In this document: piece after piece, positions 1-64,000 of the stretch | How the letters are laid out: each line of letters opens with the position of its first letter | How positions within the stretch are numbered: position 1 is the stretch's first letter | Assembly (NCBI RefSeq): GCF_932294415.1 | Contig: NC_065545.1 | Coordinates: forward strand, 21,025,357 to 21,089,356 | DNA: 64,000 nt | Direction of reading: 5' to 3' | From: Quercus robur | Lineage: Eukaryota > Streptophyta > Magnoliopsida > Fagales > Fagaceae | Notes under the pieces: model-generated | Seen by the model: only the letters and a program-made list of their open reading frames with translations | The model's database searches: none | Told to the model about the DNA's origin: nothing | Position numbers and translations under genes: made by a program

Positions 1-665
1 AAAATTTGTGGTTGAGATTCGTATATGAATGCTTGCAATGTTGATTTTGGATAGAAATTATCATGAATTGAGTAATTTCTCAAAGTGGTTCTCTCTATAA
101 TTTCACTCAATTTCGTATCCAGTTTGGTCATCACCATACACTGATTTTCTTTGATTTCTTCAAAATGTGTGGTTCAGATTTGTAGATTGAATCATTGCAA
201 TGTCGATTTTTGATCGAAATGATCATAGATTGAGTAATTTCTCGCCGTGGCTCTTTCTGTAATTTCTCTCAATTTCTTGCCCAATTTGTTTTGATGTTGA
301 AAATTTGTAGTTGAGGTTTGTAGATGAATTCTGTAATGTTGATTTTGGATAGAAATGATCATGAATTGAGTTTTATATAAAGTTTCAATGTGATTTTGCT
401 CTATTGCATATGTATAATGATATTAAGAATGTGAAAAATTATGTGTTAGGGCTTTGTGGAAAACTTTAAAGGAAATGTGTGGTTGGATTGGATGTTATGT
501 TGTGTATGTGTGGCTCTTTCTGAAATGTCCCTCAATTTTGTGGTCCAATTCGTTTCATTCTGTATTTTGCTTTGATTTCTCTCTGATTTACTTTGATGTT
601 GAAATGTGGTTGAGATTTCTCGATGAATGCTTGCAATGTTGATTTTGGATAGAAAGATGATGATC
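1..665. repeat. Degenerate tandem repeats in upstream intron
   Basis: Diverged repeats share blocks such as GAATGCTTGCAATGTTGATT and TTGAGTAATTTCTC at about 28, 195, 325 and 625. The tail at about 395-460 (GCTCTATTG followed by GAATGTGAAAA) is related to the pre-insertion sequence resumed at 1551-1610. No coding potential is seen; short open frames here have no recognisable protein. The stretch probably lies in an intron of the F-box gene whose first visible exon begins at 1634. Confidence 0.6.
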
Positions 666-763
666 TGGTTGGATTCATTGTTGATTGAGAGCAGAGTATG
701 CCTTTGAGATTCTAGAATAGTTAATTACATTGCATTACATAACATATATTTTTATGTTGCGAT

Positions 764-1558
764 GATGGTGCTCTATTTTGGTTTGTTATAAGTAATGAAA
801 AATATATTAAATATGCGAAAAGTGTGTCAGCTAAGTATACAGGAAGTCAGGGACAAAGTACAATCATGTGCAAAAATTACAAGAGTCCATTAAAGCATGA
901 ACTGAAAAAAAAAAAAAAAAAGGATCAAAATCCTAACACCACAACCCAATCCAAAAGAGTTTTAAAGAAGAAACGTTTAAGATCTGGAACTGTTTTTTCA
1001 GAATCCTCAAAGCTCTAGTTATTTCTCTCCCGCCAAATGCACCACATCAAACAATGTGGGACAGCCATCCAAATAGCACCATTTCCATGTCACACAAACT
1101 TTCCTTGCTAACAAGCTAAAAGCTCAACCACCATCTTCAGCATAACCCAATGAATACCAAATAAGGTGAACACCATATACCACAAGTCAAAGGCAATAGA
1201 ACAATGGGTAAGGTGGTGGTCTACTGATTCCACATTCCTTTTACACATAAAACACCAATCTAAAATCCAAATTTTCAGTTTCTGTAGATTATCAATAGTC
1301 AAAATTTTCCCCAAAACTGTAGTCCAAACAAAAAAAGCAACTGTAGGAGGGACCTTAGGCTTCCAAATAGTCTTCCAAGGGAAGGACTGGTCTATGCTTC
1401 CAGTCAAGACCTGGTAATATGATTGAACCTCAAAACCTCTTCTCTTGGTAGGTATCCAACAAATCTTATCCTCCCCAACTCCTCTCAAAGAGACTCCATA
1501 AATACTATCCATGAAATTGGATAAAGACTCCCATTCCCAATCCTGATGGTGCTCTATT
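764..1558 (-). mobile_element. 5'-truncated LINE, copy 1
   Basis: This non-LTR retrotransposon fragment lies antisense to the F-box gene. A perfect 14-bp direct repeat, GATGGTGCTCTATT, flanks it at 764-777 and 1545-1558. Minus-strand frames at 1512-1108 encode the zinc-binding domain found after LINE reverse transcriptase (zf-RVT): a KTIWKPKVPPTVAFFVW block, then CFMCKR, then HHLTHC. The 3' part (780-1100) aligns by eye with the 3' part of the second LINE copy at 4991-5300. The fragment holds only the 3' tail of a LINE and cannot move by itself. The A-run at 904-921 is internal, not the 3' tail. Confidence 0.85.
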
Positions 1559-1633
1559 GTATTGCTTTAATGACTTTGAGAATGTGAAAAGTTATATCTT
1601 AGGACTTAGTGGAAAGGAAATGTGTGATTGTAG

Positions 1634-4600
1634 GTATTTTCAATGCTTGATACACAAAGCCTATGCTATGCGGCAGCAGCTTGTTCAATGTTCAATAAGT
1701 ATGCGAGAGATCCTCCATGCTATGCTAATATTGACTTGACAACAATTGTCCCGAAAGTTAACAATGCAGTTGTGTCCACGATGATCCATCGAGCTGGAAC
1801 ATCACTTCAGTAAGAATATTCTTCAGCTAAGAAAATCCTTCATTATGCTGCGTTCTATATTTACTCCTACATGAATCTTGGATTGTATTTTGCTCGATTT
1901 ACTTATTATGATAACTGTGGCTCAATGGTTGTGCAAACAAAACTCAAAATGATTAATTACTTGATAAATTTGAAAAATATAATCAATAGAAAATATGAAA
2001 GTCATCTAATTATTTAAAACATAAGCATAACATTTTATAAGTTCTATTATGCTTTACAAAATATGTGCAATCATAATAGTCATGTTCAAACCCAAGTATA
2101 TGGTTCAGTCAAAGCATAGCCAATGGTAAACTATCCTTGATCATGTTTTTTAATATGTTTAGAAAAAAAGAGGGGGGGAGGGGGGGTGGGGAGAGAGAAG
2201 AAAAGAAGAAGAAGAAGGAAGGGTTTCTTTAGTATAGCATCATAATAATCGTGCATGTATCATCAATGGTTGTGTCATTTACTTTATTATCCGATGGTTA
2301 GTCACTTAGTGTTAGTGATTCACATATATTTAAAAAAAAAAAAAAAAAAACCCTTAGGCATTCCTTATAGCACCCAAAGGGCGTGCTTGAGGTGCGCTTC
2401 ATTGAATGCATTTAGCTTCAACCAAGCGAAGCGCTTTGGCCAACTCCAACCTTTGAGTTTTAAGCATACCTAAGTGCACTTTTAAGAACATCGTATCTAA
2501 TTTGATACTTCTGTGTCGCTGTAATTAGGTTCTGTTGTGCTCATGTATTAGGGACATAAGGTTTGATGATCCTGTGAAACTCTGTTGCTCTACTTTGTCA
2601 ATTTTGAAGGTTTTTATTGTAGATGCAGAGGCCCATAAGTTGTTATAGAAAGTTCTTTGTGCAACAAATGACTATGCAAGTTTTTTGAGCAATTGGCTGT
2701 TTGTCTAGTAAATGCTTTAATCATGCATATATGGTAGTCTCTTTTTCATAATTTCTATCTTTTTTCTGTGTCTCTCTTAAATGATTATTCAGGTCTCTTA
2801 AGCTTGGTATAGTTCCAGGCCCAATAGTATCACCTGGATCTTGTCAGCCGTTGGTTTATTCCATCAGAAATTCAGTTGATGTGTCTAAGTTTTCATGGAA
2901 TGATAAGAGATCAAGACAAGGGAAGGAGTCATCAATTCTTACTAGATCATGCTTAAGCCCTTTAGTTGGGGACAATGGTGCTCCAGGGTACTGCTGAATC
3001 CTTTCGCTTGAAAATTTGGCATTTATAAGTGACTTGTTTTATTCATAAAATTTTATTTTTCATATTTTAAGGACTCTTTTGAGAAGGTTACACCTTTACA
3101 ATATTGAAAGAATGGATAACACATCACTTTGTGGGGCATTGTCAGCTTGTCCATCTCTCCTTGATCTGGAAATTGTTGGCCTGTAAGTTGGCTTGAACTG
3201 ATTCATGCTTCTACTGATTCTTGCTGATTTAAGAAATGTGAAATTTGTTGGTTTTAGATATCTATGAGCCGACTTTTTCTTCCCTGCATTCTTCTTGGTT
3301 TAAGCACGCTATAAGAAAATATTTGAGCATCAGGTTATGGATTCTGGACAATAACTTGCATGCCCATGTTGTTAGTTGTTACAAGGTAGGAATCAGCATA
3401 TATGCGTGTGTATGCTGTTAGCCTTTTGCTTGTACGTGAGTTGCTTTTGATGCTGAATATGTGCATTTTTGTGCTAATGTCATCTGAATTTTGTTATATT
3501 ATACATTATGGTTTGTTGAATTTTTTGTACTGCTTGCTTTAGTGGATGTTCATTCTGAATTTGAGTAGATGGAGTGATTTTTTTATTGTTTAATCATTTA
3601 CTGAATGAAGAATACAACCTATCTTCTCTTCTCTGAACAAATGTTACTCTATTAGTTTGGGCCTTCAATTTTGTAAGTTAGCAGCACATTTTGGTCTTTA
3701 TAAACTGCATATCTATTTCCTTTAGTACTTTCAATAACTTTTTTTTCCCACTTATTTTGAATTGACTAGTCATGTTGAATTGAGGCAAACATTGATGTCC
3801 GTGAGTGCAAACTGTCACTTAATAGAGCGACTGTTCTTTGAGTCTTCAAAAACAGGTTTAGTGTCTCCTTCATTAGGATGTGTTCTTATCATGCTATAAA
3901 AAAAAGAAAATATTCTGATTACCATGTGTTTCTTTTTAAACATCAGGCAGGGATGACAGTTTGAAAACACCAACATGCACTGATCTGGTAGAAAATTGTC
4001 CTCATCTAACTTCATTGGCACTTAGAGGGTTTAAGCTCCATGATAACAAAGTTCGTGTACTTGTTAAGGTATGCTCCTTGGCAATTTGAGAATCAATATT
4101 AGACATGTATTTGGTTTATGAAAATTTTCCATGTTAGTTTTTGTTACTAACAATAAATCTGTTATGTAATTTTCCTTCACAACATATGACTTAATTGATG
4201 CTTGAGTTTAATGCCCTGAATCTTCTTTTTTTTGGGTAAATTACACACACACACACCCAAGTGAGTCTTGAATCCATGACCCTACCCTCCACCTAGCACA
4301 TGCAGGGGGAGGAGGTGCTAGTTGAGCTAGAGCTTATTGGCTTTATGCCCTGAATCTGTTATTGCCTTAGTATCTCATTCAATATGGCAACAAAGCAAGC
4401 TAATGCCTAAGGAATGAGTATTATAACTAGAAAGGACGTGTAAACTCACTCCATATTGTGGAAGGAATGCTTTGTGGATTTTCCTGAGTTTAAGAAGCAT
4501 GCTTAATGAACTGTAGTCTTGTAGGATGTATGAATCCATAAAAAAGAGTACCTTTGAGATTCTGACAAAAATATTAGACATTCATTATGTTTGAGAGTGC

Positions 4601-7600
4601 TTTGTTCTTAAACTCACCTGATAATTCATGGACAAGGAATCTTACTACTACTTATATATGGTGCCCTTTTCAAGCTGGATTTACTAAAGTAGTCTTGCAT
4701 TTCTGTCAAACACAGCTTTTGTAACTTTCCCCCATTAAATTATTTTATATTTTTATTACCATATATTTCTCCTCTTTTTGAACTTGTGATATTATAGCAC
4801 CAAAAAACAAAAAAAAAATTAGTGGAACCTTCTTATTAAATGGAAGTATAAATTTTCACTCTTTGAAGCCCCCATATGGGAAGTGGATCCGTTTTTAACT
4901 GATAAAAAAAAAAGATTGATCTGTTTCTCACATTGGAAGGTATATGATGTGAATCTTAGATATGTGAAATTTTGGAATTCAGCTGGTCTTTTTTTTTTGG
5001 ATAAGTAATTGCAATTTATTAAATATTAAAAAGTGTACACAGAGTGTATACAAGTCATAGAAAACAGCAATGCAAGGAAAAAAGAAAGAAAAACAAGAAA
5101 CAAGCTGTAATATTAACAGCACAAATGTAGAGTCTCTAGAAACTCCATCCAAGAATACGTTGAGAGAGTAAAGGACATCGATCCCCATTCGTAGAGTCTT
5201 CAAATATAAAAACTTCAGACTTGGCACAGTGGACTCACTATCCTTGAAAGTGGGGTGATTCCTTTCACCCCAAATGCACCACATCAAACACGCTGGGGCT
5301 GCCCCCCACACTGTCACATATCTACGAGGATCCATTATACCATTCCAAGACTCAGCATGGGAAGAACGGAACACTTTGCATAACCCAAGAAATCCCAGCT
5401 AGGCAGAAGAGAAAAGCCCACAGATCAGAACCAACTGGGCAATGCAACAAGTGACTTATAGTTTCACCACCTGATCTGCACAAAGAACACCAATCTGCTA
5501 TAAAAATGCAGATTTTCCGTTATCAGAATTTTACCCAGGGCTGCCTCCCACACAAATAAAGAAACTCTAGGTGGGAAAGATTTTTCCAAATGAACTTCAA
5601 AGGGAACTTGGATGTATTAGTACCTCTAGTTCGAAGCACTCTATATAAACTTTTGATTTGAAGTCCTTTCTTAGGAGAAGGGATCCAAACCAATTTATCA
5701 CTATCAGGAGGACTAACCTTTGCCGCATATAAATCATCCAATTTATCACTGTCAGGAGGAATTCAGTTGGTCTTATAAGCTTATTATTGTCAATCATACT
5801 ATGTAGTGTTATTTGTTAACTCAACACAGAAGGTGAAAGTTTGAGTCATATATCCATTACTGTGAAATGGGCTTTTACATTGTTATTCTATTGGTTAGAT
5901 ATATCATTTTCAAAGTTTGCATAGTGGGTAATTTTTTATTTTCTTGGAATTTCTTTGGCCCTTATTATATGAATCAAAACTTAGTTACAGAGAACTACTT
6001 TGAGTTGAACTGTGATAGTCCAATCTTTGTCGGTGCTCATGCAGGGATTTCGGAAACTAAGATATGTTGACTTTTCAACATCTTACTCTATCACTGGAGG
6101 CTTTTTAAGGTCAGTGAATCTTCAATGTACAAGACTTTTTGAGAGTCATTCTATATTTTTGTATTTTGGAAAAGATTCTTCCCATTTCAAATGGATTCAA
6201 TTCTTGGCTTGAATTAATTATTACAAATCTAAAGTTGTATCTAGGGCAATGTCATTTAAAATGTTAAATGATGTGGCTCTGTGTACATTATTAGATATAA
6301 GAAATAAAATCTTAACCGTAAAATGCACTTTCAGGATCCTGTTCCTTGTATTTGAATCGTCTCTTTTAGATGCATTATCTCATTAGATAAGTCATGTTTT
6401 TGTGCTTAGGAACCTTGGAAGCAGCATGGGTGGAAATCTACTTGAGGTCTTGATTTTAAGGGACTGCATGCATCTCAAAGAGGTACAATGATCTCCCTCT
6501 CCCTGCCAATGAGCTCCGGCTCACATGGTACCTCAGGCTGTGGATTCAAAGCCCACTGAGTGCGCATGTAACTGGCCAATTAAAAGAAAAAATGATCTCT
6601 CTTTTTAACATTCAATTTTTGTGTGCAGGTTGAAGTTGCTCGGTTATTGACAGCTGTTATCGAAGGGGATTATAAGTGCCTTAAACATCTTGTGGGTGGA
6701 TAGAAATTTTGATAATACAACTTTTTTATGTAAATGTGATTTTGATATTATGGCTTGATGTGTAGTTTCTCTTCTAATTCTTAATACTACTTCAAATAGG
6801 ACATATCCAACAAGGAAGGTTTAGCTTCTGAGGGTGACTGGTATGATAGATGCTACAAATCTAGGTAATGGTTCTCCCTTCTTGATTATCTCTGTCATGA
6901 CTATATAGCCTTAATTTCTATTTAAACTAATTTTGGTTTATATTGTGCAGTGTCATTCCTATAAAGCAGGTTTTGGCAGAAAGGCCTGATGTCTGTTTGC
7001 TGGCTGAGTTTCCAACTGAAGGAAGGTTGGTTTAGTCTTCATTTATTATGGTTGATCCAATGGAATGGTGTCTTTGGAACAATGTATGATACTGTTCTGG
7101 GAATCTGGCTTGTTTTGCAGTTACATTGATATTGATCAAATGGCTGACATCGTGCAAGAGAGTGACGTTGGTCTGCCGTCACAGCTTAGCAGTCACATAT
7201 CAGATGCTTCAATGTTTACAAGCTCGTCTGAGAGTAGCTACAACAGTGATCAAGGTAGTGGCAATGAGGATGGCCATGATGCCAATTACGTTATGTATGA
7301 GGAAAGCTCAGATGAAGTGGAAATTGATTTGGTAACGCCTTCTCTCTCTCTCTCTCTCTGATGAAAATTATGGAATCTGACCATCTGGAAGGTTGGTATT
7401 TCTGTATAGGAATACTTGAGTTTATGTTAGCTTCAAAAATTGTATAGCAAGGTCACTTTTAAATAACACCTTAATGGCTCTTCCATGCTAATAATACAAG
7501 ACATGTAATTTACTGCAAGGTTTTTTGAGGATTGCAGATGTTAGGTAAATGCCATGTCGGTCTTACTTGTGGCTCACAATATAGCATTGTCTTGAAGCAT

Positions 7601-7836
7601 GATTCTTGTATCTTGTTCACTGGTCCAGCAGTGCTTAAAATTTTCTTATCCCATTAAGTGATTGATAATGTTTGTTAGTGGTTACCCCCTGAGTGTGGGC
7701 TATGATTAAAAATGTAGCTGTCTTTGCACACGCAGCATTTGTGAAAAATGTTGCTGTTTCTTACACACTCTTCTGCTTTCTCTAACAGAATGGAGGCTTT
7801 TATGGAGCGCAGGCTGAAGTTTCATTGGCAAGTTAA
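1634..7836 (+). CDS. SKIP17: F-box/LRR protein, SKIP17 type (3' 12 exons)
   Basis: Twelve GT-AG exons join in one open frame of 429 codons plus stop: 1634-1809, 2793-2987, 3072-3182, 3770-3855, 3947-4068, 6045-6109, 6410-6482, 6629-6691, 6800-6864, 6951-7025, 7121-7331 and 7789-7836. Every junction keeps phase. The protein has leucine-rich segments (SLKLGIVPGP, LLRRLHLYNIE, LISCPHLTSL-like blocks such as NCPHLTSLALRGF, LLEVLILRDC) and an acidic Ser-rich tail (SSDEVEIDL), and ends GGFYGAQAEVSLAS. The exon with SLCYAAAACSMFNK and ANIDLTT matches my memory of SKIP17, an ASK-interacting F-box protein likely to be a substrate receptor of SCF ubiquitin ligases. The F-box itself would lie upstream of the window or in an exon I did not find. 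The 1.98-kb intron at 4069-6044 carries a SINE and a LINE. The family assignment is from memory; the exon model is read directly. Confidence 0.82.
4211..4357 (-). mobile_element. tRNA-derived SINE in an intron
   Basis: A perfect 13-bp direct repeat, ATGCCCTGAATCT, flanks the insert (4211-4223 and 4345-4357). On the minus strand the insert starts near an A-box-like TAGCTCAACTAGC and has a degenerate B box (GATTCAAGACTC). It ends in a GT microsatellite and an A-rich tail, seen on the plus strand as ACACACACAC and the T-run at 4226-4233. Pol III boxes plus tail plus TSD identify a SINE of about 120 bp. Confidence 0.8.
4976..5774 (-). mobile_element. 5'-truncated LINE, copy 2
   Basis: The target duplication is 15 bp with one mismatch: AATTCAGCTGGTCTT at 4976-4990 and AATTCAGTTGGTCTT at 5760-5774. 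The minus-strand poly-A tail is the T-run at about 4989-4998. Minus-strand frames at 5741-5523 and 5374-4979 encode zf-RVT sequence (KLVWIPSPKKG, FIWKNLS) and the LINE C-terminus (MWCIWGERN), broken by frameshifts. A 22-bp block, CAATTTATCACT followed by a variable base and TCAGGAGGA, occurs twice (5691-5712 and 5739-5760) right at the 5' junction. The copy is antisense to the host gene, like copy 1. Confidence 0.88.
6487..6600 (+). mobile_element. tRNA-derived SINE between two coding exons
   Basis: AATGATCTC occurs on both sides (6487-6495 and 6591-6599). The insert has an A-box-like GAGCTCCGGCTCACATGG, a B-box-like GGATTCAAAGCCC, and a tail TAACTGGCCAATTAAAAG typical of dicot SINEs. It sits four bases past the donor of the exon ending at 6482, inside a 146-bp intron, and so accounts for most of that intron. 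Confidence 0.75.
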
Positions 7837-10993
<3,157 letters not shown>

Positions 10994-11746
10994 TTTGTTA
11001 AGAAAAGATATGATTGTTTAAGAAACTGTTTGGGGATCAATGTATAAATTAACCTTTTTTTTTTTTTTTTTTTTTAATTTGAATTAAATATAAAATGTAT
11101 GGTTCTTTTAATAGGTAACCTTTTAAAACATTTTTTTGAGAGTGTTTCAACTTATAGTGTCCACTCTTGATGATAGTTCTTTATTATCAGACTAAGATTA
11201 CAATAAGTTTTTGGTGTAGACAGAGATTAAACCTCAGATCTTTTATACAAACATTAGAGATTTTATTAATTGAACTAACTAGAATTCACTTTTTAATAGA
11301 TAACCGAGTGCTTATGAATGCGATTTTGCTTTTTTATGTATATGAACTTTAAGGTTATTAAAAAAAAAAATGAAAGTTTTTTTTTCAATCATCTAATTTT
11401 TGGTAATTCATAACGTAGCAAATAATCCATAACCCAAATTTTCTAAATAGAACAAGAAATACATTATACATTATTTATTTCTTAATTTCCCAAAATTGAC
11501 TTATTTATAGTACATAAATTGAATATCTATTTTTAATCTAGATTTCAAATTAGATAGTATGAAGGGTCGATCATCCCTTCTCTCTAAATGCAAAGAAAAA
11601 AAAGTTGTATACAAGTTGTTTCTCCTTGAATAAAAAGGATGGGATTTTTTGAGTTAGGGTTTTGTTTCTCCTTTGACGGTGAAACAAAAAATTGGTTTAT
11701 CTCTAGTTTGTCCATTGTGCGTCCAAGACTAGGAAGGTCGTCCACC
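10994..11746. other. Intergenic, no gene seen
   Basis: This AT-rich stretch has a T-run at about 11057-11075 and no supported coding or RNA gene. The first gypsy element's LTR may start within its last 200 bases, because its private motif (CGTCC) already occurs at about 11720 and 11739. Confidence 0.6.
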
Positions 11747-12294
11747 TGATGTATTAAATGTTCAGAATTGCAATAGAGATTTAACCTATGAGTGCCTCCG
11801 AAGGAGGTTGTTCAAGTGCAAGAAGGTCGTCCAGCATGGAGTCACTTGGACAATCGCCCAACACTTAGAAATTTTCAGAGTAAATCTCTATCCAAAAACT
11901 TATAATTCGAACTACGTTCTACCATCCTGAAGTGGGAGTGAAATTCTTATTTATCGCTCTAACTTCCCTCTAAGTTCTTAACTTCCAATAGCAGTTGTAG
12001 AAGTTTAGTTTGAACCTTCTAACTACCACCCACGTTGGGGAAGTTACTAAACAAGTAACCACTTCAAAAATCACTATAAAAGAACTCAGTCATATCAAAT
12101 TAAGGTAAGTTTTCACCACTTATAAAGTTGGAATTCCTGAGTTCGAGAGAGAAAACTAACCTAAGCATCGGAAGGTTCTTGGCCAGTTCACCTCGATTAC
12201 CTTTGATCTTGTGCTTCTTTCTTTTCAGGCCTTCAAAGCAACCTCAAGTCCATTGAAACTCGGAGTATTCAGCCTACTAATTTTCTATGTATCA
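11747..12294 (+). repeat. 5' LTR of gypsy element 1
   Basis: The right end is placed at TATCA just before the primer-binding-like site. The left end is put at TGATGTATT (11747) by analogy with the TGATAG...CTATCA ends of element 2. A TATA-like CTATAAAAG lies at about 12073. No downstream LTR exists in the window for comparison, so the left boundary is a guess. Confidence 0.5.
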
Positions 12295-12299
12295 TCAGT

Positions 12300-12317
12300 T
12301 AGCGTTGTCTGTGGGAA
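12300..12317 (+). other. Decayed primer-binding site of element 1
   Basis: TAGCGTTGTCTGTGGGAA sits six bases after the inferred LTR end. It reads as the usual Tat-lineage sequence TGGCGCCGTCTGTGGGAA with G-to-A and C-to-T changes in its CpG-rich first half. The first nine bases of the usual form match the 3' end of tRNA-Asp. Confidence 0.6.
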
Positions 12318-12382
12318 AGTTAATTTTGTGCTTTGCAATTTATCTTTCTTTGACAAAAGGTTGTATGATCTAGACAAGGTCA

Positions 12383-13830
12383 ATGACTACTAGTCCAGGT
12401 CACCAGAAGAGTGGAAAAGCCTCAAGCCACCCCAATCACGCTCAACAGTCTACACCTACTATTGCAACCGCCTTCTGTCTAACAAATACAGTCCATGGCA
12501 GTCGCCATGGTAGAGTTAACCCATCAGAATCAGGAGTTAACTCGCGAGATCAATCAAAGAAGGCAACGTCATGAATAGTGTGTAGAAGGGCAAGCTTAAA
12601 GTCAAGAAGCTAGAGAAGGAGAAAATGTTGAGCGTGAGAATCACTCAAGGGGTACCGTTTCACGCAAGGTGCCATACTTGGAAAAGGAGATGGATTAATG
12701 AGGAGAGCTATGGACGAGATGAGGGAAAATATGAAAATGACGAATCATGTAGATGACTTAGTTTATCGAATTGATTCCCTTTTTATAATGTCCATCAATA
12801 GTCATCCCCTACCTTCAAAGTTCAAGATGCCTGCATTAGACTAATATGATGAAACGTGTGACCCATGTGATCACATTGCCACCTTCAAGACCACGATGCA
12901 CTTTCAGGGGGTTCCGGACGAAATAATGTGTAGGGTCTTCCCAACCACCCTTAAAGGACCAGCACGAGTGTGGTTTAGTAAGATTCCTCCAAATACTGTT
13001 AGTTCCTTCAATGAGTTGAGTAAGTTGTTTGTCAATAACTTCATTAAAGGTCAAAGGCATAAGCGCTCCTCGTCCTGTTTGCTGACTATAGAGCAAGGAG
13101 ATAATAAAAGTTTACGGTCCTTCATCACTCGCTTCAATAGGGAATCCTTGATGGCGGACGAGATGGATGATAAGCTGCTGTTAACAGCCTTCCACAATGG
13201 AGTTAGTTCAGATTTATTCATCCACAAGCTCTATGATCAAGAACCACATACCACAGCTAAACCCATCCACTCAGCCCAAAGTTTCATGAATGCAGAAAAT
13301 GCGATCATTACCAAGAAGAGGAAGAGAGCAGAGCAGATGGAAGCGGAGCTCCCACATCATTCTGAACAAGGCACTCGTCCAAAGAAGGCCCGGACGGGAG
13401 AAAAGAAGGATAGAGACAACATGGAGGCATGTTCGTCTTTAGGAAGAAGTTTGCATTACACACCCTTGAACATTCTGCTTGATCAAGTGCTTATGCAGAT
13501 CAAGGATGACCCATCCTTGAAGTGGCCAGAGAAAATGAAGGGAGATCCTAATAAGCGTAATAAGAACAAGTATTGTCGTTTCCATAGAGACCACGGGCAT
13601 GACACGAACGAATGCTATGACTTGAAGCAGTAGATTGAGAATCTCATCAAGTAGGGAAAGTTGAGGAATTTTCTTGGACAAGATCATAAGGATGAAAAGT
13701 TAAAGGGAAAGGTAGAAGAACCATCACGACCCCTACTTGGAGAAATAAGAGTTATTGTAGGAGGAACTTCAGCAGGACGATCCTCCAAGTCAAGGAAGAC
13801 TTACTTGAAGGTGGTGCAGAACGTTTAACT
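12383..13830 (+). pseudogene. gag: Gag of gypsy element 1, decayed
   Basis: The start codon is at 12383 (MTTSPGHQKSG), followed by a frameshifted stretch. A long frame (12896-13633) encodes retrotransposon gag (GPARVWFSKIPPNTVSSF, FITRFNRESL) and the atypical Tat zinc knuckle CRFHRDHGHDTNEC. In-frame stops at 12842, 13631 and 13652 each fall where one C-to-T change in a Gln codon would create them. The product would have been the capsid/nucleocapsid protein of the particle. It cannot now be made full length. Confidence 0.82.
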
Positions 13831-13859
13831 CTCTGGACGACCACCAAGGACTAAGGGGG

Positions 13860-14964
13860 TAAACGAGCAGGCTATCACCTTCACGAACGAGTATGCTAGA
13901 AGGGTCCATCATCCACATGACGATGTAGTCGTCATAACCTTGCTTATTGCAGACTACACAACTAGAAGGGTGCTAATAGATAATAAGAGTTCAATAGATA
14001 TCCTATATTATCCCGCCTTCTAGTAGATGAGGTTTGGAAGAGATCAACTTCATCCAGTGAACGCACCTTTAGTTAGATCAACAAGTGAACGCACCCGTCG
14101 TGGTAGGGGCATATCCACAGCGGATAACTAAAGAGGTGGATTTCCTCGTTGTAGATTGCTCGTCTTTCAACAATGCCATCATTGGACGACCAACTCTGAA
14201 TAGTTAGAAGGTAGTGACGTCCACCTACCACCTATCTGTCAAGTTTCTAACAGATTATGGAATAAGACAAGTACAAGGAGATTAGTTAGCAACTAGAGAA
14301 TGTTACTTAGCCATGTTGGCTATAGACGAGCATGTGCAGATGATGAATATAGAAGAGAGAAGGGTTGCTACAAAGCCCATTGAAGTACTGGAAGATGTTC
14401 CTCTGGACAAAAGTAACCCTTAGGTTTATCAGGATTGGAATAAGCATGGAAGAGAAGATGAAGCAAGATCTTGTCCATTTCTTAAAAAAGAGCATTGATG
14501 TTGTCGCGTGGAGTCATGAAGACATGCTAGGGATTGACCCAAGTGTCATTACCCATTGTCTGAATGTGTATCCTTCCTCTAAGCCCGTCCGTCAGACGAT
14601 GCTCTTGAACAAGATAATGTTATCAAGGAAGAGGTCTAGAAGTTAACCACAACAAAGTTTATTCAGGAAGTTTATTAACCGAATTAGTTAGCTAATGTGG
14701 CGATGGTCAAGAAGGCTAATGGCAAATGGAGAATGTGTGTGGACTTCACTAATTTAAACAAGGTTTTCCCCAAGGATAGCTATCCATTGCCTCGTATTGA
14801 CCAGCTAGTAGACTCAATAGCGGGTTATAAGTTGGTAAGTTTCATGGACGCCTTCTCAGGTTATAACCAGATAAGGATGGACGAGGTAGATCAAGAGAAG
14901 ACATCCTTCATTACCAGTCAAGGTCTGTTTTGCTACAAAGTGATGTCCTTCGGTTTGGTGAAAA
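13860..14964 (+). pseudogene. pol: Protease-RT part of pol, element 1, decayed
   Basis: Protease is recognisable at about 13950-14010 (RRVLIDNKSSIDILYY). The usual catalytic DNGSS reads DNKSS here, so it should be inactive even apart from stops. Tandem stops at 14021-14026 again look like Gln codons changed by C-to-T. RT begins near 14697 (MVKKANGKWRMCVDFTNLNK, SFMDAFSGYNQIRM) and ends at 14964 before the polymerase active site. This is a non-functional remnant. Confidence 0.82.
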
Positions 14965-15799
14965 GCTTAGGCGAGAAAAAGCATCTGGACTACCTTTTTT
15001 TTTTAGGTTTCTTATGTATTTGGATCCCCAGTATTGCTCTACTGTTGCCTCTTTGAAAAGATTCATTTAATTAGTTGAATTGTTCTTTATGTTAATATTT
15101 ACATACATACCATTCATTTTCCTATAATATATAACATGGGAAATGAGATTTTTTTATTCTCTTTTATGTCTTAAAAATGTGAGATGAGATTTACTTAAAC
15201 CAGATTATGCCTTTGTATGGAAACCAAGAACAACAGGATTCAGTTATATCTTCTTTTGTATGGCTACACTTGTTCTAATCGGCTTTCTATATTAGAAATG
15301 ATTGAGCTACCCTGTTCTCTCCTTAATGAAGTTTTTGTTTTAATTTCAATTGGCGATGTGGAGTTGGTGTGATAGGCCCCAAATTGTTTTGATCAAGATA
15401 TGGCCAATCAATAATTTGGCAAGTTTGTTCTTTTGTCTTCCCTAGTAGGCTTTTTATTCATGACAACGAGAAAAATTGATTTGAAATGGCCAAGTTGTGA
15501 GTTTCTGATGTCCATTAGTTAGCCATATAGGTTGATTAAGTGTATTAAGTACTGTATGAATTCTTATCATGCATCCAAATGGGAAGTTTTAGTTTTGAAG
15601 GTACTTATAAACAAAAATAATTTAGTTTTGAAGGCAAGTGACCTACCCTGCAGTTGTCATCCTGGATAATATATAATTATGTTATCTCATGTTCATACTA
15701 ATAATATCTTTATGTGTCATAATGTTTTTAGCTCTAAACTCTATTTTTTTGGGTAAACATTTTAGTCATAAACCTGCATTCGTTATACTAAGTAACATT
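14965..15799. other. Intergenic, no gene seen
   Basis: The sequence changes character right after the truncated RT. It is AT-rich with no supported gene. A short open stretch at 14965-15055 has no recognisable family. Confidence 0.5.
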
Positions 15800-15870
15800 G
15801 AAATTTACATGAGAATAAATGACTAAAAGGAAGCACAGATTAAAACAAAGTTTCTAATGCTCTTTTTTGG

Positions 15871-15914
<44 letters not shown>

Positions 15915-18120
15915 GGAAGTGGGGGTGGTGAGGGAGGGTGGGAAGTTTGTGTGAGAGACCGCGCCCCGACCCGCTTTTTTAGGATGTTGGGCCAAACCCA
16001 CGTGAATGGGTGGAATCGTGTTATTGCCTCTTAAAATAGAGATTTGACTAATTATATTTTTCCCTTTAGATTAAGGGTTTTACAAAGGAGTCGCCACTTA
16101 TTTAATTATTAGGATAAATAAGAAAACCAAAATTGAAAAATTCCTCATTTTATTAATTTTCAATTGAATTTACATTAATCATAGGAAAATTATATGGCTT
16201 TGGTCCTAGATACAATCAAAGATAAAGTACATAACTTTGCTTTCTAGTTACAATCTATAAATTGAAAATTACAAGGATAAACATTGGTCTATCAACCTTT
16301 GATCTAAGTTCGGAGGCTGTGTTACAAGATAGGAAGGTGTTAGGCACCCACCTTGTCTAGTGAAACCGATCTTTTAGACTATGGTGGCCAACATTCATAT
16401 CATATCATCCAATATGTCAATCAATTTGCATGTTGAATTTAATGTGTGTGCATATGATAAACCCTAATTCAATTTATTAAGCATTGCATATAGATTGAAA
16501 AATAAATTCTAGTGAATGTGTGTAGATGGTGATATCCTAGATTCAAGGATTTGAAAGAATTATGAAACAAACATATTTTTCATGTTTTTTTTATGTGGAT
16601 TTAAGATTGAAACTAGTGTTATGCATGAACATATGATGAACAACCAAGAACATGTGAAGAGCATATAAGAACAATTAAGAACATTTAAACATATTCAAAG
16701 GAATTTAAATGATTACTATCATGCTTTAATCTTAAACTCTCATCATGGCAACATAAAAAACAATTAGAGAAATGGATTATACCTTCATGCAAGATCTATA
16801 TGGTGGAGGAGGAGACTCTTGAGGGAGGTCCTAAGGGTGGAGGAAAAGAAGAGTTAGGAGAGGGAGAGTGAGTCCCACTCAATACCTTGAGTCTCATGAA
16901 AACTAAGATACGACAAGATTACTCAACTTCACTAGAACTTAAGAGAGGAAAAGAGATAGGGGTTTTTTGTGTTTTGCAATAAAGGAGAGGGGGGTTTATA
17001 TAGTAGTGGTAGAGAAAATATGAATGAAATGTCATTTAATGAGGGTTGACAAAGAATCATGAACCTAGACTTTATTTTAGCCTTTGAGGAAATCGGGTAC
17101 ATTAAATTTAGAGATTGGTGGGAGTGAGGAGCAAGCAAAATTCGGTTTTCTCGTAATTATTGTAGCAACTTGTAGAGACAAATTCAAAAAATCATATCTT
17201 CCTCAATTCTAATCGGAATTGTCTCGTTCTTGTACTCAAATTGAAATCTCGGATGTCTACTTTTTGGGAAAATTAACCTCATTCACAGATTCAAAATATT
17301 CTGAGAGATATCAATGAAATAGTGAGTAGAGGTCATTTGTTAGAAAATAATTTCAACACAATTAACATTAATAGGTCCCAAATTAGTTTTCAATTAACAT
17401 TAATAAGCTCCAATCACTTCCATTTTAGACTTAATTAGTTTCAAATTTACCCTAATTAAAAGATAATTGCATAAATTACTCATTGAATAATTAATGTTTA
17501 TCTATCTAATTAATTAGGTGTATGCAACATCACTATAAAATGTAGTCCTAACCAATCGAATTATAACATATCATTAATCTCAAATTGATTATAATTATAA
17601 CCAATTGAAATAAATTGTTCATAATCACATATAATGAGACTCAATTTGTGATAGTGCATCTCGACCAAAACTTGATTTGATGATAACTTTCAATCTGATG
17701 GTCTGATTAAGACTTATGACCAGTCGATTTGATCGTTACAACATCAAGATAATTTTGGTGAAGTGAAATTAAGGATCTAATGACCAGAATCAAGATGCAT
17801 ATTTCCAAAGTGAAATTATCCTTTTACCCTCCATGTGAGGTTAAATGCGGGTTGCAAAATGGGGTGTCAACAGTTTGGTAGTTGTGCCCTTTGCATTACA
17901 TAGCCAACAAAGTTTTTGTTAATGATTAGAATGAGTGTTCTCAAGATGTATATGACCTTTTTTTTCCTTTTTTTATTTTTTAAATGACTTCTCAAGATTC
18001 AAGTGGGTTTCTAAGTGTTTTTATTGTTTGAATATTTTTTTGCTAATGTTAGCTGCAACTTATTCTATTTTTCTTTTTTTTCCAACTATAATGCAGACAA
18101 ATGGTTTTGAATATTTAAAG
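15800..18120 (+). repeat. Tandem duplication copy A, split by an LTR
   Basis: Outside the LTR insert, this copy matches 18121-18495. Shared landmarks are AAATTTACATGAGAAT, GACTAAAAGGAAGCACAGAT, a T/G-rich tract ending GGTGGGAAGTTTG, GTAGTTGTGCC, GAGTGTTCTCAAGATGTA, and a 3' end with ATAATGCAGACA and TTTTGAATATTTAAAGGAAA. The LTR at 15950-17872 interrupts it. Confidence 0.8.
15950..17872 (-). mobile_element. Solo LTR, 1923 bp, minus orientation
   Basis: The target duplication is GTTTG (15945-15949 and 17873-17877). The uninterrupted sibling copy at about 18240 still shows a single GGGAAGTTTGGTAG, so the empty site is visible. Read on the minus strand the element begins TGTTGACACCCCATTTTG and ends GGTCTCTCACA, in TG...CA form. 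A minus-strand TATA box (CTATATAAACCC) lies at about 16994-17005. No gag, pol, primer-binding site or polypurine tract is found inside, so it is a solo LTR, probably left by LTR-LTR recombination. Confidence 0.88.
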
Positions 18121-18495
18121 GAAATTTACATGAGAATGAATGACTAAAAGGAAGCACAGATTAAAATAGAGTTTCTAATGCTCTTTTTTGGGTTTTTTTT
18201 TGGAGGGGGGGGGGGGTGGTGGCGGGGGAGGGTGGGAAGTTTGGTAGTTGTGCCATTTGCATTACATAGCTAACAGAGTTTTTGTTAATGGTTAGAATGA
18301 GTGTTCTCAAGATGTACATGACTTTTCGTTTTTTTTTTTTTTTTTTAATTTCTTTTTAATGACTTCTCAAGAGTCAAGTTGGTTTCTAAGTGTTTTTATT
18401 GTCTAAATTTTTTTTGCTAATGTTAGCTACAACTTATTCTGTTCTTCTTTTTTCTCAGCTATAATGCAGACAGATGATTTTGAATATTTAAAGGA
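18121..18495 (+). repeat. Tandem duplication copy B, intact
   Basis: This is the second copy of the duplicated unit in copy A, with small differences and a longer G-run at about 18205-18216. Its 3' end has a splice-acceptor-like polypyrimidine tract and AG, followed by an exon-like stretch related to 19398-19560 in inverted orientation. Confidence 0.8.
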
Positions 18496-19394
18496 AAGTG
18501 GCCTACTGTCTTGATTGAAATCTTGGAGTATGTGGCTAGTGTTAGTGACCACTTTGTCATCCAACACTAGCATGGAAATGAAGCCTAAAAATCCTGTATT
18601 TTGGAGAATTGAATTAGCAAAAGTCACTTCCTAGATTTGGTTTTCTATTTATATAGACATAGAGGGGATAAAACCCTCAAATGAGGAAATTATATAATTT
18701 TAACCTTCTGTAGTTCTTGCTCTTTTCACAGCAAAACCTTGTATCTTGGAGAACAACTGAATTTATAAATCATGCAAATAGCATGTTGCAAGTGGTAATT
18801 GGCTTATTACAGAAGTTGTGTAAATAATACCTATACCTTTGGCATCACAATCTAATCTTCTATAGATCTTTCTAGTGGCAATTATTTCTCTGTTGAATCT
18901 CATTGAATCTGAAGATGTCACTCAGATAGACTTCCACTAATTAGAATGTTAATTTGTTGAAGGAATTAGCTAGTTTACAAAAAGGTGAATAAAACTTGAA
19001 AATTTTATCAACACATCTAAAAAACCTTTAATCATTTCTTCCATGTAATATAAAACCTGACACAATTCAATATTTAAAGGAACATGAGATTGGTAAATAC
19101 TTAATACAATAATTGAAAAGTTTTTAATTCCATTATTTAATTTGAAATAAAACCTATCACATAGGTTTGGAACCATAATAGGAAAAAAAAAAGTCACAAT
19201 TCTATTTAAAGGTCTCTAATTCAAAATACATTCATTTGAAATAAAACCCGTCACGATATATTGTACAAAAAGAGGATCATAGGATTGGAAATACATTTAA
19301 GTAACCTATCACAATTCTTTCTAAAAGTTCCTAATTAACAATACATCCATATCAAAGTTTCTGGAAGTCTTAATGATTTAGTTGTTCCACCAAA
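18496..19394. other. Intergenic, no gene seen
   Basis: After an exon-like remnant ending near 18620, the sequence is AT-rich with short diverged internal repeats around 19100-19330 (AATAAAACCT, CATAGG, ATCACAATTC). No supported gene. Confidence 0.5.
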
Positions 19395-19690
19395 ATATAG
19401 GATGTTTAGGCTTCATATCCACATTAGCATAGGATGACAGATTGTTCACCAACTTTATCCATATACTCCAAGAACTCAGTCAAGCCAGTAGGGAAGTTTT
19501 CTTTTAAGTATTCAAAACCATCTATCTGCAATTCTGCATCATAGTTGGGAAAAAAGAAAAATAATCATAGCTGGGAAAAAAAATTGAGAATAAGCTGCAA
19601 CCAACATTAGTAGAAAAATCCAGACAATAAAAACACTTGAATCTTGAGAAGTCAACACAAAATGAAGGGTACAACTATACAACAAAGCAA
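19395..19690 (-). pseudogene. Exon-like fragment, inverted relative of 18400-18600
   Basis: The reverse complement of this stretch follows 18400-18600 by eye: a polypyrimidine tract, AG, then an exon-like open stretch. Read on the minus strand it starts QIDGFEYLKENF and continues TGLTEFLEYMDKVGE before a stop. The direct copies at 18095 and 18465 are more decayed (LKESG, then a stop). It looks like an exon fragment of some gene that was copied. I do not recognise the family. Confidence 0.45.
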
Positions 19691-19896
19691 AAGAAATATC
19701 AAACCTCATGGTGAACATTAAGTCATAATGCTTGCTGTCATCTATCTAGTCTTATATATATTCCTTTTAACCATCAATCCTAGTTTGAAATTCTCACCAA
19801 CAGATCTGGAACATCTAGAAAGATTACCAGTTTTTTTTTTTTTTTTTTTAAGTAAACTCTGTCCAAGTGGTATCAAGTATGTCATTAGCACCTGCC

Positions 19897-21268
19897 TGTT
19901 AGGATTGGATTGGTGCCCTTAAATCCTATTGTATGATGCTATGTATAACATTATGTTGTAATTAATAAAGTTGTTTTATTATTATCTAAAATAATGGTAA
20001 CATGAATATTTGGACATTATCATATAGTCCATGAGATACATAGTATGTGATTTAGTCACAGAAAATATAAATCACAAGTTCTTTGTGAATTCAGAATTTT
20101 AATTCGTAGTCAATGATGAAATTGGGCATTTCATTTGCGAAGATTATAACATAACAATAAGATGATTTGTCTTGATCATGGAAGTGGAGACTTCTAGTTG
20201 ATATGTTTTAAGAGTTAAGACATATTGAATTGGACCGCTGTGAGATTTATTATTCTCTTAACGACAGTCAAATGAATAATAAATCTCACGACTTTTATTT
20301 ACATCAACTCTTAATCCTGAGAGAATAATGAACCTAATTATGAAGTGTAGGTTGCTTTGATATATCAGGAGTGAGATCTAAAGTCACGTTCAAAACCTCA
20401 GTATGTTGGGCAACCACATTTAGTATTGATAGAATATATATTCTCAAGATAGAATTTATAATCTCTTAACGGAGATATACAATATTCTCTTGAGATAATT
20501 TTAATGAGTTTGGTTATTTAGAATGTTAGGTCTAACTACTTTAGTAAGGAGTTACTAAAGTATATATTTATAAAATTGGATTTCATAAATATATGATGAA
20601 TAACTTAAAAGATTAAATCGGGTACTCAAGAATTAAGATGTAGTGATCTTCAAAGTGGCAGTCAACCTACATAACTTTGAATTACTAGGAATATTTTATG
20701 AAGGGCTTGCATGTATAATAAAGTCTTGAGATATAATTTATTAATAAGGTCTAGAGTGAAATTATATTTATATAGTAGTATTAAATATAATTAATGGTAA
20801 CTTTGGACTTGTCAAGAGTTGACAAAAAAGTCCAAGGCCCATTGGAGCTAGTGTCTTATTTGTTCCATTTTGATTCCACTCCAAGCCACATACTAAAACT
20901 TAATTGGAATGACTCAATAGGTTAGCCTAATTAGATAATCAGTTATAAGGAAAGAAATATACAGAATTTTGTGTGAGAATGAAATGGTTTGTATGTGAGT
21001 GTAGGACACTTTTATTCTTCTTTGAACACACACATATAAACTGATTAAGAGACCATACTTCTTGGGCACAAGTGAAATTGGAGTGAAGATTAAAAGTGTT
21101 CCAAGTACTTCTAATCTTTGGTATTGAATTTCACCACACCAATGTACACTTTCTTGTTTTTATATTCTGAAATTTAAATAGTACATGTTATCAATTGCAA
21201 ATGAAGTAGATCCGTTAATTTTTTGCTGCGTTGTTTTATATGCGATACAAACGTGTATTTTTCCAACA
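19897..21268 (+). mobile_element. Copia-type solo LTR, 1372 bp
   Basis: It starts TGTTAGGATTGG and ends TTTTTCCAACA, the usual TG...CA form of copia LTRs, with an AATAAAG-like signal region early and a TA-rich body. The flanks are CTGCC (19892-19896) and ATGCC (21269-21273), a five-base duplication with one mismatch. The right flank is not a primer-binding site, so this is a solo LTR rather than a 5' LTR. No coding frame is seen inside. Confidence 0.72.
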
Positions 21269-21273
21269 ATGCC

Positions 21274-22626
21274 AATGTACTTCAAATTCTGTTATGACTT
21301 TAGCTTGTAAAAATTGTAATTTTTTTTATTAGCATATCTTTTGACTGAACTGAAATTTGAGCACAATGGGATTGACCATAAGTTTATTGCTTTGAAATTA
21401 AACAAGAATCAGCAATTGGTTAATTTCTTTAATTTTTTTCTACCTCATAGGGAAAATTAGTAACATTAGTAACATCATTTTAATCCTTATGCACTTCTAT
21501 TATATACAACCCTCACTCTAATTGCTTCTTAAAAATACTACTCCAAACGAAAGTCTATAAGTTCTCTTTGAATTTTCTAAATTAGTAGTATAAATAAGGA
21601 AGTAATTATTTAAATTTTTTATAAAAAGTAGAGAGAAGTCCTAAATCTTATTCTCATCATTCTAGTTCTTGTCTTTTACTGTGAAAAATCCTATTCTCCT
21701 TCATATCACTGAAGAAACACAATCAGATGGGTTTGAACCTACCACTTAAGATTTAAGAATCCAATCAAAACCTACTTAAGATTTATAATTTTTCTGAAAA
21801 AAATGAAGAAAAGTTGACCACGTTCATATTCAATCCATCTCCCTCCCATTGAACCTACCACTTAAGATTTAAGAATCCAATAAGAAAAACAGCAAAACCC
21901 ATACCAAATCAACAAAACCCATACAAAATCAAGTGATTAACGTCCAAAAAAACTCAATCCCATTGATATTTCAAAATTAAAAATAGGGGAAAACCACCAA
22001 ATCATGAGAAACACAAACCTTGAGATTGTGACACTAGACTAACGGCGGATTCGGCATCTATTTCAGGCACTAAAAACAACTTTGGCGATCACTGTGGTGG
22101 AATGAAGCTCCGTTGTGGGAAGGAGGAGGAGAGTCTGCGCTTGGTTTGCCATTTGGAGAAGAACCTTTGAACGTGTTTGTGGAATATTTGGGGTTTTAAT
22201 TGGGTTATAATTACATGTAATAAGGTGTATTGAGTTTAAATTTGTTGGCTGATGTGTCTTCTCATGATTGGCTGATTGGCTGCGTAAAAGATGTCTTTTA
22301 CGCCAGTTTTGGACCTAACTTATTCTCTTAAAACAATATATCATTTTTACATGGATTAATCATTAACACTGTTTTTTTTATTAAGCTAAAATACAATGTT
22401 TAAATTCTAGTCTATGAACTATTTTTGTTTAAAAAGTTTAAAATAATCATTTGGAGTAATTAACAAATTAAAAGTGATCTTTTATTCCATTAAAAAAATG
22501 TTTTTTTTTTTTTTTGCTGAATAAATAAAACATGATCTTTTAGAAAACAGCCCTCAATTTATTGGGAACCGCATGCCCAACGAAACATCATTGTTATATG
22601 ATATGTTAGTTTTTAGTTTTATTAGT

Positions 22627-22671
<45 letters not shown>

Positions 22672-23111
22672 ACTTTAAACTTTAGGGGTTATAATCACTT
22701 GTGGAGTGGACCAAAGTTTATGGACTAATAACCCTTTTTACCATTTTGGCATCAATTATAATATGTTCTCGTTAAATTTTTTTTTTTTTTACTATATTTA
22801 TAAATAAAGAAAACAATTTTTTTTTTTTTGGTTTGAGAAACAATAAATGATAACAATGTTTAAACTTTCAACCCAAGGAATATATTAGGAAATTTTTTTA
22901 GAAATTTTTTTTTTTTATAAAAAAAGAAAAAAAAATTAATTTGTTTAACAACTTTATATATATATATATATTATAAAAATTGTATTAAAACTAGTTTAAA
23001 ATAAGCTATTAACAAACTCTATATAAATATTTTTATATATATATTTTTTGTATGTTCTAATAAATATTACTATTATCTAAAAAAAATAAGAATATTTATG
23101 TCACATTGATT
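21274..23111. other. AT-rich intergenic region
   Basis: No gene is supported. A 31-bp direct repeat starting GAACCTACCACTTAAG lies near 21735 and 21850. Poly-A of about 40 bp spans about 22629-22669, T-runs occur at 22501-22515, and a TA microsatellite lies at about 22957-22972. Confidence 0.55.
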
Positions 23112-23116
23112 ATGTG

Positions 23117-23752
23117 TGATAGTGTTCGAAATCAGTAAGGTAGAATGGCCTGGCTTCGGTGGGCTGTTCAAGCAGTTGATGGCCTGCAAGGAAGAGAATG
23201 CGATCAAAAGAGGAGACCGGAGAAGACCGGTCGAACCCCCTCCGATGGAGAAGTTAGATTTGTAGAAGAATAAATTCCAAGTGTTTTGGAAATGTGTCTG
23301 AGAGAAAAGCCTTACCTTTGTCGGGTCCAGACCGGTCTCTTATATAGGGAGCTTGGGGCGGTTATTTGTTCGATAACCTCCCCAGGTTTTGTGGAATCCA
23401 ACAACTCCGGAGTAAACTCCCTCAACGGATATAAAATGGTAACTGCTAAATGGAAGTTAACTTATTCGAAGGGTTTGTCGAGATAGTTGAGGGTTGCTGA
23501 AAGTCTAAGTGTTGAGGTTTCGTTCGTCTGGTGTAGGGTAGTTTAGTCGTCCAAGGATATTTGACGACTTCTCATGGACGAACCTCATGGACGATCTTGT
23601 CGTCCATGGGAGACTTAAACTTATGGAGTGGTGCTATTATTTAATGGACGTCTCTCCTTCTTCTGGGTTGACTCTTGGATCAACCTGCGCTGTAGGCTCT
23701 GGACGAACCCTTTGGACGAGCTGGAGATGGATTATTTTCCGCTTCTCTATCA
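23117..23752 (-). repeat. Left LTR of element 2, inverted
   Basis: This is the reverse complement of the right LTR at 30078-30726, ending TCTCTATCA at 23752. Its outer end is the U5 end of the LTR, not the U3 end expected at the left of a normal element. It is 13 bp shorter than its partner because one copy of a short CATGAGGTTCGTC-type repeat is missing. Confidence 0.85.
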
Positions 23753-23820
23753 GTTGCCCCTTTGTTCAAAGGGTCGTCCAAGACATCGTTGTGATTTTGG
23801 CTAAATTTCACTTTTTCGTA

Positions 23821-24102
23821 CGCCACGTGTCGCGAAACTGTTGGTTGGCCAATCCTGTCGATCTCGTTTCCCAAAAGAATCGCCACGTGTCTGTCTCTGA
23901 GTGGCGAACGTCGTTTCGTTGACCCTGTTGCTGGGGCCTATAAATAGTACATTCTCTTTCATGCCCCTCACTTTTTTCCTCATTCTCTCTTCTGCCAATT
24001 CGTCCAAGATTCTCGTCTAGCTCTCGTCCTAGTTTCATCAGGTATTTCCTCTTTTCTTTTTTTGTTTTTAGGCTCTCATTTTAAGTCTTCTACATTCCAA
24101 AC
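23821..24102 (+). promoter_or_regulatory. Duplicate antisense-gene promoter, left arm
   Basis: CGCCACGTGTC occurs at 23821 and again at 23881 (G-box/ABRE core ACGTG), exactly 60 bp apart. A TATA box, TATAAATA, lies at 23939-23946. A leader follows with a possible 5'-UTR intron (CATCAG|GTATTT to TTTTTAG|GCTC) before the ATG at 24103. This is the mirror copy of the promoter at 29884-30010. Here it drives into the truncated antisense gene and the pol remnant. Confidence 0.65.
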
Positions 24103-24168
24103 ATGTCTTCATCGTCTAGTTTAGAGAGAGAGATAGACGACTACCTGGACGGCTCTGAGAGTGAGGGT
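24103..24168 (+). pseudogene. First codons of antisense gene, left arm
   Basis: The 22 codons starting MSSSSSLEREIDDYLDGS are the inverted duplicate of the start of the gene at 29727. At about 24168 they run into RNase H sequence in a different frame, and the fused frame stops after about 23 more codons. It marks the rearrangement junction. Confidence 0.85.
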
Positions 24169-26254
24169 GTCCCCACATGCCGTAAGTTCAGCTTTAATCA
24201 GAGAAGAAGGGAAAATACAAAAGCCGGTGTACTACACTAGCCGGGCACTCAGAGGAGCAGAGGGAAGATATCCGTTAATGGAGAAATTGGCTTTCGCACT
24301 AATAACGGCTTCTAGGAAGTTAAGACATTACTTCCAAGTTCATATCATTAATGTCATGACGGACCATCCGCTTAAGAAGGCAATGAACAAGCTGGAAGCC
24401 GCAGGACGACTCGTTCAGTGGGCAGTTGAACTTAGTGAATTCGACATTCGGTATCAACCGAGAAGTGCAATAAAGGCTCAAGCCTTGGCAGATTTCATTG
24501 CGGAGTTCACTCCATGTTATGAAGACCTGGGGGAAGGCGAGTACAACAACAAATGGGTCGTCCATGTTGATGGATCGTCTACATTATATGCTGGAGGAAT
24601 AGGAGTTGTTTTGCAGTCGCCAGAAGGGGACAAATTGAAATACAAGGCCCGTCTGCAATACCAGACTACTAACAATGAAGCGGAGTATGAAGCCCTTTTA
24701 AAGGGGTTGGAACTGGCCAAGTCCGTGGAAGCAGACTCAATACTTGTCCTGGGAGATTCTCAACTGGTCATAGGCCAAGTCAATGGGACATGTGAAGCCA
24801 AGGAAGACAGAATGAAGAAATATTTAAGGAAGGTAGTACGCCTTGTGAAGAAATTCAAAAAAGCAGATTTTATTCAAATCTCAAGGGAAGAGAATGTGGA
24901 GGCAGATACTCTGGCGAAGGAAGCATCTGCGAATGAGGCCTTGGACGAGATGAATGATGTACACTACATGCCGAACATAGACCTTCCAGAACTGATGCAG
25001 ATAGAGGGAGAAGGAAATTGGATGACCTCGATAGTGGCATACTTAAAGGACGGAAGGCTTCCAGAAGAGAAGGACGAAGCTAGGAAGCTCAGGGTCAAGT
25101 CAGCCAGGTATGTGCTTATGGACGAGGTGTTGTATAAGAGAGGTTTTTCCCAGCCTCTCTTAAGATGTTTGGCTCCGGACGAGGCCAATTACATGTTGAG
25201 GGAGGTTCACGAAGGAGCATGCGGGAACCATTCGGGAGCCAGATCACTCGTCCATAAAGTCATCCGAAGTGGATTCTATTGGCCAACCATCCAAACTGAC
25301 GCTAAAGCATATGTCAAAGTCTGTGATCAATGCCAACGCTTTAGCAACATTCCCAGACAGCCAGCAGAATATCTCACACCAATGATGGCCCCTTGGCCTT
25401 TCGCACAATGGGGACTAGATATTTTGGGGCCCTTTCCGACTGGAACTCGGCAAATGAAGTTTCTGGTGGTGGGAATAGATTACTTCACAAAATGGGTGGA
25501 AGCCGAACCCTTAGCCAAAATTACACAGCAGAATGTCAAGAACTTCGTTTGGAAGAACATTGTATACAGATTCGGAGTACCTAGAGTACTAGTGTCTGAC
25601 AATGGACGACAGTTTGACAACACACCCTTCAGGGATTTTTGTGAACAACTTGGAATGAAGAACCATTACTCCTCACCCTCCCACCCACAGGCCAATGGCC
25701 AGGCAGAAGTAGCGAACCGATCCTTGCTGAAGATCATCAAGACTCGGCTCGAAGGGGCAAAGGGGATATGGCCGGATGAATTACCAGGTGTTTTATGGGC
25801 TTATAGAACGACAGCGAGAACTCCAACAGGAGAAACTCCTTTTAAGCTAGCCTACGGAAGCGAGGCAGTTATACCAGCAGAAGTACACATGACGAGCCAC
25901 AGGGTTAGGAAGTACCAAACTGAAGAAAATGACGAACAGCTCCGTCTTAACCTTGACCTTAGGGACGAGGTCAGGATGGATGCAGAACAAAGGACAGCAA
26001 GGTACAAAAATCTCATGGCAAGACAGTATGATGCTATGGTAAAGCCTAGGCGTTTCAACATTGGAGATCTCGTCTTGAAGAGGGTTACCTTGGCAACAAG
26101 AAACCCAGCCTACGGGAAACTTGGCCCAAATTGGGAAGGACCTTATAGGGTTATCAACTGCAAAAGGCAAGGATCCTACTATTTGGAAGCTTTGGATGGG
26201 CGGAGGCTGGAACACCCTTGGAATGTTGAGCACCTCAGGAAGTACCATCAATAA
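24161..26254 (+). CDS. pol: Pol remnant: RNase H, second RNase H, integrase
   Basis: The frame is open for 697 codons, of which the first two come from the foreign arm. Residues 3-115 are the RT-linked RNase H end (SSALIREEGKIQKPVYYTS, MTDHPLKK). Residues 132-255 are the second, archaeal-like RNase H that marks the Tat lineage (HVDGSS at 135-140, D199 in LGDSQ, D249 in VEADTLAKE). Integrase follows: an HHCC zinc finger (H350, H357, C388, C391), a DDE core (D420 in GLDILGPF, D480 in VSDNG, E516 in NGQAE) and a C-terminal domain ending NVEHLRKYHQ. All catalytic integrase residues look present. The protein lacks gag, protease and the RT palm, and has no normal start, so this copy is not autonomous. 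Its frame does not match the upstream ATG at 24103. Confidence 0.9.
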   Translation: MRVSPHAVSSALIREEGKIQKPVYYTSRALRGAEGRYPLMEKLAFALITASRKLRHYFQVHIINVMTDHPLKKAMNKLEAAGRLVQWAVELSEFDIRYQPRSAIKAQALADFIAEFTPCYEDLGEGEYNNKWVVHVDGSSTLYAGGIGVVLQSPEGDKLKYKARLQYQTTNNEAEYEALLKGLELAKSVEADSILVLGDSQLVIGQVNGTCEAKEDRMKKYLRKVVRLVKKFKKADFIQISREENVEADTLAKEASANEALDEMNDVHYMPNIDLPELMQIEGEGNWMTSIVAYLKDGRLPEEKDEARKLRVKSARYVLMDEVLYKRGFSQPLLRCLAPDEANYMLREVHEGACGNHSGARSLVHKVIRSGFYWPTIQTDAKAYVKVCDQCQRFSNIPRQPAEYLTPMMAPWPFAQWGLDILGPFPTGTRQMKFLVVGIDYFTKWVEAEPLAKITQQNVKNFVWKNIVYRFGVPRVLVSDNGRQFDNTPFRDFCEQLGMKNHYSSPSHPQANGQAEVANRSLLKIIKTRLEGAKGIWPDELPGVLWAYRTTARTPTGETPFKLAYGSEAVIPAEVHMTSHRVRKYQTEENDEQLRLNLDLRDEVRMDAEQRTARYKNLMARQYDAMVKPRRFNIGDLVLKRVTLATRNPAYGKLGPNWEGPYRVINCKRQGSYYLEALDGRRLEHPWNVEHLRKYHQ

Positions 26255-26640
26255 GTGCTGACTCTTCACCGATGTCCTTGGACGAGATGTATGGACGAGA
26301 AGAAGTATTTTACTACTGTTAAGTGTTTTTAAGTATTTTAATAATCCCTTAGAAAGTACATTAGTGTTTTCACTTTTGTGCTATTCATGGACGAATTGGT
26401 TTGTATTTTTAAATTCAATAAGGCACTAGCTAATAAGCATGTGCCATGCCTGTGGACGAATGATTACATAAGTTTGGGTTTTCAAATATATATATATTGT
26501 TTTCAAATATATTATTGGAATCCTTATATGTTCATTCAGATTGATCCGCAAAAAGAAATCAAGCATGGACGAATGAAATCCTTGGACGCAAGGATATATC
26601 GTCCATAAACCTTTCTCCAAAGGAAAGATGAAAAGGTACA

Positions 26641-27005
26641 TCCGTCCAGAACATGGGACGAGGTGAAACCTAACCTGAAAGTGAAACTAAGTTTCATCCG
26701 TCCAGAACATAGGACGAGATGAAACCCAAGCTAAAATACGGAGGTTCATCCGTCCAGAACATAGGACGAAGATGAAACCCAAGCTAAATAAGCAAGTTTC
26801 ATCCGTCCAGAACATAGGACGAGATGAAACCCAAACTAAAATACAAAAGTCCATCCGTCCAGAACACAGGGCGAGATGAAACCCAAGCGAAAAATAAAGC
26901 ATGATTCATCCGTCCAGAACATGGGACGAGATGAAATGGGCATACTCGTCTAGACCCCAAGACGAGATGAATTCCCAAAAGTATTCGACCGAAACGCAGA
27001 CGAGC
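26641..27005. repeat. Tandem array with CGTCC/GGACG pairs, element 2
   Basis: Six units begin TCCGTCCAGAAC at 26641, 26697, 26749, 26802, 26854 and 26909 (spacing 52-56 bp), then decay to about 27005. Most units hold an inverted pair, CGTCC then about 8 bases then GGACG, that could form a small hairpin or a paired protein site. A longer pair, CTCGTCCA/TGGACGAG, lies at 27368-27389. The array lies between integrase and the antisense gene. Confidence 0.9.
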
Positions 27006-27507
27006 CAAGACTTCAAAATTAGCTTAACAATCCATTACCTTGGACGAGAAACGCTAAAAGTCTAATCATCCAGGACGACAAAATGATCGTCCATAATTTC
27101 GGAATGATGGAAAATCTAGCCAAAGGAATCAACATACTTTATCTTGGTGATGTAATAAAATTCACCCCCATGACCAAGACGAGGTGAACTGAATTCCTAG
27201 ATGGACGAACCACATTGCTGATATGAAAATAAAAAGTTCATACATAAAGCTGAAAACATATATATTCAAACACAATGAAGGTAAAAATAGAATTATTCAT
27301 TTCTTTCATTCAAAGGGTGGACGACCAACGTCCAAAAACCCCTTTAGTTTTGAATATGTATATAAAGCTCGTCCACAATCCTGGACGAGATGATTGTACT
27401 TGCATGAGCTTTAAAATAAAAGAAAAAAAAAAAGAAGTAAAAAGCCCAAAACAACGGGCACTTCCATGAAAAAGCAAATAAAAACAAATTCTCTAAGGAA
27501 ATAGACT

Positions 27508-29727
27508 TCACTTGGGTTCGTCCTGAGTAACTTCAGTGTTAGCATCGTCCATGATGTTGACGTCCTCGGAACTCGTCTGCAACACAGAACTCTCTGTAGC
27601 AAGAGGAAGCTTGAACGAGTTGAAGTCCAAATCAGGATACGCTTCTTTGGCATCAGCACGGAAGTCTTCATACCCAGCTGCATAATGACTGTCTAGACGA
27701 TTCTTATACTCGTCAGACTTCTTAAAAGCAGCAATTGCTTCTTCACGTGCCTTCTCCAAAGACGAGGTAAGCTCTGCAACTTGTCCTTCTAGATGGACGA
27801 TGCGAGTATCCTTCTCTAAGTTGTCAGCTTTTAGCTCCTCGACATCGTTCTTCAGCTTCGTCTCGCTCCCCAGCAGACGATTAAAGTCCTCGGTCAACCT
27901 AATGACCTCCCCCTTCTTGGATAAGACCTCATGGCTTAGCTCCTTAGCCTTATCCTTGGCAGTCTTGGCCTCAGTAGCAAGCTCCTTGGCCTGGCAAGTC
28001 GCTGTATAAAACTTTGACATGGCCTGCATTTGGACGAAAAGGAGTTAGACATTTCATTCAAAGTTAAATGTTTACACACAAGGACGAGGAAGAAACTTAC
28101 CTTGAAAAGGTCATGGATGCCAGAACGCTCAAACTCCTTCACTGACATGTTGTAACATTCGTTAACTTCATGATCAGTGACGATCCCTTTGAACGTCCTC
28201 CATGCATAACCCTCGTCCAGAACCAAATTAGAGGGACGATCAGAGGGCTCAGACGGGCTAGGCTTGTAAGAAGTTTTGGGAGCAGGGGGAGGATCAGACT
28301 GGACAGGATGAACTATTTGGACGGGCTCCACGTCCACAGGCTCGTCCAAGTTCACTGTTGGTGGTACGAACTTTGGAACCTTGGGAAGGGAAGTCTTACT
28401 TGGCTTTTGCTTTTTGTGGCCACGACGACTGGGAAGGTCGTCCAGGTCCACATTGCTTGAAATTGGCTTGGACTTCCTCTTCCCAGCCTGGACGGAAGCC
28501 ACTTTGGGAGTTGGAGCAGCAACATCCTCGTCCCCGCTAGCCACTGTTTTTTCCTTGTTTTCCCTCATTGTGCTTATCCCTATGACGAGAAAAATTAATC
28601 AGAAAAATTTAAAAAGAAAATCAAAAGAAAAGAGAGCTGAAATAATAGAATATAATGGACGACACTTACTTCGACGAGTGACCTCCTCGTGACTTAGGTT
28701 CTCAGCAGTAGGAAGTGGACCAAGTCCCCAAGTTGCTAGACGACTAAGAGTAACTAAGTCGTGGAAAGTCCTTCCTGGAAAGGTGCGAACCACGTCTATC
28801 CGGTCCAAGGAAAACTTGTCCAAGCGTGGACGAACAACAGCTGCATCACCAAGATAAATGGTTAGACGAGTAACAGATAAGAAATTTTAAGGGACAAACA
28901 GGGTAAAATGGAAAGAAAGACATACCCTCAGGACGAAGACGACCTAGAGGGCTGGTAAAAGGTGGGAAGAGGGGAATACCCACATCAGCTGGGTCCCCAG
29001 CCCAATTTCCAGAAATAATAAAAAATTCTTTTTTCCAAAGCCGGTCAGACGAACTACGGCCCGTTATTAAACTGTAATATGTACCTCTGGACGAAAACTG
29101 GTAGAACCCAGCAGATTTTTTGATCTCTGAGGGCTTATAGCAGTAAAGGAACTCGTCCACTGTAATTGGACGGTTCCCTTCCAATGCCTCACGCCATAAT
29201 ACTTGCATGGCAACAATCGTCCTCCAGCCATTGGGGTTGAGCTGGTTTGGCCCAATACCCAACCTTTGGAGGAGGTCTCTGCAGAAAGAGTTTAAGGGAA
29301 ACCTAAGGCCAGCTAATAGGTAAGAAGTATATACCCCTAAGCCAGAGGAAGGGGAACAACACCATTCACCAGGCTGGGGTAGACGAGGGTTAAGCTCTTT
29401 AGGGATTTGGTATCTATCTACAAGAGTTTTTAACTTAGCACCGTCTAAGGTGGATGCTACCTCTGGGGCACAACTATAGATTACATCTTCTTCGTCCTCT
29501 TCCTCGTCTTGAGGAGGACTAGATGGCTGTCTGGACGAACTAGCCTTAGATCCAGAAGCTGCCCTACGTCGTTGCTCCTGAAATTCCTCTAAAGGAATGC
29601 CAGGAACCCCAGACGAGTAATGCTCGTCTGAGGAATCACTACAGGACGAACTACCTATACTACCCTCACTCTTAGAGCCGTCCAGGTAGTCGTCTATCTC
29701 TCTCTCTAAACTAGACGATGAAGACAT
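27508..29727 (-). CDS. Antisense gene (aORF) of Tat element, intact
   Basis: Four exons on the minus strand (29727-28926, 28840-28670, 28579-28101 and 28023-27508) join in phase with GT-AG introns to give 655 residues. Exon 1 has a Ser/acidic N-terminus (MSSSSSLEREIDDYLDGS), then the domain annotated in plants as putative gypsy-type transposon protein (Transposase_28-like). Its blocks include YTSYLLAGLRFPLNSF, LNPNGWRTIVAMQVLW, DEFLYCYKPSEIKK, GFYQFSSRG and WKKEFFIISGNW. Exon 3 is basic and Pro-rich, with candidate nuclear signals (GKRKSKP, GHKKQKPSK). Exon 4 is a long coiled coil (about residues 490-600), then an acidic tail. Tat elements are known to carry such antisense frames; their function is not established. 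Its own TATA promoter lies at 29884. Nothing in the frame is broken. Confidence 0.85.
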
Positions 29728-29883
29728 GTTTGGAATGTAGAAGACTTAAAATGAGAGCCTAAAAAAAGAAAAAGAAAAGAGGAAATACCTGATGAAACTA
29801 GGACGAGAGCTAGACGAGAATCTTGGACGAATTGGCAGAAGAGAGAATGAGGAAAAAAGTGAGGGGCATGAAAGAGAATGTAC

Positions 29884-30010
29884 TATTTATAGGCCCCAGC
29901 AACAGGGTCAACGAAACGACGTTCGCCACTCAGAGACAGACACGTGGCGATTCTTTTGGGAAACGAGATCGACAGGACTGGCCAACCAACAGTTTCGCGA
30001 CACGTGGCGT
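29884..30010 (-). promoter_or_regulatory. Promoter of antisense gene, right arm
   Basis: On the minus strand a TATAAATA box (29884-29891) lies about 160 bp before the ATG at 29727. Two CACGTGGCG sites (29941 and 30001), both ACGTG G-box/ABRE cores, are 60 bp apart. The promoter lies between the 3' LTR and the gene, so the antisense transcript has its own start, not shared with the LTR. G-box cores bind bZIP and bHLH factors. Any hormone or stress response is inference. Confidence 0.65.
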
Positions 30011-30077
30011 ACGAAAAAGTGAAATTTAGCCAAAATCACAACGATGTCCTGGACGACCCTTTGAACAAAGGGGCAAC

Positions 30078-30726
30078 TGATAGAGAAGCGGAAAATAATC
30101 CATCTCCAGCTCGTCCAAAGGGTTCGTCCAGAGCCTACAGCGCAGGTTGATCCAAGAGTCAACCCAGAAGAAGGAGAGACGTCCATTAAATAATAGCACC
30201 ACTCCATAAGTTTAAGTCTCCCATGGACGACAAGATTGTCCATGAGGTTCGTCCATGAGGTTCGTCCATGAGAAGTCGTCAAATATCCTTGGACGACTAA
30301 ACTACCCTACACCAGATGGACGAAACCTCAACACTTAGACTTTCAGCAACCCTCAACTATCTCGACAAACCCTTCGAATAAGTTAACTTCCATTTAGCAG
30401 TTACCATTTTATATCCGTTGAGGGAGTTTACTCCGGAGTTGTTGGATTCCACAAAACCTGGGGAGGTTATCGAACAAATAACCGCCCCAGGCTCCCTATA
30501 TAAGAGACCGGTCTGGACCCGACAGAGGTAAGGCTTTTCTCTCAGACACATTTCCAAAACACTTGGAATTTATTCTTCTACAAATCTAACTTCTCCATCG
30601 GAGGGGGTTCGACCGGTCTTCTCCGGTCTCCTCTTTTGATCGCATTCTCTTCCTTGCAGGCCATCAACCGCTTGAACAGCCCACCGAAGCCAGGCCATTC
30701 TACCTTACTGATTTCGAACACTATCA
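30078..30726 (+). repeat. Right LTR of element 2
   Basis: This 649-bp LTR starts TGATAG and ends CTATCA. A short purine-rich stretch (AACAAAGGGG) precedes it as the likely polypurine tract. TATATAAG at 30497-30504 is the LTR promoter TATA, pointing right toward the host gene at 31118. A candidate donor-acceptor pair (GAG|GTAAGG at about 30527 and CTTGCAG at about 30658) could make a spliced leader. Confidence 0.82.
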
Positions 30727-30731
30727 ATGTG

Positions 30732-31117
30732 TATTAAAGTTTAAGTTAAGTTTAAGTTTTTATAATGCTAGGTTACACTTCTTTCGGTTTTTTATTTTTT
30801 TATTTTGATAACAAACTTGAAACTTTTATTAAACAGAAGAAAACATTACATCACGATAAAGAACTTGTTCCAAGAAACAAGGATCCTCTTTCATCCACAT
30901 CATATTATTTATGGGATTCAAAGTTCTACCCATAATGTTAAGAAAATGTTATTTTCTCATGTATGTAGAAATGGAAATAAGCCTGCCCATATAGTTTCTT
31001 TCGTTTTAAAAAAACAAAAGACGAGAGTTTACGAAACCCAAAAATAAAAATACTAAAGTGGAACTTGAAAAAAACAGAGTTATTTTACTGTACAATTTCT
31101 ACAAGAAGACCAACAAA
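30732..31117 (+). promoter_or_regulatory. Short upstream region of plastid-protein gene
   Basis: Only 386 bp separate the element's target duplication from the start codon at 31118. The stretch is AT-rich with no clear TATA box, and part of the original promoter may now lie on the far side of the insertion. Confidence 0.45.
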
Positions 31118-33957
31118 ATGGGAACTCTATCTCTCTTCCCTCTCTCCCTATCTTCAACACTGCGACCCAATCCCTTTTCTTCCACTTTCAGAACTCAACT
31201 CTCCAACCCCATATTCTACCCACTCCTCTCCTCAACAACTCACAGAAAATCACAAAGGTTTCAGTTTCCCTCCAAAACCATAGCTTTTGGGAGCAACACA
31301 AATGACCCAAAAGAGTCTCTTTTCTTGGATGAAAACGGTGGTGTTGATGACATGGATGGGTATCTCAACTACCTGTCTCTCGAATATGACTCTGTCTGGG
31401 ACACCAAACCATCCTGGTGAATCTTTCCCTTCATGGGTCTCTCTCATTTTCACTGATACTTCACAATTCTCATTGTTTGTCATTACCTTTTTGCTTTTTC
31501 ACTGTGATTCCAAAGTTTGCTAATGTTTTGTGTTTCGCCTTTTATGTTAAAAGCATGTATACATATAAATGTGTTATTTTTGAGTCTATGAATGGATAGA
31601 GTGCCCTCTAGGCTCTAGAGATTTGAATTATATTTATCTTTCCTGGTTTTTTGGTACTGTATAGTATTCTCTGAACTGGTATTCTTCTTTCTTAATGTTT
31701 TTTTTTTTTTTTTTGAATTGCTTCTTTCTTAATGTTTATAATGGTTCTGATGGGTACTTGTATTAAGGTTCACACTTTAGTGCAATTTTGCCTACATAGT
31801 TTTGAATTTAATTGTACATTAGTTTTAGGTTTTGGTTAATTGAAGACATAAAGATTATAGTCCAGATGACTGACCATAACCTTCAGATTATCAAGAAAAA
31901 GAGGGCATGTGTGTCCCCTTGCATGGTGCTATTTTAAAGTGATAGTCATTGCCACATGGTAATTGAGCTTGATATGATGGCTAGTCATGAGATCATAATA
32001 AAGACCCCATACTATATTGGTATGGGCAACATCAGTAACAACAACTACAACCAAGCCTTAGTCCCAAAATTTCAGGGTCGGCTACAGATCATCAACAGAC
32101 TATTCAAGGTCGGCCACGTGCTATATTGGTATAGTCAGTGGTTTCAATTTTATTCCTTGGTCCTATTTAAGATGATAGGTCCACCTTTCATGTCAAAACC
32201 AATGTGGCCTGAACTGATTGTAATTTTGAATGCTAACTACTAGAGGAATCTAGTGGAAGATGGACAGAATAAAATGCAAGTTTGCTGATCTGAACAATAA
32301 GCATATCTAGTTAACTACGGTGTGATACATGACTTTAAGCCGAATGAGTTCCTAAGAGTCCTTTCTGCCATTTAATAAGTTCTTATAAAATTTTATGTAT
32401 ATTCAGGTTTTTTTCACAGTTTGTCATGACAAACATTTGAATTATGCTTCATTTATTTCCCGAGGGATCTTATAGCTATCTGGGATTAAAATGGTAGTTT
32501 TAGGAATCCAAACTTTCTTTCCCTTCCTTCCACTTTTTGGCAACTAAATAGAGCAACAGTGTATTGTATAAGTTTTGTTCATGTACTGGAAAGTGGAGAT
32601 GAGCAGCAACGACTAAAATTGTTTAGCAGGCAAGGCATGTATAATTGATATTTTGAACAAATAACTTATGGTGAATTGAGCATTTTGAGTTTTGACATGT
32701 GTAAGAGTTGAGGTTCGAAAATAAAAAGGAATATGCTTATATCTTAAAATGACCATTTTTGCATCTATGCTTGCTTTATCATCTGGTTTGATTCCTTCCA
32801 TCATTTTGTTGCTAGGTGTCAACCATGGACCATAATTCTAACTGGAGCATCGGTGATTGCTAGTAGCTGGTTAATTTGGCATTCAGTAGTAGTCACAGTA
32901 GTCATACTCTTACTAATATGCACATGGTGGTACATCTTTTTGTATTCATATCCACAGGTTTGTGCATCTTCTGCTAGTGTATGATTTTTTAAATAATTCG
33001 ACTTCCTCCCCCATTTTATTTTTTCTTTTGGAGCATGAAAATGCTAATTAATTATGCTCTGCTTGAAGCAGTTTCTCTTTCTTATACTGGATTTTAAAAT
33101 TTTTGGAGACATTTGCAGGGGATGGGAACCCTATATAATAGTTGAAGTCTCTCTCTCACACAAACATTTATACATACTCCCTTTCTACTTCAACGAAAAC
33201 ATTTAATTTATTTACAATTAAAAAAATACAAAATTTACTGTGATATCTATGGAAATAAGATACATCTGTTGAAGCAATGATGAACCATTATCCATAAGAT
33301 TATTTGGTTCTTGAAAGGGCTTCATGACATTATAGATTTGGGATTCTTGAATTTTAGTTGCTGAAATAACATTCACTGATGACTGCACTTACTGTTCATG
33401 ACGAGATGCTTTACATGTACGATTTGACATGTATATGGAAGTTGTTTGCATACATATGAGTGTTTCTCTTTTAAAACATTTATGTCCTGGTTCTAGAAAA
33501 CCGATGGCAATGAGGCATCTAGAAAAGGTCACAAAACCATGGACTGCATGTTGTACTTGCTTGGAATGATGAATTCATATTTCTCTTGTTGATTCGTAGT
33601 GGGTACTTTCTAGATGAATAGTTATTCGCAATAATCATGTTATTCCCTTGCTTAGAATTTAGAGGGAATGATCAAGAACCATGAAATAGATAGACATAAA
33701 TCTGCTCAGGATTCTTTAAAACATGTTCACATACTGTTTGTTTCCTTTTGGAATTTTAGAAAGATATAGAATTTGGATCAGCTGTTCTAGTATCTGCATT
33801 CAGAGAAACAGAAACAAAAAGAAGAAAGGAAGGAATTGAGTATTGAATTATTCTCTTTTGTCAGGCATATTCAGAGATGATTGCCGAGCGAAGGAAGAGG
33901 GTGGCAAGTGGTGTTGAAGACACATTTGGCTTGGGAAATGGCAGTGATTTAAGCTAA
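31118..33957 (+). CDS. Plastid-targeted small membrane protein
   Basis: Three exons (31118-31416, 32816-32957 and 33865-33957) give 177 residues in phase. Residues 1 to about 55 are Ser/Thr/Pro-rich with few acidic residues, like a chloroplast transit peptide. Then comes an acidic stretch (DENGGVDDMDGYLNYLSLEYDS) and the motif TKPSWCQPWTI across the first splice junction. Two hydrophobic helices follow (ILTGASVIASSWLIWH and VVVTVVILLLICTWWYIFLY), then a basic C-terminus (IAERRKRVASG). Cyanobacteria and plants share a small family with a WCQPWxI motif and two helices (DUF6737, from memory). Function is unknown. The start is the first ATG with a plausible transit peptide. The two introns are 1399 and 907 bp. 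Confidence 0.85.
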
Positions 33958-34428
33958 ACATCGATTGTGCTGCTAGATCTCACTGTCTCTGACTTCAAAT
34001 CAACCAATAATTGAGTTGGGAAACTTTGGGTTAGGCTGCAAAGATAGGCTATGACATGTCTCCCTGCTTTCTTTTAGTATACAGTTTATGGAGGCCACTA
34101 GTGTTCCAATGATGGGCATGGACATGCTAAATAAGATTCTGTTATTCTAAATTGTTAGTTATACTTATTTGTGTCCCATAGTCTTAGGATTTTATTTTTA
34201 TTATTTCGCTTATTGAGATTAGCTTTATCCATAGGAACTGTTATTATTGAATTGAAGGCCATCTTGTATCCAATTTATCAAATTTCGAAGTTATAATATT
34301 GAATTTGAGCATTGCTCGCTCTTAAGTGCTTCTTTACTTTTCCTTAAAGGCTAGGGTTGTCTCTCTGTTTACCCGTATAATCCCCCAAACTTAAATTTCC
34401 TTGATATTTATATCCAAAAAGTTCACGA

Positions 34429-34473
<45 letters not shown>

Positions 34474-36276
34474 ATCTACTTGAACTTTGAGTCCTAACTT
34501 GTAAAACCAAATTCCATATAAATAATGCAATTTGATATTATACTGATTAACGAAATAAATATTCTAGAACATCAATTAATCCGATTTTTTATTCATTTAT
34601 TTATTTTTTGAGTAGACGATTGAACCAATGTTGGTATAAGTATAATTATAAAAGTTTCATAAAAAAGAAAAAAGAAAAAAAAAAAAAAAAAAGGTCTGAC
34701 CATCCAATGCGGCATTGCATAAGAAGTAAAGGGGAGAGAAGTGGATGAAAGAAAAGTTAAGACATTCTCTATCAAAATTCTTTGCTTGGTGTAATTAACA
34801 TGCAGATAGATCTTGACAGTAGGGATAGCATGTCTATCATACCATAGCAAAGGAAAGCAAGTTGATCATTGTTGAAGTGAAATTGGTTTAAGTTTACTTA
34901 CCAAAAAAAGAAATTGGTTTAAGTCACTTGATTTATATATTCCATAAACAACCAATATAGTTAAATGTCACCAATTGCAGAAAATGTGATGAATTGACAA
35001 AAGAAGCTTCTCTTTGAAAACTAACTTTATTTACTCTTTTGATAAATTGAAAAGGTGTCCTTTTAAGTCAGGTATCAAATCTCTGGACCGTCTCAATACC
35101 TCATATTTGTACGTCCCATAATATAATCTGGAGCAGTGTTGTAAATAAATTTATAAAAACCTCTATGTCAATAAGGAAGAAGTCGAGCTTGAAAGTAATA
35201 TGTGGCCTACGAAAATTATTTGAAGCATTGATAAGACAATAAGACAAGAAGTCAAGCTTCCTGACTCTCCACTCATTTGATAAGGAACTGGTTCTACCGC
35301 TCTTTGTTTCACAGTAAAGTACAGAAATCTGGTTATCTATAATATGTGGCCTGCAATATATGCAAAAGAAATAACAAGAAAAGAAAATGAATAATTCTGG
35401 TTCTTTTGGAGTGTACAGAGGTCACTGATTTAATATCAAGTTAAAGTTGTGACTTAATGCCATGCCTACAGATATATAGTAGTATATATATTAATCAGAT
35501 TGTAGGCTATCTAATGGGTCAGATGGTAAACAAAGAATTTAGGAGACATGAATGCAAGGAATCAATCATAGTTCAACATTAAAATTTTGATTATCCATTA
35601 GAACAGTATTTTCCATGAACATCTAAAGGTCAGTTGTGAGTTGAAATTTTCCAACAGTTACCACAAATTTCTTAAGAGGAGCCTCAAATTCCAGTTCAAA
35701 GAATTTGCCTCTTGCACCCTATCAAACACATATATGCGAGCACACACTCACACACAATGGGAGATATTCGCCGCACTTGTTCCATGACTTTCATATATAT
35801 ATATATATATATATATATGGATTCTGGAGAACTTTCAATCTTTATCAACCAAAAGTAAGATTCATATTCTATGCCAACAATCTAGACACCTGTAACTTGA
35901 AGGAATACATCAAGTAAATGCTTGCCAACCTTTTGTTTTCTTTTTCTTCTTTCTGAAAAAAAGTTCCCAATTCTTTGCTAATCACACTGATGAGGGAACT
36001 GCTTCTCAAAAACATCTTCTTGGTATATTCCAATAAGCCAACAGAGTGTTGCAGAACTAGTCATTCTCAACAAACAGTTTTCAGTGGAAAATCAAAACTA
36101 GAATTCTTAGTTGAACTAATAAAAGCATGCAAGAGTGACAATTCTATGCTATTTAATTTATGAATTATTGAGAAGTAAAATGATAAGGAATAATGGAGAT
36201 TTGTAATTCACATTTTTTTTTTAATCAAAACAAAGCTACAAGTATTTGTTCACACTCAAAAATGAAAAATACATTT
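33958..36276. other. Intergenic, no gene seen
   Basis: This stretch holds the 3' flank of the plastid-protein gene, a poly-T tract at about 34432-34470, an A-run at about 34676-34692, and an AT microsatellite at 35793-35818. The right end is the 3' flank of the DUF868 gene on the other strand. No supported coding or RNA gene. Confidence 0.55.
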
Positions 36277-37182
36277 CTATTCATTCTTCCAAGCATACAA
36301 AATCAGTGAGAAACCAAGACCTTGTGATTGGGAATCTCTAAATTGCTGAGAGTAAGACCAAGTTAATACTGAAGGATCAAATATAGAGTGGCTAGACCAT
36401 AACTTCTCAGCTGAGAGGCAAGTTTGGAACATGAAAACTGCATTGCCCATAGCATTCCCATAGAGCCAATTATGAACATCCCAAAGCACTTCAACTGGAA
36501 GACCATCCACTACAATGGTGTAATTGCCCCTAAACTTCCACTTCAACCTCTTGATCTGCATCACTGTCTTACTATCAATTCGGATCACAAGGCATGGATC
36601 ATTGAGCCCAACAGTATCACACTCAATTGTGACATCATGCATTTGTCCCTTATCACAAAATTTAGCTTTTGTCCCATAAAGCTTCTTCCCAAATATGTGT
36701 TCCCTCTTGGCAATAAAAATTGCATTGGAATGAATAGGGTCAGTGGTGTCAACCTTCTTGTATGCCTCCTTTTTCAAATCCCCAAGCAGTAAAACTATTT
36801 CTTGATTAAACACAACAGCTAAGTAAAATCCCTCCATCGGCTCTGGCCCAGAACCAAATTTAGCATTAGTTAAGTCCCAGTAAATCTCGATTTTACTAGA
36901 ATCCACTTCTAAATTCTTAGACCCTTTTCTTTTAGAGAACAACCATGGCTTTATATCAACCTTACAAAGGCATTGATTGGCCAAATCATCAATTCCAATA
37001 CTAAGGCCTTGACCCATCAAACTTTTGGTCCATGTAATGGTGATCAAGCAAGAACGACCATGTAATTTACATTGATAGACACAAGTTACCACATTTTGAG
37101 CAGCTTTAGTTGTACTACTTGAAGATGATGAATCAGCAACTTGTACCCCGTTTTCACCAAAACAAGAAGGAAAGTCTCTCAT
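36277..37182 (-). CDS. DUF868 family protein
   Basis: A single exon encodes 301 residues. The protein opens MRDFPSCFGENGVQVADSSS. It has the plant DUF868 blocks: VTCVYQCKLHGRSCLITITW, LSIGIDDLANQCLCKVDIKPW, FSKRKGSKNLEVDSSKIEIYW, LTNAKFGSGPEPMEGFYLAVV, LGDLKKEAYKK, RLKWKFRGNYTIVVDGLPVEV, WDVHNWLYG and FMFQTCLSAEKLW. It ends in a Ser/Gln stretch and a hydrophobic LGFSLILYAWKNE. Length and layout fit intact family members, which are plant-specific with no established biochemical role. I see no signal peptide. The start is the first Met of the conserved N-terminus. Confidence 0.93.
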   Translation of the reverse strand: MRDFPSCFGENGVQVADSSSSSSTTKAAQNVVTCVYQCKLHGRSCLITITWTKSLMGQGLSIGIDDLANQCLCKVDIKPWLFSKRKGSKNLEVDSSKIEIYWDLTNAKFGSGPEPMEGFYLAVVFNQEIVLLLGDLKKEAYKKVDTTDPIHSNAIFIAKREHIFGKKLYGTKAKFCDKGQMHDVTIECDTVGLNDPCLVIRIDSKTVMQIKRLKWKFRGNYTIVVDGLPVEVLWDVHNWLYGNAMGNAVFMFQTCLSAEKLWSSHSIFDPSVLTWSYSQQFRDSQSQGLGFSLILYAWKNE

Positions 37183-38589
37183 GATACCAAAATTAAAACC
37201 AAAATATTTTCTTTCTTTTCTTTGCTAATCCAAAAAGATAAAAAATAGAAACTTTCTTTCTGATATGACTATAATGTTACCATGCAACAATTAGAGCCTT
37301 CACTACTAAATAAGAGAAATGCAGACAGTGTAAAAATTAATATACAGAAAAGAGTCTTCTAAGTTCTACCTCAACTGAGTGAAGATGAACTCAAGCATCC
37401 ATCATCCATAAGTTTCAAGATCAGCTTCTAAAGCCTTCAACTTGATCTGGGTGTCTGGTTCTTGAAGCCACTTGGATATGAGAGAGAGAAAAGAGAAAGA
37501 AAGCTTGAGGACCTAGATTTGCTTCACTGGCAAAACTCTCTGCCAAGTCCAACTCAGAAATGAGCATGACTCATAGAAAAATAGATTTAAAGAAACAAGA
37601 GAGGAATGGGAAGTGAAAGGAGACGGGGATTAAATCACATGGGGGGAAGTAGAAGAGGCCTAAATATGAAGAAACTGCAACTACTGTGTCCTTGCTGGAT
37701 TTGTCTGGTTTATTATATAATACAACATTACAGAAAAGAAAAGCTAAAGCTATCTTTCTCTCTCTGACACACACAAATGTAATATAATATAATATTCTCT
37801 CTCTCTATGTCTGATTTGTATACAATTTTTTTTTTTTACCCCAAAAAAAAAAGAAAAAAAAGAAAAAAGAATCAAATCATAATGGGCCTCCCTTTAACTG
37901 ACATAACACATGCTTTAGAGCTGAAAAAAATCCAAAGCTGAAAAAGTCTAAAACGACAACTTTTGAGACCTCCCTCACTGTAGAATTTTGCTTTTGCATA
38001 ATTGTGTGTCACTTTTGCCATTAATTGTGTCACACTTGCCAAGTAAGACAAATATGATTATAGTGGGAGAAACAGAAAGATTTCGAGGAAAGTAAAGGTA
38101 TTTCCACGAAGATATCGGGTTAATTTCATTGTTTCCTACCATTTGAAGGTTTCATTGTCTACCATCAAGTACATTGATTGAGTGATTGTCCTGCTTTACT
38201 ATTGGCAAAAGAATAGTAATGGCAAATTAATAATATTTATATTACAAAATATAATGGAGTGGTTGTGTGTGTATAGGCTTGAAAATATAGACTACATTGA
38301 GTAATAACAATGTTATTTGTTTGCACAATAAGTTCATTTCACTTTTGTTATTTATAAAATCCCTCGCGATATCTTAATGAAAAAAAAAAAAAAAAAAAAA
38401 AACTCCCTCATGATATTGCAGACCTATTTGGTAATGTTGTTCTAGTAACATTGTTTGTATTTTTTGAAAATACGTATGGATGAAAAAATATGTGGAAATA
38501 CATATAATGTTTTTTAAAAACTGAAAATTATTGCTCAAAATCCCATACCAAACACCCTTGCATATCTTAATTTTTGGGTTTGGTCAATA

Positions 38590-38700
38590 CTATTGTAACT
38601 TAGTGATAGTGGCATAGTCTATCATTTTCTTATTAAGAGAGTTAATGTTTGAATCCTCTCTTCCTGATTAGTGTATTTATCCAATTATTAAAAAAATGAT
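38590..38700 (+). mobile_element. Possible old SINE
   Basis: TAGTGATAGTGGCATAGTC resembles an A box. TGTTTGAATCCTC resembles a B box about 50 bp later, and the stretch ends in an A-rich tail near 38690. I found no target duplication. Confidence 0.4.
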
Positions 38701-39161
38701 TTCATTCTTATTGTTAACACTAAATAAAGATTGGGTAAAATTCTATCCCTTCTAAAATTTCAGTTTCTTGTAAATTGACCCTTAATTACTTGCAATTTAC
38801 ATGTATTAAAACATTATTCATGCAACCTTTTGTCAAATCCATTGGAATCTTATAGTTAACTCATATAAAATGACATTGTTTTGAACAAGGACTAAAAAAA
38901 AAAAAATGATATTGTTTCTAAGTGGGTTAAAAATTGAAATGTGAAGAATCATGACAAAAGAGCACATTAACATCATTATAATAGTTGAGAACATAAATTG
39001 CAATTTTTCAAAAATCTAACGATTGATTTAGAAACAATCTCAAATTTGTAAAATGCATTTTAATAAAAATGATTTAGGTCAAGGCTTTTGTCTAAGTGTA
39101 CTTGAGCATTGTGTATTAAATGAGATATAAAATCGACACATAGTCATTTTTCAACACACCC

Positions 39162-39200
<39 letters not shown>

Positions 39201-39624
39201 TGCCAAACCCAAAGATAGATACCATAAATCATATGAAAAAGATTTATTCTTTGTCAATGTGAGTGCTTAAATTGTAGTAATATTTTTGGTCAATTACTAG
39301 AGGATTCTTATGGTACGAGTGACTTCATTTGAGAATATATATTAAGCATTAAATTGATAACAGTGAGAAACTGAGAGGTATGAATTCTCATGTCTTAAGG
39401 CCGCAGTAAGTCTTGACCAGCAACATTTGTCAGTGTATACTAAAACCTCTCTCTCTCTTCTTCTTCTTCATTTTTTTTTTTCTCTTCTAACCTATAATAA
39501 ATACCCAGTCCATTAAAGTTGCTTGACTCAATTGCTGAATTAGTAGCTCCAAAAAAGATAAGAAAAAAAAATGGTAGAGAGGGTCCAATAAAGTCTAGAG
39601 GAAGAAAAAAGGTTGCACTAATTA

Positions 39625-39770
39625 AATTGTCTATGTTGCCAAAAGCCTTGTAGCTGAATTGACACATTCTCATGTACAAAGTGATTGGGGGTCTAGGGGG
39701 AAAGGGTTTGAACTGCGGGATTAGCAGTATATTGTAATTATCTCTAAAAAAAAAAATTTAATTGTCTATG
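39625..39770 (+). mobile_element. tRNA-derived SINE
   Basis: AATTGTCTATG flanks it on both sides (39625-39635 and 39760-39770). It has an A-box-like TAGCTGAATTGACAC, a B-box-like GGGTTTGAACTGC, and a tail TTGTAATTATCTCT followed by a run of A. Length is about 125 bp between the duplications. Confidence 0.8.
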
Positions 39771-40850
39771 CCATTCTATTCCTACTTTCCTAGATTATAT
39801 ACTGTTACTAATTGTACTGTGTATGGTAAAAATAAAGGGTGAAAATAGAATTTATTTGAGTTTAGAAGCATAGTTTATTTTGAAGTCAATTTATGTATAG
39901 GTTTTTTTAAAATCTGCATCCCTTTTTTTCGGTACAATCTTGAATATTCTTATCTAACTTATTTTTAAATTAAGGGGATCTAGTAGAAACTACAAGAATT
40001 CAGAATGGTACAAGTGTGTCATATGAGGCGATAAGGGAACGAATCAGCACATGTATTGGCTCAATATGTCAAGAGTATTGCTAATTTTATAATATGAATA
40101 GAGGAAAATCCTAATATGATCGAGTCTTCATTAACTCAAGATGTATTGAATTTCTCTTATTTTTAATGAAAGTTAAGGTATTTCTTAAAAAAGGAAAAAC
40201 TTTTTTTTAAATCACTAATTTTAAATTATGACTTACAAACGCTTTAATATAAGGGGCCATGTTGAAAGACATTAGCTTAATATAAATTGAGTCGCACGCA
40301 TGCTCAAAAAGAAAAGTGCTAATTAAAGAGTGCGATAAAGTCAAGAGGAAGGAAAAAGGGTCTCCTGGGGGACTAATTAATTGGCTATGCTATTCCTAGG
40401 GTTAATGTTTGATAAACAAAAAAAGCAATAAAAATCATTGTTGAACTCATATTCCATACTTTCTATGCATGTTGGGAAATTGATTATATTTTTGTCAAAG
40501 AGCTTATCATAACCAAATTAAAACAACCCCTCGCTAACTCACGATTCAAATGATAATAGATAATTAAATATCTTTAATGAGTTATGTGAATTAATATATA
40601 TTAATAATTTTATGAAATGTCACATAATAGATTGAAGGAGATTTCATTATATGGCTTTGAAGAAAAATTTATCAAAAAAAGAGAATTAAAGATACTAAGT
40701 TACTGTTTATTGTGTGTGGGTGTATGAGCAAGTGTAAATTATGGTTTCATAGTTCAATATATCATAAATGTCACCCATGTGAAATATTAAATGGTATTTA
40801 TATGTTAGAAGGCCCATGAAAGATAGTATATTATATTTTATTTATTATTA

Positions 40851-42466
40851 GGCGTAAATGCACTTTTAGTTCTTACATTTTGACGTTTTTTCATTTTAGT
40901 CCCTACATTTTATTTTTTCTACTTTTAGTCCCTAAAATCAATTAACGCGTTCCATTTTGGTCCTTTCCGTTAACCCACTACCGGAATTTGCTTAGGTGGC
41001 AGCCGGAGGGATTAGAATAATAATAAAAATGCCACATCACCAATGACACATCAGCATAAAAATTTAAAAAATTAATTTATTAATTTTAACAAAATTAAAA
41101 AACATAAAAACAAAATTTAAAACATAAAAATACATCAGAAAATCAAACCAAGAACATCCGTCATCAGCCATCAACTTACAACCCAGAAAATCATCTTCTC
41201 TCACTCTTCTTTCTTCTTTATTCTTTCTTGGACTCTCTCTCTCGATTTTTTGGCAGTGGATTGGAGCGGCTGTGGATCAGTGGGTCTTGTGATTTGGGTG
41301 TAGTGGTTTAAGATTTTGGCCGGTGGGTTAAGATTTTGGTCAGTGGGTTGCGATTTGGGTTTCAATGGTGGTGGTTGGCCGATTTGGATGGTAGTTGGGT
41401 TGGTGATTTTCGGTTTGCGATCTGGGTTTTAGAGTGTTGGTCTTGTGTTTCGGTGGTTGCGATCTGGGTTGGTGGTTTTCGGTTTGCTCGCCGTTTGCAT
41501 GTATTTTGCTCGTCGTTTGCTCGCTGTTGGTTTGTCGTGGGTTTGCTCGTTGTGGATCTGGGTTTTGTTTGTTATGGGTTTGGGTTTTGCTTGGTGGAGA
41601 CCATGGGTTGCTTTTTCAGAAACTTCCAACCAAACCCAGAAACTGCCACCACACCACCACCACACAACCCACCTCTACCATATGACCCACACATCCCACC
41701 TCTACCATATGACCCACACATCCCAAAACTTCCACCACACAACCCACACGGCCCATAACCTCCACAACCCGCCGATCTCCACCATGCCGACGCTGATATG
41801 CACGCCCTATAGAAACCCTAAACGCCGATCTCCACTACGGCAAAGGCAGATCTCCACGCCCCAAATGCCGATCTTCAAACAACCAAACCCTAAACACCAA
41901 TCTCGACACCATCCGCTGATTTGTAATGAGAGAGAGAAGGAAGAGAGGGAAGAGAAATAATAAGAGTGGGTGGTGGCTTGCAGTGGACTGTGACAGTGGG
42001 TCCGGCCATGGGTGGCTCTAGTGATGGTGTTCATGACCATGGGTTTCAGCCTTGAAGAGAATGGGTTTGAAGAGAAGAGAGAGCAACATGAGAGAGAGAG
42101 AGAGAGAGAGGAGATGAGAGAATGAAGAGAGAGAAAAAAAGTCACCACAATTCTGGATTTTTTGTGTGTTTGATTCAAATTGATGTATTTTTATGTTTTA
42201 AATTTTGTTTTTATGTTTTTAAATTTTTTTTAAATTAATAAATTAATTTTTTAAATTTATATGTTGAAGTGTCATGGTGATGTGGCATTTTAATTATTAT
42301 TTTAATCCCTCCGGTTGCCACCTAAGCAAATTCCGGTAGTGGGCTAACGGAAATGACCAAAATGGAACGCGTTAATTGATTTTAGGGACTAAAAGTGGAA
42401 AAAATAAAATGTAGGGACTAAAATGGAAAAATGTCAAAATGTAGGGACTAAAAGTGCATTTACGCC
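40851..42466. mobile_element. MULE-type element with long terminal inverted repeats
   Basis: The inverted repeats of about 285-290 bp (40851-41138 and 42181-42466) start GGCGTAAATGCACTTTTAG. TTATTATTA (40842-40850 and 42467-42475) is a 9-bp target duplication, as Mutator elements make, although the site is simple sequence. The interior (about 41200-42170) is more GC-rich than the flanks, with GGGTT-type repeats, a 27-bp tandem pair (about 41670-41730) and an AG run at 42088-42110. No transposase is recognised. Open frames inside (for example 41445-41960) look like low-complexity sequence, so I call it a non-autonomous MULE. Confidence 0.8.
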
Positions 42467-42475
42467 TTATTATTA

Positions 42476-43107
42476 TTATTTTTGACAATTGAATAAGTTG
42501 AATTATATTTTTTTATACATATAATTGTCTTGAAGCTATTCTCAAAAGAAAAAACACTGGGTTAATCTCACATTAGAAAATGAGTGTAAGTTAAAGAGGT
42601 TTAAAGTATGTACTGTATATTCAAGAGTTAGGCCCTTTTGGATATACATCACTATAAGTTTCTTTAAGACCTTCTTTCCTCTCCTCGTGTGTGTGTGTTA
42701 AAAATATCTAGTATTTTCAAAAGAAAAAACAGTGGATTAATCCCACATTGAAAAATGAGTGTGAGTTAAAGAGGTTTAAAATCTGTACTGTATATTCAAG
42801 AGTTAGACCCTTTTGGATATACACCACAGTGGGTTAATCCCACATTGAAAAATGAGTGTGAGTTAAAGAGGTTTAAGACTTATGCTGTATATTCAAGAGT
42901 TAGACTCTTTTGGATATACACTATTATAAGTTTCTTTAAGACCTTCATGTTGTTTGTGTTTGAGATTTAAATTAAATATGTTTTAAGAGTATTGATTCTA
43001 CCTCATCAACCCAAATATCATAAATGATTTTTGTATTTTATCATTTAATTTTATACTTTTTTTTTTTTTTTTTTTTTTGAGTGTATACTTTTTCAACTAT
43101 ACATGTC

Positions 43108-43139
<32 letters not shown>

Positions 43140-44235
43140 AACATAAAGAAAATCTAGAAATCAAATATAACATAAAAAAGAAAGTATAGGAATAGGGGGG
43201 GTTTTGGTGGTGTCGGGCTTGCATCAAATGATCCACAATTGATATAAAGATTACCAATTAGATTTATTTTCAATTTAACGTAGTAGGTTTTCGTGGGGTG
43301 GGAAAATTGTGTAATATATAGATGGAGATGGTCACTTTTTGACATGTGGGAATTGATTGAGTGGACCGATTTTTCTAAAGAATTATTCACAATTCAATTC
43401 AGCTCCCCATTTGGAAGCCCAATCTGACCGTCACATTCGGCGCTTAATTCTTGACAATGAAAAAATATATATATTCCTCTTCAACTACTTGGAGATTAGC
43501 TTGCCCCCACCTGGCTATTACTAATTAAATTCAGTTCACACTTCGCAGGATGTTTTTGGTTGATTAATTTATCACATGGAGAAGAATAATTTAATTAAGA
43601 TTCAATAAGTCTTAGGGTGAGTTTTTTTTTTTAAGTAAAAACTAAAAAGTAATACTTATTAGAATACATACGAAAATAGTAATATTAATATTTTAAATCA
43701 GGTTTATAATATATTATATAACCAGAATACAACTACAAAATAGTCTAATTAACCTTTATAGTTGTAGTATGAAGGTGAGTTTGGTGGGGGTAAAGAGAAC
43801 TACTTAAATTTATTCAGTAAAAAAATCATTTGCTATGTTATAAAAAAATCATCTGCTATTAAGAATAAAAAATGAAAATTTAAGTAGCTATGAAGAAACG
43901 TCAGCTGTTCCATGAATGACCTCCCGACGTCGCAAGTAATGCAACGTGATTTGTTCCCTAAAAGCAAGTTATAAAAGGGCCACCCTCGAGGTCGAAGGTG
44001 TCCAAACCAGAAAGATGAGCATCAAATCAACAAGAAAAAGTCGGGCTTTAATTTGGGGTAGGAAAATGGGGGTGATGAATGATGATTAACAATTGTATAC
44101 ACTTGGAATGGAAGAGGACTCAAAAACTACCACTACTAATATTTTGACAAAATACCTTCAATAACTTAATCATCAAACTCTCGTCGTCGGTCATCCATCC
44201 CCACAACAACAAAGATTTCTTAGGGATTCTTGCGG

Positions 44236-44275
<40 letters not shown>

Positions 44276-46899
44276 TAACCTGATACTCTCACTCATCTAG
44301 GCTCAACCGATCTGCCATCGATCATCCCAGCAGTAGCAGTACTATAGTTGGATGTGGTTTATATTGGCTTGAAATTGAAATAACAAATTGCATCATTTAT
44401 ATATATATGTCACAAATTTTTTAGGTCCTCGGAACAGTCGTTATCAATGTAAGTTTGGCACTCTCTCTCTCTCTCTCTCTCCCTCTCTCCTTGCCATATA
44501 TATAGCATGAAAATAGAAACACACAATTGGTTTAAATCTTTTTAAACAACATATAAAGCACGTAGTCTTTAGGATATTTTTGGAAGTCCTTGAGAGATCG
44601 AGAACAAATTCTAGATTTTGAGCAGTTTTATTTTATAAAAATTCCTGGATTTTACCAAGGAAAAGAAAAAAAAAATCATGCAACATAATAATAATAATGT
44701 TATTGAAAGAAATTCAGCCATGAAAGGTATAACATAAAAAGCTCATTCATTGTACATGGCAAACATCATTAATGAGGCCTCATGGACCGACCAGGAATTG
44801 GTCCAAGTGAAAAGTAGCCATAATGAGTGGGGCCTCGTTTGAGAAGTTGAAGTTACAATGATAATGTAATTAGCTAGGTACACTTAATGGCTTAATGTAA
44901 CCTCCAAACATGACTGAACAAAAATGTGGCCCTCCAAAGACAAAGAATGGATGAGGATGACATTAATCGGTTTGTGCCTTCAGCCTTGGAGGGGATGCAC
45001 CTTAATTTACACCTCTATAAGATTCTGCTAGCCAAGAATGCTAGCTAGTCATATATGCTTCAAACTTCAAAAAGATTATTGAAAGTTATAATTAGTAGTC
45101 CTCATAATCGCCTATATAATTCAGTGTGACCTAAATAAATACTCACGGTCGGATTCAGCACAAACCTACACCACAAACATTTGAATTATCTGCTGTTTGT
45201 TATGATCATTAGGTACGGTACAACTGTACAACATAAATAGAGAGAGGCCTTGTGTTTTTCCTACCCTAATCCACCCCTCCATGTTAAATGGCTTAATTTT
45301 CAAAGTATATGCCGTAAAGAGTTGATTATGAGAAAATTGGGTTTCATATATTCACCTCATTCTTAAAAAAGCTTAGAAGTTTTTTTCTTTTTTGAGAATC
45401 AGTAGTTCGAGAAATCGTTTGAGAAGTTGAATTTACACCTCCATGATCCTCCTGATCCTTCTAATCAATAAAATGTTGTTGTTTATGTAAAAGTGACATC
45501 ACCTAGTGGTTTTTATTGTGCTGATTAGGAATCTAACTCACACATTTACATAAATGACATTGTTTCATTGGTTGGGAGTACCACTTCAGCAATCCTCTTG
45601 GTGGACTTAATAATTTTTCTAGAAGACATGCTCAAAAGTTAACAAAACATTAATAGATTACAAAGACAGTCAATCAAACCAATTTCCTCGAAAAACCAAT
45701 AGATCATGCATGTGTTAATGTTATGATAAAGAGGTGAATTTAAACAAAGGAAATAATTTAATTACCTTTTTGTCACAACCAGTAAATAATGCATGTGTCA
45801 TGATAAAGCGGTTAATTTAAACAAGGGAAACAAAATAATAACCTATTTTTGTCTTGTTGGTTTGTCCCAGAACAATGACTTGAGTAACTATTACATCTTC
45901 TCATTTCTTTTAACAACTATAATAATTCCATATAAAACTCAATTTGTTTGGTGAAAGGATAAAATTCAAGTTTGCATTTGCCCACCTCTCTTTTCAATGA
46001 CTCTTTGCCAATCTACCTTTGCTTCATGTGCTGAAAGCTCTAAAGTCTAATCTACGCCGCATGACCCGCATCTATGCCCATATTAACATCAACAGTCAAC
46101 TCATCATGTGAGGTTTTTTTTCCTGCAATCAGTCAACTTTCTCGAAAATTACTCATTACGTATTGCAAATCTTAAAATTATGTTGCACATTTTGTGATTA
46201 TCAATATCTTGAGTAATGTTTGGGATATAACATTTTTTGTAACTTTCTTTATTACTTACTAACGTAACGTGGTTACTTGTAATTGGAATAACATTGTTTT
46301 TATACTAATATCTATGTTTTAGCTCTAAACTTATATATGCACATTTTTAATAATCATTTTGTTGTTGCTGCTATCATATTTTTTAAGTAAATAATATTAG
46401 TGGTGTTGGAATCAACCTGATTTTCTATCTAAAATTCAAATACCAAATATTGAGCAAGGGTAGAAAATTTTTAAAAACCTTAAAATCACTGTTCATGTTT
46501 CAAATATTTCAAATCATGTCATGATCCTAAGTAAACATCATCATATAGGTGCTCAATTATGCTAGATTGGAGTCAATAACTTTGATTGCACACAATCAAA
46601 GTAGCAAGGCATAAAAATGAAATCAAAGAACGGAGACACTCTCATTGTAATTCTCTCATAATTGCTCGGTTCAATATGGCCTGCACAAACAATTATCACA
46701 TCTTTAACAGCATCAAACAATTAGTTAGGTAGCCTTAATATTGTCGGCACAATCAAACCAATTTTAGCAATTTCCAAGTGAATGCATGTTATTGTGCACA
46801 CATAGCTCATTAAATTCTTAACCATGTAGCAAGATCACGTGAGTACTAGTAAAAATAAAAGTGTGAATGCAAGCTAGACAATTGAGTTCAAGAGAAATA

Positions 46900-46930
<31 letters not shown>

Positions 46931-48803
46931 CAAACGACAAACCCTTCAATTTCTCTTCACCAGTGAAGTCTTCCAAATCTTGTTACCATCAACTCAAAAG
47001 TATGAAATGTTTTGTTTCTGTTTCCTCAGATGAATAGTATTTTACTACATCAGTGATCAGGTACTAACTTCTTTGCTTCTTCATGTACAATGTTAAATTT
47101 TTAATGTTGATAATTTCTTGTAGGGTCAAATGGTAGGATTTCTATCACACATTTGCTTCATAAGATTCATATGAACAACCACTAGGTCAAGACACTTATG
47201 GCAAGTTTTACAAAAATTAGTCTGTTAAGAATCTATAACCGACTCCAAAATTTTGGAATTAAGGTTTGATTGTAATCGTAGTTGATAAGTTTCACAAAAT
47301 AAAAGCATAATCCTCCATCTACTTCACATAAACATAGGCTATACAACTTTAGAACAAGAACTAGGCTTGGTCATAATTCTTCATCTGCAATCGTTCTAAT
47401 ATTAGTACAGAACTCAGAACAACCTTTAACATACTGAAGTTGTCCATTTGGATTTTTGGGCCTTATTTACAACAATCGTCTGTATATCATGGCATTTGTA
47501 TATGTTGCAGCATTATCAGGTGTTCTGCTTCTGAATCAGTGTTGGTTCTCTGAAAAGGATTTTACAGGCGTGCAGAATGTAAATTTTATTGTAATGCAGT
47601 GATTGGTTCACTCATAAGGATTTACTATACTAGAAAGACACAAAAATTTAGCACAACAGTTGATTCTCCATGTGGTTTATCCATGTTTCAATATTCAAAT
47701 TAGATGGTAGCCCACCAAGGGCTAAATCAAGAGCACAAAATCTCAATACTCATCATAGCCTCTCAAAAGAGGCCTAGATTGTCCTTATGATACCAACAAA
47801 TTCAAGCCTTCCACCAAGCTGTTCCTTTCTGACCATATGAGATTCCCTCCACAAGAGAGTGAAGTGTTTACAATAACTTAAAACAGTACTAATTGCAATG
47901 ATTGAAACCCTCTGAAATGTTGCTATATATCTGAACCAAATGGACTATAGTGTGGCAGCAAAGACTGCAGAAATATAAATTCAACCCTCTTGAGCTTTAG
48001 GATTAGTCCTCAACTAGCTAACAATCAATAAATGCATAGAATTTAATTTGGCTGAAGAAATTCAACAAACTATAAATGAGTCCTTGATGATTAATGATTA
48101 AATAAACCAAGATTTCTGGTCCAAATTCCATACCGTACATGGTGGGCAAAGAGGGTCAATTCTAAAAATTGTGGACACTCTGCTTATGGGTTGATGATTG
48201 ATCTCTAGCTTAAAAACAAATGCTACACAGAACACAAAGGAACGATATGCTGCTAAAATTTTGTGTAGTTCCATAGCATCCAATGCATGAGATGTCAGAC
48301 AAAAATGATTGGCTAAGTACAATCCAAATTTATGGCCAAACCAGCAAGTGAATCAAAGACCACATTCAGGTTTTTCAATGCTTAAGGAAGGAAATGCCAA
48401 AGTCTCAATGCAAACTTTGTATTTAAGAAAATAAGTTGCTAACAACTAGATCGAGGAGAACTCATTATAGATCCAGCATGCATGAAAATCTCAATGCTAC
48501 TGTCCTTTCCTTTTCATGCATGAACTTTCAAGTTCACACTAAAAAATAGATCCAGCATCAAAAGAGTCCCTCCCTGATCCATCAAACTCAGTGTTCACAT
48601 TGAAAATCCACTGTCTTTCAATGACTTTTATCACATTTTAAAAAGGAGAAGCATGCAATCCCTTATTGCCCTTATGTTTGTTCACATTAGTTATTTCACT
48701 TGTAACAACTATGAAGTCAGCTTGATGTTGAATATTTCAGTACACATGCAATCAATCATACTAGGAACTCACAAATCAGGTTTGCCTCGTAAGTAACAGC
48801 TAA
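42476..48803. other. Long intergenic region, no gene seen
   Basis: AT-rich DNA with microsatellites: T-run 43060-43077, TA 43113-43139, AT then GT 44236-44275, CT 44459-44483, A-run then CA 46899-46931. Short diverged repeats include a pair of about 75 bp at 45711-45850 with AATGCATGTGT and TTTAAACAA cores. A TATA-like TTATAAAAGGGCC at about 43969 has no gene after it that I can support. Confidence 0.5.
42555..42950. repeat. Threefold repeat of about 100-120 bp
   Basis: Three copies begin near 42555, 42730 and 42826, each with GGTTAATCYCACATT, AATGAGTGTRAGTTAAAGAG, GTATATTCAAGAGTTAG and CTTTTGGATATACA. Copies 2 and 3 are in direct tandem. Copies 1 and 3 continue into CTATAAGTTTCTTTAAGACC. 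Origin unknown; it may be a degraded transposon end. Confidence 0.75.
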
Positions 48804-51462
48804 TCAATATATTACTAAAAGCTGAAGCGTGGAATTTATAGCTGCTGAGCTCCTGTTGCGCCACCTCACCACCACGTCATTCGCCACATAATTAATATTT
48901 ATTCCTATTTTTTTTACAAATATATATATATAGATTATTAACTTTACATATTCATCTTTGTCGGTTTTAATATCTATATATAATTAATATTTATTCCTTT
49001 TTTTTTTTTACAAATATATATATATATATATAAATAGATTATTGACTTTACATATTCATCTTTGTCGATTTTAACATCTATATATATTTCTTTTTTATTT
49101 CCAATTTTCCTATAATTTTTTTTTTACATTCACTTATTTTTTTAAAATATTTACATTTTCTTCAACCTTTCTTCTTCCTTCACCTTTTCATCTCCCCACT
49201 ACCCTCTACTTTAATATTGCTATTCATCCTTCTCTTCATCTTCTTTTATTTGTCTCTTCTTATCCCATCCCTCTTATTATAAATTTGTCACTATTTTCCA
49301 TTCTTTGCATAGTTTTCTCTCACAAAAAGGTTTTCTCTCTCTCTCTCTCTCTCTCTCACAATGTTTTGGTGGATTTTTATCTCTCTCAATGTTTTGGTGG
49401 ATTTTTATTTTTTATTGCATCTCCGCTTTAGGTTGATAAAATTTTGTATTTTTAAGAACTCTAATTTATGTTGATACGATTTAGTTTTGTGTTTTAAGTT
49501 ATTATTATTATTATTTTGCTCTTTGATTGTTAAATTTTATCTGATTACATTATAAAAAATTAAAGATAGTAGATAAAAATAAAATAGTATTCCATTATAT
49601 AGCATAATTTGGATAATTTAGTGTTTATTGTTATCTTTTAATTTTTCTTATTTTTTTCTTCTCTTCCATTTTACTCAATATTGAAATTCAACCACATCCT
49701 CCTTATCATTAAATTATTTATATTTTCTCTCTCTTTTTGTTTTAAAAAATAAAAAATGTAATATTTTACTTAAATTCAAATAAAAGAAAATTGTGCTCAT
49801 CAAGTTGTACTCATTTTTTTTTTTAACATTTACACTTTCTTCAACCTTTCTCATTCTCTTTACCTTTTCATCTCCCCAAAAATTCTACCTTGATATCACT
49901 CTTCCTCTTTCCTTTTATCTTCCTTTATTTTGTTTTTTCATATTATCATCCTCTTAGTATAAATTTATCATTCACTCTTCTATTCTTTACATAATTTTAT
50001 CTCATAGAAAAGTGGTTATTTCCCACTCTTTCTCCCTCAATTTTTTGGTAGATTTTTATTTTTATTTTTCTTGCATCTCTATTTTAGCCTGATAAAGTTT
50101 TGTATTCTTTAGAGCTCTATTTTGGTTAATGGGATTTAGCTTTGTGTTTTAAATTTTTTTATTTATTTTTTATGTCTTTGATTGTTAAATATGATCATAT
50201 TTCATTATAAATAATTAAAAATAGTATATAAGAATGTACTATTATTATATTACATAGAATTATTTGGATAAGTTAGTGTTTATTGTTATGTATTTTATTT
50301 TTATTTTTTTTCTCATATCATTTTATTTAACATTTAAATTCAACCACATCCCCCATATATATCATTAAATTATTTATATTTCCACTCCTTTTTTATTTTT
50401 AAAAATTTTAAATATAATATTTTGCCTAAATTAAATAAATAAAATTGTCCACATTAAGTGGAGTAATGATAGGGAAACACTCATTCTCACACCCAATGCA
50501 TCAAAGGAAGAATGAAATACAAAACAAATCAAGTTAGAAACACTAAATTAAAAAAAAAAAAAAAAAAACTAATAATGCATATTTAATGTCATAGAATCAT
50601 CATCAAATTTTGGAAAGCGATAGGTTGCCAATGGAGAGAGAGAGAGAGAGAGATGGTATAGAAAAAAAACCAATACAAAGTAATAAAGAGTAGTTAAAGA
50701 AAAAAAAAAAAAACCAAACGTCAATTAGTAATCGTTGATTGGAAAACAAAGAGGTTGTTAGGAGAAGTAAAAAATAAAATAGAGATTATCGTGTGGAGAA
50801 CATTAAAAACTTTACAGTGTAGTAACATAAACTGTTTAATTCACTTAAAAAATTAAATCAACAATCAACAATTAAATACAATCATAGTACTAAATTTAAA
50901 TTTAAAACTAATCAAATTCTAACTATGGAAACCATATTAATCATAACTAAAAAAGAGATGTTCTCTGATAGTAGTAGAAAATTTAAAAATCCATTTTTTG
51001 ACATTTCATTTAACCTTATTTATAATATATATATATATAATTTTCATGCACTATTACTTTCAAAAATCTAATGAACAATGCTACCTCTCATTTATCGTCT
51101 TTGTTATGCAAATCATTAGTTAGTAAATATATGATAATGGTAAGAAGTGTTACAAATGAGATCACTAAAAAAAATATAAAATTAATTAGCCACTATCATT
51201 ATAGAGTAGTAGTCTATAATTTTACACATCCAAAAAAGTGGAATATATAGAGTTTTTTTGAAGGTATGTGTAAAGATTCACTATATGTGTGTGTGTGTAA
51301 AGGTAAAAAAAAAAGAAAAGAAGAAGGTATATTTAAGGTTTTTGTTAACTTAAAAACTAATGAAAATCAAATGGTTAATCACTAAAATTATAGTATTAAT
51401 AAAATATTTAATGAGACCATCCTAAAAAAATTACCGCGCGCAACGCACGGGTATGCGACTAG
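48804..51462 (+). mobile_element. Non-autonomous Helitron, 2.66 kb
   Basis: The 5' end is TCAATATATTACTAAAAGC after a flanking A (48803). The 3' end is CTAG (51459-51462) before a flanking T (51463), fitting insertion between A and T with a CTRR terminus. A GC-rich hairpin, CCGCGCG-CAA-CGCACGG, lies about 10 bases before the end (51434-51450). The 5' TACTAAAAGCTGAAGC and 3' GGGTATGCGACTAG are typical of plant Helitrons. No Rep/helicase frame is present. The inside holds two diverged direct duplications: about 100 bp at 48885-49085, and about 650 bp (49120-49800 against 49810-50450). Confidence 0.85.
51434..51450 (+). terminator. Helitron 3' terminal hairpin
   Basis: CCGCGCG CAA CGCACGG forms a seven-pair stem with one C-A mismatch and a three-base loop. 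It sits just before the CTAG end and fits the Helitron rolling-circle termination hairpin, not a transcription terminator. Confidence 0.75.
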
Positions 51463-51708
51463 TAATTTTAGAACCCCACTCATTCAGATTTCCCTTTGAA
51501 AGCATAATACTATTTGAAGCATATGCAAAGTTTGAAATTCATCATTTAATGGATCACAATAAAAGTTAATAGGAGCAAGGAGTTCCACTAGAAAACAGAG
51601 AGAAATTTAATGCCCAAGGCTAGAGAAGTGTTCACATCTAAAATATATAGTTTGACAGGACACAGAAATTAAAGAGACTAATGGAAATGGCTTTTGAATC
51701 AAATTAAC

Positions 51709-51747
<39 letters not shown>

Positions 51748-51954
51748 CAACAATGCTATCAGTGGATTGTCTGTAATTTTAAATGGAGAAAAAATTGGCA
51801 TGTTTCAATGGAGGTGCTTGAATACTACACGCACACATGAATGTATCTATGTGAATTAGGAAGGTGGTTCAAAACTAATGAACATATTCAAATCCTCTAA
51901 TCTCAAAATTAAAATAGCTCGCAAACTAAAAAAAAAATCAAAATAGCTCAGGCC

Positions 51955-52260
51955 CTTTGAAGCATCGTGTTTGGGCCTAAGGTTTGGGCTTGGGCTTTTA
52001 TTGGCTGAGTTCGAATGGCGGTGGGTAGTGCTTTTAGTTGAATGATGTCGGAGTATGGGGAACGGTGTCGTTTCTCTGGGACTTCAAATGATTTCTTTAT
52101 TGGGCGGGCCCGTTCTCTGTAGTGTCCATCACATCCTTTAATGGGCTAGCTCATGATTTGGTCTATTGGGCCTCCTCTTGTATGATTTGGGACCCAAACC
52201 CATCACCTCTATTATCTCTTGGGCTATTGTTGTTGATGGGCAGGTTCCTTAGGTACCCTT
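51955..52260. promoter_or_regulatory. Site II-like (TGGGCY) motif cluster without a gene
   Basis: About ten TGGGC/GCCCA-type motifs occur in 300 bp (for example GGGCCTAAGG, TTGGGCTTGGGC, GGGCGGGCCCG, TTGGGCCTCC, CTTGGGCT). Such site II elements cluster in plant promoters of growth and ribosomal genes. The stretch is GC-richer than its surroundings. No coding frame follows on either strand. Confidence 0.35.
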
Positions 52261-53563
52261 TTGCCTCTTCTCTATAATATTATTAATCATTATTTACTCC
52301 CCCCTCCTAAAAAAATAAAATAAAAATTGAACCACTTATTTTTTAACTAATATAAGCTAATGAAAATAAATTATCTCAAATGGTCCCTTCATCACGTTGC
52401 AATTCATTTTTATATGGAAGGAAAAAAAAAAAAAAAACTAAATCAATTTGGCAATTAAAAAAGAAAAAAAAAAAAGACGACCCTTGTTTAATTTCATACA
52501 TGTAATAGATATTTAATCAATAAAAAAATAATCATTAAGCATAAATTTGCATTATAATGGTTTTTTTTTTCTTATACTAATTATGGTGTGTTAAGATCCT
52601 CCCTATTTGTTTTCTAAATGAAAAAAAAAAAAAAAAAAAAAAACAATTTTAATGTGAAGATTTATTTTTTCATGAATCTAAATATGAACATGATGCCACA
52701 GAATTTAAATAAATTATGAGTATTGGATAGAATAAGATTTTAAATGTTACAAGACTCACAACACAATGTATACCTTTAAATCAATTATTGGGTTTCAAGA
52801 TGACCTTAAGTATTAGATATTGGTGTTTTTGATTGTTCGAGTCCGTGCGTCCTCGTGTTATTTAGTAAGCTTTTAATGGTGGAAGCCCCTGGCCATGGTT
52901 GGTCCATGACGTGAGAAATCAACTGCATGTAATCATCTAGAAATGCATTAAAAGTCACGCATACAATACTACAAGTTACAAAGTACAAACTGCTATCATG
53001 CACACATAAATAAAACCTCAACCAAGTAAGAATTGACTCAATTGAGACGCACCTAGAATTGGTCACTTTCTTTTTCAAACCTAGCGTAGGCCTTTTTATT
53101 AGTTAACTTGTGAATTGATAGGCCAAGAATGTATTGACTCTTTATGATGAATTAACAAATTAATTAGCCAAGTTAATTAATTAATTCAATTAGCATGTAA
53201 TATGCGTGGTAGCACAAACAAATCACCAATTAACTAAATGCAGCGAAAATTAAATTGACACGGTGATTTGTTTACGAATGGAGAAAACCTACACGGCAAA
53301 AACTCCACCGGGTGATTTTAAAGTCACCACTCTTGAGAATTTACTATTATCACAACAAGCGGTTACAAGTAAAGGAATTCCAATATTTTATACCAACCTA
53401 TAGTTGAACCCTTACCCCAATACCCAATTGAACTTGTTCTATAGTGACAATCTTTCATTTTCAATGCAAGGCTCCTAGTACGTGACTAACAAATTCAATG
53501 TGCGGATCCCAATATGCGGCTTACTTACAATTTAAGAAAGATGTTGGTTGCAAAATTCTTCAG

Positions 53564-53818
53564 TTCATCACACGATGAAGATCACGAAACTCCTTAGTCA
53601 CAAAATCCTACGGTGTACAAACACAGCGGTTTCTTCAAGAGAAAGATGTTCATCACACGATGAAAATCACGAAACTCCTTGGTCACAAAACCCTACGGTG
53701 TACATATACAATAACTTCTTCAAGAGAAAGATGTTCATCACACGATGAAGATCACGAAGTTCCTTGGTCACAAAACCCTACAATGTACAAACACAGTAGC
53801 TTCTTCAAAAGAAATATG
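53564..53818 (+). repeat. Three 85-bp tandem repeats
   Basis: Units start TTCATCACACGATGAA at 53564, 53649 and 53734, each exactly 85 bp, and contain CACGAARYTCCTT, GGTCACAAAAYCCTAC and TTCTTCAA. The surrounding 53200-54250 looks like old retrotransposon sequence, but no protein domain was found. Confidence 0.9.
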
Positions 53819-55446
53819 AACTAGAAAAAATTTTGTCTCCGGTCACAATTTGCATAAACATAACTTTGCTTCACACTCGCGCAACTTTTGATGGCCCTTA
53901 AAATAATCCTTATATATGTTTAGGGTTGTGAGAAAATAAAACCCAAACATATACGCACAGATTTGATGAAAATCAGAGTTGAAAATCTGTTTTTCATAAA
54001 CCTTGATAGAAAGCTTATCTGTCGAGATAGCTATCTAGCATCGGGTTTTAGCAGCTTTTAAATCTCGATAAATACTAGCTGTTGAGCTTTAAAATCCAAC
54101 ACCTCTTCACTTATTTCTTGGACAGACTTACATGGTTTTAACACTTGATTTTGAAACTTTATTTCTTGAAGCATTAAACACATCTTAGATCTACCCAATT
54201 ACGAGTAAAGTGCGTTTTGTCAAAAGATTAGCCAATTCTAATTTGACATATGTTTCTAATATTATATCACATATGTCCTCACACAAATGTAAGGCTCCCC
54301 TATGATCCTATATATCTATGCTTCTTGTATTACTATTTCAATCAAATTTTTAGAGAAACGCCAAATGAACCATAGATATGTAGTTATAATTCTATATGTA
54401 ATAGATTTATCTAAAGCTAATCTGGCAAATTTTCTGAGAAGTTTCATGGTTTAAAATGTCAAACACGTATTGGTGTATCTTTTGCTTGTTCTTTAAGTCA
54501 CTATCTAGCCAATTGAATTTTTAGTAAGATACGTGTATACTATGTAATTAAGCACAACCCTATCTTGTGCTACTCAAAATGGACTCGTGTAAAGTGATCT
54601 AGAACAATTGAGATATGAATTATCAATTTCACTACAAGACCCACATTGGCACTTCTACATTGGAACAAGACAAATATATAACGTATACCAAGCAAAAAGT
54701 TAATTTACAACAACAACAAAAAATTATATTATTTTGGTGCCCCTTTATATCTTTTTCAATTTGTTTTAAGGGAAATCTTCAAGATGAAGATCACTACGTG
54801 CTTGTTAACACATCTAGGCACTTCCAGCTTGAAATATATATATATATATATATATATATCTTACATGCCTTAGTTAGACTACAAATGGCAAGTTTTGCTT
54901 GTAGACTAATAACTTCTACCTTATCCAAGAGATAGAAATTATAATGAAGCCAAAATAAAATAACTGGTAGAAACTGAGAAATATTACTTTTTAATAGACT
55001 AGTACATATATACTTGTTCACTTAGAGAACAAGAACCCCACACATGGTTGGATATCAAGTGCCATAGAGAGTTTGTACATAGAAAATGTAGCTTGAGTCA
55101 CAAGTGATCTGTTAAAAAAAGGAAATGAGAATTTCTGAAATATATATATAGTGAAAGAATTAATTAAAAAGAGTTTAGAGATTTAATAGATAGTACTTTT
55201 GCATCAGCTTTTGGTTTTAGATCCTTCCATAAGAGAAGAGGGTGTGATAAAGATATAGCACCAAGTGGAATTGTGTTTCTTGCATGATTGCCCTGAAAGA
55301 GAATGGGAGATATATTGAGGAAATAGTACTACACAAGTCACCCTTGTCCAAGCAAACCAAACCTTTCTAGTTTATAAACCCCCTCTATTTCTTTCCAACC
55401 TTTCACCTAACGTGAACCAAACCCCACTATTTTTCTTCTTCTCCAA

Positions 55447-56027
55447 ATGGGGTGGTTTAAGTCCCTCCTCTCCCCATTGAAGAAAATCTGGGATCGTCTG
55501 CATTCAAGCAACAGAAATCGTAATTTCCTTTTCTTTTGTGCTCTCATTCATCTTCCTCTCTCAATATCTATTTGGTTTTGCTCTAACTACACCACCAAAA
55601 GATGTCTATATTACAACAAGTGTATTAATTAGTACAACAACAAAAAAATTTAGTGTGATAATAAACATGCTATTGCATCTTGGAAGTTTTTTAACATTCT
55701 CTTCTCATGTTTGTTGGCCAATATTCTGTTCCTGCATTGAAAAATCCAACTCACTAAGAATTGGTTCTCTATTAATTCATGCATATTGTGAATTGGTTTT
55801 GCTTGTAATTCTTTGTCTACATTCAACTTCATGCTCTATATTCAACCTCATAGTCTCATATATTAAAGCATTTCATTTCAATGCCCCACATCTTTTGGTT
55901 TTTTTCAGGCAGAGGAATTTATATCTTGTACAAGGATGTGAAGTCTTGCCCATGCGAAGATGTGCAAGTCCTATGGTCAATACTGGTCGAGTCACATTCA
56001 CATACACCTCCTTTGCCATCAACTTGA
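55447..56027 (+). CDS. Conserved small 63-residue protein
   Basis: Two exons (55447-55519 and 55909-56027) join through a 389-bp GT-AG intron to give 63 residues. The protein starts MGWFKSLLSPLKKIWDRLH, an amphipathic, basic N-terminus. Exon 2 encodes RGIYILYKDVKSCPCEDVQV then LWSILVESHSHTPPLPST. I recall angiosperm proteins of this size with the same MGW...SPLKKLW start and RGIYILYEDVKSCxxEDVHVLWSILVES block, but no name or function. Spacing to a TATA-like TTATAAAC (about 75 bp upstream of the ATG) and a CT-rich leader support a real gene. Gly-2 is present, but myristoylation is only a possibility. Confidence 0.78.
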
Positions 56028-58558
56028 TGAAGCTGTCTTTCTTGCCCTATAGAAAACCATAAAAGAGGACGATTTCACTTCATGTACATATATAAATACT
56101 ACATTATACTCATGAGAAACCCATTTACTTTTTGCTGTTTGGCTGATAATTATGAGCCTTATGTACCTTTTTACACTTTTTGTATATGCTGCTTTTCATA
56201 ATTAAAAGCTTTCTTTTGATAAAGAGGTTTCTTTCTTTATAAAATTTTTCATAATGGTGATATGTAAACTGATCTCATTAGTCCAATCATAATTTGTCAC
56301 AATAGTTAATTATGAAAATGGATGCGAAAGGAATTATATTTTCAGTAGTGTTCAGTTGATAATAATTTTTTTTATTATTTAAAAAAAGCATTTTTTCACA
56401 TGCTCCAAACAACATTTAAAGCAATGACAATTTTTATTTATTTATTTATTTATTTGGAGAGGGTGGTTCGATGTTGTCGGTAATTAAACAATAGGCTTTA
56501 ATTAAATTACTATGGATGGTAATCAGTAGTATTCTTAGACCTTCTAACCACTTTCAGCCCTTTTGTCTATTTTCTTGTCCAATGTCTATACCCAACCTTC
56601 TTTCTTTTTTATTTTTTAAATGGAAAGCAATGAATTAATGAAACAATGAAGAAATGACATGTTGGAAATTTATGTGCTACGAGGTTTCCCATTTTAAAAT
56701 GAAAGCAGAGAGTTTTGCAAGCTCAAGTACAGCAAGTAGAGTGCCATTATAGTCTTGCTCAGGTGAAAAACACCCACTCATATTACTCCTGTTCATTTTT
56801 TGTTCATAAAAAAAAGAAAAAAAAAAAAAGAGAGTTTTATTCTAGAACAACTAATTAATATTGTAGTACTCCTATATCTCATGCCTTTACCTACCATCCA
56901 CATTTATTTGTACGGTAACTTTCATAATTAAGAATGGAGAGCTTGTTGTTGCGGTTCAATTCTTGTGTCAATATATAACTCAAGTATGTATACACACAGA
57001 AATGAAGTTGCTTTTGTTCTACACAATGAGTCATGACCCACATGGTCTTTGCCCAACTCTGATGATGATCATAGAAAAGAAAATATTCAGGATATATATT
57101 ACATGCATGCAGGCAATGTAAGGGGGATTGGGGAATAAAATAACTAATAATTATTGAATGAACCACTTCAATGAAAAAAAAAAAAAAAAAAAGAAAGCAA
57201 GAAAGAAAGAAAAATCATGAATTTGAGAAAGATTCAACTTTGTAATCAAACTTGCTTTGAAGTGATACTTCATTAGTTTATCATTGTCTATAAAGGAAAT
57301 AATTATGGACAGAGTTTTGGTATTAGGACTGCATTATCACTGTATGATTGCTAAAAACTACAGGCATGTTCAATCCTCATACAATTGAGTACATGGGGCA
57401 TTCAACAAATTAATAAATAACTAACATTAATAATTGAGTGTAGGGGGAGGGGCATGTACAAGTACAACTGGGGCACGAAACACCTTTTTATTCCTTTCTG
57501 AGGAAAACGTAATTATCCTAAACGCACCTATTATGACTTTTGAGGCATTGAATAATGTAGAATGACTATGATATTAAAAATAAAGTTTTTCATTTCATTA
57601 TTAGATAATGGCAGGTGACAAAATATATGAGAAGTATTAACCCACTAATACTATCTGTTTGAGGTTTTAAACCTTCACCTTAATTATAGAAGGGAAAAGA
57701 ACAAAAATGCCAATTGGTTGCAAAAGCAAAAACCACTTCTCAAATTAATGCTTTGTTTGGTTGGAGCAAAATGGAGTGATGGAAAGAAAATTTGGAAGAA
57801 TTGATTTTTCATTGACCCCACATTTTTTTTCCTCCCAAATTGGAAGGAAATGAGAGAGAATTAAGAGTTTGTATTAGAATTTAGAGTATTCCTTTTTCTT
57901 TCATTTCTCCTAAAAATCAAAGCTTTAAATGAAAGGAGTCTCCATTCCCTTTCCTTTCTTTTTCCTCTCTACCTCCCTCCCTCCTTCCCTTCAACCCCAA
58001 TTAATTTGTCATACATAGTGTTAATCTTAACTCCACTTTTTTTTTTTTAGAGTCTGTTTGGATACCACTTATTGCTAAAAACTGAAAACTTATTGCTGAA
58101 AATACTGTAACAAAATAATTTTTAAATTTGTAAATAGTACTGTGGGACTTAAATTTACCTAGAAATCTGCGTTTTGCTAAGTTTGGTGGTCCATAAATAG
58201 TGCTGTGGGACCCCAAAAAAATGAAAAACACAGCTTAAATATAATTTCAGTGCTAGGCAAACGCACACTGAGAAGATTTCAACTCCCAATTTGTCATACT
58301 AAATCAAATCTTTTTAAAGTTTATGAAAATAAAAATAAGTTTTAGTTTGACAGAATTGGGAGTCTAATAAATCACTCTTAAATGTAATAATAAATAGGAA
58401 TATTCTTTTTTCTTTCTCTACAACAAAAAAGAATCAACTCAAACTATACAAACAAAACATCATTAAGGGCTAAGTTTCGCACCCAAAAAATATAAACCTA
58501 AAAATAGACTTGACGTACTTGGGTCCAATATTTGCAATTCATAGGAAAAAAGAAAAAT
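56028..58558. other. Intergenic, no gene seen
   Basis: AT-rich DNA with an ATTT short repeat at 56435-56453, A-runs at 56816-56829 and 57173-57192, and a stretch at about 57740-57990 resembling common dispersed plant repeats (GCTTTGTTTGGTTGGAG start, pyrimidine-rich end). A MITE lies at about 58050-58275. No supported gene. Confidence 0.5.
58050..58275. mobile_element. Probable MITE
   Basis: It starts AGAGTCTGTTTGGATACC and ends GGCAAACGCACACTGAG. The two ends are imperfect inverted repeats (TTTGGAT against rc TTTGCCT). The inside has ATTGCTGAAAATACTGTAACAAAA and a TAGTGCTGTGGGACCCC block familiar from dicot MITEs. No target duplication could be fixed. Confidence 0.5.
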
Positions 58559-59440
58559 GAAAACCCTTGTGCGCGCCAAAAGTGAGGCTGTTGGGCTTGA
58601 CCTCACTTGGGCTCATAACTTACTTATAAGACGGGCTTAAAATTTCTTACTTTTGGTCGTTCTTGGCACAGAGACTCAACATAGTTTATTCTTTCTCTTA
58701 CTGAATCACTATTTCTCTCCACTCTCTATTTTTTTATGAACCTCTCAACAACCCTTCTCCTTCCCCAACTTCTCATATTTATAGTTCTAAATTAGTGGAG
58801 AGATCATGATTACTGCCATAGTTAGTGTAATTGAAGGTCCAATATCATCTGTCGTAAGTGGATGTTTAGGTGAGAGTGGAATGTGGCGAATGTGGCCTTG
58901 GAACTTGGTTCCAACTCAAGTGATAATGCTTGGTAGTGATGTTTCCTGGAAACTGCCAAGCATGCTATGGTATGTTCGGGAACTTCACACCAAGCAATGG
59001 TTAGGTGATGAGACTTGGACTTGTAATTTGTGGGGGTTGAGTAGAAAGGGATTGAAAGTGTGGGCCATGTTGCTGGGCCTGAATCCAAGGCCCAATTGGG
59101 TTCGGGAACCTCGGTGCCGTACTTTAGCCCCCCCTTGATTCATGCCCGGCTACTGGGAAGAATCAAGGAACTGAAAAGGCATTCTCGTTTTGGGAGATTA
59201 ACAGGTAGAAACTTGGGCGGTTACGGCATCCCATTAATGCTCTCTCAAAAGACGTGCTATTCCGGGGCGCCAGGTTCAGTTGTCATTATTACCTGACGGT
59301 TCATGAACCGAGGAGACGCGTGTGTCGATTACCATTGGTATTCATAGAGTTTTTCTTTAATCATGCCTATTTATTGCTGATTAAACGTCTCTCTGTCCTC
59401 TTTGACCTCTATAAATAGTTCATTTCAGAACGTTCTTTCA
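58559..59440 (-). repeat. 3' LTR of element 3
   Basis: The proposed ends are TGAAAACCC (58559) and CTTTCA (59440), nearly matching inverted termini. A pyrimidine-rich stretch just right of it (CTTTTTCACTTCCC) would be the polypurine tract on the minus strand. A minus-strand TATAAATATG at about 58774-58783 fits the LTR promoter. The partner LTR is outside the window, so the edges are unconfirmed. Confidence 0.55.
59409..59417 (+). promoter_or_regulatory. TATA box of element 3 antisense gene
   Basis: CTATAAATAG on the plus strand lies near the LTR edge, about 220 bp before the first recognisable coding exon at 59632. It mirrors the TATAAATA box of the antisense gene in element 2. Confidence 0.6.
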
Positions 59441-59631
59441 CTTTTTCACTTCCCTTTTTCTGAGCTTACTCTCTGCCGAGCATTCATTTGAGCGCTTACT
59501 TACCAGTCCAGAGACCCTTCCTTTCTTAGAGCCCAAAGTAAGTTCTCTACCCCTTCCTTTTACTTTAGTTTCTTTCTTCGAGTTTCTTCCTTCAGTTTTA
59601 GGCTTTGAAATAGGTTTCGCTTTTCTTCTAG

Positions 59632-62280
59632 ATACCCCAGCGTCTTTAGCCACCTTTAGGCAAAAGTTTGATATCCCCAATGATGTGGAAGTGGCATACT
59701 GCCATGAGAGAGAAATTGCTCTCCACAAAGGGCACGGTACTACTTTCTTCCCCCTAATGGCGATTCTAGAGGGCGGGGTTAGGTTTCTTGTGGATCCTAT
59801 TTTAGTTAACACACTTAGGTATTATGGGCTGTGCCCCGACCAACTCCTACCCAATTTTTACCGGGTAGTTAGTTGTGTCAGTAGGTTGAACCATACATTT
59901 GATTTGCAATTGGACCACCATGATATAAATCACATGTATAGTCTTTGTGGGAATAAAAATACCAATTATTACTTAAAAACTAGAGATACACGGGTACGGT
60001 TGATATCATGCCTACCTGATTCAAATAGGAATTCTACCGGGGAGTTCATCTGAGTGCGCGGCAATTGGTTTGCCAGAGAAATTCCCTGCCCCCTCTCATG
60101 GCGTGAAGTGGGTTCGTACCGATCTCTAACTTAACCGTCTTTCTACTTGTGGTAGTTTTGTCTATTTGGTCACTAACATTGTATTTCGTTTTCTTGTATG
60201 AATGTATAAATATATATTTTCTTTGCAGAGGGTAAAGTGTTTGTCCTGGATGTCAGGACAATTCATGTCAGGGACCTGAATTTCATTCTCTGGTCCGAGA
60301 TATACGTGCATTTGGACGAACAGCTCCGGGCATCACATATAATCCTCGGGGTTGAATTGGTTTATTCCACTGGCAATCTTTCAAACAGGCGCTTTTGGTT
60401 GATAGCCCCCTTTTGTCACACATAGACATTCGGCACACGAATTTCCTTCCACCGAGGTTTACAGTTGGTGAAGCTAGGGAATTGGGTAGGCGATACACTT
60501 GCTCGGACGAGCTTGCACCTTTGAGGGACGAGTCAGCGGAGTGTGTGTCCCGGCGTTTCCGAGAGCTCGCCCACAAGCCAGTCCAAGAAGAAGTTCTTGT
60601 TCCAGAACCTGCACAGCCCGAGGAACCTGTTGAACCCGAGGCTCCCGTAGAGGAAGCCGAGCAATTTGTTGTTGACATAACTGATCTTTCAGATACTGAG
60701 CCCCTCCTTAGCGAAGACATGGTGACCCGGAGTGCTATGACCATAGACCGTTTCGTGCTCGGTGCGAGGCAAGCCGTGCAGCAGCCACCCTCGTAGAGGA
60801 AGCCGAGCAATTTGTTGTTGACATAACTGATCTTTCAGATACCGAGCCCCTCCTTAGCGAAGACATGGTGACCCGGAGGGCTATGACCATAGACCGTTTC
60901 GTGCTCGGTGCGAGGCAAGCCATGCAGCAGCCACCTTCGTAGAGGAAGCCGAGCAATTTGTTGTTGACATAACTGATCTTTCAGATACCGAGCCCCTCCT
61001 TAGCGAAGACATGGTGACCCGGAGTGCTATGACCATAGACCGTTTCGTGCTCGGTGCGAGGCAAGCCGTGTAGCAGCCACCCTCTTAGACCTAAATTCAG
61101 GCGCCTCCTCCTCCACCTCCTCCTCAAACCGGACGAGTTCGGAAGAGGCAGAGGGTTACCGAGCAAACGTTTACAGGCTCGGGAGATACAGCAGCCCGGA
61201 CTCCTCCCTGACCAACCAGCGGCATTGTCATCCAGGAGCCATAAACCCAAGTCGGGCCGAGTGTAGCATCCTCCTCCCAAGCTGCACAGGCGTGGAAGCC
61301 TAATTTCCTGTTGGACGGCAAGCCACTTCTTGCAAACACTTGTGTGCGAATGTGGGAGAAAGGTGAAGGGGGCCGCATTGCCCAGACTCTGGCGCAGGGC
61401 CTCCTTCTGCCTGATGACGTGCACGCCTTCGAAGAATGGTTGAAGGAGTCCATGGGATGAAGGCTCCAGTGGCATACTGTCGCGGTAACCCTTTACCTAC
61501 TAATTCTTTACTATCCTTTACACATTCATTATATTTCATTTACCTTTCGCTTTATTGTCGTACTGATTTTTATTGCTTTGTTAAGCTGCTCAACTGGCCC
61601 ATATCTTAGATGGTCACGCAAAAGAACTTGCCGAGGAAGCTGACTGGGAGAGGGCTGCAAGGGAGACGGCTATTAAAACAGCTAAGGAGAAAATAAAGGC
61701 GGCTAACATTGCCGAGAAAAAGGCTGCTACCGCGGAGAAGAATAGAGCAATGGCGGAGAAAAGGTCCGCAGAACTCTTGGCTAAGCAGAACGAGACGGAC
61801 GTTAAGCTAGCCGAAACAATTAGTTTGAACACGGCTTAAGCCGAGGAACTTGCCGACCTAAGAGTGGCTTTGGAGGCTTGCAAGGAGAAATGGTACAATG
61901 AAGGGTTCGTTGATGCCGAGAATTCCGCGGAGCCAGTTGTGAATCAAGCTCGAAGGTTGGGTTTTGAGGCTGGGTGGTTTGCTGCTCTGCAGATTTTGGG
62001 TGTCCCTAAGGATTCCCCTCTGAGGGATCCCGGTCAGATTCCCTTCCCGAGCTCAACCGCTACCGCGCAGAACCCCCCAGTGCCCATTGACGAGGAGGAA
62101 ACAGCAAGCATGAAGGAACTGGTGGAATAGATTGATGCACATGCGGAGCTAGATGAAACAGAAGCCATCAGCATCCCCTGTGCTCAAGATCAGCCCGGTG
62201 GGGATCTGCTTTCTCCCGTGGCCGACCAACAGCAAACCGACGCAGCCGATCAGACCGGACCCTCCGTTCCATCAACTTAA
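59632..62280 (+). pseudogene. Antisense gene (aORF) of element 3, decayed
   Basis: Exons are recognisable from 59632 (after CTTCTAG), about 60229 (after TTTGCAG) and about 61587. They encode TPASLATFRQKFDIPNDVEV, REIALHKGHGTTFFPLMAIL, LEGGVRFLVDPILVNTLRYY, FYRVVSCVSRLNHTF and RGNWF, then an acidic Pro/Glu repeat region. A charged coiled coil (AEEADWERAARETAIKTAKE) and a C-terminal LEACKEKWYNEGFVDAE / ARRLGFEAGWFAALQILGV block follow. No start codon is visible. In-frame stops lie at 60051, 61458, 61837 and 62128, and a 146-bp triplication at 60648-61085 shifts the frame. Domain order (folded N-part, variable acidic middle, coiled coil) parallels the intact gene in element 2, though the sequences differ greatly. 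Confidence 0.8.
60648..61085 (+). repeat. 146-bp tandem triplication inside aORF of element 3
   Basis: Three consecutive copies start TAGAGGAAGCCGAGC at 60648, 60794 and 60940, with only a handful of differences. The unit is 146 bp, not a multiple of three, so each added copy shifts the reading frame. It contains GCCGAG, ACCGAG and CTCGG motifs. Confidence 0.92.
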
Positions 62281-62711
62281 TTGCCGAACCGACTCTTCAA
62301 TGCTTTTATTTCTTTTTATTGCCTTCTAATACTATTTCTTTTCCAGTAAATTTGCCTATGTCACCGGGCTGTGGTGACTGAACAATTTATTTATTTCCCG
62401 AGGATGACCCGTATGCAGTTGCCGGGTTTGGCGACGAAACATTGATTCTATTTTTCTGTTAACTTTATTTGGATGATGATTTATTTGTCATGTGCTTGCT
62501 TTGATCATGCTCGTGAATGCTTGGTTATTGCTTTGTTCTGTGTTGTTTCCTTCCCCTATTTTTTGTTGTTGCCACTTATCTTCTTGCATGTATGGTCGGG
62601 GATGATTTGTATGGTGGGATAAATCAAGCCCCCATATATTGGGTGTCTTACATAACACATATTTGCTTTCTTGAGAAGATGAACGGCAAGCTGCCTCATG
62701 TTCTGGCATAA

Positions 62712-63215
62712 GGTTTCCCATGTTCGGTGATGTTGATCGAACTGAGAATGAGATTTCTGTCCTTAGGATTTTTTTATAAGAATAAGGTTTCCACCCACTC
62801 GGTGATATTAATCGAACCGAGAATGAGGTTTCTGTCCTTAGGATTTTTTTTTTATAAGAATAAGGTTTCCACCGGCTCGGTGATATTGATCGAACCGAGA
62901 ATGAGGTTTCTGTCCTTAGGATTTTTTCATAAGAATAAGGTTTCTACCTGCTCGGTGATATTGATCGAATGGAGAATGAGGTTTCTGTCCTTATGATTTT
63001 TTTTATAAGAATAAGGTTTCCACCTGCTCGGTGATATTGATCGAACCGAGAATGAGGTTTCTGTCCTTAGGATTTTTTTATAAGAATAAGGTTTCCACCC
63101 ACTCGGTGATATTGATCAGATCGAGAATGAGGTTTCTGTCCTTAGGATTTTTTCATAAGAATAAGGTCTCCACCTGCTTGGTGATATTGATCAAACCAAG
63201 AATGAGGTTTCCGTC
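62712..63215. repeat. Tandem array with CTCGGT/ACCGAG pairs, element 3
   Basis: Seven units start GGTTTCC (GGTCTCC in the last) at 62712, 62786, 62864, 62939, 63014, 63090 and 63165, spacing 74-78 bp. Most carry CTCGGTGATATTGATCGAAC followed by CGAG, so CTCGGT and ACCGAG form an inverted pair 11 bases apart. They also share GAATGAGGTTTCTGTCCTTA and a T-run. The array lies between integrase and the antisense gene, as in element 2. Confidence 0.93.
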
Positions 63216-63364
63216 TTTAACATAATCCATTAATACTAAATATGCAATTAATTAATACTTACTGCACAATAATGAAATTGAATATAACTGCAATAAGGAA
63301 CTTCATCATTATATTGACTAGAATGGTGTACAGGGTTTAGATTTACGTTTCCGTGCATGAATGT

Positions 63365-64000
63365 TCAGTGGTAAAACTTCTTAAGGTTGTGGACATTCCA
63401 TGGCCGGGGGAGTGGCCTTTCGTCAAGGTCTTCTAAATAGTACGCTCCCGCACTTGCAATGACAGTAACTCTGTACGGTCCCTCCCACGTTTGAGCTAAC
63501 TTCCCTGCACCTGCGTCTCGCATGTTGCCCACAACTTTTCTCAGCACCAAGTCTCCGGCACTGAATTCCCTAGCTTTTACATCTCGGTTGTATCGTTGGG
63601 AAAGTCTCTACTGGTGTTCTGCTAGCCGTACTGTTGCTACTTCCCGGCACTATTCCAACCAATCCAAGTGCTCCAGCATTAAACCATCATTCTGGATGGG
63701 GTCAAATCCTGCAACCCGTGCACTGCACAAGTTCACTTCGTTCGGTATCACGGCTTCTGCTCCATACGTCAAGGAGAACGGAGTCTCCCCTGTGGACCTT
63801 CTGGGGGTTGTACAGTAAGCCCACAAAACGTTAGGTAGTTCCTCAGCCCATCTTCCCTTTGCCCCGTCCAACATTTTCTTCAACCCGTTCAAAATGGTCT
63901 TGTTAGTTGCCTCAGCTTGGCCGTTGCTTTGGGGATACGCCGGAGTAGAATACCTGTTCTTGATGCCGAGATTGCTGCAAAAGGTTCAGAAAGTTTTGCT
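63365..64000 (-). pseudogene. pol: Integrase C-terminal part of pol, element 3
   Basis: Read from the right edge leftward it encodes [20 protein letters not shown] with the third catalytic Glu, [39 protein letters not shown], then FSAGDLVLRKVVGN, LAQTWEGPYRV and the end RPWNVHNLKKFYH with stop at 63365. Two in-frame stops between about 63560 and 63660 fall where a C-to-T change in a Gln codon would place them. The rest of pol lies beyond the window. Confidence 0.85.

Follow-up and report, generated by a model that had tools for sequence, protein, structure and literature searches.

A block of inserted DNA occupies positions 23117-30726 of the window (the 64,000-nucleotide stretch of Quercus robur DNA that was analysed, which is free of N and contains no Rfam match at gathering thresholds), beginning with TGATAG and ending with CTATCA. 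It is bounded by long terminal repeats (LTRs) that face in opposite directions: the left LTR (23117-23752, - strand, 636 nt), an inverted match to the right one, is reversed; the right, 3' LTR (30078-30726, + strand, 649 nt) stands forward; both have U3 inside and U5 at the outer border. Directly outside the block lies a perfect 5-bp target-site duplication, ATGTG, read directly at 23112-23116 and 30727-30731. An earlier note on this DNA had described inverted LTRs with these termini inside one ATGTG duplication, and the bases bear it out. LTR polarity follows from two features: the polypurine tract AAAGGGG with its CAAC spacer touches U3 at both inner ends (30067-30077, + strand, ahead of the 3' LTR, and 23753-23763, reversed, - strand), and TATA-like motifs point outward (23339, -, and 30497, +). 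All TATA-like patterns were picked by hand, and one of them also matches the left flank at 23022. The duplication has the size usual for LTR retrotransposons in plants; in place of the standard direct LTRs and a primer-binding site (PBS) inside the 5' LTR, the locus has inverted LTRs and a polypurine tract at both inner ends.

The inverted repeat extends well beyond the LTRs. Over 1052 aligned positions its arms, 23117-24168 and 29662-30726, show 10 mismatches, and the alignment has a single 13-nt gap, a length difference of exactly one tandem unit. BLAST finds no longer inverted pair in the 64-kb window (the next longest measures 288 nt), and arms of about 1 kb at 99% complementarity cannot be chance. 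The left 1052 nt repeats the element's own 3' end in inverted form, comprising LTR, polypurine tract, and the promoter region and codons 1-22 of an antisense gene. Inward of the polypurine tract this copy (23764-24168, - strand) holds the promoter region with a TATA-like motif at 23939, the leader, and the 22 codons at 24103-24168, reading +; its native counterpart, on the inner side of the right LTR at 29662-30066 (+), has its TATA-like motif at 29884 (-). The claim that the left arm copies the element's own 3' end through the first 22 antisense codons and is joined at 24168 to RNase H sequence is accurate to the base. Both borders of the block are U5 termini and the homology of the arms stops there, an observation in favor of a single insertion. 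Folding of the left-arm leader is unremarkable (z 0.25).

Nine of the 10 mismatches between the arms are transitions, and 7 of those 9 lie at CG/CHG sites, which make up 170 of the 488 C/G sites in the right arm (one-sided binomial P 0.011 for the excess). Because the mismatches are mostly transitions, mostly at CG/CHG, the differences look post-integration, as expected for near-identical arms decaying while methylated. The K2P distance is 0.0079 for the LTRs and 0.0096 for the whole arms.

Between the arms lies the 3' part of a retrotransposon. An open frame at 24167-26254 (+) encodes, by Pfam, a truncated Ty3-type RNase H (PF17917, residues 2-92), an additional RNase H (RVT_3, PF13456, residues 135-253) and, in the next piece, integrase zinc-binding and core domains (PF17921 and PF00665); the integrase piece matches the Ty3 pol and PFV integrase in the PDB. 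A tandem repeat array with a period of about 52 (also called as 105) follows at 26632-26936, between pol and the antisense gene. The first open stretch of the latter (28849-29727, - strand) carries a Transposase_28 domain (PF04195, 2.4e-08, 34.5 bits against a cut-off of 26.2); two further antisense open frames, 27511-28044 and 27939-28598, have no Pfam match and probably represent later exons of the same gene. The gag, protease and reverse transcriptase (RT) regions and the 5' LTR are missing from their expected place: the inverted 3'-end copy stands instead of everything from gag to RT, the PBS and the 5' LTR.

To judge from domain order, antisense gene and tandem repeats rather than from a tree, the element is a truncated member of the Retand lineage (Ty3/gypsy, Tat clade). 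The position of the additional RNase H between RNase H and integrase is reported to be common to Ogre and Retand alike (PMC6317226), and an antisense Transposase_28 gene between pol and 3' LTR is described as a defining Retand trait (PMC11963269), the domain having been recorded in 23% of the Retand elements of one survey (PMC6317226). Tandem repeats between pol and 3' LTR are found here as well; they are reported for about half of recently active Retand families and hence are not obligatory (PMC11963269). The pol-to-3' LTR distance of 3823 nt falls within the published Retand range of 2933-6566. Thus Retand elements, as described in these sources (PMC11963269, PMC6317226), share with this copy the order Ty3 RNase H, additional RNase H, integrase, as well as the antisense Transposase_28 gene and the tandem repeats, but this copy lacks gag to RT, PBS and 5' LTR and has an inverted 3' end in their place. 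As expected for a plant element, a scan of viral contigs with the RNase H piece gave 7 pattern matches with none confirmed, and one with the polypurine-LTR pattern gave none.

The alignment of the arms ends at 24168, and at 24168/24169 the left arm gives way to the interior of the Ty3-type RNase H domain, whose match starts at model position 13 of 105. The GT at 24167-24168 would fit both sides of this junction (24167-24169) provided that the first pol codon here, GTG, is native; that overlap, and with it any microhomology at the junction, is something that we infer, the native left-side sequence being absent. The pol frame is open past the junction to a stop ending at 26254, and the source copy was therefore intact there.

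Each border coincides exactly with an LTR terminus, a single target duplication encloses the block, and the duplicated arm ends at precisely the point expected of a cDNA; the best reading is therefore that an aberrant linear cDNA carrying U5 at both ends was inserted once, by integrase. Chance agreement of the 5-bp flanks is disfavored: its probability is about 0.2-0.5% (0.0023 from composition, 0.0052 from 200,000 random 5-mer pairs, with AT-rich flanks). Outside the duplication the flanks share no homology (37 of 95 in-register matches against 33.6 expected); BLAST between the 2-kb flanks gives no match with the low-complexity filter on and, with the filter off, short matches only, nearly all in one pair of A/T runs. 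A simple later inversion of a normal element is rejected, since the result would be either a disrupted duplication or one border at U3 and the other at U5. That the aberrant structure formed before integration, by a template switch or from two cDNAs, is quite probable. The earlier note's integration of one linear unit with two U5 ends therefore survives as the best reading, while its head-to-head joining of two 3' cDNA fragments is not established: a strand switch gives the same product.

The strand switch is preferred over end-joining of two fragments, although the sequence itself cannot separate the two; we assign a probability of roughly 0.48 to an origin in which the minus strand jumped onto minus-strand cDNA and was extended to the U5 end. 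Minus-strand synthesis would have proceeded leftward from the 3' LTR as far as RNase H, where the growing strand would leave its RNA; a match of perhaps 2-3 nt would let it re-prime within the antisense gene, on minus-strand cDNA that was either its own 5' part or a sister's. Copying of this template through polypurine tract, U3, R and U5 to its 5' end, and synthesis of the second strand, would yield a linear molecule with U5 at both tips, which integrase could use together, host repair generating the 5-bp duplication. The sequences from gag to RT and the PBS would never have been copied, so that the product could not replicate normally. The strand switch arrives at the product of two-fragment joining without two breaks and a ligation. 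Copying the minus strand to its 5' end should, on the other hand, encounter the attached primer tRNA; clean U5 tips require its earlier removal or trimming. Two sister cDNAs would likewise give nearly identical arms, and the 13-nt tandem unit makes the arms imperfect copies, whether by slippage in copying or later. Secondary plus-strand priming was considered as a source of the left arm; no purine-rich tract is seen by eye at 29662.

Can integrase join two U5 ends? Pre-cleaved DNAs mimicking the U5 end alone are reported to give concerted two-end products in vitro with the PFV, MMTV and Rev-A integrases, as does HIV-1 integrase when LEDGF is added (PMC3790719). This evidence is retroviral and in vitro, and does not come from a plant Ty3-type integrase. 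Against it count reports that in infection both a U3 and a U5 end must be acted on for integration to occur (PMC11054761) and that recognition of the two ends by the RSV enzyme may differ (PMC12789967).

The same concerted insertion of separate U5 ends, ordinary in vitro for several retroviral integrases (PMC3790719), also serves the leading alternative, in which two cDNAs contribute. A head-to-head end-joining of two 3' fragments could have preceded integration; or integrase could have paired and co-inserted the U5 ends of two cDNAs sharing a particle, with host repair trimming and joining the far ends afterward. Borders, duplication and junction come out the same. Two molecules, two truncations (one at antisense codon 22, the other inside RNase H) and a ligation are needed, however, and the arms, compared with each other, show no excess divergence that would point to two sources; this origin is possible but doubtful. 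Less likely still is templated repair, in which an ordinary element with its ATGTG duplication later suffered a break in its 5' half that was repaired by copying the reversed 3' end, from the 6-bp TGATAG common to the LTR termini to inside RNase H. The earlier note's case against later rearrangement holds for simple inversion but fails for this two-junction repair: LTR starts and ends are inverted repeats of each other (TGATAG/CTATCA), so a switch precisely at the border, with the duplication kept, has its 6-bp inverted microhomology in place. A switch exactly at the terminus would nevertheless be a rare pick among 1885 inverted exact 6-mer matches between 29001-31000 and 2 kb of left flank extended by the first 6 bases of the LTR, a count inflated by AT-rich sequence and not including the left LTR that was lost; in addition, the copied patch of 1.05 kb has to stop neatly within the same element. 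Kilobase-scale near-identical inverted repeats are known places of misjoining, and two oppositely oriented family copies might have been fused in assembly. The 10 differences and the 13-nt length difference disfavor an arm duplicated by software, flanks brought together by a false join would agree over 5 bp in only about 0.2-0.5% of cases, and the absence of N also counts against an artefact, which is accordingly improbable. A family propagating with inverted LTRs in the manner of DIRS is scarcely credible: it would account for the inverted terminal repeats, and the locust Gypsy-25 family is said in one sentence to have an inverted LTR pair, either a prior case or loose wording (PMC8786324), but this locus has an integrase core domain in open frame and a target duplication, and the TATA-like motifs of both LTRs face outward, so that no ordinary genomic RNA could be made.

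If the preferred strand-switch reading, or a head-to-head joining of cDNAs, is right, the locus documents, at a single site, an aberrant cDNA that was integrated all the same. It would then show that two U5 ends are acceptable to a plant Ty3-type integrase in vivo, and that inverted molecules fit for integration arise by a minus-strand switch to a DNA template or by a head-to-head joining. LTR annotation usually searches for LTRs in direct orientation and would pass over such insertions, whose frequency in plant genomes could be counted. Inverted LTRs would also make a locus a natural candidate source of hairpin RNA that silences the family it belongs to. The antisense-gene promoter regions face each other, their TATA-like motifs (23939, +; 29884, -) lying about 5.9 kb apart. 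On the most far-reaching proposal, which we consider a long shot, the locus arose naturally when RT followed minus-strand cDNA back to that strand's own U5 end, and the heritable product entered the genome by way of its two U5 tips; convergent or read-through transcripts from it could then base-pair along the arms and initiate small-RNA silencing throughout the Retand family.

Titles and abstracts found in the open-licence literature gave no account of an LTR retrotransposon of the integrase type whose inverted LTRs and target duplication came from one event, which is weak evidence of absence; older retroviral work reportedly dealt with palindromic DNA. HIV-1 proviruses with inversions are reported with n = 1 in each of two classes (PMC9278108), and PMC2151762 concerns primer design. 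The model for the predicted silencing is the proposed silencing of MuDR by Mu killer of maize, a partial inverted duplication of an autonomous transposon and proposed source of hairpin RNA (PMC3440606); Mu killer, of DNA-transposon origin, has a demonstrated silencing effect, whereas silencing here is a predicted possibility only. DIRS-1 has inverted terminal repeats, as does this locus, but its tyrosine recombinase is thought to integrate circular intermediates (PMC5633606), in contrast to the integrase domains and 5-bp duplication found here, on which a DIRS-type element is rejected; a Pfam scan of five pieces, with matches accepted up to E 0.01, shows no recombinase, and pol carries the integrase core PF00665. 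A close parallel is with the complex grass elements of Sabot and Schulman, for which abnormal template switching was proposed as the cause in 2007 and which, as here, are read as an abnormal product inserted as one unit, from one target duplication and near-identical outer LTRs (PMC1950507). As described there, those elements have an internal third LTR, two complete cores and direct LTRs, whereas the present locus has two LTRs, inverted, and a partial core, and would reflect a switch to the opposite strand.

The element (23117-30726), a truncated Retand-lineage retrotransposon copy, begins with TGATAG and ends with CTATCA, and ATGTG adjoins it immediately outside at both borders as a perfect target duplication. 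Its LTRs, 636 and 649 nt long, are inverted relative to each other. A polypurine tract, AAAGGGG-CAAC, abuts the inner end of each, and each has an outward-directed TATA-like motif, at 23339 in the left LTR and 30497 in the right (the patterns were chosen by hand and have one additional match, in the left flank). Thus, both outer borders are U5 ends and, by position, no primer-binding site can adjoin either LTR on the inside. The inverted LTRs within one duplication described in the earlier note are borne out, as is the derivation of the left arm from the element's own 3' end: the left 1052 nt (23117-24168) and the reversed right 1065 nt (29662-30726) show 10 mismatches and differ further by a 13-nt gap, a single unit of a tandem repeat at 30238-30272. 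BLAST ranks the arms as the longest inverted pair in the window; the runner-up, 288 nt at 94% (40850-41137/42181-42467), may represent a foldback or else a terminal-inverted-repeat DNA transposon.

Arm homology stops at 24168, past 22 codons of the antisense gene that lies between pol and the right LTR, which places the junction with RNase H where it had been proposed. The pol frame is readable from a GTG at 24167, and GT may be common to both sides of the junction. By coordinates, codon 22 of the antisense stub is 24166-24168 and the pol codon 24167-24169; the frames differ, and there is therefore no fusion protein. The left arm directly abuts RNase H, with no sequence in between, so that gag, protease, reverse transcriptase, primer-binding site and 5' LTR are, by anatomy, missing. 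The single open frame from 24167 to a stop ending at 26254 encodes a Ty3-type RNase H matched only from position 13 of its 105-position model onward, followed by a second RNase H (RVT_3) and then the integrase zinc-binding and core domains; the solved structures that the integrase piece matches include those of Ty3 pol and of the integrase of prototype foamy virus. A tandem array of ~52-nt units lies 3' of pol, and the first open stretch of the antisense gene (28849-29727, minus strand) carries a Transposase_28 domain. The RNase H pair, integrase, array and antisense gene agree with the Retand lineage as described in PMC11963269 and PMC6317226.

Elsewhere in the window are a retrotransposon gag fragment (12845-13630; PF03732, 1.3e-14), a zf-RVT fragment (1111-1566; PF13966, 2e-20) that is probably a non-LTR retroelement remnant, and arrays at 60646-61089 (period 146) and 62708-63219 (period 75) which, with a nearby open frame lacking a Pfam hit (59415-60050), might be another retroelement's 3' region. 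Host genes lie at 8861-9601 (a WDR5-like beta-propeller) and 36280-37224 (a DUF868 protein); the DUF868 gene marks the host's gene content as plant-type.

That a molecule rearranged beforehand integrated once, in keeping with the earlier note's insertion as one unit, is indicated by three observations: the perfect duplication, arms ending at LTR termini, and arm differences resembling decay. The chance of a perfect 5-bp duplication is 0.0023 (from composition) to 0.0052 (from 200,000 random pairs). Each arm ends precisely at an LTR terminus, and the sequences flanking the two arms are unrelated (in register, 37 of 95 positions match vs 33.6 expected); filtered BLAST of the 2-kb flanks against each other gives no hit, and unfiltered BLAST gives short hits, nearly all in one pair of A/T runs. 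The LTR terminus is where cDNA ends; an inverted duplication arising in the chromosome ought to extend into the flank. Nine of the 10 arm differences are transitions, seven of these at CG or CHG sites, against 170 of 488 right-arm cytosine/guanine sites (one-sided P 0.011, taking every transition as C to T; four of the 10 differences sit in two close pairs and are possibly not independent). These look like post-insertion decay. K2P distances are 0.0079 for the LTRs, 0.0121 for the remainder of the arms and 0.0096 for whole arms; at 1.3e-8 and 7e-9 substitutions per site per year, LTR or whole-arm distance gives an age of about 0.3-0.7 million years.

How the molecule arose is answered only tentatively. 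The leading reading, to which we assign a probability of about 0.48, is a template switch during reverse transcription. Minus-strand synthesis would proceed from the 3' LTR as far as RNase H, the growing end would shift to a minus-strand DNA template inside the antisense gene, and that template would be copied to its 5' end, U5. One molecule and one switch would account for the entire structure, with outward U5 ends as the obligatory result; against this, the primer tRNA would be in the way and would have to be removed or trimmed. Joining of two cDNAs, whether it precedes or follows the pairing of their U5 ends by integrase, is possible but less favored; the head-to-head fragments preferred in the earlier note are one form of it, and yield first place to the template switch. 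In its favor, U5-mimicking DNA alone yields concerted products in vitro with the integrases of PFV, MMTV and Rev-A and, once LEDGF is added, with that of HIV-1 (PMC3790719); carrying this over to a plant Ty3-type integrase would be an extrapolation. Both readings require U5-U5 insertion, and a review holds that integration in infection requires one U3 and one U5 end (PMC11054761). Templated repair after insertion, through the TGATAG common to LTR termini, is improbable: with 1885 inverted 6-mer matches between the 2-kb stretches (a count inflated by AT-rich sequence), the terminus would be a rare pick. Misassembly is less probable still, given the arm differences and the ATGTG duplication, and an origin of any other kind is given hardly any weight.

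Both LTR promoters appear to be directed outward and could not produce genomic RNA; the element can therefore probably no longer act as a retrotransposon. The right LTR is directed toward a 100-aa open frame with a Met start ~390 bp to its right (31118-31420), probably the first exon of a gene; the frame matches nothing in Pfam at E values up to 1, and its beginning looks like a plastid transit peptide.

The antisense-gene promoter regions of both arms point inward (TATA-like motifs at 23939 and 29884). As to precedent, among the titles and abstracts that searches of an open-licence library brought up, none described an integrase-type LTR retrotransposon with inverted LTRs and a target duplication from one event; a locust Gypsy family, whose inverted LTRs are stated in a single sentence of PMC8786324, is a candidate. 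Maize Grande and, weakly, Retand are reported to show antisense transcription of genes like the one here, and a role through dsRNA has been put forward (PMC7264820). Taken with the inward promoter regions, this makes it a fair idea, by analogy, that the element might exert a silencing effect comparable to that of Mu killer (PMC3440606).
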